From NCBI GenBank assembly GCA_947561395.2, contig OX387187.1, positions 25,649,829-25,713,828 of the forward strand: a stretch of DNA of 64,000 bases. The letters run 5' to 3'. This stretch comes from Buxus sempervirens (taxonomy: Eukaryota; Streptophyta; Magnoliopsida; Buxales; Buxaceae). Shown one piece after another: positions 1 through 64,000 of the stretch. Below the pieces are notes generated by a model. The model was not told the DNA's origin, did no database searches, and saw only the letters and a list, made by a program, of their open reading frames with translations. Numbering within the stretch: the first letter of the stretch is position 1; each line of letters starts with the position of its first letter. The translations under genes were made by a program, and so were the position numbers.

Positions 1-1051
1 AAAAATAAAAAAGACCTCAAATCGTACTTCTATATTGTACAAAAATAAAACCTTTAACCTTCTTCTATATACGGTATTGAAGAAAGTATACTGTTCTATA
101 TATATGGTTCTACATTTAGGCTTATATCTAATATACAATAATAAATTATGCCTACATGTACTTAATGTATCTTATTATTATACTTGATAATAATAAAATT
201 TATTATAAAAACAAGTATAATAAAAAAGAAAGCATTTGTTATACTTATTAGTATAATATAATTTAGTATGCCAGTCTGTATACACATATATAATTAGTAT
301 ATTTTATAATTTATTATTAATAGTTAAGTACTATAATATCGCTTATAGGAGTGTTTGTTAATTTACGTAGGTACATATATTTATAATTTCATACATAAAT
401 TCTACATAAACTAATTATAATTACTTAACTAATAATAATATTGTAGATGCACTTATAATCATATAGTATTTGCACTTACTAAGTATTTGAAGATCATGAT
501 TCAAGTCTTATAAGTGCATATAAACATTTTCGTTAACTGTATATATTTATAAATATATGTTATATAGATGGAATAAATATAAAAGTGCTATCATATTGAA
601 GTGATGAAACAGCTTGATAGTAATTCAAAGCCTCTCAATGCAATGTGAGGATAGTGTGTTCAAGTCTCACTAACGTTCAAAAGTTTTGCAATTTTCCAGG
701 TTTCTTCTTCTTCTTCTATATTAACTGAATCATGGTCAAACTCAACCCATGCCTGAATGAGTCATATCTCATCAAGATCATGGGCGATGAGTAATAAGAT
801 ATAAAGAATTTAATCAACAAACCGCGTCACAAGTTGACTCCTTGAGTCCTCGATCGTGCAACTAAAAAAAACTAAAGAGAAACAAAAAAAAAAAAATCAA
901 ATGACTTAAAATAACAATTGCAATAAGTTGAGCCAGTTGGCGAGTAATTGTCAACTGCCTTGGGCCACGAAAATGGTGTTCAAAGAGCAGTTCTTTTTTT
1001 TTTGGTAGGATTCAAAGAGCAGTTCTCAATCTCTTCTAGTCCAAAGAACCA
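1..1051. other. AT-rich intergenic DNA, no gene seen
   Basis: The stretch is very AT-rich with many short poly-A, poly-T and TA runs. No reading frame of useful length, no splice-framed exon and no terminal-repeat element could be supported. A segment near 605-690 contains a sequence loosely like a tRNA B box, but there is no convincing A box or cloverleaf. Confidence 0.6.
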
Positions 1052-1060
1052 ATTAAGAAT

Positions 1061-1241
1061 GGATTCACATCATCTGCTGAGTGCTGGGCATCCAGCATTT
1101 AATGGGAATTCCCCACATTAGGGCTACATTAAAAATAATGTGACTTATGTCAGGGCTGAGCTGATGTGGCCCTGACATGGGGGATTCCCATTGTATGCTG
1201 GATGTCCAGTATTGCTTGGCACCCAGCAGATGATGTGAATC
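1061..1241. mobile_element. Mutator-like MITE with 9-bp TSD
   Basis: The 181-bp segment folds on itself almost end to end. It starts GGATTCACATCATCTGCTG and ends with the near-complement CAGCAGATGATGTGAATC. The flanks carry an identical 9-bp repeat, attaagaat, at 1052-1060 and 1242-1250. A 9-bp TSD with long inverted repeats fits a non-autonomous Mutator-like element. It encodes nothing. Confidence 0.8.
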
Positions 1242-1334
1242 ATTAAGAATCATTCTTATCTTAAATCTATTCTGCTTGGCACCCAACAGATGAAGTGAAT
1301 CCATTAACAATCATTCTTATCTTAAATCTATTCT
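1213..1334. repeat. Direct duplication of the right MITE end plus flank
   Basis: About 60 bp covering the right end of the MITE and the DNA beyond it is present twice in tandem (starts 1213 and 1273). The copies differ by a few substitutions. The duplication must be younger than the MITE insertion, since it includes the element end. Confidence 0.7.
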
Positions 1335-1439
1335 TATACAAATAATCACGTCCTACCAACCTTTCAAAGAAACTAATTTTCTAATTTAAAACCTTTTAGA
1401 AATTTATAATATTAAAAACTTTCATAAATTTATAAATAT

Positions 1440-2312
1440 CATAACCATAAAGTAATTAAACTCACACGTTGGAGAGAGCGTCAGGAGGGGACAGCCACGT
1501 GAGCTTTACCCACGCGTGGAGCTTAGGAGATTGTGCCATAGAGATTGGATTACACGTGGCAGATAAGAACATTAAACCTTACCAGAATATCCATAAGCAT
1601 CTTCTCGAGAACGTCTTATCAAAAAAAAAAAAAAAAAAGCATCTGTTCGAGAACCGACTCGTACTCAATTCTATTTCGATGAAGTGCTTCGTCCGGCCAC
1701 GAAATTCCGTTTTCATCGACAAATCAGACACAACAAAGCAAAAGAACCTCCTTTTGCTTGTTGTGTCTCATTTATCAAAAGGGAAAGGGATCCCTCGAGG
1801 CCACATCAGCTGTCAAATTGAGCTGAAGTTGTTCTTATCCTTTGGTACTATTATTTTATTCTGTTTTTCCCAATTTTTCCCAACATGTACGGAGAGAGAG
1901 AGGATGGAAGGAAAAACCTTTTACGAAGATAATCGAAGAAAACTCGAGAAAGGCTTCGGAGTCACAAAAGCTAAATTAGGAATAAAACACACACTGTTGA
2001 GAAAACGACACCCAGATAAGAAAATAAAAAACAAAACCCCGAACATGAGACAAGATAAAAATCCGCATTTTAAGAGCTTAATAAAGTATTTAAAATGAAT
2101 ATATATATAAATATATACGACGAGCAAATTACTGGTAGATACAAAAACACGGCCTTGGACTCTTGGAGATGGAGCACGAAACAGAGGAAAATTAAGCAGA
2201 GAAAGTGTTAGAGCTACCATGAAAAAATCTGTCTCGGATGCTTCAAACACCGCAGATTTGAAAGAAAAAACGGAAAGCATGAAGACTATGGAGGATCCAC
2301 CAAAAAAAACCT
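1440..2312 (+). other. ORF-like plus-strand stretch, unidentified
   Basis: Two long plus-strand frames run through here. The first (1469-2098) crosses a run of about 18 A residues, which gives a lysine stretch, and resembles no protein I know. The second, about 2140-2312, reads as a hydrophilic peptide rich in Lys, Glu, Ser and Thr ending in EDPPKKT then a stop, with composition more like real coding. Two CACGTG/ACGTGG motifs lie at 1494-1499 and 1552-1557. No start, splice pair or family could be settled, so this may be an exon of an unknown gene or chance. Confidence 0.2.
1726..1769. other. Short near-perfect hairpin
   Basis: An 18-19 nt arm beginning agacacaacaaag is followed after a few bases by its reverse complement ending gttgtgtct, with a single extra A in the left arm. 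It lies in the unidentified ORF-like stretch. It could be a miniature element or a structured RNA; nothing else identifies it. Confidence 0.45.
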
Positions 2313-2517
2313 AAAAATCGAAAAACCTAACTGATGATCTTCCTTCCTTCAAGATGAGCTCACGAACAGCTATCTAAACAACTAAATCAGAAAGTACTCC
2401 TACCATATCAAGCTCAATCCACGCATAAATTCCTAAAATCAGTTAACAAGAACGATTAAAAGATCGATCACAAACACTTCAAGAACAGAGTGATTTCAGA
2501 GATCCTCAAGATTGTAC

Positions 2518-2639
2518 CTGGTTACAGTGACCGATCGGAGAGAAGCCGGAGCTGGATCACGGAAGTTGGAGTTCCAGATCTGGTTGACAAATCGCTTCCC
2601 GAAGCTCGCGATTCCTCGGCTCTGCGACTTGAAGGCCAT
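2518..2639 (-). CDS. Putative first coding exon of an unidentified gene
   Basis: Read on the minus strand, an ATG at 2639 opens a 40-codon frame that ends at a good donor (CCAG followed by GTACAAT at 2517-2511). The peptide begins MAFKSQSRGIASFGKRF and is rich in Arg, Ser and hydrophobic residues with no acidic residue in its first 26 positions, which suits a mitochondrial presequence. A TATA box lies about 107 nt upstream, with a plausible leader between. I do not recognise the protein, and no second exon with matching phase (2) was found in 1.4-2.5 kb. It may be a real gene whose later exons I missed, or a gene end lost to rearrangement. Confidence 0.4.
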
Positions 2640-2745
2640 GCAATAAGAGTAATCACAGTAAAAAGAAGGAGAAGAGTGGGGAATTGCAGAGCCTCGAAGC
2701 GAAGGAGAGACTGTTGGTATTCTTGTTGCCGTCGTGGTGAAGCCT

Positions 2746-2755
2746 GTATTTATAG
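2746..2755 (-). promoter_or_regulatory. TATA box for the exon at 2518-2639
   Basis: Minus-strand CTATAAATAC lies about 107 nt upstream of the ATG at 2639. This is a normal distance for a plant promoter with a leader of roughly 75 nt. Confidence 0.5.
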
Positions 2756-2870
2756 GATAAAAGCGTCTTTTTCTCTGTCCACCCGCCCAACAACCAATCT
2801 GCCTTTGTCCCCACCTACTTCATATCTGATCAGCGTTTCTTGCCGTTCAAAGCTTGACGTAAGTTGAATG

Positions 2871-3019
2871 GTTACCGTCAATTAACGGAATCTTTTGATA
2901 AGGATGCTTTCCATGCGTCAATATAGAACGCCGTGAGACTTTTAAGTTGCCGTCAATTAACGGGATCTTTCGAGATGCTGCTCCACGCGTCAATAAGAAA
3001 ACGCCGTGAGATTTTCCAC
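2871..3019. repeat. Tandem duplication, 75-bp unit
   Basis: Two copies starting at 2871 and 2946 share GCCGTCAATTAACGG-type and ACGCCGTGAGA-type blocks, with scattered differences. They lie upstream of the putative promoter at 2746, so they may be a duplicated upstream element, but no function is shown. Confidence 0.65.
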
Positions 3020-3022
3020 TTA

Positions 3023-3344
3023 GGTTGTGTTTGGATATCCCAATTAAGTTGGAAAGTCCGTTGGAAAAGTGATATGGCAAAAGATGATATTCTGGAAATT
3101 GAAAGTTAACTTTCTTAAATATTGTTTGGATGTATCCGGAAATTTGAAAACTAGTGGAAAATCCTTGTTGTGATGTTTGGTTAATCAGAATGAATAGGAA
3201 AAATGTTACATTTTCCTATTTTACCCTTTAATTTTGTCCATAGAAAATTGAAAAAAAATACTATAAACACTAACTCCTTATATGAAAAATATGAATAAAC
3301 TTAACCTTTTGAATATCTATATATATATATTTCAGTTTAATATA

Positions 3345-3385
<41 letters not shown>

Positions 3386-3783
3386 TATTTCTTTTACTTA
3401 AAGTTTTTTTGAAAATGACATGCAACACTTCACCCTTTTTTTTACTTTAGTTTTTCTTTTTTTAAATGAAGTACACACAACACCTAACTCCTTTTTTTTT
3501 TTACTTAAATATTTAATAAAAGACAAGTTAAACACCAAAGAATGAGGGTTTGAAACAAAAAAGAAGGGGCAAATAAATAAGAACATAAATCAGTTTTGAT
3601 TTTCTGGCAAAATCTGACCATTTTGGTCGGAAAATGAAATGGGGCAAAACATGAATTGAAAGTGATTTGACTAATTTTACTTCTTGTGGGTCCCATGTTT
3701 TCTTGTTAACCAAACGCTCATTTTTTGAAGGAAAGTTAGCTTTCTGGCAAAACTCAAAACAATCTAGCTAACCAAACGCAGCC
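3023..3783. mobile_element. PIF/Harbinger-like non-autonomous element
   Basis: The terminal inverted repeats are GGTTGTGTTTGG on the left and the complement of GGCTGCGTTTGG on the right. A 3-bp TTA target duplication flanks them (3020-3022 and 3784-3786). The TTA target and the GG..GTTTGG termini fit Tourist/Harbinger elements. The 761-bp interior is AT-rich, includes a long TA microsatellite at about 3350-3382, and shows no transposase. Confidence 0.7.
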
Positions 3784-3860
3784 TTAGGTCTTCATGCCTG
3801 TGATTGGTTCTCAAGGATAAATTTTTTAAAAATAATCCGGATTTAGGCAATAAAAAGTAA

Positions 3861-5469
3861 GGGAAAATTATGAAAAAAGTCAGTTTTTGTGGATAATTAT
3901 AAAACCAATCCATTATGGTTAGGAATTACAGAAAAGGGTCACTTTTTAGATATGATTAAATGACAGGATCACTTTTTAAAAATAATTAAATTAGAGTATC
4001 ACTTTAATTGTACGTCGGATTCTTTACATGGGATATAAGCATGGACGGAGCCAAGGGGGCATAAGGGACAATCGCCGCCCCTCAAAATTTTTCTAGAAAT
4101 AAAATTTAATATTGCATTTTTAAATATTATTTAAAAATCTCAAAACCTTAAAGCAATTGCCCCGGCCTCCCAAAAGTTATTAAAAAGTTACTTTTGGCTT
4201 GAATTTATGAAAACAGTTCATAAAAAAATTATTATTTGCATAAAAGACTACTTTTAAAAAATAAATAATTGACCTACAAGGTCACTTCAAAAAAAATCAA
4301 AAAATAGTGTCACTTTACTTAGCTACTAGGATACTAGTGCGTCTTGCTTTGAACATGAGCGTATTCTACATAGGACACAAATGCATCTTATGTGGGATAC
4401 GAGCGCATCCTACATGTGACACAAGCACATAATATGCTTGTATCCTATATATAATGTAGAGCTGTCAACGGGTCGGGTTGTGTCGGGTTCAAGTTGGGTC
4501 ATAATTGGGTTGGAGTTAATAGGGTTAGCTTCAGGTCGAGCTTGTTTATGGCGAGTTGGAAAAACCCCAAACCCAACCCACCAATAAACGGGTTCAACAC
4601 ACCAACCCGTTTATTATTATTTTTATTTTTCAAAAAATATGATTAAAATAGGATTGGGGGGTTAATTGAGTTGGGTTGTACCATGTTCGAGTCGGGTTAA
4701 GGGTTAATCAAGTCGAGACGGGACACTTTTGCCACTTTTTTTTAAAATCGGGTTACTCGTCAGGTTGCCGGGTCATAATCAGGTTGACCTGATTACTGGC
4801 AGGTTGAGGAAACCCCAACCCGCACCCAACCCAATTAATATACAGGTCAACCCAAACCCGTTAAAATCATGTTGGTTCGAGTTGACCCATCGGGTCGGGA
4901 CACATTTTGCCAACTCTAATATAATGCATTCATGTCCCAAGTAGGCTACACTTCTATCCCACGTAGCTATAGTAATGTTACCTTATAGTTCAATTTTCTT
5001 TTTTAATTTTAGAAAGTGACCTTCTTCTAGAAAGAAGTTTTTTATAAACAATTTTGTTATTTTTATATATACTAGCCAAAAGTGGCCCTTTCTCATAATT
5101 TTCCCAATTTTTTTTCTCTAAAAGAAATTTTTCTAAACCCTTTGAATATTATCGTAGCTAAATTTGACTTATTATTTGCCCCTTCTAAGCTAATATTCTA
5201 GCTCCACCCTTAGATTCAAGCATATCTTACATAGGACATAAGCACATTTTGCATCTTACATAAAACACAAGCACATTCTACGTAAGATATGAGCGCATCA
5301 TACAAATACGTTTTACAATAAAGTGACACTATTTTTAAAATTGTTTTTTGAAGAGTAACCCTGCACATCGATTATGTTTGAAAAGTGACCCTTTTTTTGT
5401 AAAAATGAGATCTTTCTGGACTGTTTTGATAAAAATAGACCAAAAAGTAAACCTTTTCATAATTTTCCC
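3861..5469. mobile_element. Nested fold-back element region with GGGAAAATTATG ends
   Basis: The left end reads GGGAAAATTATGAAAA; its complement ends at 5469, and another inward copy of the same right end occurs at about 5106. Repeated blocks such as gtcactttt recur in both orientations inside. The region is a composite of related fold-back MITEs. I could not fix a TSD. A further pair of decayed ends (GGACGGAGCCA near 4043 and TAGCTCCACCC near 5200) suggests another old hAT-type insertion. The same family recurs at 61691-61899. Confidence 0.5.
4457..4918. mobile_element. hAT-type MITE with 8-bp TSD
   Basis: The ends are TAGAGCTGTCAA and the complement of TAGAGTTGGCAA, flanked by an identical 8-bp atataatg at 4449-4456 and 4919-4926. 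The subterminal parts are dense in GGGTCGGGTT-type repeats and their complements, as is common in plant hAT MITEs. It is nested inside the fold-back region and has no coding capacity. Confidence 0.85.
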
Positions 5470-5572
5470 TACTTTTTAAAATGAGTGTGCAGGGGATTTC
5501 TACAAAAAAAAAAAAAAAAAATTTTGCCTTTAAATAAATTGTTAACCACCTTAAAAGATGATAATTAAGTAC

Positions 5573-5726
5573 AGGAAGAAATATTTTATGAACAATAAAT
5601 GATACTCATTCTAAATTATTTTAAAAAAATCACTATATTCTTCATACCGAGGAAGAAATATTTTATGAACAATAAATGATACTCATTCTAAATTATTTTA
5701 AAAAAATCACTATATTCTTCATACCA
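5573..5726. repeat. Near-perfect 77-bp tandem duplication
   Basis: Two adjacent copies starting aggaagaaatattttatg at 5573 and 5650 are identical except for the last base. The absence of divergence makes this a recent duplication or an assembly artefact. Confidence 0.9.
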
Positions 5727-7532
5727 AGAATAACTTAATCGGGTTATTTTTTTTAACAAAAAAGTAACATTAAGAACTGATTTCCCCTTCCTTTTTCATT
5801 TTAATTTTAATTTTGTTCTAAAAATGCCCTAGTGTTTCAAACTTTTGAGAATCAAGGTATCATGTTTCAACTTTTTCCTTCTTAGGGTACAAGGAATTGC
5901 GTTACTTCCTCATATGACTACACCACATAGTCCGTTAAATCAAAACGAATAACTTTATGAATTTTATTTTAAAAAAATTTATTTTATACGAAGAGAAATA
6001 AAGGATTTGATGTAAATGTGCCAATCACAGAACACGCTGGTGAATAATTTTAGTTGCGGGTAATTTCTAATTACTTGAAAAAGATATCTAGCTATATCAC
6101 TTTATTACCTTACCATTTGAATGCATTTCCTCAGCTTCCTAGAATCTGGTGGTGCCATGATACCACCAATTGGATGGGGTTTGGGCGACTGACATCGTCT
6201 ACCGCTGTGTTCTGCTCTAGATCCAGCCGCTTTAATAGGATGACACCGCGTGGAGCCAATATCAGAAGTGTTAACCATCTTTGTTTGTCTTCTCCGTCTA
6301 TGTCAAACGGGTGGGAATTCATTTTCGGAGACTCTCTCTCTCCCTTTCTTTTTCTCACTCGTTCTCAGGTAATCCCTTCGAGTGCGTTAATGCCATTTTA
6401 ATGAATCCATTAGAAGGAGGTTGGAGCAATAGTAGAGAGATTTAGAAAGTTGGAGGAGATTCAAAAATAAAAATTTTGAATTGAAGAACGGAAATTTCTG
6501 GTTCTAAATTGTAAAACTCTCTAAAAAGGGGCTTAGATCTGAATAAAAAGGAGGGATTTATCAAACTAAAGGGTGCTGGTTCGTGCTTGACTGCAAGAAG
6601 ATAGCTCTTTCTCAGTACGTTTTGGCCTGTCTCTCTCTCGGGGGTTCCCTCTCAGTTCACGACCAGAATAGGGACGGCTGGTTCCCTCTCTCTCTCTCTC
6701 TCTCTCACCCTGTATGTTTTGGCGTTCTCTCGACCAACCATCTTTGTTTTGTATCTCTCAGTTTCTTTATGCCCAGATTTTTGTATCTCATGCTCTGTCT
6801 ATCTCCCTTGCCTTGCCATTAGTTGAAAAACCGAGGGAAAAATCTGTCATTTCCTCCCTTCCGCCAAGAGAGCACCCAACCCCTCTCTCTTTCTTCCGTG
6901 AACAAAAAGAGAATAGAGAAATCTCAAATCTCACCCCCGCTGGCTTGCAAGTTCTTGTTTTTCTCCTTTGTTTTGATTTTTACTTTTTTTTTTTCTGCGT
7001 AAGGAGCTCATGCAAAACACACAGGCTTTGTTGTGGAGGTCGGAAGAAGAAGAGAGCTGCTCTTTGGGTTCTGTTTCTGAAATATTTGTTTTTTTTCTTT
7101 TTAAATGAGCGTGAATACGAAAAGGGGCTGCCACTGATTCAATTAACGGAGCTGAGGAACGTTAACACCGGCGTTGCTATATACTCCACGCGGCAACATC
7201 CGATTCGAGCGGTAGTTTTGGCGGTATTGTGCTGCGGTAGACGATGTGAGCCCGGGTTTGGGGTGTGTGGGGCCCTTCCTGACATGGGCATACATCCATC
7301 CGTTTCATGTTGGTATCATTGAGACAAGATTAAACAGTCTCCAAACACTAATTTTAGCTAAAGCATCATACTTTATTTTCCTCTATTAGAACTAGGGGTG
7401 GCATGAGTAATGTAAACATTTAAAATCTTATACAAAACGGCTACATAAATCTATAGTTACGAAAAGATATTGGAGTCTTCAAAAATTTTTAATAAATAGT
7501 CCAAAGATAGCAAGGAAATGTTGTGTTAGAAT
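5727..7532. other. Non-coding region with two inverted homologous segments
   Basis: No gene was identified. A segment at about 6130-6300 and one at about 7140-7325 are homologous in opposite orientation: both carry ACATCGTCTACCGC, CCGCGTGGAG and GTTAAC blocks in mirrored order. Between them lie CT-rich tracts (about 6625-6710) and several T runs. The frames here are long only because of low complexity. This could be a decayed inverted-repeat element or an inverted gene-promoter duplication. Confidence 0.45.
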
Positions 7533-8666
7533 TTGGGGTGCAACTCAGTTCGGTTCGGTTCGGGTTGATGCCAACCCAAGACCAAACTGACATTACATAT
7601 ATTCAACCCAAAACCGAACCGAACCGAATTGAAAACCGAAAACATTAAACCAAAAACCGAACCGATATTAAATAAAATAACCCAAACCCAAACCGAACCG
7701 AACCAAACCGACTTACACGAGATCAGTTCAGTTCGGTTCGGTTCGATTCAGTTCGATACCAAGGTTTGGTTCACCAAACACCTCGCTTGGATATGCAAAC
7801 GTACAAGAAAAACAGAAATTAATACCATTCATGGAAGCATAGGCATCAATCAAGACTCTCCACACACGGACTGTGAACTTTATTTGGAAAATGGATGGCC
7901 AAAGATGCTTGTATTACGAATCCACTACATTTACTTCGGCGAAGACCTTGCCGGGCTCTGAAGCTCTTCAATGCACCACATACAGATGAAGAAACACATT
8001 GTTAAAATCCCAACATATATTACCACAACAAAATTTACCATTTTCAGCCCTAATGGGTTATCTCTTCATCCTGTCGCCTACTTGACTTCATGTTACAAGT
8101 CCGGTGCAATTGAATAGCCTTTTGACAAAGAAGAACAAAACCTGAGACTAAACCAATTCTTACAAAGCGCTTCCTTAAGCTAGAAGTTCCTGGATATTGG
8201 CCTGGCCTTGTCGTATTCATTGAGTTCAACCAGCATTTTCTTCAGTTGTCGAGCAAGTCCGCTCGTCTCACAAACCCAAAACACAAACCAAAAGCAATAG
8301 AACATCTCAAGAACTGAGAGGATGGTGTACGTCTAATGTAGTTCAAACAAATAAATTGGAGAAAACGCAGAAATTAGGAGAAAGATACAAGAAGAAATGG
8401 ATTTGAGGAGAGGAGAAGAAGAAGGAAACCAAGAGAAAATAGAAATTACCTGAAGTAGACGAACCGAAGTGCGAGCAGTCGGTTGTTGGCGGCCAACAGT
8501 CTAGGGCTACAACTCGGCAAATGGGTTCTAGGGTTTGAGATTGTGAAAGAAGAACGAATGGTATGATATATAAGAGAGGGAAACGAACCGAAATGTTAAA
8601 AAACCAAACCGAAGTCGGTTTTGTTCAGGTCGGTTTCGGGTTTACCCGGCCCGAGTTGTAGCCCTA
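7533..8666. mobile_element. hAT-type element carrying a gene fragment
   Basis: The ends are TTGGGGTGCAACTC and the complement of TAGGGCTACAACTC (three mismatches in 14), flanked by an identical 8-bp gttagaat at 7525-7532 and 8667-8674. Subterminal arrays of TTCGGTT and its complement at both ends are typical of hAT elements. At 1134 bp it lacks a transposase. The interior contains a minus-strand exon-intron-exon structure, which suggests capture of host sequence (Pack-type). Confidence 0.75.
8180..8560 (-). pseudogene. Captured two-exon gene fragment inside the hAT element
   Basis: On the minus strand a leader-like exon ends at 8450 with CTTCAG before GTAATTTC. An intron of about 190 nt ends in GGGTTTGTGAG or GACGAG. 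The second exon runs to a TAG at 8182-8180 and encodes a short C-terminus containing LARQLKKMLVELNEYDKA. Using the inner acceptor, the first exon can be read in frame through an Arg/Ser/Leu-rich, presequence-like stretch, but that frame has no ATG. I do not recognise the protein. The fragment lies wholly between hAT ends, so it is inferred to have been captured, with intron, from a host gene. Confidence 0.4.
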
Positions 8667-8674
8667 GTTAGAAT

Positions 8675-9869
8675 CCTTGGCCTTAGCTTTGTAAGAGTAT
8701 AGATATGTGATGCTTTCTTGCTTTCAAAGCTCTTATTAAAAGGTTCTTGTATTTATCCTTCTACCTTGACAAGAACCTTTCTCCCAGCTTAGCAGCCCTC
8801 TAATTAATGACTGCAAAAATTCTTCAACCCAAATATTTTTGAAGCAAAAGCCAGACATGATTTTCACCCAAAAAAAAAATTCATTATATTCAGTTTGTGC
8901 CATTCTACTTGTCAAGAGCTCCAAGCCATCAACCCATTTTACCTTCTACAACTAGTAAACACCTAGGTAAAAAGTTACATATAAATATATAATGCTTTTT
9001 AAGGCACTGTTTGGAGTTGTTCTCAAGGCCGAGAAAGTGCTTCCTCATATTTAGAAGAGCTTTAACGCAAGCTTGGGTGATTAGAAACTCCATTAAAATG
9101 TGCTTTAAACATTGCTGTGAACATCTGTGGCTTTTGAAGAAGCAAATTACCGATTCTAAAATTTGTATTTGCATGAAGTAATTAAAGTCAATTAAAATAT
9201 TTAAGATGTTCAAAACACCATTGCATTTCAATTATCATGTTATAATACTATTATAAGATGAAAAGTTTTACATAATCACCCTGAATATTGTATGAAAGTC
9301 AACATTATTTGTTTGTTGTATACAGGAATTTTTTGTATGTTGACAATTCTTTGATCACTTGAAAAGATCTTTTTCTTTCAAATAATTCATTGATTTTTTA
9401 CATATCATTTTCTTTTCCTATATTATCCTTGGAAATTACCCTAAATTGCTACCCAAATTACATGCATGAGGGTACCTTTTCAAGGCCAATGTTGACATTC
9501 TAAAGTATATTATTAGGTGGTTGTTAAATCATGGTACCATACAAATTGCACCAAAAACATCACATAATCAAGAAATGAACAAAACCCATTCATCCAATCG
9601 ATGAAACAATGCAGGGATGAATTGAAACACCCAAATAGAAAATCTCATGATGATAACTATCCACTAACATACATGCGAGTACTTTTTTTAAGGCCAATTT
9701 TGACCCTCTTCTGTTCTTAAGATGCCCAAACAAAGAGTTTTTCATATTGTTCTGAGATGCATTTTCTTCTAACAAAGAAATACATGTAACATGCATCTGC
9801 AGAGTACACAATACATTTCTTTAACAAAGAAATACATGTAACATGCATTTCTTTAACACATGGGTCTTG
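8675..9869. other. AT-rich intergenic DNA, no gene seen
   Basis: No coding region was supported. Short imperfect duplications occur: gtac-tttt-aaggccaa blocks near 9468 and 9677, and an acatgcat/atttctttaacaaag block repeated between about 9760 and 9860. Confidence 0.6.
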
Positions 9870-9945
9870 AAAATCTATTGTGTATTCTGTAACATGCATT
9901 TCTTTTTGGAAGAAAACGCATGTTACAGAATACACAATAGATTTT
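9870..9945. repeat. Perfect 28-bp inverted repeat (hairpin)
   Basis: The arms at 9870-9897 and 9918-9945 are exact complements (left arm begins aaaatctattgtgtattctg), separated by a 20-nt loop that can itself pair weakly. The right arm abuts the fold-back element starting at 9946. It could be a miniature element or, if transcribed, a hairpin RNA. Confidence 0.85.
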
Positions 9946-10308
9946 GGGAAAATTGGTTTTTAGTGATACTTTTTCAAATTAATTCAGATTCAGTCGATCA
10001 AATCTTGGTAATTGGCTTTTAGTGATACTTTTTTGAAATAATTGAGAATCGGTGTCATTTTACTAGCCATTAAGAGTTCTTTCCGAAAATGCCCTCAAAA
10101 TACTTGCAAACCTTATTTATAACAAAATGAGTGAAAAGGATTTCAAAGTCTTTTTTGAGGGCATTTTCGAAAGAAACTCTTAATAAATAATAAAATGACA
10201 CCAATTCTCAATTATTTCAAAAAAAGTATCACTAAAAGCTATTTACCAAGATTTGATCGACTGAATCTGAATTAATTTGAAAAAGTATCATTAAAAACCA
10301 ATTTTCCC
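9946..10308. mobile_element. Fold-back MITE with arms of about 150 bp
   Basis: It starts GGGAAAATTGG and ends with the exact complement. The two arms stay about 90 percent complementary for roughly 150 bp, through blocks such as TTTTAGTGATAC and GAAAATGCCCTCA. No clear TSD could be read. The terminal GGGAAAATT recalls the family at 3861 and 61691, but the interior differs. Confidence 0.75.
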
Positions 10309-10984
10309 TTCATTCCCTTCTTCCTCTTCTTAAGATGCTCAATGCACGAGTCCCTCATTTCTCTCCATCTGCATCCATTTTCAGTTTCTCAAGTGTGAAA
10401 AATGATAAAAACAATTTGGGAGCATACCCAGCTCAAGACTGGTATGGACAAAGCTCAAGCAAACAGCCAAACATACCCAAGTGAGCTAATGCAAGCCTGG
10501 TTTAATAGCAGCTATTTTGCAATTAATGCCATTGTAGGTAATTATGTTCCAGCCCAATATTATACTGAACTGAGTAACATAGTGTCATTAAAAAAATGCC
10601 TAGGCATATTTCTTACCAAAAAAGGGGTAACGTAGTGTCATTAAAAAATTGACAGAAACAAGATTTCAGCCAAAAAAATATTTTTGCAGATGGGAGATGG
10701 GAAAAACTAAGTTCCTAGGAGATACAAATTCAAAAACAAATAACTTGCAAAAGCTTGTAGAGACTGAATTCATTTGTAGATAATTTCTCATCTCCCTAGC
10801 GGCTCAATCTACAGAAGGGATATACAAATCACAATGTGTAGGTGGCTCACTCTTTCTCTGGTTTCATTTGTTGCTTGCAATATTGGTTGGGTTCATTTTC
10901 CCTCTCACTTTTGCTAGAATTTTTCTTGTCAGAGGTATTGTCAGGAGAGGACTTGGGAACTTCATATGGGGTTACACAGCCACC
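10309..10984. other. Intergenic DNA, no gene seen
   Basis: One plus-strand frame of 77 codons (10402-10635) has no recognisable domain and no support from splice sites or composition. Nothing else was identified. Confidence 0.5.
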
Positions 10985-11154
10985 ACCTGAGTGCATGCGT
11001 TGGCTTGTCTTATGTACTCTGTTTGTGTTTGGAAAGCTTCCAATATCTCAACCACCTGGCTCATGGTAGCCCTCTGGGATTTTGACTAAGGCACTAATTG
11101 GTCAGATAGGCCACCTTATAGGCAGCATCCGCTGAGTAATGGCCTTCCATTCTT

Positions 11155-11236
11155 GAATCAAAGATCTTCAGCAGCTTCTTATTACGAGTCCAAAAAGGGC
11201 GAGTTCAGCAGCTTCTTATTATGAGTCAAAAAAGGG
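11155..11236. repeat. 37-bp tandem duplication inside the kinase pseudogene
   Basis: The block ttcagcagcttcttatta followed by an A-rich tail and gggcg occurs twice in a row with three differences, duplicating part of the HNKKLL-type kinase segment and breaking the frame. Confidence 0.75.
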
Positions 11237-11341
11237 CGTGTCCACTCAACCAAGTTGAGCTCTCTTCTTGTTTTGAATCTTGTCCATTGCTTTTCTTCCA
11301 ATAAGCATCTCAAGGAGCATACCCCAAAACCATAAACATCA

Positions 11342-11475
11342 GTTTAAGCTGTTAAATGGCCTGAGAACACAAGCTAAAGGGCTTCACTTTTGAACTAACT
11401 ACTAACATCACTTTAAGCTGTTAAATGCCCTGAGAACACAAGCTAAAGGGCTTCACTTCTGAACTAACTACTATG
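11342..11475. repeat. 69-bp tandem duplication splitting the kinase pseudogene
   Basis: Two copies, with tttaagctgttaaatg at 11343 and 11412, are about 95 percent identical. They lie between the activation-loop part and the SDVYGFG part of the kinase, so they sit in an old intron or an insertion. Confidence 0.8.
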
Positions 11476-11611
11476 AATCAATATAAGCATTGCACTTCTC
11501 TGTTTACCAGACTCGCCGGTCATTACATACTATGGAGCTGCGCATCCATAAAGTGCCCATCACTCCTATTGACACATCGGTCTGGTTTCCCCTGGGTCCA
11601 TCCTTTGCAAG

Positions 11612-13600
11612 TTAAAATACACACACAATCAAGGACCCAAAGGGCATGGGAGGTGACGAAGAAAGGGAGGGACATGGGTTATGTGAGGCGTAAGGAGGCA
11701 AGGGAGTTAAGGGTAAAAAATGAAAACAAATTCAAAAAACAAATTAGATTCTCCAATATCCCCAACAGCTCTTATGTAAGTACTTTCAATCAGAAGGGCC
11801 ATCACCGCGTAAAAATTTTGTATTCAACCAAGTAATCTGATATCTTTGACTTGAGTCCAATTTAATTTCAGCAAATAAATTACATAGAAATTAAAAACCA
11901 TGATTAGATCATATATAATCAGGGGAGCCATGATTTAACTCCTTCAGGAGCTGAAATGAAGATGTCATTCGCAGTTGTGAGACACAATATCTCCCTCTAA
12001 TGCACTTTCAATGGGAATAACAGGGAAGTTTTCATTTAATTTTGACAAAAAAGTATGCCAAAATACTAATGTGCACAAATCAACTGAAATGAAAATAGAT
12101 AATATTACAGAGGAAAAAAAAGACTTGATATTTGGGCTTAAACATGTGAGCGCCATAGGTTCCCAAACCAAGACCCTAAATCAAATGAAGGAGAAAGAGG
12201 GGAAGAGAAGTAGAAAAATAACCAGATATAGCAGCAACATTGTGCCAGAGGTGAGGATCCATCATCCTCATCATTCAGTCACAGGGATGGACTACTTTCT
12301 AGAAAACTGCAAAACAAGTGTAAGCACAAATCAACCAATTTCAACATAAAAAGTCTGAAATAGGACAGTGCATTTAGAAAATATTTTCATCTGGAAAGTT
12401 TATTGCAGAAGGAAAACATTTTCATAAAGAGATTTTGTTTGCTCATCCTATGTGCATTTTGAATTTTCTCCATTGAAAGAGAATGTGCTTGAACTTGGAA
12501 TCGTTCAGAGGTAATATATAATATTTAAACCACAAAAAAACCTTAGAATAAGAATATGCATTAACTTTTTAATTGAAAGTGAAAAATATAGAAAGTAGGA
12601 GCTTTCTTCTCTTGAATAAATCCATTCCCATCCATTAGGCATGGTCAGGTAATGGTTTCTCCTTTTCTTTAAATCGTTTTCATTTGTCATTTATTGCTGT
12701 TGTTTTCCTCTCTGAGTGTTTCTATTCATCCCTTCATTTTTTCATCTACCAGATGAAAGGCTTTGTTCGTTTCTTGATTATGTGACGTGCGAATTTTTTT
12801 GGTACCATGATTTAACGTGAAGCTGGGAAAAACATCCACGCAACACACGTCCTATTATTTGCAATGACAATTCATGACTTCATAAAACAACTAAAATCTC
12901 CACTAATATTATCCCCAAAATTATTACCACCTCATAATCCCATCCCCTTTAAATGCTTGAAATTTTTAGACAATCAAAAAATGAAATCCCCATTAATCTC
13001 ATGATCCCCTCTCCTGTAAATGCCTGAAATCTTTAGATAGCATATGCACAGTAGGAAAATAACAAGCTTCCACAAGAGACACGAGACATCACAAAAGTTG
13101 ATCTGTTATGGACACTACGATTGTTCTCATCAGTGGCTTTGTTAACCAAATTACCAAATCAAATAAACAGGATAACTGTGGGAATCTAACAAAATCAAGC
13201 ATGAAATATGAAAGTAGGAAAGAAGCATTAAAAATATCAAGCAATTCCAGTATCTCGAGTCTTTATAGATTAAATATAAAAGTTGGAAAGAAGCATTAAA
13301 AAATATCAAGCATTTCCAATATTCTTGGTTGTCTAGAAGATAAACCAGGTATGAGCCAACTACCAGATGCTTACAAATATTTTAGAATATTAACAAATAG
13401 AGGACAGAACATGAGTGTTGGAAAGAGAGAAATAAGAAACTACGAGAAAGAAAAAAATTAAATAGTAGAAGAAGTAAAAGACTTACACGGATGGGACAAA
13501 AACACTCATAGGGTTTGATCATAATCTCTGTTTCAAAATGAAGCCAGAAACGTGAAGCAACAAAATGGAAAAAAAATCACTAAAGGCTTGAGCTTTGAAG
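11612..13600. other. AT-rich DNA without a supported gene
   Basis: No domain was recognised. Two old tandem duplications are visible: atcccnTcCCntTaAATGC-type blocks at about 12940 and 13003, and a gaaagaagcattaaaa block at about 13217 and 13290. A minus-strand candidate mini-exon (about 13534-13494, between an AACAG acceptor and a GTAAGT donor) does not join in frame to an upstream ATG exon at about 13800-13745, so no gene is called. Confidence 0.4.
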
Positions 13601-13615
13601 CTCTCGACAGGGATT

Positions 13616-13644
13616 AAATCGTCTGTTCTAATAACAGACGATTT
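13616..13644. other. Perfect 12-bp stem-loop
   Basis: aaatcgtctgtt and its exact complement aacagacgattt are separated by 5 nt. Its context is unknown. Confidence 0.7.
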
Positions 13645-14520
13645 CAGACCTTCTCAAGAGTTCAAGGATCCACCTTTCAAATCATAAATTTCACAGAGAT
13701 CTAGAGAGGTGGGGAGAGGAAGAAAGAAGAAGAAAATGATATACCGGAGTCATGGCAATAGGAAAATTGAGATGCCTATTAGGGATCTCACCCATTGAGT
13801 TGTCTAAACGCTGTGAGCGGAGATACCAACGAAGAGCCACAGGAGGGATGCTAACGTTTGAGCATTATTCCGATCGAGAAGGGCAATTGATACGGAGACG
13901 TTTAAGCTGACCTGCACTTCTGGGGTTTAGTTGTTCAACGCTATAGCCCTCTTCATTTGCCAAGCGTTTTAAAATTCAAAGAGGCACGGGCGTTTTGGGT
14001 TAACGGTTCTTTAAATACAGTGACATGTAAGCTGCCATGTCAGCTGTGACGTAGAGCTACTAGGTTTGAGAGTCTCAAATTTGAAGCTTATCGTGAGTTC
14101 ACCGATTGCTATATATTATTACTAGCATTGGAAACATATGATGGTTTGAGAAAAAAATGTATAAATATTAAGAAATATAAGAAAAGAGACCTTGCCTGTG
14201 CAATGCACGGACAAATATGTTTCAAAATTGTTTGAAAAATAGAATATTTTATATATAGTCTTGAAAATTAATATATCAACATATTACACAATTACGTTAC
14301 TTTTCCTACTTCAATGCCAACGTGATAGGAATAGTCGTGGGTTTAATATAGCAAATAGATAATTGCATGTAAATAAAAGATCACCTTAGATAATTAGCAT
14401 TCTAAGTCCGTTTACTTGAATAAAAGGCAAGACAATTTTGAAAAAAGATTGCATAAGGTTATAGGGAATCAATGGACTTAAAAAGGGATCCAAAAAATTA
14501 TGCACACTACATTACATATA

Positions 14521-14870
14521 AAATCTCTATTCGCACATCATTTATGGCAAACTGCTTTGTTAAAAAATAATTGACTAACATTGCTGAAGATATGTGTAAT
14601 AGCAAAATCTTGCCGTCTGGTCTTGATGCAATTCAATAGTGTTGCTGAAATAGAAGAGAGAGAGAGTTGGTGGTTAGTAGACAAAGAATTAAATGTAGAA
14701 AGCACAACATAAATTGCTCTAAAGAAAAATTAAATAAACTTCATTGATATTCAACACATGCTATAGACAAATTTTTTGAAATTGCAAACAAAGATAAGCA
14801 CCCTAAGCCATCGCCACCAAAGTTGTAATCTTCAATAGAAGAGGAATCGAAAAAAAAACATTGTGAGTGT
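14521..14870. repeat. Duplicated non-coding block, copy 1
   Basis: The part at 14521-14603 recurs at about 22259-22341, and the part at 14629-14870 recurs at about 20246-20490, both in direct orientation at roughly 85-90 percent identity. The copies now flank the solo LTR at 15355-20185. This shows an older local duplication before that insertion; no coding content was recognised. Confidence 0.7.
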
Positions 14871-16099
14871 TTGGAAGAAATGACCAATCATAATTAAAAT
14901 TTTGAAGAAAGCATCTAAGGTCTTATTATAAATTTGCAAAGAGAAATCAACTACGCTCTGGTACTTTAAGAAAAAGTGCAATTTATTTTTCAACAAAATC
15001 ATGAAAACTGGTCCTTTCATTAGAAATTTATGTTTTACCTCCACTTTAGTAATTGGGTTGTAACGATTGAAAGATCCCCAAATCCTCAACTAATACAGTG
15101 ATGAATTAAACAAACAAAACTATGATTGAAAATTCACACAACAGAGTTGTGAAAATAGTAAAATGAATGCAAGGAAAAACCAAAAGGAAATTCCCAGAAT
15201 TAGTCAATATATAATGAAGGTCAAATCAGGAAAAAAATACCCTATTCTTTTGATTGCAACACAATCCCCATTACTGTTATCGATTGCCATGTTGTAGCCA
15301 ACCTGTCCATATGTAACAACATAGCTTCATGAAATCATATAAATCCAAACATAGTGTGCGCACCTAAATCTAGATCGCACACGAGGCGCACGTGGAGTTC
15401 GTGCGTGCCTCGGGACTTTCGGAGTCGCCACTGCCTAAGAGGTGTAGGCAGACACGGTGTTTGCCCTATCCGGGTCTAAGTCTGGTCTGCGACTTTTCAG
15501 AGTTCTAGCTAAGTCCTCGGTTACGTCCGGGGAAGCCCAAAGACACCCCGGCCCGCCCCGTCGGTCTGACGGGTCCCTCGGGTCTCCCTGGTTTTTGAGT
15601 CAAGTTCACCCTCCCTAGACCAGCATGCTGCTTTATTTGGTCTGGTGGGACCCTCTGAAGGTGTGGGTCCCTTTTATTTGGATTTTATCTTTTTTATTTA
15701 TCTAAGTGAAATGGGTCGGACCCGGGTCCCTTTGGAAGACCCGTGGGCTGCCATGGTTGGGCCTAGGGCCCAGTAGGGTTATTGGGTAACCCTTTTTGGT
15801 TATTTAAATTTTATTTATTTACATTTTTTATTTGGGCTTGATGGGCTTGGATTTGGCCCATTAGCCAAGGGTCAAAGGGCCTGGACCTATCTATTAAAAA
15901 CAGGCCTGGTATAGGCCAGTCAAAAATGTGGGCCATTCAGGTGGGCCCAAGGTGGGTCTTGGTGGGCCCTTCTAGGCCCACAGTCCACAAATGGGCTAAA
16001 AATAGCCCAAATAACACACTGAGTCGGGTCAAGCTGGTTTGGCTCGGAATAGATCCAACCGGGCCGAAAAATTACATTTTTTATGTTACTTTTACATCT

Positions 16100-16203
16100 G
16101 CCCGTATTTTCTATACGGTCCACCCTTGCCCGTGCACGAAATCCGGTTTGGCTCGCCCGTGAAGCAAACACGGTCCTAACCGGACCGCTCTGAGTTTACG
16201 GGT
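16100..16203 (-). repeat. Downstream palindrome array of the 15355 solo LTR
   Basis: Four 21-nt units start at 16100, 16128, 16155 and 16183, a pitch of 28 bp with one of 27. Each keeps the frame CCGT...ACGG with a 7-nt centre, for example GCCCGTATTTTCTATACGG. Some stems carry mismatches. The array lies on the transcribed side of the TATA box. Confidence 0.75.
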
Positions 16204-16758
16204 GCAGCCTATTCTGCACTTTTGTAACGCCCCGGATCCGTGTTCTTCATTAAAGATATAACACGTCTCCTAGGGGTTAGTTAAGGATCTCAATAATGGT
16301 GATCGCTGGATAATCACCCGCCTTTTATATCACATCAGAGTGCACAATTCAACATTACTATCCAGGCAAGTTATGAAATCATCAAATGGTCCCAAGTTTA
16401 CTATCTTATTACAATCCTCAAAATTCACCTTAACAGTTTAAGACCGAACAACCTGCTGGACTAAGGTCGGTAGTAATAATCCTCCTCCCTATATGTATCA
16501 GCCGGATCTACCCCTGTAGGCACCTCACCACGAATATCTGAAAAACAAGTAACAACGAGGGAATGAGATACGAATATCCCAGCGAGTGACACATGCATGC
16601 ATAAAATAGTTAACACAGTTATAAGACATGCTTCGACAAATAACCAACGATAATAACAACGTAAATTTCGATAACAACTCAAACCAGGTCAATGCCATGC
16701 ATATGGTTACATTGATTAATTTACATGCCAAGTAGACACTCCACACCTCCATGTACAC

Positions 16759-16886
16759 AGTTCCGGCCTACTCAGGGTATCGGAAACTCTGAAATGACGG
16801 CCTACTCAGGGTATCGTCATCCAGTGCCGGCCTACTCCGGGTATCGGCACTGACAACCAGGCCTACTCAGGGTATCTGGCTGCTCT
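16759..16886. repeat. Four hairpins with a constant loop and changing stems
   Basis: The loop GCCTACTCAGGGTAT (one copy CTCCGGG) recurs four times, each time enclosed by a different pair of complementary arms: ttccg/cggaa, atgacg/cgtcat, cagtgccg/cggcactg and ccag/ctgg. Different but self-complementary arms around an identical loop point to selection or copying of a hairpin shape. Confidence 0.8.
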
Positions 16887-17034
16887 ACACTGGTCGTGGC
16901 AACACACGTGGCCATGCAATTACACCAACAAACACATACCATCACATTACTAAGCTTAACAAGGATCCATGGGAAGCTAAACCCAAACCGATAATTAACT
17001 GTTTAAAATTCTGCATTAGTACACATCACCCGTG

Positions 17035-17154
17035 GTTCCAACCAGAACATCAACTCACACAAGAGTTCCAACCAGAACATCAACTCACACAAGTGTTCCA
17101 ACCAGAACATCAACTCACACAAGTGTTCCAACCAGAACATCAACTCACACAAGA
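17035..17154. repeat. 30-bp tandem repeat, four copies
   Basis: The unit starts gttccaaccagaacatcaac and is repeated four times with almost no divergence. Each unit contains GTTC-caacca-GAAC, again a short hairpin. Confidence 0.9.
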
Positions 17155-17479
17155 AATCAAATAAATAATAATTACAACCTCATTCAAAACTTGCCATCAA
17201 AACGGGGTTCAATAAACCAAATCAGGTACCAAACAATGCATATTTCAAGAGGACTAAAATAAAGCCCTAGTATGTGAACATCCCGAGCATCCTCGAAATA
17301 TTTCTCCACACCTACTTCATAAGCTTGTACTAAAACTAGTATCTATCTCCATTGTTCTCACCAGCAAGATTTATTACCTCTAATGTGAAATCAATTAGTT
17401 GGTTAAGTGGTTGAAGAACCCCTATTATCCAGAACACCCTTGGTTTTTGCGGAATTATAGGATTCTGCACGAAAACCAC

Positions 17480-17745
17480 TGGGCGCTCACTTCCCTGAGG
17501 TGGGCGCCAGGTAGGCGCCAGGTGGGCGGTAGGTCCTTTCGTTTAACTGAAGCTTGCGCTCACCCGTGGACGAGTGGGCGCTAGCTAGGCGCCAGACGGG
17601 CGAGAGAAAAGCGCGAGAAAGGCGCGAGAGTTTGAGGTAGGCGCGAGCTAGGCGCGGGGTGGGCGCTAGCTCGGCGCCGGGTCTTCTTTTCTTGGCGCTC
17701 ACCTCCTAGGTGGGCGCTAGGTAAGCGCCAGCTAGGCGGTAACCC
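17480..17745. repeat. GC-rich GGCGC hairpin array
   Basis: In an otherwise AT-rich region, about 265 bp are filled with irregular copies of GGGCGC, TAGGCGCC and GCGCGAG motifs. Several form stem-loops such as GGCGCTAGCTAGGCGCC. It lies inside the nested solo LTR and is also a dense CpG cluster. Confidence 0.75.
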
Positions 17746-19396
17746 ACTTCGATTTCCAGGTCTCTGTTAATGCCGGAAATCCAACTCTGGCTGGAATTTC
17801 TCAGTCTGTAACCACTTATATAGCCTCCTAATACTCCCAGGATACATCCAAACCTAATTTGGATTTAATCTACATGATTTCCCAATTATCCCCAATTTCA
17901 CTGTACAAAACCCTCCGTAACTGTTGTTGCCCAGAACACTGAGAAAACCTCAATCAATGCAATCAACACAATGAAATCAATCAACAAATACATGAATAAA
18001 TCCGAAACCTCGGTTGTAAAACCATGCCACTCACCAGTGTGCGATTAATCCCAGAATGATAGCCTTTCTCGAAATCGGCCGATCACGATCCCGAATTCGC
18101 GAAGATGAAATGGTAGCCGAAATGGTAGTCGAACTGTTCGCTGCTCACGAGAGAGAAAACCCGCCTAAATCCAACTCGAATGAGCTTCTAGTAGTCCCTC
18201 AGAGTCTTTCTCTTCCTGAGAATAACCCCAAATCGCCATTTCCGCCGCAGTCGCCAAATCGCCCAGCTCTAAGTCTAACGAAGATTACCTCCGTAAGTTA
18301 CGCGTATTCCTACAACCCAAACCCTACTTTCCCCCTTGGGTATTTTTACCCCGCGAGACATACGCCGTTTGATGCCTTTCCTTTTTTTTTCTTATCCGAT
18401 GCGCGCTCGCCCACTAAAACCCCACATACTCGACATCGACATATTAATTAATTAATTAATACGTAGACACTATACAATAATAATCATACGATAATACTAA
18501 ATATTTTTCCGAAAAAATGGCTATATAACGCCTGTACATACGAGCATGGGCTAAGCCCTCAAACCACACTAAACACCTGATAAACACAGTTTATGTATAT
18601 CAACTGAATAAATAAATAATGGATAACCTCACAAAAAAAATCAGGGTCTTACAACTTTTGCTGCCGATTCTGCTTGGGATCGGTTCCTTGGCCTTCTCAG
18701 GTGTTCTGGTAACTTCAGTTGGAATTTCGGATTCTTCAAAGTCCTTCCCTCTCTTCTTTTGGCCTAAAAGGCCTTCTTCTTCTTTCTTCCTCTTTTAACA
18801 TGAAAACCAGCATCTCTTGGGTGATCCATGATCATCTTTTGGATGGGGGAAGTAGGAAATTACAGAAGGATTCAATCCTTCCATGTCAAAGACTAAAAAA
18901 AAAAGAGTTATTTGATTTGTTAATTCAAAGTGCTCTTTAGACACTTTCTTTTCCTCCTTTCTTGTAATGACCAACTCTTTAATATCATCTTCTCATGATA
19001 CTCAAAACAGCAATTGAGTTAGTAACATTAGTAACATTAAAGGTATTTAAAAGAGACTTAGAAAAGAAATGGAAAATGAAAATATTATAAAACCCAACAT
19101 ACTTACAATGTGGTTTTTGCTAGTGATGGTTTCTCCAGCGAATTTGGCAGCGCTTCCGCGTCCTCCCAAGATTCTTAAGTTGGATTTGTAAAGGATTCAG
19201 TAGGTGGTTGGGTTTAGAGGGAGATATTTGGAGGTTTAGGCATGGTTTTAAGATAACAAGGGTATTTTGGGCATTAAATGGGTCTAGGTATTGGGGTGGT
19301 GGTAATTGGGCAGAGCTTGGCCGTGGCAAACACACAGACAAAGAGGGGAGAGGCCAAGGGGAAAGCTTGTTGAAATGAGGGGGGGGGGGGGCCTCT

Positions 19397-19406
19397 CTAT
19401 TTATAG
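19397..19406 (-). promoter_or_regulatory. LTR TATA box
   Basis: Minus-strand CTATAAATAG lies 15 nt from the palindrome array at 19421-19632. The same arrangement is seen in the LTRs at 28407 and 40688. Confidence 0.6.
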
Positions 19407-19420
19407 GCAAAAAGGGGCGT

Positions 19421-19632
19421 GCCCGTATTTGAAGTACGGGCGTGCCTTGCCCGTACTTCAAGTACGGGCATGCCTTGCCCGTAATTCAAATACGGGCGAA
19501 AAACGCACATTTCCAAATCTCGCAAAATCGGCCGTACGGGACGCGTGTCCTGCCATACAGTGACGCATGTCTTCTTCCAGAAGCTTGCCCGTATTTGAAA
19601 TACGGGCATGCCCTGTCCGTAATTGAAATACG
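19421..19632 (-). repeat. Upstream palindrome array of the 15355 solo LTR
   Basis: Units of the form GCCCGTA-N7-TACGGGC start at 19421, 19449 and 19477 (28-bp pitch), with two more after a gap near 19585 and 19613. The stem is the same as in the 26850-41486 element. Confidence 0.8.
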
Positions 19633-20190
19633 GTCCAGCACGTTTTTAAAATGTTTGGATTTCAAACCTTTATTCAATTTGGTTTTTTGCAAGATTTTGA
19701 TTTGATTTTTCCGATTATTTTATTAAAAAGCGAGATTCCCTTTATTAAAATATTAATAAACACATTTATTTTATTTATTTTATTGGTTTATTCCATTTTT
19801 TGCTGCCTTTTTACCACATGGACAGTTTTTCTAAAACTTCAACTGCTCATAACTTCTTCGTCAGGTGTCCGATTTCAGCAAACTTAGTGTCGTTGGAACC
19901 GGCTCGGAACCACCTATATATTGGGATCAAGTTTGGTAGCTGAATTGGGGTCGAGCAAAAAGTCAACTTTTCGCTCCCCAAAAGTTTGACCAACTCATAA
20001 TTTTCTCATCTGGACTCTGATTCCAGCAAATTCAGTTGCGTTGGAACCATGTCGAAATGCTCTTTTCAATGAGATGAAGTTTGATGGCCAAATTTACTTG
20101 AATCAAAAAGTCAATTTTTTGACCCCCTCAAGGTTTGACTTTTCATTTTTCTTTATTTCGGGGGTGCAAAAATCAGGTGTCTACACATAG

Positions 20191-23100
20191 CAATCTTAAA
20201 AAGTAGATAAGAGAGGAAATTCAAATAATCACAAAAATTTAATGAAAGAATGCAATTCAGTAGTGTTGCTACAAACAAAACAAAAAAAAGAAAGAAAGAG
20301 TTGGTGGTTAGAAGAAGAAGAATTAAATGTGGAAAGCAGAACATAAATTGCTGTAAAGACATATATTCAACGCATGCTACAGACAAAATTTTCAAAATTG
20401 CAAACAGAGATAAGCACCCTCAGCCACTGCCACCAAAGTTTTAAGTTTCAATAGAAAAGGAATCCAAGAAAACATTGTGATTGTTTGCAATATATAATGA
20501 ACTCGAACACGTACCTGAACGAAAAGAGGAGTTGTTGAAGAGGGCAATATTTTATTTTATATATATATATATATCATAAAATAAGTTTTGAATGGTTTTT
20601 ACAATAAATTTTTTAAATAAAATATAAAAGAGAAAATAGATATACTAAGAAGTTAAGATAAAATTTAAATAGTCTTGAGAAAACAAATACCCAAAGTCTT
20701 GGTCAAAACAATTCAAATGATTTTTAGCATATGTTTTTTCATGTAGGAGATTTGATTTGTTCATTTCGTTATAAGTACGACCTTATGCTAAATCTTTTAT
20801 AATATAGATTTGATTTATTTTTTTTAGGTTATTCCCACCTCATACTTTTTGTATAAGAAGTGATGGTATAAAAAGGCATCCCTTGGTAGGCATGTCAAGA
20901 CAAACCAATTGGCACAACTATAATCCACAAACAAATTTTCAATGCAAAAGCAAAGCCTTGAAAATTTGCTGAATTGGGATGTAATTTTTTATCATAGGTT
21001 TTTATTTCAATTTATTTGCATGTAACTACAGGCACTGGAATTTCTAAAGAAGCACCTCAACTATGTTTGCATTAGATTGAGCTCCTACACTTCAAGTTTC
21101 TTGAAATAGTTGGCCACTACAAATACAACTATGAAAAAAATCCTCAAAAACAGATTTTTTAGTCATACCTATGTATATAAATAAAAAATACAATTAGATG
21201 GAAGGAGTGCAAAGAGGGAAAGAGATCTGATTATCTATGGATGTTTGGAGGGGTTGGAGTGATGAGGTCAATTGAAACTTTTCAGAATGGTTAGGAATTG
21301 TGATAGTATCATGCTTAGAATGTGAGAGTGTGGTGAGAGAGAAATGCAAGGAAACACCTAAAAAGAGCCTCTAGTGACCCCCCAACTCCCTGTTTGACCC
21401 ATTTTTTGTAAGGGGAGGTGTCTTAATGGCCGAAAAGCCAATTTTCAAGATTGTGTCAGTTGTAGGATGAAGTTGCAGCAGTGGGAAAACCCATACTACT
21501 CTCTCACGCATGGGAGTCAAGATAAAGTTCATTTGGACCTTACATGGTTTAAAATAATAATAAAAAATGTCTTTTAGTGTTGAAATTCATTCAGACATGT
21601 GAACAAAATTGTAGCAGAAAAATTGGCTCCTTGAAAAGGTTCTCAATACAGAAAAGCAGATGCAGAGTATAATAAAATAAAGGGACGCTAAATCAGTCAC
21701 AAACAATCAAGAACCAAAGGAATACATGCATAGATTATGTTTACACAAAAGTTATTTTACAGGATCAACATGCTATAGCTTTAAGATATGTAAGAACTAT
21801 GAGAAAGATGCAATCCAAGAGGTTTATATACCAGAATTGGTGCTACTACTGTCAAGGTTAATAGCCTTGTAACTTGACTGTTCCGATGAATATATAACTG
21901 CAATTGTCAACATGCAAAATGAAAACAAAGTCAAAATTATTTGAGTGTTGGATAAATTTTGTTAATCATAAGTAATAGCATAAAACATGACTTTTGATCA
22001 ACTCAGATTAGTTAAAGGGAAATCTAGAATAATTGAAACATTTCAAATATTCCAAATGATTTGAATCTATTATTATAACAGGTTAACTTGTGAGTCAATA
22101 AAAACCATTCCACAGTTGACCATTCGACCAGAATGTCTCATCAACCCTTAAAATAAAATGCATGATACAACCTTAGGAAGGATTCCTATAAACATATAGT
22201 GAGAATTTCTAACATTGAATCAATGAGTTAAGGGTTTAAGAAAACCATTTGGCAAGATTAATCTCTATTCGCACATCATTTATGGAAGACTGCTTTGTTA
22301 AAAAATAATTGACTAACATCGCTAAAGATATGTGTAATAGCCTCGTAACTTGACTGTTCTGATGAATATATAACAGCAATTGTCAACATGCAAAAAAAAA
22401 AAAAAAAAAAAGATAATTAGTTTAAGCAAAGTGTTGGAGATAATTATCAAATTGTCAAATTGGAGATAACTGACTTTAAATCCTAAGGACAAACTGATAT
22501 TTTTCATTTGCAATAAATAGTCAAACAGACAATTCACTATTGATTCCAGCCTCAAGAGCAGTCTCATATGTACAAATGGACTGTTATTTGAACCCATTAC
22601 CTTAAAAAAAAAAAAAAAGGATATGGCTATAGCCAAACCTGGAGAAGGCAAATTTTCAACATAAATTGCACTTCCATAAGGCAAATTAGCTTAAAAGATT
22701 TCAAAGGAAAATAATACTAATGACATCAAATGAATAAGCTCATGAGATTGACTAAATTACAAAGAATTAATCTATTAAAAGATGATAATGACCAAACCCA
22801 CAAATAGAGGTAATAATGGTGTTTCTAAGGGAAAAAGTTGATAGATGGTTGCTAAATATGCAGTTTTTGAATGTTTGGAATGACAGGACAGGATTCCTAT
22901 TATTGACCCCCACTAATTAAAATAAGACATTACTATTGACGTTTAATACTTGAATAGTGTCAAATAGACAGTTTAGGTAGGCATACTGGTCTGAAAAAAT
23001 AACATTTCTATGAACATGACCAGATATAGAACTTTTAATTCTATCTAGATTTAAAGAAACATTTGTTTCCTGTTAGAGCAAGTATTGACTAAGATATCTT

Positions 23101-23496
23101 AAAGATCCCCGCAAGCTTCTAGATAGATTTGCCCAATGGCCCTAAACCAAAGCTTAGATCACCTAGTAATTTCATTATAAAGAAGTACCATAAGAATATA
23201 AGTTATTTCATCAAATTTTACAGTTATCATCGTATATTCCTCCTTCATGGTGATTGGCTCCTATTATGATAGAAAATGATAACAGTAAATTGCAATAATT
23301 CGCATCTGTTAAGTGTGAATGTCTGACTTGCATCCCCTACAACGTGGCTCAATATCAATGACAGGGCTCAAAGTCGGAGACCATGGGGACATTGGAGGAT
23401 TTGAGATTGCCATGAATCTCAATGGAGTCTGGGTCCCTGAAGGGGGTGAAACCTGGCGTTTGGTGTCAAAAGCCTAAAGATGAAAGCAGGATTGGG
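20191..23496. other. Non-coding DNA with duplicated blocks
   Basis: It contains second copies of the block described at 14521-14870 (20246-20490 and 22259-22341) and a further direct pair, about 21855-21915 and 22338-22395, around gtaacttgactgttc. There are A-rich runs at 22394-22411 and 22602-22618. No gene was recognised. Confidence 0.5.
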
Positions 23497-23501
23497 AATG
23501 G

Positions 23502-23800
23502 TGTTAGGAATATAATTAAATATATAAAAGTTCACCTCTACTGTCAACTTGAGCTTTTAGTAGGAACAATGTTCTACATGGTATCAAAGCCTTAGACAAA
23601 TGCCAAGTCCTATGTTCAAACCTCCACTCCATCCGTTGATAAAAAAATATTCCACGTGTAGGGCCTCCCTAAAAATGGATTCCCTAAAAATGGGTTTGAA
23701 TTCAGCCCACACGTGAGGAGGGGTGTTAAGAATATAATTAAATATATAAAAGTTCACCTCTACTATCAGCTTGAGTTTTTAGTTGGAACGGTGTTCTACA
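23502..23800 (+). mobile_element. Complete TRIM retrotransposon, 77-bp LTRs
   Basis: A 77-bp LTR at 23502-23578 (TGTTAGGAATATAATTAAAT...TTCTACA) is repeated at 23724-23800 with a few differences. Directly after the first LTR is TGGTATCAAAGC, a primer site complementary to initiator tRNA-Met, as in Ty1/copia and TRIM elements. Before the second LTR is a purine tract, GTGAGGAGGGG. The flanks carry an identical 5-bp aatgg at 23497-23501 and 23801-23805. At 299 bp it encodes no protein and must be moved by another element's enzymes. Confidence 0.95.
23579..23590 (+). promoter_or_regulatory. tRNA-Met primer-binding site of the TRIM
   Basis: TGGTATCAAAGC abuts the 5' LTR. One mismatch from the usual TGGTATCAGAGC. 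Confidence 0.85.
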
Positions 23801-23924
23801 AATGGTTCCCTTTTCACTTGAATTGAAGGCATCAGGAGCCATGAGATAGTGTCTTTACAACTTTGATCAAGTGATGGGAGAAGATGAAGAGAACTCCACA
23901 CATTAGAGAGATGATAAAATTGTC

Positions 23925-24069
23925 AGCAAGGGGAACCATTCATTATTCGAAATAAACATGGGAACTTGAAAACCCTCTACTTCAACTGAAATTTGCTAAT
24001 AATCTCAGTTGAAGTAGAGGTTTTTCAGGTTCCCATGATTATTTCAAATAATGAATGGTTCCCCTTGCT
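23925..24069. repeat. Near-perfect hairpin with arms of about 65 bp
   Basis: The left arm starting agcaaggggaaccattcatt and the right arm are complementary over about 65 nt with four or so mismatches, around a loop of about 14 nt. The size and pairing would suit a young miRNA or siRNA precursor or a MITE. No TSD is evident. Confidence 0.85.
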
Positions 24070-24870
24070 AATAATTTGGTCCTGAAGGTGCTGTGGAGTT
24101 TCTTATAGAATAATTCATGCTACTTGTTTGTAAAAATGTCTCAATTAGTTTATTTCAAATAATCCTATGAATCAGTTTTTTTGAATTATGACTTTCCAAA
24201 CGCATTTTTATTGATTTTGAAAACTTTCATCATTTTTTTATCAATTGTTACCAAATGGGTTTCTTAGAATCATGAACTGCTTAAACTCTCTTGAAGAGTA
24301 AGCACTTCAAGCTTGTTCAATTATTTCTAGCATTCCAAATTTGGAAATAAATAGTATTGCCTTTTCATATTAAAATGAAGATTTATTTTATTTATTTATT
24401 TATTTTTTGACTACCAAAAAAAAAAAGATTTATTTTTTTTCCCAAATAGTTAGGCTAGGAATTAATAAATTTCAGATATATTATCATCAAGCCATATATT
24501 TTTCCCATTTATTCCAAACCTGTTTTGAGAGTGCACATAGTTTAAATAGATGAGCTATATCTTCAATTTCTTCTCTAGAAAACATCTATAAAGAAAACAT
24601 TAAGTTTAGCTTTAGGTATGGTTCAAAGATATGGTTCAAAGATATGTTTTCTTCTCTAGAAAACATTAAGTGCACATAGTTCAAAGATATGGTTCACCTG
24701 TATATTTCTAACCATTAAGTTTGTACCTAGCTATTCCATTATGGTGCAATAGTTTCCAAGTAAAAAACTTGTACTTTAGGTAGCAGTTTAGCTTTCAAAT
24801 GCCCTTAAACTGCACCTTTTCTGTCCTTCTTTTCTTTTTCTTTTTCTTTTTTCTTTATCTTAAACTGCAC
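24070..24870. other. AT-rich DNA, no gene seen
   Basis: Short local duplications of ttctctagaaaacat and ggttcaaagatatg occur near 24570-24700. Nothing else was identified. Confidence 0.5.
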
Positions 24871-25262
24871 TTAACTGTTTATTACATGGGCAATGGTTCT
24901 GCCCAAAAGGTCTTCCCTAATCTTATATGCAAAAAATAATGGCGACTTCCCTAACCATAAACATGAGTATTGTTCTAATTCAACATTTGTCAACGTGTAT
25001 ACTAAAGTATTGGCCTCCTTGAATATGTGGCGGAGTTCTGTTTCCTCAAAATTCTTCATGGTCTTTTTCTTTCCTCAAAAGTCTCCATGATCTTTTCTGC
25101 TTCTCCAACTATGCTTTTGATATGCCATGGAATGGTATTCTTTGGTTTGTTCATAGCAGTGATGGTTGCTTATGAGTCATATTCTATTTTGATTTAGTGA
25201 ATCCAAGCTTTTGAGCTAGAACAACTACTTATAACAGTGCTTGCGCTTCCGCTGCTATTATT
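24871..25262 (-). pseudogene. LINE-type RNase H domain relic
   Basis: On the minus strand the sequence reads as a decayed plant non-LTR-retrotransposon RNase H (RVT_3-like) domain. It starts with an AAEAQALL block, continues through LGFTKS and a HGISKA segment, and ends with ETELRHIFKEANTLVYTL, the conserved R-H-I-x-R-E-A-N region. Several stops interrupt the first half; the last 62 codons are open. The catalytic Asp and Glu positions cannot all be confirmed. It is a fragment of an old LINE, with no upstream reverse transcriptase seen. Confidence 0.65.
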
Positions 25263-25276
25263 GTGGTTGTTCCAAT

Positions 25277-25473
25277 TATAGAACACCAATCCTACTAAAA
25301 GCTTAAGCTGATAATAGGGATGAATTTTATATATTAATTATATTTCTAATACTCCCCCTCATGCATGGGCCCGGCTTTATCTAAAGGCTCCAATACCATG
25401 TAGAACACCAATCCTACTAAAAGCTTAATCTAATAATAGGGGTGAAATTTATATATTATTTATATTCCTAACA
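25277..25473 (-). mobile_element. Complete TRIM retrotransposon, 75-bp LTRs, minus strand
   Basis: It is the same family as 23502-23800 in the other orientation. The LTRs are 25277-25351 and 25399-25473. In minus orientation the primer site TGGTATTGGAGCC (25398-25386) follows the 5' LTR, and GAGGGGGAG precedes the 3' LTR. The flanks are ccaat at 25272-25276 and 25474-25478. It is only 197 bp, one of the shortest possible LTR-PBS-PPT-LTR units. Confidence 0.9.
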
Positions 25474-25603
25474 CCAATATGGCAAGCTAGTGATGCAAAG
25501 GTCCCTCCATAGGTATCATTATAAATGACCTTATGGTTACTTGTCCCTGTATTAATCCTTTGGCAGCTCCATCAGGGTTGAAGACGGCATACATGGTTTA
25601 GAA

Positions 25604-25699
25604 GTTGAGGCTGCTAAATCTCCACAATGGCGTTATGCTATGGACCAAGAATTCTCAGCACTCATGAAGAACAGGACTTGGTCGCTTGTTACGCAATTG
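25604..25699 (+). pseudogene. Ty1/copia reverse-transcriptase fragment
   Basis: An open 32-codon stretch reads EAAKSPQWRYAMDQEFSALM and goes on to NRTWSLV. This is the conserved start of the copia RT domain (A-x-x-x-x-x-W-x-x-A-M-x-E-E-x-x-A-L-x-x-N-x-T-W). The fragment is isolated; the continuing RT is absent, and a short direct repeat (ggcgttatgctatgga) follows. It is a dead remnant. Confidence 0.75.
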
Positions 25700-26596
25700 G
25701 CGTTATGCTATGGACACATGTTTTACTACAAATATCAAGTTTTAAAATGATTCTAAAATTGGATGCCCTTGCAACATCAATTCCTAGATAGTTTGTAAAG
25801 GGCAAAGACTTTTAATATTTGATTTTCAAAATAACTCTGAAAATATATTCTTTTATAAACAAGCATGCTACCTAGAAAAATCGTTTGACATATTTTGCAT
25901 AAGAAATATGAAGATAATTAGATGTCCTTGTCACATCAATTCCTTGAAAGTATTGTAAAGAATAAAGACCTTTAATAGCACACATTAAATTAATTCTATC
26001 AAGCCATGTGTTAGCACCTGATTTTTGCACCCCTAAAAAGAAGAAAAAACAAAAGTCAAACTAAAAAGTCAACCCTTAAGGGGGTCAAAAATTGACTTTT
26101 TCATCTAAGCAAAATTGGCCATCAAACTTCATCTCATTAAAAAGAATATTTCGACACGGTTCTAACGCAACTAAGTTTGCTGGAATCGGAGTCCGGATGT
26201 GAAAGTTATGAGCTGGTCAAACTTTTTGGGGTGCAAAAAGTTGACTTTTTGCTCAATTTGACCCCAAATCAATTGCCCAATTTGATCCCATTGGATAGAG
26301 CATTCCAAGCTGATTCCAACGATACTAAGTTTGTGGAAATCAGACATCGGACGAAGAAGTTATGGGCAGTTGAAGTTTCAAGAAAACTGCCCATGTGGCA
26401 AAAACAGCAGTAAAAAACAGAATAAATCAATATAATAAATAAAATAATTGTTTTTAGAAAATATCTTAATTTTCTAATAATATTTTAATAAAAATCTAAA
26501 GATATTTATAATAAAATAATAATAAATCGAGTAAGAATCTTTTTAAAAGTCAAATTTGATAAAAGATTTCAATTCCGGCATTTAAAAAACGTGCCT

Positions 26597-26747
26597 GACC
26601 GCATTTTAAGTGCGTCCTTTACGGAGGGACAGCTGGTCGATTCGGCGCGATTTCGCACACATGGGCGGCCGACTGCACTTCAAATGCTGTCAAGGCATGA
26701 CCGCACTTGAAATGTGGTCAAGGCATGACCGCATTGAAAATGCGGTC
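26597..26747 (+). repeat. Upstream palindrome array of the outer solo LTR
   Basis: Units of the form GACCGCA-N7-TGCGGTC: one at 26597-26616, then three at an exact 28-bp pitch (26671, 26699, 26727), for example GACCGCATTGAAAATGCGG. The last unit ends 14 nt before the TATA box at 26761. Confidence 0.85.
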
Positions 26748-26760
26748 ATGAAAAAAAGTC

Positions 26761-26769
26761 TATAAATAG
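26761..26769 (+). promoter_or_regulatory. LTR TATA box
   Basis: TATAAATAG lies 14 nt after the palindrome array and in the proper strand for the LTR. Confidence 0.7.
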
Positions 26770-26849
26770 GGGGCCAGCCCCCCCATTTCAACAGGCCAAC
26801 CCCCATAAGCTCTCCCCCTCTCCTTTATGGTGTTTTTCCACGACCCTAC

Positions 26850-29205
26850 TGTGCGCACCTAAACCTGGCCTAGATCGCACACCGGGCGCGCCTTCAGTGC
26901 GTGCCTCGGGACATTCGGAGTCGCCACTGCCTGAGAGGTGCAGGCAGACACGGTTTTGCCCTAATCGGGTCTAAGTCTGGTCTGCGGCTTATTAGAGATC
27001 TAGCTAAGTCCTCAGTTACGTCCGGGGAAGCCCTAAGACACCCCGGCCCGCCCCGTTGGTTTGACGGGTCCCTCGGGTCTCCCTGGTTTTTGAGTCAATT
27101 TCACCCTTTTCCTAGACCAGCATACTGACTTGTAAGGTCTGGCGGGGCCCGCTGGAGGTGTGGGTCCCTTTTTATTTGATTTTATCTTTTTATTTATTTA
27201 AGTGATGTGGGTCGGACCCGGGTCCCGTTGGAAGACCCGTGGGTTGCCATGGTTGGGCTTTAGGCTCAGTAGGGTTATTGGGTAACCCATTTGGTTATTT
27301 TATTTATTTACACATTCCATGGGCTTAGTGGGCTTGGATTTGGCCCATTAGCCAAGAGTCAAAGGGCCTGGGCCTGTTTATTGAAAACAGGCCTGGTATA
27401 GGCCAGTCAAAGGTGGGCCCACAAATGGGCATATGATAATCTTGGTGGGCCCGTCTAGGCCCACAGTCTTTTATTGGGCTCACAATAGCCCAAATTGTCT
27501 AAAAGGCCGGTTCAGGCCGTTTTGGGTTGGGTTAAATCCAACCCAAAACAGTCCACCCCTGCCCGTGAACACAATACGGTCAAGTTCGTCCGTGAAGCCA
27601 ACACGGTCCAGATTGGACCGTTCTGAGTTTACGGGCGCCTTCAGTTTTGCATTTTGGCCGCCGATTCTTTTCGGGATCTGTTCCGTGGCCTTCTTAAGTG
27701 TTTCTGCAGCTTCAACTGGGTTTCTAGATTCTTCATTTGTTTCACCTTCTTCTTTTGGTCCAAATGACCACCTTTTACTTCTTTTTGTTCTTTGAGCAAG
27801 CAAGATCTTCTCTTAGTTATTCACCATCAATCTTAGGAATGGGAAAGGGGTAATTTACAGGGGATTGAGTAATACTCAAGGAAGTCATGTCCCGATCTTA
27901 CATAGAACAAAGAAGATCATTAAATTAGTTGATTAAAGTGTCCTTTGGACACTTTCTTTCTTTCTTTCTTTTTATATATGACCAACTCCTTTCTTAGCTT
28001 TCCATGACTTAAAAGAAAACAGCAAAAAGATTAGTGGAAAACGTAGAATGTACAATAACTTGAAAAGAAATTAAAACTTATCACATTGTATTCAAATGAG
28101 TGAGAAAAATACTTACAATGCAGTTTATGACTAGTTTCAATGGTTCCTCTGAATTCGGCAGCGCTTCCGCGTCCTCTAGGTTTTTCTAGGTTGATTTTGG
28201 CAGAGGTTTGGTGGGTTCTTGATGATCAAAGGATAAAAAAGAAGATTTTAGACATGGTTTTGATGAGGCAGGGGTACTTTGGGAACAAAAAGATTTGGGT
28301 TTGGGGGGTGACGGTAATTGGGCAGAGTTTGGACGTGGCTAGCAGGAGAGGGAGAGGGAAGAGAGGCCAGGGAGAAAGCTTGTTCAAATGAAGGGGGGTG
28401 ACCTCTCTATTTATAGGCAAAAATCTCGTGCCCGTATTTGAAGTACGGGCGTGCCTTGCCCGTACTTAAAGTACGGGCGTGCCTTGCCCGTAATTCAAAT
28501 ACGGGCGAAAAACGAATATTTGCAATTATCGCAGATTCTTCCGTACGGGACGCGTGTCCCGCCACGCGTCCTCTTCTAGAAGCGTGCCCGTAGTTGAAGT
28601 ACGGGCATGCCTCGCCCGTACTTCAAATACGGTCCAGCACGTTTTTAAAATGTTTGGATTTCAAACCTTTATTCAATTTGGTTTATTTAAAGATTTTTAT
28701 CCGATTTTTTGATTATTTTTATTATAAAACGAGATTCTCTTATTAAAATAATATTAAAAAATAAAGATATGATTATTTTTACTTATTTAATTCATCTATT
28801 CTGCTTTTTGCTGCTATTTTGCCACATGGGCAGCTTTATTTGAAATTTCAACTGCTCATAACTTTTCCGTTCAATGTCCGATTTCAGCAAATTTGGTATC
28901 GTTGGAATCAGCTCGGAACACACTATCCACTGGGATTAAGTTTAGCAGCTGAATTGGGGTCGAGCAAAAAGTCAACTTTCGCTTCCCCAAAAGTTTGACC
29001 AGCTCACAACTTCCTCATCCGGACCCCGATTCTGGCAAACTCAGTTGCGTTAGAATCGTGTCGAAATGCTCTTTTCAATGAAAGGAAGTTTGATGGCCAA
29101 TTTTCTTTGAATCAAAAAGTCAATTTTTGACCCCCTCAGGGTTTGACTTTTAGTTTGACTTTTCATTTTTCTTTATTTTGGGGGTGCAAAAATCAGGTGC
29201 TAACA
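26850..29205 (-). repeat. 3' LTR of the gag-only element
   Basis: 2356 bp. In element orientation it runs from TGTTAGCACCTG (at 29205) to GCGCACA (at 26850). Relative to the 5' LTR it lacks 49 bp near 27545, which removes one palindrome unit of the downstream array. TATA box at 28407-28416 (minus), upstream array 28430-28632, downstream array 27561-27636. GGGACGCGTGTCCC, a further perfect palindrome, lies between two parts of the upstream array. Confidence 0.93.
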
Positions 29206-29218
29206 GCTGCCCCTCTTT
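29206..29218 (-). promoter_or_regulatory. Polypurine tract
   Basis: Minus-strand AAAGAGGGGCAGC directly precedes the 3' LTR. This is the expected primer position for plus-strand DNA synthesis and fixes the element's orientation. Confidence 0.8.
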
Positions 29219-30200
29219 GCTGGAGTCACCTTAGGGGATGAACGGCAAAGAAGAAAAAGAACCTTATTTTTGTACCTTGCATTTCTGTCGACAGGGTTGA
29301 CGAGCTCAATCACTGAATTGTTTTTTAATGAAAGGGAAGTGTCAGATGTCTGGTATCACTTCCTGATTTTGGAATCCCTATACCCTCTTTCGGGTTTGAA
29401 TAGGGCTGTTCCTTAGTTTTCTGTCTTTGCAAAAGAAAGATAGGATTAAATCTGGGCTCATCAGCCTGTTTCGGCGTTGATGCAAGGCACTTAACGATGT
29501 TCTTTTCTTTTTTGTTTGTTCCATTAAAGTTTTTAGTGACTTCAATTCTTGATTCCTTGAGTTTTTTTTTTTTTTTTTAGAGAGATAGGCCAAGGTATGG
29601 GTTTGGGAGTGCCGGTGGGAGGACGGGAGGAAGCTTTCGCGCTGCCGTCCATCATCTCGGAGACCACACACACCTATTCTATTTACAAAAGTGAGAATCA
29701 AAATTTACAAGAAGGGGCGAATTGGCCCATTATTGCTCTTCCTTGTTGCTTCTCTTTGCCAGGTTCTTTCTCTTGTCGAGGCATTTAAAGCTTCTCTTCC
29801 CACTTATGAGTATCCACTGGGGATCTGGTGGGGGATTATTGTGGTGTCTCTCTTTGCTCTTTGAAGTTTTGTTGGAGGGTCTGAGGATCTTGACGATCTT
29901 CTTTCTCTTGAGCTCCGCTGGGGATGAAAGGGAAGAAGCCTCTGCTGGGGAATGAAGGAACAAAGTATCCCCCTCATGTTTATTTTTGCATCTTTCTTCC
30001 TTCTTTGTACCTGTACAAGGAACACAACATCAGTGTTTGCTCCATCTGCTAGGGATTAATGTAATCTTCAACTAATCAAACAACTCCGTGGGGTTTTTTT
30101 TTCTGAAGAGCTTAAGTAGTGGTACTCCCCTGGGGGCTTGTGCCTTTTCAGGATTTTAACAGGTACGGACTTCGGAAAGCTATTTTGGTACCTGACTATA
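29219..30200. other. Non-coding 3' part of the element
   Basis: No coding domain of a retrotransposon was found on either strand. Both strands show frames of 60-110 codons, but these have no recognisable motif. Confidence 0.5.
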
Positions 30201-30900
30201 GATCTATTTTAACTGTCCTAAAACAGTTGGGGAAGAGAACCCAAAGACAAATTGATCTATTTTAATCATTTGGAATGATTGGGGAAGAGAACCCTGGACT
30301 TGATCTATTTTAGCCAAACGGCTGGGAAAGAGAACCTTTGACTGATCTGTTTTAGTCAACCGGGTGGGAAAGGGAACCCGGTTTAGACTGGTCTGTTTTA
30401 GCCAAATGGCTGGGAGAGAGAACCCAAAGTTAAACTAGTCTATTTTAGCCAAACGGCTGGGAAAGGGAACCCGGTTTAGATTGGTCTATTTTAGTCAAGC
30501 GGCTGGGAGAGAGAACCCAAAGTTAAACTGGTCTATTTTAGCCAAACGGCTGGGAAAGTGAACCCACGGTTAAACAGGTCTATTTTAGCCAAACGGCTGG
30601 GAGAGAGAACCCAAAGTTAAACTGGTCTATTTTAGCCAAACGGCTGGGAAAGGGAACCCGGTTTAGACTGGTCTATTTTAGCCAAGCGGCTGGAAGAGAG
30701 AACCCAAAGTTAAACAAGTCTATTTTAGCCAAACGGCTGGGAAAGTGAACCCATGGTTAAACAGGTCTATTTTAGCCAAACGGCTGGGAAAGGGAACCCG
30801 ATGGTTTATTTTAGCCAAACGGCTGGGAAAGTGAACCCATGGTTAAACAGGTCTGTTTTAGCCAAACGGCTGGGAGAGGGAACCCAAAGTTAAACTGATT
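30201..30900 (-). repeat. Tandem array 1 of the 3' UTR, about 15 units of 46 bp
   Basis: On the plus strand each unit reads tctattttag, a short hairpin, then gggaaagggaacccg or a variant. The hairpin arms change together: AACTGT/ACAGTT, AATCAT/ATGATT, AGCC/GGCT. Outer units are more diverged. Position between gag and the 3' LTR matches the repeat-prone 3' UTR known in the Ogre/Tat branch. Confidence 0.85.
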
Positions 30901-31039
30901 AATTTGAACTTAGTATCTCAGGGTTGGACCATGTAAAGTCTCCGCAGGGGGTGAGTTGAAAAACAACACCCAGGTGTGCCTCAGCCAACCTTCGGTTTAA
31001 TCACTGGCGGCGTCGGTACCACAAACTTTGGTCAATTAA

Positions 31040-32905
31040 TGTGTGAATACATTATGACTCTTTCTGCGTCCCATGTGTGAATACATGGTGACTCTTTTTC
31101 TTTGATTCAAGGCTGACTTATTTGTCGGTGGCTTTTGTCAACCAATGTGTGGATACATTGTGATGACTCTTTTTGCGTCCCATGTGTGAATACATGGTGA
31201 CTTCTGTCCTTGTCTTGTTTTGTCTTGATTCTATTCGAAGCTGACTTACTTGTCGGTGGCTTCACAAACTTTTGTCAACCAATGTGTGGATACATTGTGA
31301 TGACTCTTTTTGTGTCCCATGTGAGAATACATGGTGGCTCTTGTCTTTAGGAGACATTTCGTTTCTTTTGTCTTTGTCCATTTCTTTTCTCTCTCAATCT
31401 TTTTCTCTTCTTCTTCTTTTTTCTTTTCTTTCTTTTCTCAATCCATTTTTTTTTCTTTTCTCATTCCATTTTTTTTTTTCAAATTCATGTATCAACAGCT
31501 TTGATATCACAAATTATGTTGGGACATTCCCTCACCAATTTCTTCTTCGTCCAATGTGTGAATACATTGTGACGGTTTTGTTTTTTTTTCATTTTTTCAT
31601 CAGCGTGTGAATACGCCGGAATGGCTTTTCTGCGTTCCATGTGTGAATACATGGTGCCGATTCTGCTTGCGCCCCATGTGTGAATACATGGTGACGACTC
31701 ATTTTACATCCCATGTGTGAGTACATGGTGATGGCATCCAATGTCTGAATACATCGTGATGGCTTTTTCTGCGCCCCATGTGTGAATACATGGTGACGTA
31801 TTTTGCTTTTACATCCAACGTGTGAATACGCTGTGATGGCATCCAACGTGTGAATACGCCGTGATGACTTTTTTGCGCCCCATGTGTGAATACATGGTGA
31901 CGGATTTTGCTTTTACATCCAACGTGTGAATACACTGTGATGGCATCCAACGTGTGAATACGCCGTGATGACTTTTTTTTGCACCCCATGTGTGAATACA
32001 TGGTGACGGATTTTGCTTTTACATCCAACGTGTGAATACGCTGTGATGGCATCCAACGTGTGAATACACCGTGATGACTTTTTTGCGCCCCATGTGTGAA
32101 TACATGGTGACGGATTTTGCTTTTACATCCAACGTGTGAATACGCTGTGATGGCATCCAACGTGTGAATACGCCGTGATGACTTTTTTGCGCCCCATGTG
32201 TGAATACATGGTGACGGATTTTGCTTTTACATCCAACGTGTGAATACGCTGTGATGGCATCCAACGTGTGAATACGCCGTGATGACTTTTTTTTGCGCCC
32301 CATGTGTGAATACATGGTGACGGATTTTGCTTTTACATCCAACGTGTGAATACGCTGTGATGGCATCCAATGTGTGGATACATTGTGATGACTTTTTTGC
32401 GCCCCATGTGTGAATACATGGTGACGAATTTTGCTTTTACATCCAACGTGTGAATACACTGTGATGGCATCCAATGTGTGAATACATTGTAATGACTTTT
32501 CTGCGCCCCATGTGTGAATACATGGTGACGGATTTTGCTTTTACATCCAACGTGTGAATACGCTGTGATGGCATCCAACGTGTGAATACGCCGTGATGAC
32601 TTTTTTGCGCCCCATGTGTGAATACATGGTGACGGATTTTGCTTTTACATCCAACGTGTGAATACGCTGTGGTGGCATCCAATGTGTGGATACATTGTGA
32701 TGACTTTTCTGCGCCCCATGTGTGAATACATGGTGACGAATTTTGCTTTTACATTCAACGTGTGAATACGCTGTGATGGCATCCAATGTGTGAATACATT
32801 GTAATGACTTTTCTGCGCCCCATGTATGAATACATGGTGACGAATTTTAGCTTTCTGTGCCCCATGTGAGAATACGTGGAGGCAATTTTTCCTGCATCAG
32901 TGTGT
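31040..32905 (-). repeat. Tandem array 2 of the 3' UTR, hairpin repeats; about 10 units of 104 bp
   Basis: The core motif is a GTGTGAATAC-centred hairpin: CATGTGTGAATACATG, AATGTGTGAATACATT, or ACGTGTGAATACGC. From about 31700 to 32850 a 104-bp unit holding three such hairpins is repeated about ten times, marked by ttttgcttttacat. Reading frames through it shift by two bases per unit and so appear in all three frames; they are not taken as genes. Confidence 0.9.
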
Positions 32906-34610
32906 GAATTTGCCGTAATGGCCTTGTCTGTCTGTTTCAAGCTTTGTCAGTACCTGCAAAAGTTCAAGTGAAATTTAGTTAATCAAAATTACGTGCAAAA
33001 CATAAGTAATCAAAACCTTTTGGGAATTCACCAATGTTTGGAATTCCCGCTTTTCAAAGTGGGTCCATGACAAGACCAATAATCTTTGGGTCAGTCACCT
33101 GACACTCTCATTTAGACTTTATGAAATGGTGCTTCTCAGCATTCCCTGTAAAGGTCTCAACATTTTTGCCTTCAATGGCATGCCCCAAGTTAGAATGAGG
33201 GGAATTGTTTTGGGTTCAGGGGGTTTCTTTGGCACTGCCCTTCCCCAGCTCTTTTAATTTTCTCTCTCTTTTTTTTTCTTTTTCCCACCCTTGGTTGGGG
33301 GTTTTGAAATGGTTTTTCTCTCACTTGGTTCCCTTATTTGGGTTGGTGCCTTGCCCCAGTTCAAGGGCTCTGTCAATTTCCACAGATCATGATCCAACGA
33401 TCAAAGAGGACTTATTAGTAGGACGAAATATAGGCTTTGGTTCCAGTGTTTAGAAATGAAGGATAAATAGGTTCAAATCCTATATAACTTCATTCTATGG
33501 GTAACCATTATGTCTAGCCAAAATTCTTTTGTTCCTTTGATTCTGTCATTGCCAGTTTGTCTAGGAGTTAGTGTCACATTCTCTGTAATCAGAAAGGACT
33601 TCATAACAGGACGAAACGTAGGCTGGGTTTATGGGTCCAGAAGAAATGGTATAAAGGCTCAAAATTTGTGAGCAGGGTAAGAGCCATGTCCTGTCCATTT
33701 TTCTTGGTTAGGGCTTGCTTCATCTTTTGCCTTTTCAGCTTTGTGTAGCTTCTTTACCTTTTTTTCCATCTTTGTTTTTTTTCTTTTCTTTCCTTTCTTG
33801 TTTTTTGGGTTTTATCCCGTTTCTCCTTTTTAGGGCACTTTTCACTTTGCCCTATCTTCCCCTTGTCTTTCTCGTGTCTCCAATTCCATGAAGCTTGTGT
33901 ACCCCAGTTTTGAAGACAGGACATGGTAGGGTTAATGAAGAGATTGTTAGGCTCAAAGTGTCTTGCTAGGGTTTCATCTTATGTCAGATGATTTTTGGAG
34001 AACATCAAGGATGGCCTTTCATCCTTTTACAGAGAATGTAACACTTGTTTTTGTACAATTAACTGGCTCAAGAACCATTTTCATCTTTATTTATTTTCTT
34101 TTTGACTTTGCCCCAGTTTGGGGTGGCTAGACATAACATGGGTTAGAAATGAGACGATCAAGCTCAATCACGTCTGACTAGCGGAACTTGTTTGAAGTAT
34201 TTTGGCCAAAAATGGCCTCTCATCATGTCATTGGGATCATTGATCCTGGATCATGTCAGTGACCCTTAACTGGTATGGGCACCTTGCCCCTTCTTCTTCT
34301 TTTTTTTCTTTCAGCTTGCCCCACTGTTTGGCAAGGTAGGGTTCAAATGTGGTGCAGGTGGGGGATCCCTTGGCTATGTTGAGACCCACACAGTTTGTGC
34401 TGTTCAACACATTTCATCTGTCAAATTTGATTGTTCAAGTTTGTCCTGAGATCACAATCTTGCCTTGGTGTAGTTAAACACTTTGGTGATTTCCCAAAAG
34501 ATTTCATTAGCTTGCAAAAAGGAAGCATGTTATCAAGTTCGGAATTTTAAAAGAAAGCATAAACACAAAATAGCAAATTATGCAAAAAGGTGGCTGATGC
34601 GAATCAGCAT
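32906..34610. other. Non-coding internal part of the element
   Basis: Pyrimidine-rich DNA with loosely repeated modules, each containing a GCCCCAGTT or ACCCCAGTT block and a GGACGAAAnnTAGGCT-type block, about 250-300 bp apart. No protein domain was recognised. Confidence 0.5.
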
Positions 34611-35417
34611 TCTTGGAATTTAGTTTCATGCCATGGAAGGAAGTCTTCAGGTGCTCTCATCACCCTCCTTTTTCACATCCTCTTCTCTTTCCTGCGGGAA
34701 GATGGTTGATTCAAATATTCGGACCTGTGCCAACTCCTCAGAGATGTCTTGTCCTTTATCAAATTCCGATTGCTCAAATAGTTCTTTCAAGAACCCTTGA
34801 TCAATTAAATCTTGAATGTCATGCCTCAGATTCCAACACCGGTTTGTGTGGTGTCCTGGAGCACCAGAATGGTACTCACATCATTCTGCAGCGTTGTAGT
34901 TTCTGGACCGAATCATTCGGGGATTCGGAGGCCTAATCTGCACATACCCCTCCTTCAATAGTGTTGGAAGCAATTCTACCGGTGCATATGGAAAAGGGGT
35001 GAAAATCCTCCTCATTCTGGCCTCTGCTTCCTCTTTTGTTCTCCTTGGGGAATCATCCAAAGGATTCTGCTTTTTCATGGCTCGAGTAACACCCTCTGCT
35101 ACAGCTTTTCCTTTCTCTTTTTGCATCCGACTACCTATTATGGTTGGCGGGCAGCTCACTTCTTGACAATTCAGGGGTATCTTTCCCTTCATTTGTTGGA
35201 TTTCTTCTTCAAGGACCCTTACTTGAGATCGTAGTTCAAAATTTTCTTCTCCTAATGCTTCCCAGCATTTGTTACATGTTTCTTCCCTGATTGTTATCAT
35301 TCGTAGTAAACTCCATAGAGAGGCCACTATGCTGGATATTTGCTGGGCTGCATCATGACTTGTTTCTGAGGTGTGGTCCATTTCGAATACCGACGGGGTT
35401 CCTGCCAAAAGAAACAA
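34611..35417 (-). pseudogene. Second gag-like frame, broken by a stop
   Basis: An open frame from 35417 to 34881 starts with a helical, Glu-rich, coiled-coil-like region and ends in RRIFTPFPYAPVELLPTLLK and a PPNPR block, matching the FTQLPYSLAELLPTLLQ-PPNPR part of the main gag. Directly after an in-frame TGA the same frame continues with CEYHSGAPGHHTNRCWNLRH, the same C-x2-H-x5-H-x4-C module as in gag, and stays open to about 34611. It thus looks like a tandem duplicate of the gag C-terminus with its own N-terminal part, now interrupted by one stop. It lies 131 bp downstream of gag in element orientation. Whether the stop is read through is unknown. Confidence 0.7.
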
Positions 35418-35548
35418 GCATCAGAAACCAGAATCCATGAAATGCTAGACTGCATAGAGATATTTCAATCTTTTCTCTTTTTTTTTCTTTTCAAATTTTT
35501 TTTCTTTTTTCTTCTTTTTTTTTCTTTTTTTTTCTTTTCAATTTCTTT

Positions 35549-36889
35549 TCAACTTGGTAGAGGATCAATTTTGAGTTCCTCAGCTTCAAGGAGATCTTGG
35601 ACTGCATGACGGAGGCTCCAACATTCGTCAGTATCATGCCCCGGTGCTCCTTTATGGTAATCACATGTCTTGGACGGGTCATACCCTCTACTTGCTGGTG
35701 CCCTTGGATTTGGGGGAACCTGCTTCAGGTGTCCTTCTTGCAGCAAGGTAGGCAACAACTCAGCCAGGGAATATGGGAGCTGTGTGAACACACGGTTCTT
35801 TCTTTCTTCCTTAGTCAAGGGCTCCTTCAGTTGAGCCATGGTGACATTTGCACAGGGGTGATCATTTCCTTTCTTGCGCTTAGCAGATCGGACATGGTTG
35901 ATCGCTCCCTCATATCTTATGTCTTCTTGGGAGGATTCTATCATAGAAGCTCCTATTCTTCCAGCCTCAATCGCATCTTCAATCCTTTCTGCCACCTTGA
36001 TTAGATCGGCAAAACTTGCAACACACTGTCCCAACAGCATTGTAAAGTATGGCTGCCCCAGTGATGAAACGAACAGAGAAGTTTGTTCTTGTTCAAGGAG
36101 AGGGGGTTGAACCATATTTGCTAGTTTTATCCATCTTTTAGCGTAGTCTCTTACAGACTCACTATTTCCCTTTGACAATTTCTGTAATCCTGCCCGGGTT
36201 TGAACCGTCGGACTGTTCAAATGGTACTGTTGGATGAATACAGCAGCAAGGTCGTTCCATGTCTTAACCTTCTGTTTGTCTAGACTTAGGAACCAAGAAT
36301 ATGCTGCCCCAGTTAGCGATCTCTGGAAGAACTGAACCATGATCTTTTCATCCTTCACATATTGGCACATGTCGCCAACATAGGATCGCAGGTGTATCAA
36401 AGGACAGCCAGTACCGTCAAACTTATGCAAGTCAGGACATCGGAACTTTGCTGGCAGATGGATGTCTGGGAAAAGACACAAGCTCTCCAGTGTGGTTTCC
36501 TCACGTACTGGGTTGGGCTGGAGTTGTTTCAAGAGCTCTTCTCTTATTGCGGCTATTTGGGCCTTACTGTCTTCCTTTACTGCAGTCAACATTTCCTCAA
36601 GTTGGGCCTTCCGTACCCTGTTCCGGTCTTGCTCTTCTTGCCCCAATTGGACAGGCACACATGGTGGAAGGTGGGTGGCTATTGCTACCGGATGTGGGAA
36701 TTGGGTGTCCCGTGGTGGCAGATCAACTGACATGAGGTTCGGCTGGGGTGGTTGTCCCTGTTGGACTTCTGGTACTTGAACCCCCGTGACATGCGTCATG
36801 GCTACTTGTTGACTTAGATCCATCATGACTTGCTGTTCTTCAGTTCTTGGTTGTAAGGATGACAAAGTTGGAGCCTCAGAAGAATTCAT
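35549..36889 (-). CDS. gag: Gag polyprotein of the Ogre/Tat-like element
   Basis: 446 codons from an ATG at 36889, intact. Residues 1-80 are Gln/Pro-rich. Residues 85-125 look like a coiled coil. Residues about 155-290 form a Retrotrans_gag domain (FDGTG, SLTGAAYSWFLSL, WNDLAAVFIQQY, LQKLSKGNSESVRDYAKRW). The C-terminus has FTQLPYSLAELLPTLLQ and, at 409-423, a C-x2-H-x5-H-x4-C knuckle variant followed by LRHAVQDLL. Gag would form the cytoplasmic virus-like particle that packages the element RNA. The frame stops 25 residues after the knuckle, with no protease fused or following. Intact gag in a pol-less element suggests it either is very young or keeps gag for packaging while borrowing pol in trans. 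Confidence 0.9.
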   Translation of the reverse strand: MNSSEAPTLSSLQPRTEEQQVMMDLSQQVAMTHVTGVQVPEVQQGQPPQPNLMSVDLPPRDTQFPHPVAIATHLPPCVPVQLGQEEQDRNRVRKAQLEEMLTAVKEDSKAQIAAIREELLKQLQPNPVREETTLESLCLFPDIHLPAKFRCPDLHKFDGTGCPLIHLRSYVGDMCQYVKDEKIMVQFFQRSLTGAAYSWFLSLDKQKVKTWNDLAAVFIQQYHLNSPTVQTRAGLQKLSKGNSESVRDYAKRWIKLANMVQPPLLEQEQTSLFVSSLGQPYFTMLLGQCVASFADLIKVAERIEDAIEAGRIGASMIESSQEDIRYEGAINHVRSAKRKKGNDHPCANVTMAQLKEPLTKEERKNRVFTQLPYSLAELLPTLLQEGHLKQVPPNPRAPASRGYDPSKTCDYHKGAPGHDTDECWSLRHAVQDLLEAEELKIDPLPS

Positions 36890-39060
36890 TGCAGTCCTTT
36901 TTCAATGCAAATGCAGCGTTCTGGGTAGTGCTTTTAATGTGAAGTACCTGAATTGTACCTGTTCATAAAAGATCTCAATCAGTTTCTTTTCAACTTATGA
37001 ACAAGGTGTTGTGTGTGACGAGATCATTTACACCGTGAGTGGTGCTTTGGTGTCACGATGAACGGAAACAGATATGGGATGATTCATGCATGAAAATCAC
37101 AAATTTGACAAAACATCACTGTGAATAGTGTGTGACAGTGCCGTATCCAATCAAGAGTTTTTCCTGAAAATTGCGATGTTAAAAAAAACTTGCGGTTCGA
37201 TCTTTCAGAGATTGAGACTCTGGAGATCATATCGTGTTTGATGGTTTTCAAAACTGTGCAACACGTGCTTTAGGAGTGCAAACCTCAGGAAATCATATCC
37301 GTGCCTTAATGGGCGGCGACTGAAAATTTCTTTGAAAACGTGCCCTGAACAATTAATATCATGGCATGGAGAATTTACGCCGCAAGATGGGCGATAATAT
37401 TTATGTCTAAACAGCTAGCTCAATATAACCACTGATGACGGTTTTATTGTGCGTAGCAAAAGACAAAGTTAATGTCCGTCGTGGAGACGATTCAATGTAG
37501 GCTTGAAGGCCACTTTATTGTGTGCTTTAAAAAGCAATTTTGATGAGTGCCTTAGAAGTTGGCTCAATGCATGCCCGGAAAATATTTTGTGCATTTTTGA
37601 AAACGGTTCGACTAAACAGGTTGGTATAAATGATCTCGAAATGTGGGTGCTCAATGCATGAACAGATATATGTACAAGTAAAGTGAAAGTTAAATATTAT
37701 AACAAATATATCACAAACGTGTGCACAGTCCTAGAAGGGTTAGTGCCTTTCGAAGCACGACTCCTAGACATACTTGTGTAAGGAAGCACTCCTAAGTTTT
37801 AATCAGCCTTTTTCTTTCATCTGTTCTTTCATCTGCTCTTGGTGTCGGACCAAAGTGAAGATATTTACAACTTGCCATCAAGGGCGAAATTTACAAAAAT
37901 AATTCTGTAAAGAAAATCACCTTTAGGGTTGTTGGGAACCCAAAAGGACGGTACAAGTTTGCTCTTTGGTAGGTGGGCTGAAATCCTAAATCTAGGGTTT
38001 TTCTGCCCCTGTTCTGATCTGGCCTGTTTCTGTTTGATTGTCTGATCTGGCCGGCTCTCATCTGTTCAAAAGGCCAACTAAGACTTAGAGTGCTTCCAGC
38101 GGACTCAATGGGTCGAGACCCACGGCTCATAGGATTCAAATGCATGGATCTGGGGTTAGACCCCTGATCAAATTGGGTTGGTTTCTTAAATTAGGGCTAA
38201 GGCAGCCCATGGTCTAGGTTTTACTCAGGTTGATGCAAAAAACGGCGGGGGTTGCTACTCCTAATGGACTCTTGAGTTCTAAATTTATTTTTCCCTTATT
38301 TTGTTCCAACATTCGCGTTTACATTCAGATTCAGATCCATTCACATTCAGAGTATCAAGGTTTTTCAGAATCAATAGGTGGGGAAGGATACCTAGCCCGA
38401 GGCACCTGCCTTCAAGGGTCTGAGCCAAGTACTAGACCCCTCGCGTACCATGGCAAGAAACCAATGGCGCTTGAAGAATCTAGAAACCTGGGGAGATGGG
38501 TTTACCCTGCTTTCCCCGGCAAGCCACGGGAGCGTAGGGCTAATACCATCCCAAAAGTAAGTTTCTCGATTGAAGAAGGGTGGCTGCTAGAGAGATCTAG
38601 GTTTTGGTTAAGAAAAGCATTCACATGGTGCAGACAGCATTCAGTTCGGATCATTCATGCAGACTCCCTCGTGCATGTCACCCCACGCAGTTAAAAAATT
38701 CATTCACGGTGTAGTGAGGTGTTTGTATGTGCAGTGGGGTCAAGTGCTGTGTCTATTCGGGTGATTCTCGGATAAGGGCCAACAAAGGGTTCCTTAATGT
38801 CACATTTATAGTAAAAGTGCAGAACAGCATGTAATACAAGATCTGGGTGGATCCCCAGGTAAGTGGGCGGGTCACATTGGTCCCTGTTAAAAACAACTTG
38901 CCTTAGGCGATTATCATGTCCGTTTGACAGGATCCCCCAATATCATGTAATTACATGAGTTCCCTACTTTACTAAGGTTGGACAAGAAGTACTTCCTAAA
39001 TTAGCCTATATCCTCCTAAGTGGACTCATTTGATAACCAGGGTCCGACTGGGTTGAGGGT
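36890..39060 (-). other. Leader between primer site and gag
   Basis: About 2.2 kb without a convincing open frame in element orientation. Frames on the opposite strand (such as 38230-38694) match no known domain. Related Ogre elements can carry an extra ORF here; I see none intact. Confidence 0.5.
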
Positions 39061-39078
39061 TCCCCAGCAGAGTCGCCA
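39061..39078 (-). promoter_or_regulatory. Primer-binding site, tRNA-Arg type
   Basis: Minus-strand TGGCGACTCTGCTGGGGA begins 3 nt after the 5' LTR. Sites of this kind, assigned to tRNA-Arg, are a hallmark of the Ogre/Tat branch. The tRNA assignment is from memory of the family, not from a search. Confidence 0.75.
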
Positions 39079-39814
39079 AGCTGTGCGCACCTAAACCTGG
39101 CCTAGATCGCACACCGGGCGCGCCTTCAGTGCGTGCCTCGGGACATTCGGAGTCGCCACTGCCTGAGAGGTGCAGGCAGACACGGTTTTGCCCTAATCGG
39201 GTCTAAGTCTGGTCTGCGGCTTATTAGAGATCTAGCTAAGTCCTCAGTTACGTCCGGGGAAGCCCTAAGACACCCCGGCCCGCCCCGTTGGTTTGACGGG
39301 TCCCTCGGGTCTCCCTGGTTTTTGAGTCAATTTCACCCTTTTCCTAGACCAGCATACTGACTTGTAAGGTCTGGCGGGGCCCGCTGGAGGTGTGGGTCCC
39401 TTTTTATTTGATTTTATCTTTTTATTTATTTAAGTGATGTGGGTCGGACTCGGGTCCCGTTGGAAGACCCGTGGGTTGCCATGGTTGGGCTTTAGGCCCA
39501 GTAGGGTTATTGGGTAACCCATTTGGTTATTTTATTTATTTACACATTCCATGGGCTTAGTGGGCTTGGATTTGGCCCATTAGCCAAGAGTCAAAGGGCC
39601 TGGGCCTGTTTATTGAAAACAGGCCTGGTATAGGCCAGTCAAAGGTGGGCCCACAAATGGGCCTATGATAATCTTGGTGGGCCCGTCTAGGCCCACAGTC
39701 TTTTATTGGGCTCACAATAGCCCAAATTGTCTAAAAGACCGGTTCAGGCCGTTTTGGGTTGGGTTAAATCCAACCGGGCTAGAAAATTGCATTTTTTAAG
39801 TTACTTTTACATTT

Positions 39815-39918
39815 GTCCGTATTTGCTATACGGTCCACCCCTGCCCGTGAACACAATACGGTCAAGTTCGTCCGTGAAGCCAACACGGTCCAGATTGGAC
39901 CGTTCTGAGTTTACGGGC
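39815..39918 (-). repeat. Downstream palindrome array of the 5' LTR
   Basis: Four 21-nt units start at 39815, 39843, 39870 and 39898 (pitch 28, 27, 28). The best is GTCCGTATTTGCTATACGG. Stems share the CCGT/ACGG core with the upstream array of the same LTR; some units have imperfect arms. The first unit is missing from the 3' LTR. Confidence 0.8.
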
Positions 39919-40687
39919 GCCTTCAGTTTTGCATTTTGGCCGCCGATTCTTTTCGGGATCTGTTCCGTGGCCTTCTTAAGTGTTTCTGCAGCTTCAACTG
40001 GGTTTCCAGATTCTTCATTTGTTTCACCTTCTTCTTTTGGTCCAAATGACCACCTTTTACTTCTTTTTGTTCTTTGAGCAAGCAAGATCTTCTCTTAGTT
40101 ATTCACCATCAATCTTAGGAATGGGAAAGGGGTAATTTACAGGGGATTGAGTAATACTCAAGGAAGTCACGTCCCGATCTTACATAGAACAAAGAAGATC
40201 ATTAAATTAGTTGATTAAAGTGTCCTTTGGACACTTTCTTTCTTTCTTTCTTTTTATATATGACCAACTCCTTTCTTAGCTTTCCATGACTTAAAAGAAA
40301 ACAGCAAAAAGATTAGTGGAAAACGTAGAATTTACAATAACTTGAAAAGAAATTAAAACTTATCACATTGTATTCAAATGAGTGAGAAAAATACTTACAA
40401 TGCAGTTTATGGCTAGTTTCAATGGTTCCTCTGAATTCGGCAGCGCTTCCGCGTCCTCTAGGTTTTTCTAGGTTGATTTTGGCAGAGGTTTGGTGGGTTC
40501 TTGATGATCAAAGGATAAAAAAGAAGAGTTTAGACATGGTTTTGATGAGGCAGGGGTACTTTGGGAACAAAAAGATTTGGGTTTGGGGGTGACGGTAATT
40601 TGGCAGAGTTTGGACGTGGCTAGCAGGAGAGGGAGAGGGAAGAGAGGCCAGGGAGAAAGCTTGTTCAAATGAAGGGGGGTGACCTCT

Positions 40688-40697
40688 CTATTTATAG
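40688..40697 (-). promoter_or_regulatory. LTR TATA box of the 5' LTR
   Basis: Minus-strand CTATAAATAG, 14 nt from the palindrome array. Transcription would run towards lower coordinates into gag. Confidence 0.7.
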
Positions 40698-40710
40698 GCA
40701 AAAATCTCGT

Positions 40711-40913
40711 GCCCGTATTTGAAGTACGGGCGTGCCTTGCCCGTACTTAAAGTACGGGCGTGCCTTGCCCGTAATTCAAATACGGGCGAAAAACGAATAT
40801 TTGCAATTATCGCAGATTCTTCCGTACGGGACGCGTGTCCCGCCACGCGTCCTCTTCTAGAAGCGTGCCCGTAGTTGAAGTACGGGCATGCCTCGCCCGT
40901 ACTTCAAATACGG
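40711..40913 (-). repeat. Upstream palindrome array of the 5' LTR
   Basis: Five units of GCCCGTA-N7-TACGGGC start at 40711, 40739, 40767, then after a gap 40867 and 40895; within each group the pitch is exactly 28 bp. The last unit lacks the final two bases of its arm. The array occupies the position of promoter-proximal binding sites. Confidence 0.88.
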
Positions 40914-42222
40914 TCCAGCACGTTTTTAAAATGTTTGGATTTCAAACCTTTATTCAATTTGGTTTATTTAAAGATTTTTATCCGATTTTTTGATTATTTT
41001 TATTATAAAACGAGATTCTCTTATTAAAATAATATTAAAAAATAAAGATATGATTATTTTTACTTATTTAATTCATCTATTCTGCTTTTTGCTGCTATTT
41101 TGCCACATGGGCAGCTTTATTTGAAATTTCAACTGCTCATAACTTTTCCGTTCAATGTCCGATTTCAGCAAATTTGGTATCGTTGGAATCAGCTCGGAAC
41201 ACACTATCCACTGGGATTAAGTTTGGCAGCTGAATTGTGGTCGAGCAAAAAGTCAACTTTCGCTTCCCCAAAAGTTTGACCAGCTCACAACTTCCTCATC
41301 CGGACCCCGATTCTGGCAAACTCAGTTGCGTTAGAATCGTGTCGAAATGCTCTTTTCAATGAAAGGAAGTTTGATGGCCAATTTTCTTTGAATCAAAAAG
41401 TCAATTTTTGACCCCCTCAGGGTTTGACTTTTAGTTTGACTTTTCATTTTTCTTTATTTTGGGGGTGCAAAAATCAGGTGCTAACACCTACTCTGCCCAA
41501 ACTCTGCTAGCCTGAAACTTTTACCATTTTGCCCCTATATCATACCCTTTTGTCTCTACCCTCTATCCATTTTAACCCGAAGTAGGAGAGGCCCTTTTCA
41601 AAGTCATTTTGAAGAATCAACGGGAGTGCGGAAGCACTGCCAAAATTCTCGGAGAATCACAACATACCAAAGCAAGTAGGTAATGGTACAGTAAGCATTT
41701 CTATAACTTTGTATTCAACATAAGTGGAATTCGATTGATTTTGGTATCTTCTCAAGGTTCTTTTCCTTATTTTATTCTTAATATCTCATCTCTAACTACA
41801 TTTTGCTTTCTTTTGCACATTACGAGAAAGAGAGACCTCACGAAAGTGAGGAATCTCCATACGAAGGGAGAGGAGAGCAACTTTTAGTCAAAAGGCTTAA
41901 GTTGATACCATTTTTTTTTATTATTAAGCTAACACCGTTCTTTCCTTTGTTTGTTTTAATCAGTCATTAAGGAGGGGTTTTGTCCTCCCATAACATCTGT
42001 TGTACCCCGTAACCCCTTTCTATATCCTTTCTTAAAATCCCATGCATGTGGGTTTGCAAGTGATGAAATGTCAAGGAGGAGAGATGGAGATTTGAAGACA
42101 AATGAAGATGTTGGCACAACCAAAAATGTGCTAGAACCCTCAACGGAGATCTCCGGACACTCCAGGAGGCTAGCAAAACTGTTCCCAGCCGAAATCGGCA
42201 CCAAACAGTAAAATCGGATGAA

Positions 42223-42327
42223 AACCGCACCTGCAGTGCGGTCCAGGTATGACCGCACTTAATATGCAATCTGGCCTGAACCGCATTACATCTGCGGTTT
42301 AGGCCAAACCGCATAGTAAATGCGGTC
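42223..42327 (+). repeat. Downstream palindrome array of the outer solo LTR
   Basis: Four units start at 42223, 42251, 42279 and 42307, exactly 28 bp apart, of the form AACCGCA-N7-TGCGGTT or with GACC/GGTC ends. The CCGCA/TGCGG core is that of the same LTR's upstream array (26671-26747), not that of the inner element. Confidence 0.85.
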
Positions 42328-43057
42328 AGTTTCAAAATAACTTAAAAAATATAATTTTTTGACTCGAATGGACTCGACCCGACCCGAGCCATGGAAATCT
42401 GATCCATTAAGTAATTTGGGTTTTTTTAAGCCCACTTGTGGACTGTGGGCCTAAATGGGCCCACCAAGGTCTCTTGGGCTCACCTATGGGGCCCATACTC
42501 TGACCGGCCCAAACTAGAGCTGTTTTCAATAAACGGGCCCAAGGCCATTTGCTTAAGTTCTATTGGGCCATATCCAAGCCCATTAAGCCTTTAACATATG
42601 TAATTAATTCAATAAACCAAAAAGGGTTACCCAGTAACCCTACTGGCCCCAAGCCCAAATTTTGGCATCCCACGGGTCTTCCAACGGGACCCGTATTTGA
42701 CCCACCTCACTTAAAAAAAAAGATAAAAAATGAAATAAAAAGGGGCCCACACCATCAGAGGGTCCCACCAGACTGAAAAAGTGGCATGCTGGTCTAGGAA
42801 AGGTAAAATTGACTCAAAAACTAGGGAGATCCGATGGACCCGTCAGACTGACGGGGCGGGCCGGGGTGTCTTCGGACTTCCCCGGACGCAGGACTTAGCT
42901 AGAACTCTAATAAGCCGCAGACCAGACTTAGACCTGGATAGGCAATCCTTGTGTCTGCCTGCACTTCTCAGGCAATGGCGACTCTGAAAGTCTCGAGGCA
43001 CGCATGCACTCCCACGTGCGCCTTGTGTGCGATCTAGATTTAGGTGCGCACACCATG

Positions 43058-44190
43058 TAAAGACCGAAGACATTTAATACCATATTTAATTTAAATATTA
43101 CTAAAAATATCTTCTTTTAGATATGAGCCCATTACGATCCAAATGGGTTCCTGTGCAGCCTCTATCTACATACTGTAATGCAGCCTTTACAAAGATGCGA
43201 ACACGTGTCTCGTAAAACTCTCACGGCAATTAACGGATGCGAAAAAGAAAATAGGGCGACGTTAACGTTAATGTCTCCCAAAAGAAGCCGTCGCCGTTTG
43301 CTTTTCAAATTTTGAATCGCTTTTTTCGAGGCAAGGGCAATTGCTTTTCATTCTTCGTCGGTACAAAAGATTTTCATTTCATCTTCATCACGTGAGAGCA
43401 GATTTTTCATTTTCATCTTCCTTGCATTTGAGCAGGTTTTCAGTTGCTATCTTCTTCAACCTAGGCAAGAGAGACGACATGTTTGGACCATTGTCGGAGC
43501 TGATCTCACAGGAGAAGCCTACCCTTTACTGATCATTCCCATTGCCAGGTTTTATGCAGAGGTTCTTCACAAAAGATTGGGATGGAAAATCCTTATTAGG
43601 CTATTACAAAATATGACGAGGAAAAGCATCAACAAGGCGAGATTTGTGTCTGTCGATCGGTGGCTGAAGCTCGAGCGGCGATGGAACATGAGGTTGCCAA
43701 TCGCCTTCCCTGCTATCTTACTGCGTTTCAGCATCAAGTGAAGATTGAGCATTAATTTACGCTTTAAGATTCCCTTCCTCAACATGAAGAAGGCTATTCT
43801 TACCATGTTCCACAATCTCCTGGTTAGCACTAGAGAACTTGATCACATTTATCTGCTTTAGAGGGAGAGATAGAGAACGATAAAGAGAAAGAGACAAAGA
43901 GAGAGAGAGAGAGAGAGTTGTGAAGAGTTTTCAGTCTTGGTTTGTTCGAACAGAAGGAGAGGGAGAAAACTCGTATATATTCACCTTTTAAGGGAACGCT
44001 TTACAAGTGAATAAATCCCAATTTTCGGTTTTTTATATTCTATGTTTTGGTTTACCATTGCAAATGGCGTTGTATATATTTCTGTTTTTTCTTTCTTTTT
44101 CTTTTTTTTGGAGAAATAAAAGATGGAAGACTGTAGATTGTGATCTTGGGATTTTGCTACGTCACCTGGGAAATGGTTGAAGTACGCTAC
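43058..44190. other. Region without a recognised gene
   Basis: A plus-strand stretch at about 43613-43756 reads open with coding-like composition (a VAEARAAMEHEVANRLP segment) but is bounded by stops and has no known family. A (GA)n tract lies at about 43899-43916. It may hold a decayed gene. Confidence 0.35.
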
Positions 44191-44378
44191 CTTCCAGGAT
44201 TGTGTGTTTGGATGTTCGATAAAATTCCTCTTCCAAATCCTTTCTCTTGGATCCTCATGACATCCGGTTACAAATGGGCACTAACTTCCAAGATTATGTG
44301 TATGGATATTCGAAAAAAATTCCTCTTCCAAATCCTTCCTCTTGGAATCTCATGACGTCCGGTTACAAATGTAACTTT
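44191..44378. repeat. 94-bp tandem duplication
   Basis: Two copies from cttccaggattgtgtgtttg (44191) and its variant at 44285, about 88 percent identical, each ending in TCCGGTTACAAATG. Old enough to have diverged. Confidence 0.8.
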
Positions 44379-44690
44379 CTTCTTAATAATTTCCGTAACA
44401 GGTGGGTGATCTACAACAAGAAACTTGTTTCACAATTCTAACCTATCAAGAACCCAATTCTTTTTTCCAAGTTACTCACGTGCCTGCAGATGTTTTTTAC
44501 AACCAATTCAATTGTTGATTTATTATCAAATTTTTGTGCAGTATTAAAGGTTCCAATTAGCAGATTTTCTATGCTTTTTGAAAATTGCCTTCAAAGGAAG
44601 AGTTATATTTTCAACTAATGCCAAATGACTAGAGACTATGGAATTGGCCAGAGTACAAGGAGATGTTAAGTTTGGCAGGATGAAGCAACA

Positions 44691-44840
44691 GTGATTCTTG
44701 AGCTAAATCCCTGTGATGCTAGAGCTTATGTCTCAGTCCTAGACATGTGCAGATATAGGTCGTTGGGACGTCCTAAAGATCAGAAGTCTAATGAAAAGAG
44801 GAGCAAAGAAATAAATGGATGTAATTTTGTCCAATATACC
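44691..44840 (+). pseudogene. PPR protein E-motif relic
   Basis: The frame starts with ILELNPCDARAYVSVLDMC and ends near EINGCNF. This matches the E motif of plant pentatricopeptide proteins (L-E-L-x-P-x-D-A-x-x-Y-V-x-L-x-N-x-Y ... P-G-C-S-W) in spacing, but conserved residues such as the second Tyr and the PGCSW end are lost. PPR-E proteins bind organellar RNA. No PPR repeats precede it. A second, weaker PPR-like stretch may lie near 45485-45590. It is a fragment. Confidence 0.5.
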
Positions 44841-46911
44841 AAAATTGCTTTGATTTCAGACCTCAAACTATTGGTGATTTTGATTGTTTATTCTATACCA
44901 CACTATGTAACTAAACCACTCCTTAGTGGGGCTTAAATACAAATTTGTCCTGTGGAACTAATTCTTGGGTGTTGTTTTTATTTCACTATTTTTCACCTTT
45001 TTTTATACAAGGTTCTAAAGCCTTTGTTTTAAGTCCATCTTTGAACAGAATTAAAGAAAGAATTGTCAAATTCATTTTCTTTATCTTTCATAGTGAAAAG
45101 GCATGAAATTTATTCCAATAATTTACTTTTCACTCATCTAATTGAAGCATTTGGATTTCATATAAAGACATTTGATTCAAGTTTCTTTAAAGAAAATTGA
45201 AAGCCTATATAAAGAGTAGTTTAGCCATTGTACAATAATTCTGTAAACATAATACATTTCTTCTATGGACTCAAACTTGGTAACTACTAGCTGGACAGCA
45301 AGTACTTGCATCGGTTGATCAAGCATAGCACTTTTCATGGAATAATTTGTTGACATTTCACTAGGATAGGGGGTAGAATCCATGGCAAAATGGGCTTCCA
45401 TTCACTAGGCGGATCTGAAGTCAGACTGAAAGGGAAGTCCGATCAATCAGAAGTTGCCCCACTGGTTATTAACTAGTTGTTGAAGATTGCTGCAAGTTGT
45501 TATTACAACAGAACTGGATGGATTGAACCTGCTTCAGTCATGCAAGAGATGTTCTCTAAACTAAGATGAGAGAAGTGTACACCGTGAGTAAGCACATCTG
45601 ATACAATAGTTTCTGGTAGTGAAGAGACCTAAGATTGAGATAGAGCACTTTGTGCCACGGAGTTGGTTTTCTTGAAGAAGTACCATTCTTTTTCCCCAGT
45701 ATTCGCTAGCTCTTCTTGCAAAAGGGAGAAAAAAAGTTCTCTTATCAAAATCAAATAGTTAGAACCTTCTTCTTGCAAGACAGTTTCTGAAAACTTCAGC
45801 TAAATAACAAGAAAAGAAAAGAAACATATTTCGATTTAGTATAACTACAAGACACTGATCATGTTGAAACACTAGGGTTTTCTAGACAGGAAAAAAGGAA
45901 CCCTGTTGATACGGATAAGCTTGTGTGCTAGATGGAGATTGAAAACTTCAAAAGCTAGAAAATGATTTGAAGAAATATCACGAAGCACCCCACACAGAAG
46001 AATCCTGACTCGTGAACTTAAGCTAGCACAGTGATCAAAAGCAGTCATCGAAGACATTAGAGATTTAAAAAAAAAAAAAAAGGAAACTTGAAAACTGTTT
46101 TGTATACACATGACTCAAAACTAATTGATGCATATCGGTTGATTTTTTTATCTTACTTGGAAGATACCATGGATCATATTTATAGATATCCAATTTCTTG
46201 ATAAGCTCGATCGAAAGAGGTCTCTGTTGAATGTTTTTGTTCAGATAGAATCCAACAAGCTCTTCATCAGTTGAATGAAATCAAAATCCGTACAACGTCC
46301 CTGTTTTTTTCTCCAGTCGGTGGTGTTCGCAAGTGGTATAGGAAATATATTTTCAGAAGAAAACATTTTAGAGAGAATCAGGCTGCGAAATTTTTGGAGG
46401 GAAATTTTCCCTCTCAGCTATTTGGTAATGAGGTTAGAATGTCCAACGACGACTCGCATTCTGTCGACGTTACTGTTAACATCGTAGAGCCTCTTTTGTC
46501 CATTAGTTGAGTTGAAAAAGGAGAAGGAGCAAGTACAGGACGCGTGTTCGTAATCGTGTGAGGGCTGCATTATGGTATGTAGATAGAGGTTGTAGAGGAA
46601 CCCATTTGATTACAATCATCCATTCGTGCTTTGGTGAGAACGTCATTGCTTGAGACATTTGAACTATTGTGCATGTCCTCATGACTTTCATTCCTAGAAA
46701 GTAGTGTAAAGACCTCAAGACTTCTGCTTACAAAATTTAAAACAATTCTCAAAATAAACTCTTGGTAGCCCTAAAATTGTCTATTTGTGCTTTGGAGAAA
46801 ACCTCTCTGGAATATTTTTCTCGTGTATTAATCGAGAGACTTTTTTAACATATTTTGTTGAGACATGAACAATGGTGGATGTCCTTATGACTTGAATTCT
46901 TTGGAAGCACC
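44841..46911. other. No supported gene
   Basis: Frames of 60-80 codons occur on both strands (for example 46271-46510, plus) without recognisable domains or splice support. An A run lies at about 46067-46081. Confidence 0.4.
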
Positions 46912-47199
46912 CAGTGGCGGAACCAGGACTCCAAATCTGAGGGGGCAAAAAAAATTTTCAATTAACACTTCTCATGAAATATAGAAATTTCAATGAGTTG
47001 GAGGGACAAACCAGAAATTTTAGAGGGAGTTCTCATGAAATATAGAAATTTCAATGAGTTGGGGGGCAAACCAGAAATTTTAGGGGGGACAAAACATAAA
47101 TTTTAATTAAAACATATAAAATATATATATATAAAATTAAAAAATAAAAGCTAGGGGGGACAATTGCCCCCCCATATCTTCAATGTGGTTCCGCCACTG
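46912..47199. mobile_element. hAT-type MITE with 8-bp TSD
   Basis: Perfect terminal inverted repeats CAGTGGCGGAACCA and TGGTTCCGCCACTG, flanked by gaagcacc at 46904-46911 and 47200-47207. The interior has two tandem copies of a 58-bp block (ttctcatgaaatatagaaat). It ends about 136 bp upstream of the TATA box of the defensin-like gene, so it lies in that gene's promoter region. Confidence 0.92.
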
Positions 47200-47335
47200 G
47201 AAGCACCAAGATGACACTACATCTTTTAACACCTAGCTTTAAAATAAACATTACTTTGGGGACAACTTCTATGGAATACTTTGTATGAGGCATATTTTGA
47301 TTCCAAATAATGATCTTGTTCCCACTTTCTGTAGG

Positions 47336-47343
47336 TATATAAA
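47336..47343 (+). promoter_or_regulatory. TATA box of the defensin-like gene
   Basis: TATATAAA lies about 100 nt upstream of the ATG at 47445, the spacing expected for a short plant leader. Confidence 0.65.
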
Positions 47344-47444
47344 TCCCTTCCTTATTATGAAGGGATAGAAGGTCATACACCATCAACATGAACATTGTTG
47401 ACATGCAAGCCCTGTTAGCTCCCTCTCTTTCTCTGTGTGTGAAA

Positions 47445-48034
47445 ATGGAGCATTGGAAGCGTCTACTTTTGGAAACCTTCTTACTCTTGTTGCTTCTTAT
47501 AGCTACAGGTAATTTTTCTTTTCTTTGTATTTGCTATCTTTTAACACAACCTTCAGCGGGAAGCGTTTGAAATGTAAAGCAACATTGTGTTTCTATATTG
47601 CCACCCCATCTCAAACCAAATCATTAAAACTAAAATACATACATACGCATACATATATTTATATATATACATACATATATACACACATAAATATCTATTT
47701 GTTTGTGTTCATCTTCTCTTTCGTATACCCTAACCAAAAAGCTAATTGTGTGATTTTTATCTTTGCTATGGTAAAAGAGATGGGGCCTAAGGTGGCGCAG
47801 GCAAAGAGTCCGAAAAGGAAGTTAATCCATACTGAATGGAGAAAGAGCTTCATATTCGAAGGAAAATGCACCGATGAAAAATATCATAAGTTCTGCATAT
47901 CTAAACAATTTGAAGAAGGTGGTCGTTGCAAGGGCCTTTTTTCATTTCATAGTTGCTATTGTGAAGTAAGGTATCCAACAAAGGGTATGGCGATGAAAGC
48001 AAAACATCAGGGGATTAACAAAGCAGACTACTAG
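47445..48034 (+). CDS. Defensin-like cysteine-rich secreted peptide, domain 1
   Basis: Exon 1 (47445-47508) encodes a signal peptide, MEHWKRLLLETFLLLLLLIA, and ends at a GT donor. The intron runs to the AG at 47776-47777. Exon 2 (47778-48034) continues TEMGPKVAQAK, the usual plant-defensin junction region, then a core with F-x-F-E-G-K-C, a K-F-C, E-E-G-G-R-C and S-C-Y-C. The precursor is 106 residues and ends at a TAG. Gene structure (signal exon, one intron) and GG-x-C...C-x-C pattern fit plant defensin-like peptides, which act extracellularly in defence or signalling. Five cysteines of the usual eight remain in this domain: the first, third and last are missing, so its fold is doubtful. I chose the ATG at 47445 because the upstream in-frame ATG (47388) lies in the leader and would spoil the signal peptide. 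Confidence 0.75.
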
Positions 48035-48187
48035 GTAAAACACTCTACCGGTTTTTGCAGAGATAGCAAACTTTGTAACGAGTGGTGCTTAATTGCCAAT
48101 TTTAAAAATGGTGGTCGTTGTCGTACTTTTGTATGCTATTGCAAAAATCCTGGGAGGACAAGGGCATATCGAAGCATCAAGAACTAA
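48035..48187 (+). pseudogene. Second defensin-like domain in the same frame after a TAG stop
   Basis: Immediately after the TAG at 48032-48034 the same frame is open for 50 codons to a TAA at 48185. It encodes a better defensin core than domain 1: G-F-C-x5-C-x3-C-x10-C-x4-C-x-C with the GGRC and CYC marks, then an Arg/Lys tail. Cysteines 1 and 8 of the usual pattern are absent together. It has no signal peptide of its own. It may be a two-domain precursor broken by a nonsense mutation, a tail reached by read-through, or a degraded neighbour gene after partial tandem duplication. A possible AATAAA lies at 48243. Confidence 0.7.
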
Positions 48188-48194
48188 ATTTCCC

Positions 48195-48397
48195 TATGAT
48201 GGTTAATAAGTAGTATTTCTACTATGCTTTGTTTCTCATGAAAATAAAATGAAAGTACTTCAACATTGTATTATGTTAACAAAGGCGAAGAGATCGACAC
48301 TCTGTGGGTATATTCGTCTATGGTGGTTAATGAGTTGTATTCTGTATGCTTTGGTGTCTTATAATAAGAAAAGATGCATCAACATTGTATGTGTTAA
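48195..48397 (+). repeat. Duplicated 3' flank of the defensin-like gene
   Basis: The sequence after the second domain (from tatgatggttaataag, 48195) recurs in diverged form from about 48319 (tatggtggttaatgag), both ending near caacattgta. It marks a local tandem duplication, perhaps the one that made the second domain. Confidence 0.65.
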
Positions 48398-48468
48398 GAA
48401 ATATATTAAATATATAAAGTTCACCCCTAACTATAAATTTGAGCTTTTAGTAGGAACGGTGTTTTAGA
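48392..48468 (+). mobile_element. Solo LTR of the TRIM family
   Basis: 77 bp matching the LTR of 23502-23800, starting TGTTAAGAAATATATT. The final CA has mutated to GA. Identical 5-bp flanks gtatg at 48387-48391 and 48469-48473 prove insertion followed by LTR-LTR recombination. Confidence 0.9.
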
Positions 48469-48473
48469 GTATG

Positions 48474-49835
48474 ATGTTAAATTGCATCTATTTAGTTTTG
48501 TGAGCACTTCCTTCTTGGTTGACTCTATTGTTTCTGGTATTGTAAATAATGGAAAGGTAGAACTTGTAGTTCATATAAAATTCAAAATAATCAGTTGTTG
48601 AACAAAAAAGCAATGGATTGGATTAAAGCATAGAGAGAGTTGATTTTAAAACATAATTTATGCTCATGGGATAACAATGTACAACCACAAAAGCACTAGC
48701 ATATCATCATCAGGATTCAACAGCCCAAAAGCAATTACTATGTGTTCAAACTCTAAGCATATATGCAGGTAAAGCACTAGATATGCATGGGTGTTTCACC
48801 CAGAAAATAGAAACAAAGGTAGTACAAGAATCAAGGAAGAATAAGAAAAAAAAAACAAAGAGATAATTTTTATTCTAGTAAGAGTGGTTGTACTACCACA
48901 GTATATGTAAATTACAGGAATACGCCCTTCTCACATAGGATAATTAAATAGTAGACTTCTCAGCCATCTTGCCTTTTCTTAGATTTCTAGTTGCTGATGT
49001 TTAAAAACCGCCACTAAAGCTCACACTTTTATTCTTTTTAAATCGACACCCCTTTCTCTTTCTTGATAATTTTTAGAGTCTTGTTTACTTTGCCTTTCTA
49101 AACGCCCCTCTCTATCAAAGCTTGGGGATCTATTGGAAAAATCATAGACCGTTAGCTTAGAGGAAGTACACAACAATGCTCAAACACCTCCCAGAAACTC
49201 GACAATCTCGTCTGTGCCAATCCATTTCTCTTAACTCTATTTAAATCCAGATTTGCTTTTGAGTCCATGAAATCATATTATTCTCAGAAATAAAATGAAT
49301 GGCCCTTGAGAACTAAATAGATTCCCACCTTTCTTATCTAGATTATAAAATCTATATTTATTTTTTTGGCTTCACTATGAGATACACCAATTCAATTCTA
49401 GCCATATACGGTCTACAACTATAAATCTAGTTGAATCGGTATATCAAGCGGCATGTAAGCAAATCAGGATTTAAACAGATAAATATAAAATATAAACTTG
49501 CTTAGCCTGAGATCATTAACAAAATACCCAATAAAGTGATAATCTGACAGGATCACAACTAGAGTACACAAAATATATAAACAAATATAGCGGAAGACTA
49601 ACTCAACATATATGATAACTGAATATGAAAGAAACTCTCTGAATCCCAATATATAAAGAAATATATATAGACCATTAGAAGTAAAATAAAAGAAAGAGAC
49701 TTCCCAAAACCTAAGAATCTCACAAAATAAAATACAACAAAACAGAAAAAGTTACAACAAAACTCTTATATACAATTAGGTAGACAACTAGATTTCCACC
49801 TTCTCCAACTCAGGTTCAAACCCTCCTCAAACTCA
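48474..49835. other. AT-rich intergenic DNA, no gene seen
   Basis: No frame, domain or terminal-repeat element was recognised. Confidence 0.6.
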
Positions 49836-50011
49836 ACTGGTGTAGACACCACAAATTGCACTAGAAATATGAAAAATGATGGAAGTATTTTGAGATAAAA
49901 TACATATATCAATACATGTGTTTTTAGCTCAAAAATTCATAAAATTCATATATTTGAAATACGGTTACTTAAGCACTATCTATGAAATACGGTTACACAC
50001 TTATTTTTGTT

Positions 50012-50180
50012 CACCGTATTATCAATATGGTGGTAACCGTATGCGCAATAAGGTTACCACTCATGCTTTATTGATGAGCGCTGACGTGGCGTCCAGAAGC
50101 TTTGGCCATTACGAGCATAATAGAATTGTAACTGTATTTTAAATACGGTTCTTTAAGAACCATATTTTAAGTACGGTTCT
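50012..50180 (+). repeat. Palindrome units of the outer solo LTR
   Basis: Looser units with an AACCGTA...TACGGTT type stem, for example AACTGTATTTTAAATACGGTT and AACCATATTTTAAGTACGGTT near 50130-50180, and CACCGTATTATCAATATGGTG at 50012. They lie upstream of the TATA box, as in the other LTRs, but the pitch is less regular. Confidence 0.6.
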
Positions 50181-50563
50181 TCTTGGTTTTTGTGAATTTG
50201 AAAGAGGCCGAGATCTGTAGCCTATTTACACTCTTCACCTCTCTTTAGAGGCTCTAAATTGCCCAATTTACCCTTCAAATGTTGCTGAATTCCTTCAATT
50301 CAAGCTTTGATTCTTAATTGGAATGATCTAGACCTCTTTTTGTGTCTACCCTTGGGACTCTTTTGTCCCTCATTTTGCCTATAAATAGAGGGTCTCTCCT
50401 CATACAAATGACTGTAAATTTGGAGGTTGAGAGCCTTGCTTAGAAGAGGGTAAGGTCTGCTGGAGTGAACACTTGGAGGATTCTAATTTGCTTGTTTCAA
50501 GAAGGAGCTCAAGACCAAGGTATAACACCTTTTAAATTGAGTTCTCTTTACAATTCCAGTACT

Positions 50564-52977
50564 TGTGAAACATGGGAAATCACCTAGATGACTTCCTCAT
50601 CATCACACAGGATTGACAAAATAAGGAGTCGCCACCATTCACATTAAGGTGTGAATGGACACCAAAAGGATCATAATAAGATAAAATAGAGTTAAAAGTA
50701 ACTCTAACTCATGATTAAGTTCAGAGATCAAGTAAGGGGATTAGGTTATGAGTAGGAGAAGGTGTTAGGAACCCCTACTCATCCACACAAGGTGGTTGCC
50801 ATATGCTATTCATGCTCAAATAATTGCTTGCTAACTAACATCACTCCAAAAGTGCTTAAAACGAAACAAACACTTGTGTGATTTTCTCATAAGAGTAGTC
50901 CAATTGATTCTAGACTCTCTCCATGAGTGTATCACCTCCAGGACTTCATGGTTAAGTAAAAACAAAAGTAAAGATTGAGAAAAAACAAATTTGGAAAAAT
51001 CGATAAGATATCAAGCTATTTTAGCTTGAAAACTTAAATCAATCATAAATCCCATGATTTAAGCTCAAATCAAACAAAACCAAAGCCCATAGAAAGCAGG
51101 TATGAAGTGAAATACTCAGTGAAAAATTCAGCTCAATCCAATTTAAAATGAAAAATAAATGCTCGTTCAAATCTACTGTTGTAAATTTGCAGAAGTGGCG
51201 AGTAACAAACTTTGAAACTCTATTCGTGGAGATTGGCTCCATATAAATCCTTAAAAACTTGTGTGAATAAAGTATGATGTGCCATATTTCAAATGGAATA
51301 GGCCTCACACAAAACTACATCTATTTGTGACTTGTGTGACTTCTTGAACATGCCCAGAAAGTCATAGATCAACTCAGAACTCTACTACAAAGCAGCTCTG
51401 AGTCAATCAAATACACAAGACACAAATCAAAGTGAAAACTCCTGAAACCAGTTGGATTTGAAATAGACCCACAGAGTAACATACAGAGATTGAAATCCCT
51501 TGAATCGGATAAAAATGAGCAAATGGTGCTCGATCAAAATGACAAGTTCAGTAATCTGGCCTGAACTGACCTGTCAACTTTGATCAGATGGTATAAAAAA
51601 TCCACTAAATGTAAATTGTTGAAATTTTGTAAAAAATAACTAGACATCTCCACCTATCAAATGTCTTTAGAATCACTCAAAAATTCATCCGGATGATGAA
51701 GTTATGAGTGTTCTAAGAAAGAGTACAGATGCTGTCCAGGTTTGAAAATCTTGAGTAAAAGTCAGCAAAACCAGTGCATGTGTGTAATAAATTCGGCTAA
51801 ACTGACTTGAAATCACTTGAATAACCTCCTGAAATCCTGAGAGTTTACTCTAAGGCCATTGATCTCAGAGTCGCCATATAGAGCATGGCGAATCCCAGAG
51901 CTAAACATATTCTTAACAAAAGCAAGTGAGATGTGTGTTCATGGTGGAAATCAGATTTTTAGGAGAAAACAAAGACCTAATGCTATAGAGAGCATAGTTC
52001 CTAGTGTTTTCTCCAGATCTAAAATAACATCATTCCAGAAAACAATTATCACACACAAGATCAAGAGTATGCAAATGCTTCATCATAAGATGGTTCTAAT
52101 CCTAAGGTTCCATTCCAACTTCCTTTTCCCCAAGCTCTCTTTTCACGTTTTACGGCTAGAGAGGATTCTTAGGTACTTTAAAAGTGGTTTGGGTTTGCAA
52201 GCACACACAATGGCCTTACACTACATAAAGGTAGAAGGAGAGAGTGCTGAAATGTAAGTAAAATCAAGAAGAAACAATCAAAGTGTCCTTACCTTAGTAG
52301 CTTGAGAGACTTGAGCCAACAATCCTGTAGAGTTTTACTTCTTCTTTCAGAGTCTTCAAGACCCAAGGGTATAAATAGAGGAGGACCCCTCTATTTATAG
52401 GCACAGCCAAGGGTATAAAAAATCCAAGGGTAGGCCAATAAATGTTTCTAGATTACTCCAATTCAAATTAAAGGTATGAATTGAGGTAATTCTACAAGTT
52501 TCAGAGGGTAAAATAAGGAGATCAAGTCTCCCAGAGGGAGGTAATATGTGTAAATAAGGCTCAGATCTCGAGACTTTTCGCAAATGGCAAAATTGATAGA
52601 CACCGCATACACGGTGCGGTTTAGAGCAAACTGCCCTCTGCCTACAGTTGCAACACAAATCCTCAGAAAGCGCATATACAGGGCGGTCAAAATTCAGTTA
52701 AGAGCTAATGATTGCTGCTGACGTGGCCTAACAGCCTGACTGCCACGTGGTGGCCCACTTGCGCTCACGCTTGAAGCATGAACCGAAACCGCACTATATG
52801 TGCGGTCACAACCGCATAGACGCGGTTGAAACAAAATGGCCAAAAACCGCATGGTATGTGCGGTTAGCACCCTTCTTGAATTTTTTTAGTTTTTGACACT
52901 TGTCAAAGCTCAACCAAATCATTTAAAATTCATTTTTAGTGCTCCCCCATATTGTAGTGCAATTTGGGGTGTCTACA
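50564..52977 (-). mobile_element. Solo LTR (Ogre/Tat-like), nested
   Basis: 2414 bp from TGTGAAACAT to GGGTGTCTACA, flanked by gtact at 50559-50563 and 52978-52982. In element orientation it starts TGTAGACACCCC. TATA box (minus) near 52389-52398; palindrome units lie at 52601-52865 with an AACCGCA/TGCGGTT stem, for example AACCGCACTATATGTGCGG at 52787. Confidence 0.92.
52601..52865 (-). repeat. Palindrome units of the 50564 solo LTR
   Basis: Units with CCGCA/TGCGG arms at about 52601, 52787, 52809 and 52845, some shortened (ACCGCATAGACGCGGT). Spacing is irregular, so this array is decayed or rearranged. Confidence 0.65.
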
Positions 52978-54505
52978 GTACTCTCATCTTCTACCTTTCT
53001 GTAGAATAAAGCCTCCTTTTGATTGTAGTCCCAAACCTTAGGTCAAACTACCTTAAGCTCATCTTTAGTCGTAAAACATGAAGAGAAACCTAGGGGGAAT
53101 GATCTAAGGGACATAACCTTTAGGATTAGAACCCTTTTTGTTTGATTTTTGGTTCTTTCCTTTTGATTATGTTCTTATTGTTGTTCATGGTGATTTTATT
53201 TCCATATTTTAGTGTTTTCTATACAATTTGCTAATGCATGCATACACTTGTGTATTTTCTCAATTTTAGGCATGAATTCTTATATCTACCGTGCTCAATA
53301 TGATAGATCGAGATTTTGGCCTTAGATCAATATCTCAAGACTTTTGATTATCTTTTTAAGAGATTTTCATTTCATAGAGAGGGTCTCATGGCTTAATCTC
53401 TTCGGATTTATTAAATTCTTAGCAAAAGCGGGCTCTCCTTGACTATTACTCTCCAAATCATGAGAGATTTGAGTTAAGCCTTTACCCTAAATTCATTTTG
53501 GGTTTTAATATTTCATTTCAATTGATTTAGTCTTGATTTGAAGAGCTGTGTGCACAAATCAAGTGTTTTTATGATGGTTTTCACTCTATGCCTACAAATC
53601 TGGACAAAACCTATACTCTTAACTTGTTCTATTCATTACTTGGTCATTCAAAGGAATTTTTGAATAAAACCATTTGTGTTTGAAAGGTATTTAAGTCTAT
53701 TCTAATCATGTGAAGTTTGAGAAGTTTTAACTGAGCCATTTGCTCACATCATTTAATTGAAGCTTGACAGGTCTGTTTTATATAGATTGCAAGTCCTGTA
53801 ACTTTGATTGAACACTAAATGCTCATTTTAACTCTGTTTTGGTTGATTCTTGTTTTTGAGTTTTTTTTTTGTGAGTATATTTTCAAATCCAATTGATTTC
53901 AAAATTTTTGAGTCAATTTTGAGATCTGTGGGCTTGATTGACCTTGTACTACTCAGTAATAAATTACAAGGTCAATTTGTGATGGAGTTGGCATGTTTGT
54001 GAAGGTACACAATCCACATATGGATGACTTTTTGAATGAGGCCTATGTCATTTGAAAGAGAGCACTTCCTACTTCATTCACACAAATTTTTATGAATTTA
54101 TATGGAGGCAATTCCCACGAATAGGCTTGTGAAGCAAGGTTGATCATTATTGTCACTGTAGTAGATCAGCAATTTTGAATAAACACAACTCTCTTGATTT
54201 GAATCGGATTTGAATGATTTTTTTTACAGAGTTTTATACATCATATAAGCTTTCAAATGGCTTAGTTTCATCCAATTTGAGTTTGAAATGAGTGAGTTAT
54301 GATCATTTGAAAGTGCACAACTCAAATAGCTTGTTTTTTTACACTAATTTTCGTATTAGTTTTGACTTTACTTTTTTGATTTTTGAGTTAATCAAAAGGT
54401 CCTGATAATGATAAAACCTCAAAGATTATCCAAATCAAATAGATACATCTCAAGGTGAATCATACATTTTTTAGTTTCATTTGCTTTGTTTTTAAATGAT
54501 TATGT

Positions 54506-54703
54506 GTACAAGCAGCCTATGGCGTAATAGACCAATGGCAACCACTTTGTATCATGCTTCTCAGTACTAGAACCGGAGAACGGACCCATCACCACTGATC
54601 CAAGTACAAACCAGAACATACCGGCCAGATCGGGCGGTCCCAAGCAGTCCAAAGCAATTAAGAAAAAACCAAAATGTATAGGTATTTGTAGATTTCTCAT
54701 TCC

Positions 54704-54750
<47 letters not shown>

Positions 54751-54941
54751 TCTCGACCTCCCTCCCCTACATTTGTAGAATGAAGCCCCTCAATCTATAT
54801 TTGTAGAATGGAAACCCCCCTCTCTCTTCTCTATGAATGAAGACCCTCAATCTACATTTGCAGATTTGCATTTTTGTAATGTAGACCTTGACAAGCGACT
54901 ACAACCAGCAAGGTAGCAACAATCCGATGACTTTGATGACA
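54506..54941. other. Unidentified inserted DNA with CT microsatellite
   Basis: This segment interrupts the outer solo LTR and continues across two later insertions at 57561-57626 and 60124-60330. It contains a (CT)n tract at about 54710-54749 and repeated CTACATTTGTAGAATG-type motifs. No coding region was recognised. Confidence 0.45.
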
Positions 54942-54946
54942 TCTTC

Positions 54947-57555
54947 TGTAAAACCCTGAATTTTCAAGAAATTTTTAATTAAGGGTAATTAGGGGATTAA
55001 AGGATTTAATGAGGTTACTTAATCCAATTTTAAAGAAAAGGCTTAATTGAGTGGGTTTGCTTTGAGTAAACTGGTTAAATTGACAAGGTTAGGTTTTTGT
55101 GGTTTGGTTCATTCAAGTGAGCCAACTTAAGTGTTAGAGTCCGATTTAGTTGGTTTAGTTGTAATGGGTTTATATTGAATTATTTTATTGGAAGAAAAGA
55201 ATTATTTTATTTAGTTGGGTTTGATTTAAAGGTTAATGGGTTAATCAATTAACTTGCTTGGGTTCGGTTCATTTAAAAATATTATATAAATTGAAGTGGT
55301 TTATTTAAGTGGGTTTAGTTAGTAAGTTGATTTGGTTTAAGTGGGTTTAAGTTGTTTGGTTTAAGTGGGTTTAGTTGGGTTCATATGGTCTATTTAAGTG
55401 GGTTGGGTTAGTTGGTTTAGGTGTACATTTGATTTAATTAGTGTAATAGGTTTAATTGGATCGGTTTGGTCGGTTTGATCGGTTCGGTTTAACCGGGTTA
55501 TATATAGATGAAACCCTCCTTGAGGAGAACCGGAAGGGTTCTATTTTCACTTGGTTGAAGGAAGAGGAAGAGGGGCGAAGGGAGAGAAGAGGAAGAGGGG
55601 TGAAGGGAGAGAAGAGAAGGGGAAGAAAAGAAGAAGAGGTAAGTAGTTTGTATCAGAAATATCACTTTGTTATCTCTATTTCGGTTGTTTCATATCAGTA
55701 TTTTCTGCTCTTGAATTGATAGTTACTCCATGAATTCTTTGCAAAAATGAATAATGGGTGTGTTAGAGAAAAAAATTATTATTAACAAAATTTACAATTA
55801 GTATGCTTAAAATCTAGTGTAATATGATATTAAAGGATTGGAAGTGTTTTAAAACCATTTGGTATGATGTGTTGAGCATGGAAGGAGTTTGAAAATTTAG
55901 AACTCACGGACTGGTTCGCTGTTCGCGCGGAGAAGAAGAAGTATTCTAAAATATTTAAAGTTTGGTGCAAAACAGCAATAGGAAATACAAATTGATGTAT
56001 TATTTTAGAAACTAACTACATTTTAGTGTAAAACTTTTACTGTATTAATAACTTAGTACACCGAACCTAAATAATTAATTTTTAGTTTAGATTTTAGTTA
56101 GATTCAACAAATAAGTTCAATCCCCAAATAAATAATTACATTTTAGTTATATTTTGAAAGAAAATCAAAATTCAAAGAAAAAGTGTTTAAAAATGAGTTT
56201 TAGGATTTGTAGTTTAAATTAAAAATGAGATAAGGTCAATTTAATAATAGTAAGAGAAAAGTAATAGTTGAGATGCAATCTAGCATATTTCTTGAAAAGA
56301 ATTTTGGGAAAAATAGGATTTTCTTTCACTAGATTATAGTTTTAAGTTAGATTTGTGGTTGACTTTAGAAGAGAGTAATTTAAGGGAAATCCTTATAGGA
56401 AGTTAATGGTTTAACCTTAAATTGAGCAAAACAAGTTTGAATGTATCAATAACATCGAAATCAGATTGTAATATTCGAGATTACCGGTTTAACTGAAAAA
56501 TGACTTCTTAGCATAATTTTGTCTTTTAAAAGGGATTTCGTGGAAATTAAGAGGGATAGTTTTCAACTTAAATACGTTTGGTTTCGATTGGTTATTTCTA
56601 ATCCCTCCATGTATGTGGAGGAAGGTTTGCCACTTTCTGCATTTGGTTGGATACTTTACCTCCGTGTACTCGGAGATGCCCCATGTACTTGGGATGTTGA
56701 TACCTCTGTGTACTCAGAGAGGCCCCGTATACTCGGGATGTTTTAATTGAGATTAGAACGGGTTGTGTTAACTATATTTTCATAGTTGGTTTCGATTTTA
56801 GAACCAAGTAGGCATAGCGCTATATGGATCCATGTAGGAGCTAGGTAGTGGAAGGGATTGTTCTTTGCTAGTTGTAATTCCCTGTCCACGCACGCGTGTT
56901 CCACTGTGTACTCAGTGAGGCCTGATCGTGTACTCGGCTGGCTGCGGCTATTCATTCATTTTATCGTGTACTCGGACCATGTTTGGGTAGTTCTTGCCAA
57001 CCCATCACTGTACTGGGTGGGTTCTCCCGCAATAAGACGATGATCGTGTACTCGGCTTCGCACCTAAGCCGGGAGGTGGCATAGTGGACATTGTGATTAC
57101 CCTGGTTAAAGACAGTCTTACGTCATGAGTCCTGCTATGGTTTGTTGATTTGTTCTGGTTACTTTGTGTTTAGTGATATATTATCATGGAATTATTCTGT
57201 TTATTCGTTTATTGTCGATTGTTGCATATTGTAATCCGAATCATATTTTAGAAATGTTAAAGTGTTTATGAGCATGCATAGGCTACTTACTGGGATATTC
57301 GTATCTCAGACCGTTTGTTTTGTTTTGTTTTTCAGACCTTGGAAAGCCGATATCGGAGGGTGAAAGCGGTGATCAGGTGAGATTAGATTAGAGATTAATA
57401 TTTTAGTTTGAGTTGGTTTTAGTGGACTCTATATATATATATTTAATTGTTTAGTCATGTTTCCTTTACTCTGGCTTTGTGATTCTGGGTGGAAATGTAA
57501 CCTTTCGGTGATGAGTTACGGGTTAGTTCCCGTAACCCGGATCCGGGGCGTTACA
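54947..57555 (+). mobile_element. Solo LTR, TGTAAGACCC type
   Basis: 2609 bp from TGTAAAACCC to GGATCCGGGGCGTTACA, flanked by tcttc at 54942-54946 and 57556-57560. Same family as 16223-18653 in opposite orientation. A TATATATAG box lies at about 55498-55506. Hairpins with GTACT-containing loops lie at 56660-57060. Confidence 0.92.
56660..57060 (+). repeat. Hairpins with a TGTACT loop and changing stems
   Basis: Successive units read CTCCG-TGTACT-CGGAG, CCCA-TGTACT-TGGG, CTCTG-TGTACT-CAGAG, CCCG-TATACT-CGGG, and later CACTG-TGTACT-CAGTG. Arms differ but pair; the loop is constant. This corresponds in position to the hairpins at 16759-16886 in the sister LTR. Confidence 0.8.
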
Positions 57556-57626
57556 TCTTCGAGCCCTTGCCACTACTGGAACGAGCTCCCGCCGGACGCG
57601 TGAGAACAACGGAGACAATGGAGTGC

Positions 57627-60118
57627 TGTGAGACACGGGAAAAATCACCGGGATGATTCCCCCTTCGTCAACACACGGGCTCAACATGAAAAGTGGGAGA
57701 GTCGCCACCATTCAGAATTTTGAGGTGAGAATGGACACCAAGAGATTCAAAAATAATCAAAAAAAGCTAAAAGGCCAAATTCTAATGTAAAAATAACTCT
57801 ACATGAAAATCAAATCCAGAGATGGGTAAGGGGATTAGATTATGAACAGGGGAAGGTGTTAGGCACCCCCATTCATCCACACAAGGTGGTTGCCAAGTGT
57901 TTGTTCATGCAAAAAAGGTAAGAAAGCTTGCTAAAAATTATTAAAACATTGAAAAAGAATTAAACAAATGTGTGATATCTTCACATGAGAAATCCAAATG
58001 GATTCCAGATCCTCTTTTATGTCAATATCACTTCTGGAATATCAACAATAAATAGAAATCAAAGCAAAGATTGCAAAAAGCCAAGTTGAGTCAAATTCGG
58101 AAATTTGGTAAAAGATAATGCCATTTGTCTTGAAATCATTCAAATCCAATTTTAAATTGAATCAAACCAAATCCATTTGAAAGATTATGGTAAATAAGAG
58201 ATTCATGCAAAATTTCAAGTAGATCCGGTTGAAAACCTAGGAGTTATGCCTCCTTTAAAATTGTTGCTGGAGATGATTAAAAGTGGTAAGTGGTTAACTT
58301 TGGAAAATCACTGAGGAAAATCGGCTCCATATAAATTTATGAAATTTGGTGTGATTGAAGTCTGTATGGCCGTCTTTCAAATGAAACTAGCCTCATACAA
58401 AAATTCATTCGGATGTGCCTTGGGTGGTTCCCCGAACAGGCCCCGAAGATCACAGATTTACCCAGAAAAATGTTGATGAGCAGTTCTGAGTAACTCTGTT
58501 ACCAAGAGCACAAATGGAGTCAAAAAATTATAAAACCAATTGGATTTGAAAATAGACTCCCAAAGGAAAACTCAAAAACAAGAATCACTCGAATCGGACT
58601 TAAAACGAACACATGGCGCTCAGTCGAAGTGACAAGTTCCGTATTCAGATCAGAACTGACCTATCAACTTCGACAGAGAGGTGTCAAAAATCCGCTTGAT
58701 AGTAATTAATGAAATTTGGTAGGCATAAACTAGACAGCCTCACCTTTCCCATGGTTCTGAAATCACTCCAAAATTCATCCGGACGATGAAGTTATGAGTG
58801 TCCGAAGTCGGGGTACAGTTGCTGTCAAGTTAAGCCCTTTTTGATGAAAACCAACTCCAAATAGTGATAAAGTGTGTGTGCTCCGTGCAAGATTAATCAA
58901 AATCCTCTAAAAATCATTTGAAAACATTCTAGAATTGATTGAGGCTATTTATTTCAGATTTATCACAATAAATGTAATAAATCAGAAATATGAGCCTATC
59001 CCGCCAAAATCATGTGCTATGTATGTGTAGGTGTAAAAACCATTCCAACAACATAACAAAGATAGCATGCATTTATATCAATCAAAATAAGGTTCTAAAA
59101 CAACCTAGGGTTCCGTTCCATTATCGTTTCCCTTAGTTCTCTCTCCCCGTTAAACACGGTTCTTCAAGATAATCTTGGGGTACTTTGAATGTAGAACGGG
59201 TTTTCATAGAATCACAAGGCTTACAGCATGCATTTAGATCAATAAAAAAGGATCTAGAACACTCTAGGGTTCCGTTCCATTATCGTTTCCCTTAGTTCTC
59301 TCTCTCCGTTAAACATGGTTCTTCAAGATAATCTTAGGGTACTTTGAATATGGAACGGTTTTCAAAGATTCAAAAGGCTTATTCAAATAGGTTCTAGCAC
59401 TAGGATCAATCCCCAGTCTCGTTTCTCCTAGATCTCGCCTTCACGTTTTACGGCTAGGAGGAGTCTTGAGATACTTTGAACCGGGGAAGGGTTTTCATAC
59501 ACACATCATGACCTTATTCTACAGAAAGGTAGAAGAAGAGATCTAGATCTAGAAATGTAAAAAAACAAAAATTAAAAAGAGGTTTGAGGCTTACCTGGGT
59601 TCTGGAAGCATTTCCGCAACGGTTTCCCTCTTCTCTCGGAGCTCTTCTTGGCAAAAGTTCTTGGCAAGAGAGTTAATGGCCATTTGCTTAAGGAGGAGCC
59701 TCCTATTTATAGGCAAAGGCTAGGGTTAGGGTTGGTGAGATGGTAGACACAACATAAGGTCCATAGCCCACCAACCTTAACCCTAAGGCTATTTCCGAGA
59801 TTTCCCCTCATTTAATGAGGGATATGATGGTAAAGGTGAAAGCTCTCGGAAAACCCTAATTTTGAGCAAAACTAGTGTATCCGGCATGTCAAGTCGGATA
59901 CACTAGCGCCTATGTGTATCCGGCATATGTTGCCGGATACATTAAAGGCTACTTGTATCTGGCAGGTTCCATCGGATACGAACAGATGCACTTGTATCCG
60001 ACCTGAGTTGTCGGATACAAGGAAAACTTGCTTTTTCACATTTTAGTGCTGGTTTCAAAGGAAGCAATGATTTTGTTGATTATTGATCATTTTTACTGTG
60101 CAATTTGGGGTGTCTACA
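57627..60118 (-). mobile_element. Solo LTR (Ogre/Tat-like), nested
   Basis: 2492 bp from TGTGAGACAC to GGGTGTCTACA, flanked by agtgc at 57622-57626 and 60119-60123. TATA box (minus CTATAAATAG) at 59703-59712; palindrome array at 59877-60018. An internal duplication of a block of about 130 bp (gttccgttccattatcgttt) is seen near 59110 and 59265. Confidence 0.92.
59877..60018 (-). repeat. Palindrome array with 39-bp pitch
   Basis: Four 25-nt units GTATCCG-N11-CGGATAC start at 59877, 59916, 59955 and 59994, exactly 39 bp apart. One unit has GTATCTG. Stem and pitch differ from the other LTRs, but position upstream of the TATA box is the same. Confidence 0.88.
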
Positions 60119-60168
60119 AGTGCGGACTACAAATTCATGATTCGTCGAAGGAAAGGCAAAGACAAAGA

Positions 60169-60221
<53 letters not shown>

Positions 60222-60290
60222 TGACTTGACTCTTGTAGGCAAATTAAATTAGCCTGAAAGAGTCAAGTCACTTTGCAGGGAGCCTACAAA
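60169..60290. repeat. (CT)n microsatellite and adjacent 13-bp stem-loop
   Basis: A CT repeat of about 50 bp at 60169-60219 is followed by TGACTTGACTCTT and its complement AAGAGTCAAGTCA around a 25-nt loop. Confidence 0.8.
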
Positions 60291-60752
60291 GTGACGTCAT
60301 GTCCTACAAGCTAACAAATAACATGATTGCTTTTACACTAACTCAAAGCGATCCAAGTCTAAATGATGACTCGGCCGGTATCATTTAGACTCGGGCAATC
60401 CAACTCGAGATCGCCCGAGTTCAATGCTCCCCATTAAAGCACCTGTCCCGAACCGGAATACCGGATTGGGATAGGGCGATCTCGATCCGAACAGGCCGCC
60501 GATACAGTAAACCATGCTTTGTATGGATGAGTGGGGATGCCTAACATCTTCCCCTACTTATAACCTAGTCCCCTTACCCTATCTTTGGTGTAGACCTTAA
60601 ATGTAAGCTACTTTGGCTCTCTTTTGAATTTTTCATGCACACTTTGGTGACCATCCACACCAAGACCCATGGATGGTGGCGACTCATTGTCTTGTTTGAA
60701 TCTTGTGTGGTATGTGAGGAATCCTCAATGATTCCCATGGTCCCACAACTGG

Positions 60753-61690
60753 TTTAGGCACGATGCTAGACTCCTCAATGGGATTTTCAAAGTCTATATA
60801 AATACTATCAATGAGATTTGGGAAGGAATCTTAGTATATAATAAATAAACGTTCGATCTCATAATCAAACTCAGATACACCTTAAAATATCATGTGCAGG
60901 GCAAGTGAGAGATCATATCTATCTCATTAAATATAATGAATACATGTCAAGGTTTAGAAGAAATACAAATTTTTAATTGGAATCTGTAAATCATTTTGTA
61001 GCAAAGCAAAGTGAAATGATTAATTCAATAAATATTTCCTAAGATAAATCAAGACTAATTAGTATAATTCTAGCCAAACTCTATAAATCGACCTAGCTAT
61101 TTCTATAATAGTTAGGCTTGAATGAAAAGCTATTGGATCACATAAATTAACCATAACTCATACAACTTGGGCAAAACCCCACTCTACGTGGTAGTGCTGA
61201 TCATATAACATACAATCCAAAATCATGCATAATTTAATCAATGCTACTAGCAAATCAATCACAGTAATCAGTCGCTCGCAACCAATACCACTCCTGTTAC
61301 TTCCATATTGAAGAGCCCTCACATACTCACATGATAATTATCTTGATTAAGCATCCAATCAAACTAATATACATCCGAAACATATATAGGATCTATACAG
61401 ATCAACGAATGAAATTCATTTGGCCTTTATTTACCAACATTTATAAGCCATATCTGCAAGATAGTTGGTATAGGACAAGACATTTAATTGAGATGAAATA
61501 TTCACAATCTAAAAGGAAGATATATCAAGTGTGTGTAAACCTATTCAATATGCATATTTTTTGCAAAACATACTGACATATATTATAAGATGCATTTAAA
61601 ACATGATAATAGAATTCTCAATATATAATTTGATAAAATTGAGGATAAATAGTTTGAAAACTTATCATTACATATGTAGAATTTAGACTA
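60753..61690. other. AT-rich intergenic DNA, no gene seen
   Basis: No frame, domain or repeat structure could be supported. Confidence 0.6.
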
Positions 61691-61899
61691 GGGAAAAATT
61701 ATGAAAAAGGGTCACTTTTTGGCCTGTATTTATAAAAACAATTAAACTCATTTGTGGAAAAGTGTTACCTTTAAAAAATAATTGACTTGCAAGGTCACTT
61801 TTAAAAAAAAATTTTTTAATAGTTGTGTTACTTTACTATAGCTGAGTAGAATTGTTTTTTTAAATACCGGCCAAATGTGACCCATTTTCAATGTTTTCC
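61691..61899. mobile_element. Fold-back MITE, GGGAAAAATTATG family
   Basis: It starts GGGAAAAATTATGAAAAAGG and ends with a diverged complement; arms of about 50 bp pair at roughly 80 percent around GTCACTTTTTGGCC. Related to the ends at 3861 and 5469. No TSD was clear. Confidence 0.55.
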
Positions 61900-62465
61900 A
61901 TTTACATTAAACACTCCAAAGATATTTAAGATGTTTTTTTAAATCAATATTAAGCTTATAATATCATAAAACCAAAGTACTAATTAATAAAAGGTGCATT
62001 TTTTTTGGTAACATAATAAAAGGTGCATAAATAAACAAAAATAGAAATCCACAATTAATTCTATGATTAATCTAAATTTTCACAATTAAGCCTAGAGTAA
62101 TCTCCAATTTTACGATTAAATCCGCGATTAATTGCCAATTTCAGGTTTCCAGGAGTATGTCTAATAAAAATTCACTTTCTCAATAAATCACCTTGTTTAA
62201 TGATTAATCACAAAACACACGATTGAAAGGACGATTAATGGCGCAATTCCTGAAATCTTTTTATCGGAGGTATTATGTTATTACTGGTGGTTTTTGGCGT
62301 TTATTGGAGGTTTTAAACCATTTCTAGTTCAACCAATTTCTTCAATATAAAACTTGATTAAACACTTCGTAAACTTAGAAAACATAAATTAATACATATT
62401 TTATTAACAAATATATTTAAAAAACATTTTTAAAATCGGATCATATTGGGTCGTCGACCGTTGTC
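61900..62465. other. Upstream region of the lipoyl synthase gene
   Basis: AT-rich with loosely repeated cgattaat/cacaattaa blocks (62035-62240). No definite TATA box was chosen. Promoter function is inferred only from position. Confidence 0.4.
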
Positions 62466-63067
62466 ATGCCATCTACCAAAGCGGCAAACCCTCCGACAAC
62501 CAACGAACCAGCATCTCTGTTCTCTCTCAGGTCCCCGGAAGATGAGAGAGAGAACATGTCTCCTCGCCTCGCATCATTTGTTCGATTCCGTAAATCATCT
62601 CAATCTATCATTCAATCTTCCAATCATGACCAATGCTTTCTACCTCTCCGTTTTCAAACCCTAATTTCGTTGCGATCTATCTCGTCTTCGTCTCCTCATT
62701 GTTCGTCCTTCTCTGTTCAGACACCCAAACCTGAATTCTCACAAACCCTAGCCGGTTTACGAGAGCGATTGGCGGCTGAATCTCCGTCGCTATCGGATTT
62801 CATATATCTTCGAGAGAAGGATGAGTACTCAGTCGAAGTGGGAACCAAGAAGAATCCTCTCCCCAAACCCAAATGGATGAAGAAATCCATACCTGGTGGA
62901 TCCAAGTATGCTATGATCAAGAAAAAACTCTGGGAATTGAAAAGCTCCACACTGTCTGTGAGGAGGCTCGGTGTCCTAATATCGGGGAATGTTGGTCTGG
63001 TGGAGAGACCGGAACAGCTACGGCAACAATAATTATTCTCGGTGATACATGCACTCGTGGCTGTAGG
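62466..63067 (+). CDS. LIP1: Mitochondrial lipoyl synthase, exon 1 (frame error)
   Basis: Lipoyl synthase, a radical-SAM Fe-S enzyme, inserts two sulfurs into protein-bound octanoyl groups in the mitochondrial matrix, making the lipoyl cofactor of the glycine cleavage system and 2-oxoacid dehydrogenases. The frame from 62466 (or the in-frame ATG at 62556) begins with an Arg/Ser-rich presequence, then [40 protein letters not shown] and [18 protein letters not shown]. At about 62940-62944 the match moves to another frame and continues [20 protein letters not shown], holding the C-x4-C-x5-C auxiliary cluster motif, and [15 protein letters not shown], the first two cysteines of the radical-SAM motif. 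Exon 1 ends there and the rest lies beyond the window. The frame change (net +2, in an A run) is a real mutation or a sequence error. The donor appears to be GC. Confidence 0.85.
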
Positions 63068-64000
63068 CGAGTATTAAATTGTTTCTGATGAACTCAATCA
63101 CAAACTTTGAAGGCGCTTTTGGAACTGATTTTTGTTTGCTTAAACTCAGAAATTTGATTGCGTGGTACACTTGTGATAATTCAGTTCTATTGTGTTTCTC
63201 ATTTTTGGTTAATCATAGGTATCTTTTGTTAATGAAGAAAGGTAATCGTACGTGAGCAGGAAATTGTACTCTTTTCTTCATAGATTACATGTTTCTGTTC
63301 CCCACTATTGGAAATGAAGTGAATTTCCTTGAAAAATTTATTCGATTCACCTCACAGCTTCTCTATTCAAAATCAATACACAAGTGATGTGCACTGTTTG
63401 ATATCATTTTTCCAAAAAAAATAAAAAAAAAAGAATTTTGAAAGCCAAAAAACTTCCAAATTGTTTGTGTGATTTGGGAAACATGTGAAGAGAAAGCCCG
63501 TTTGGTAACAATTAGTTAAAAACAATTATGATTTTACAAATCGGAAAAAATGTGTTTGGTAATCCTAATGATCGTGATATTGAAACTGTTTTGTGATGAT
63601 AGTAGTGGTAGTGGCCATTTTTGTCATAGTGGTGGTGGTGGTATTAGTGATCATAGTGATGGTGATGGTGGTAAGTTAATGGTGATAGTAAATGAAGCCT
63701 TAAGTATTTAGATTAACCAAACAAGAAATTACAAAAATGGTACTACAGAATTTGAAAATAATTTTGATGTTTTTAAACTGAAATTTTCAGCTTCTAAAAA
63801 CTAGGCTGGTTTTGGATTTTTTTTTTCTGTAAAATAAATTTGAAAACTGTCCACAACAGATGCAATTTTTTGGTTTTTGCTGTCAAGAACCAAAAAACTT
63901 TTTTTTTTTTTCAAAAAAGTGTTACCAAACAGCCTATGTTTTAGATTCTATCATCACATTTTGATAAAATTGGACAATACATCAAGCAAATTGGCATACC
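63068..64000 (+). other. Start of lipoyl synthase intron 1
   Basis: AT-rich, T-rich sequence follows the exon, with no continuation of the radical-SAM motif (an F-C-N block) before the window ends. It contains a MITE-like insertion and GTG/GATG microsatellites at about 63597-63680. Reading it as intron rests on the truncated motif upstream. Confidence 0.6.
63497..63935. mobile_element. MITE-like element with GTTTGGTAACA ends
   Basis: The left end GCCCGTTTGGTAACAATT and the complement of the right end GGCTGTTTGGTAACACTT are inverted repeats of about 18 bp. No clear TSD was read. It sits inside the presumed first intron. Confidence 0.5.

Follow-up and report, generated by a model that had tools for sequence, protein, structure and literature searches.

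Short inverted CCG and CGG motifs stand in tandem in several long terminal repeats (LTRs) of one stretch of the Buxus sempervirens genome, and the question that they raise is what in them is held constant: one particular stem, which changes from subfamily to subfamily, or a geometry that different stems share. We analysed the whole stretch of 64,000 nucleotides (the window), related LTRs from the same genome and genome-wide motif counts, and we describe here what is fixed in these arrays, what varies and which kind of reader would account for both.

The window is built of nested LTRs (Table 1). The outer solo LTR is bounded by a perfect 5-bp TSD (CCATG, at 26004-26008 and 43053-43057) and is split by an inner element that, with two LTRs with TG..CA ends and a perfectly matching 5-bp TSD, is an LTR retrotransposon. 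The two LTRs of this element, of about 2.36-2.4 kb each, are 97.3% identical across 2410 aligned bp. Since its gag ORF lies on the minus strand, these LTRs read on the minus strand, opposite to the outer LTR, which reads on the plus strand. When the internal ORFs of 75 aa and longer were scanned against Pfam (35/35), only gag scored above the cut-off; the matches below it (Ty3_capsid, DUF3228, DUF4078, NMB1110-like_C and PCC_BT) were all weak, including that of gag to PF19259 Ty3_capsid (E 0.002, 18 bits, under the cut-off of 29.1), and pol (RT, RNase H and integrase in the Ty3 order) was absent from these ORFs. We consider the inner element as Ty3/gypsy-like and gag-bearing; this copy looks gag-only or decayed, and the 14.6-kb element may be gag-only and non-autonomous. 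A primer-binding-like sequence, TGGCGACTCTGCTGGGGA, is present near the LTR end at 39061-39078 on the minus strand, and two blocks of tandem repeats lie within the element (30304-30897 and 31667-32854, with periods of 47/93/187 bp and 104/314 bp). In the third related LTR, the interrupting stretch (about 16205-18656) has repeats of its own. Two more LTR families, both starting with TGTAGACACCCC, are found near 52.6 kb and 59.9 kb.

Table 1. LTRs, palindrome arrays and associated features of the window (positions counted from its first letter).
Feature	Position	Strand	Remarks
Third related LTR	about 15349-20191	-	interrupted
Downstream array, third LTR	16100-16203	-	
TATA-proximal array, third LTR	19421-19497	-	GCCCGTA class
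Outer solo LTR, 5' (U3) part	26009-26849	+	TSD and LTR ends TGTTAGCA...TGCGCACA
Distal U3 unit, outer LTR	26597-26617	+	degenerate, arm match 5/7
TATA-proximal array, outer LTR	26671-26747	+	3 units, 28 bp, GACCGCA class
TATAAATAG of outer LTR promoter	26761-26769	+	
Inner LTR retrotransposon	26850-41486	-	splits outer solo LTR; TSD CCTAC
Downstream array, inner element left LTR	27561-27636	-	degenerate CCGT(A/G) units
TATA-proximal array, inner element left LTR	28430-28506	-	3 units GCCCGTA/TACGGGC
Distal U3 units, inner element left LTR	28586-28634	-	2 units
gag ORF of inner element	35549-36901	-	PF03732 Retrotrans_gag, E 5.8e-11, above cut-off
Downstream array, inner element right LTR	39815-39918	-	
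TATA-proximal array, inner element right LTR	40711-40787	-	3 units
Distal U3 units, inner element right LTR	40867-40915	-	2 units
Outer solo LTR, 3' part	41487-43052	+	starts with second CCTAC copy of the inner insertion's TSD
Downstream array, outer LTR	42223-42327	+	4 units, 28 bp, AACCGCA/GACCGCA
ACCGCA-N7-TGCGGT dyads, U3 of another LTR family (start TGTAGACACCCC)	52602-52865	-	
TATCCG-N11-CGGATA dyads, 39-bp period, U3 of another LTR family	59876-60019	-	upstream of its TATA

An earlier reading of the letters of the window (the sequence-only reading) had placed four units exactly 28 bp apart in one stretch and three in another, both within one outer solo LTR. We confirmed this spacing, with units starting at 42223, 42251, 42279 and 42307, and at 26671, 26699 and 26727; both stretches belong to one solo LTR that is cut by the inner element, with perfect TSDs. 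The same reading gave all seven units the core CCGCA/TGCGG, which is too generous, as both arms are intact in only 4/7 units (26727, 42223, 42279 and 42307); in the deviating ones the arms match at 6/7 (26671 and 26699) or 5/7 (42251) positions. When the insertion is set aside, the downstream array lies about 820 bp past the TATA box. The inner element has a similar layout, with two distal units, three proximal GCCCGTA-N7-TACGGGC units, the TATA box and a looser downstream array. The CCCGTA/TACGGG stem that had been ascribed to both of its arrays is present in the TATA-proximal array, in all three units of both LTRs, but gives way to a looser CCGT(A/G)/(T/C/A)ACGG in the downstream array. Over the whole window, a CCG is followed by a CGG 14 bp on in 44 cases, against 0-24 cases at any other distance between 5 and 44 bp; the runner-up, 42 bp with 24 cases, corresponds to three steps of the same array. 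Chains of at least three CCG and CGG alternating every 14 bp number 13 in the window, against 1 in 100 dinucleotide shuffles.

The same geometry is found throughout the genome of about 677 Mb, which was the search space for all genome-wide counts. The pattern CCGNACTTNAAGTNCGG has 3515 sites, against 2 for its reversed control; with one central base more (N12) a single site is left (control 5), and with one central base fewer (N10) only 2 (control 0). TATCCG-N11-CGGATA occurs at 41458 sites (reversed control 23), and these dyads lie at least partly within LTR families of 39-bp period. Many of the 91 places listed for this motif stand 39 bp apart. The letters outside the core vary by subfamily (AA-, GA-, GC- and TAT-CCG), and the invariant is CCG-N11-CGG rather than one particular stem. 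In the 28-bp family, the "spacer" between units is also 7 bp, so that half-sites alternate every 14 bp. A 7-base hairpin loop was rejected as the basic unit, since the 39-bp family shares only the 14-bp step inside the dyad. The fixed spacing could be partly inherited from few founders; yet different arm classes and two periods have it.

To describe copy number and position, we used LTR sets in which only the best 40 of the first-look candidates (6576, 5013 and 5421) were scored each time, so that the sample leans to close kin of the window LTRs; related copies inflate every count. For one set 30 of the 40 scored hits were fetched, and for another 20 of 41 rows were read for arrays. The window's own outer LTR (L005) was replaced by the joined outer LTR (Wout), which has one extra base at the junction, outside the arrays; the second LTR of the inner element (Winn3) was left out, and L065-L067 were used in no count. 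Unit density was compared with dinucleotide shuffles, the reversed-sequence control being confounded by shared ancestry. Among the 52 LTRs, the proximal segments hold 238 units (4.6 per LTR, against 0.24 in shuffles) and the downstream segments 146 (2.8 per LTR, against 0.17); proximal units are missing in 0/52 LTRs and downstream units in 3/52. CCG and CGG start 14 bp apart in 195 cases within the 52 proximal segments, and no other distance between 4 and 39 bp has more than 25. Likewise, the 39-bp family (29 LTRs, with the window copy, L035, set aside) gives 81 cases at 14 bp and no more than 17 at any other distance. All 29 fetched relatives of the 59.9-kb LTR, again not counting the window copy, have at least four units in U3.

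The place of the proximal array before the promoter is nearly constant. A TATA string is present in 51 of the 52 LTRs scanned (L007 has none), and in 48 of these 51 the gap between it and the last proximal unit is 13-16 bp, the exceptions being three LTRs with gaps of 33, 42 and 55 bp. Repeated motifs of this kind, in U3 and a short way from the TATA box, stand where a U3 enhancer array would. In the 39-bp family, the TATA box lies 164-166 bp past the last unit in 26/29 LTRs, the other three being without a TATA string, and in L109, from another family, TATCCG dyads extend up to the TATA box. L108 and L109 represent a further LTR family, in which CCGGA/TCCGG and CCGGT/ACCGG units occur in one U3; the U3 of L109 additionally has CCGGC/GCCGG units. 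On the downstream side, a block near GCGGAAGCGCTGCC is conserved at LTR positions of about 980-1110 (about 41628-41690 in the outer LTR). After this block, a splice-donor-like GTAAGT/GTAGGTA is found in 10 of the 21 LTRs with a recognisable block, among 33 scanned, two of the ten being LTRs of one element. As judged from sequence, the downstream array may lie within a leader intron.

We then compared the two arms letter by letter, keeping in mind that close kinship between many of the copies makes all expectations rough. Among the 238 proximal units, the core CCG hardly varies, and the two letters outside it agree across the dyad in 231/238 and 204/238 units, where independence would give 122 and 111. 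The proposal that subfamilies differ in arm sequence, with the outer letters changing together on both arms, is borne out by these counts. At the second outer letter, 21 of the 34 mismatches are A/C, mostly in the first unit of inner-type LTRs. The inner letter, just inside CCG, is matched above chance, yet loosely (187/238 proximal units, against 118 expected). The heterotypic proximal units comprise 46 C/T against 2 T/C, all within the first 32 LTRs, where the C/T ones represent 46/140 proximal units and at least one is found in the proximal array of 20/32 LTRs. Genome-wide, the letter after CCG at the 3515 sites is T/T in 1723 cases, G/G in 688, C/C in 530 and C/T in 545 (287 + 258), with 29 others by subtraction. 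It is matched at 2941 of the 3486 C/T/G sites, against 1463 expected, and within the C/T class 545/2798 sites are heterotypic where about 1145 were expected. The strict self-complementarity that had been claimed for the stems does not survive these heterotypic units, which number 46/140 in proximal arrays, affect 20/32 LTRs and make up 545/3515 sites of the genome. A strict covariation at the letter that separates CCGCA from CCGTA is rejected on the same ground, though this letter is matched above chance.

G-type and pyrimidine-type arms are almost never found together in one unit. Because the G-type at the two G-type loci read (L108 and L109) sits within TATCCG dyads, this separation may be a mere difference between LTR families. 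In the downstream arrays, the inner letter is matched in 130/146 units (73 expected) and the outer letters in 109/146 and 88/146 (71 and 79 expected), the latter more poorly than in the proximal arrays. For the TATCCG dyads, the inner letters of 139 units from 32 loci of mainly the 39-bp family, L035 included, match in 69 and 99 cases, with 57.5 and 91 expected. Among the 91 places listed, the matches are 86 and 63, with 75.6 and 42.5 expected, values reached by 0/5000 shuffles each; the 51 distinct sequences among these places give 46 and 30 matches against 36.8 and 19.5 expected, which 0 and 4 of 5000 shuffles reach.

Do stems then stay matched inside one LTR and follow its descent, as had been supposed? 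Flank letters are almost uniform within a proximal array, the second (C vs A) in 30/32 LTRs and the first (G vs A) in 29/32. Upstream and downstream arrays agree in type in 42/49 LTRs (24 CCGTA and 18 CCGCA), the 3/52 LTRs without both arrays being left out of this table. They are discordant in 7/49 (L008, L010, L013, L016, L020, L021 and L032), all seven with CCGCA upstream and CCGTA downstream, and the claim fails for these. The 20 inner-type LTRs had been chosen as relatives of one CCGTA LTR; without them, 18 LTRs are CCGCA/CCGCA, 5 are CCGTA/CCGTA and 7 are mixed (n=30), and the two arrays show a weak rank correlation (0.26, p 0.16) and a two-by-two table with p 0.006. On a tree of U3 outside the array (32 rows, good support on 6/29 inner branches), the three proximal classes together require 7 changes, against a minimum of 2 and against 11.3 with shuffled labels. 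The AACCGCA class clusters on it (3 changes; 0/500 shuffles as low), and the GACCGCA (6 changes; 500/500) and GCCCG (5 changes; 121/500) classes do not. On a tree of the part past the downstream array (30 rows, L006 and L028 being left out), the downstream types are clustered: each needs 5 changes, a count that is not exceeded in 0 and 2 of 500 shuffles.

The six LTRs for which this was compared have different nearest neighbours in different segments. For the outer LTR, the nearest relative is L006 when the U3 flank is taken (91.6%), L011 for the array (86.2%) and L023 for the part past the TATA box (86.3%); L006, which has a GCCCG array, is nearest to L025 in its array segment. Because segment neighbours differ and the classes are not all clustered, array type tracks kinship only partly; this mosaic probably arose as array segments were exchanged or repeatedly rewritten. 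The sequence-only reading had named free mixing of stem types within single LTRs as a finding that would tell against it, and such mixing is seen in part.

From the anatomy, spacing, copy number, symmetry and mosaic relationships of these arrays, we infer that in the promoter (U3) and the leader they serve a putative dimeric DNA-binding protein and have spread as units were duplicated and exchanged, and we give this reading a probability of about 0.68. Each unit would be a dyad of two xxCCG half-sites at one distance, fit for a symmetric dimer on double-stranded DNA. The CCG core and the spacing are common to different LTR families and the outer letters (AA, GA, GC and TAT) mark the subfamily; as both arms would meet the same protein surface, these letters change together on the two arms. 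Units are duplicated head to tail, every 28 bp in one family and every 39 bp in another, and array segments appear to be exchanged between LTR backbones, so that an array is mostly of one kind. The poorer outer-letter symmetry of the downstream arrays and the inner letters of the 39-bp loci, matched little above chance, count against this reading. Given the position before the TATA box, the likely job of the arrays would be to bring a transcriptional activator, or a promoter-opening factor, to it; they may alternatively act in repression or in protection from silencing. A co-evolution of the palindromes with a recognition factor, as had been suggested, is possible; unit duplication and exchange together with selection for dyad symmetry would give the same pattern.

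Could the same arrays be hairpins of RNA or single-stranded DNA, that is, stem-loops in the leader or 3' UTR that serve packaging, reverse transcription, RNA stability or small RNAs? We consider this quite unlikely. The folding of the two window arrays is much stronger than that of shuffled sequences (z -5.8 and -8.5), and both would be in transcribed RNA at one or the other end, but a low folding energy follows from the symmetry itself. The inner letter matched above chance (2941/3486, against 1463) would also arise from a hairpin and is a counterpoint to the dimer. The one-way heterotypic units (46 against 2) would form a U-G wobble in antisense RNA; in sense RNA, however, all 46 would carry a C.A mismatch. 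Moreover, the length of the loop is as fixed as the stem (3515 sites against 1 and 2), which RNA loops would not demand, and the proximal "loop" is mostly YTTNAAR, itself largely palindromic. A dimer on duplex DNA fits better than a hairpin because of the fixed 11-bp gap, the symmetric flanks, the loose inner letter and the near-constant place before the TATA box.

A reader encoded by the retrotransposon itself, a DNA-binding protein that would recognise the flank letters for anti-silencing or transactivation as VANC does for VANDAL, seems very unlikely to us. Family-specific short tandem motifs that change together in noncoding DNA are indeed what VANC targets look like. However, the Pfam scan of all 35 ORFs of at least 75 aa in the one copy gave no candidate protein beyond gag; the VANC21 and VANC6 motifs are nine and eight letters long, and in the main text of PMC5735166 no word starts with "palindrom". 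We place equally little credence in a neutral origin, in which an old palindrome without function would have been copied by slippage and gene conversion. The variable unit number, the likeness of units within an LTR, the presence of degenerate units and the array segments whose nearest relatives are not those of their flanks all suit such an origin. Decay would not be expected, however, to keep CCG and the 11-bp gap while both flanks change symmetrically, nor to produce one geometry across LTR families of different arms and periods; inner letters above chance at the 91 TATCCG places listed (86 and 63) also speak against it, though the excess is only slight in the 39-bp loci. The dimeric protein site remains the reading that we prefer.

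How do these arrays compare with known systems? Tobacco Tnt1 carries tandem boxes in U3. U3 of plant LTR retrotransposons varies between subfamilies in motifs and stress responses (PMC10794571), and HSFA2, WRKY and TCP20/DOF2/GATA factors act on LTRs (PMC12786077). The arrays described here resemble such plant U3 regulatory motifs in being repeated beside the promoter and specific to the subfamily. They differ from them by their strict dyad, with one spacing common to several LTR families, by their tens of thousands of sites and by the second array downstream of the promoter. VANDALs are DNA transposons. Their VANC targets are described in PMC5735166 and PMC10398659 as family-specific tandem motifs that change with the reader, which VANDALs themselves encode. 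Like these targets, the arrays are short family-specific motifs repeated in tandem in noncoding DNA and changing together; unlike them, they belong to LTR elements, have dyad symmetry and a fixed gap, and come with no gene of the VANC kind in the one copy scanned. As for the plant factor VOZ, its dimer recognises a palindrome whose two arms are a set distance apart, GCGT-N7-ACGC (PMC6321167). The likeness lies in the gapped palindrome, dimer binding being the feature of VOZ; the units here have arms of the CCG(C/T)A and TATCCG kinds, not GCGT, with conserved parts 11 apart, and identity with VOZ sites is rejected.

In the open-licence literature, as judged mostly by titles and the first lines of abstracts, we found neither a link to LOB-domain proteins nor a description of such palindrome arrays in plant LTR promoters. 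Subfamily differences in U3 motifs, host factors on plant LTRs, VANC tandem motifs and the VOZ dimer palindrome are known already; what these arrays add is a strict dyad geometry that recurs in several LTR families, the flank letters varying with the subfamily. The arrays do exist and are unusually clear as features of LTR promoters go, and the earlier picture of stems always paired and never mixing was too strict.

A wider idea, which we regard as unlikely, is that the dyads are a recognition code private to a retrotransposon lineage, in which one protein family, of the element or of the host, would read them and the outer letters would serve as an address. If this were true, subfamilies sharing one genome would stay separately controlled, duplication would carry a change of address along an array and exchange would carry it from one backbone to another, and this genome, with its more than 41000 TATCCG dyads, would contain a very large set of cis-regulatory sites. 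The arrays bear on the way in which promoters of retrotransposons retain host factors and yet evade silencing. They offer a compact and countable site, with a fixed geometry, outer-letter variants, heterotypic versions and thousands of copies, which is suited to naming the factor by its binding. If the factor is encoded by the host, it may have a large sink or network in these elements; if it is encoded by the element, this would be a VANC-like system in LTR elements.
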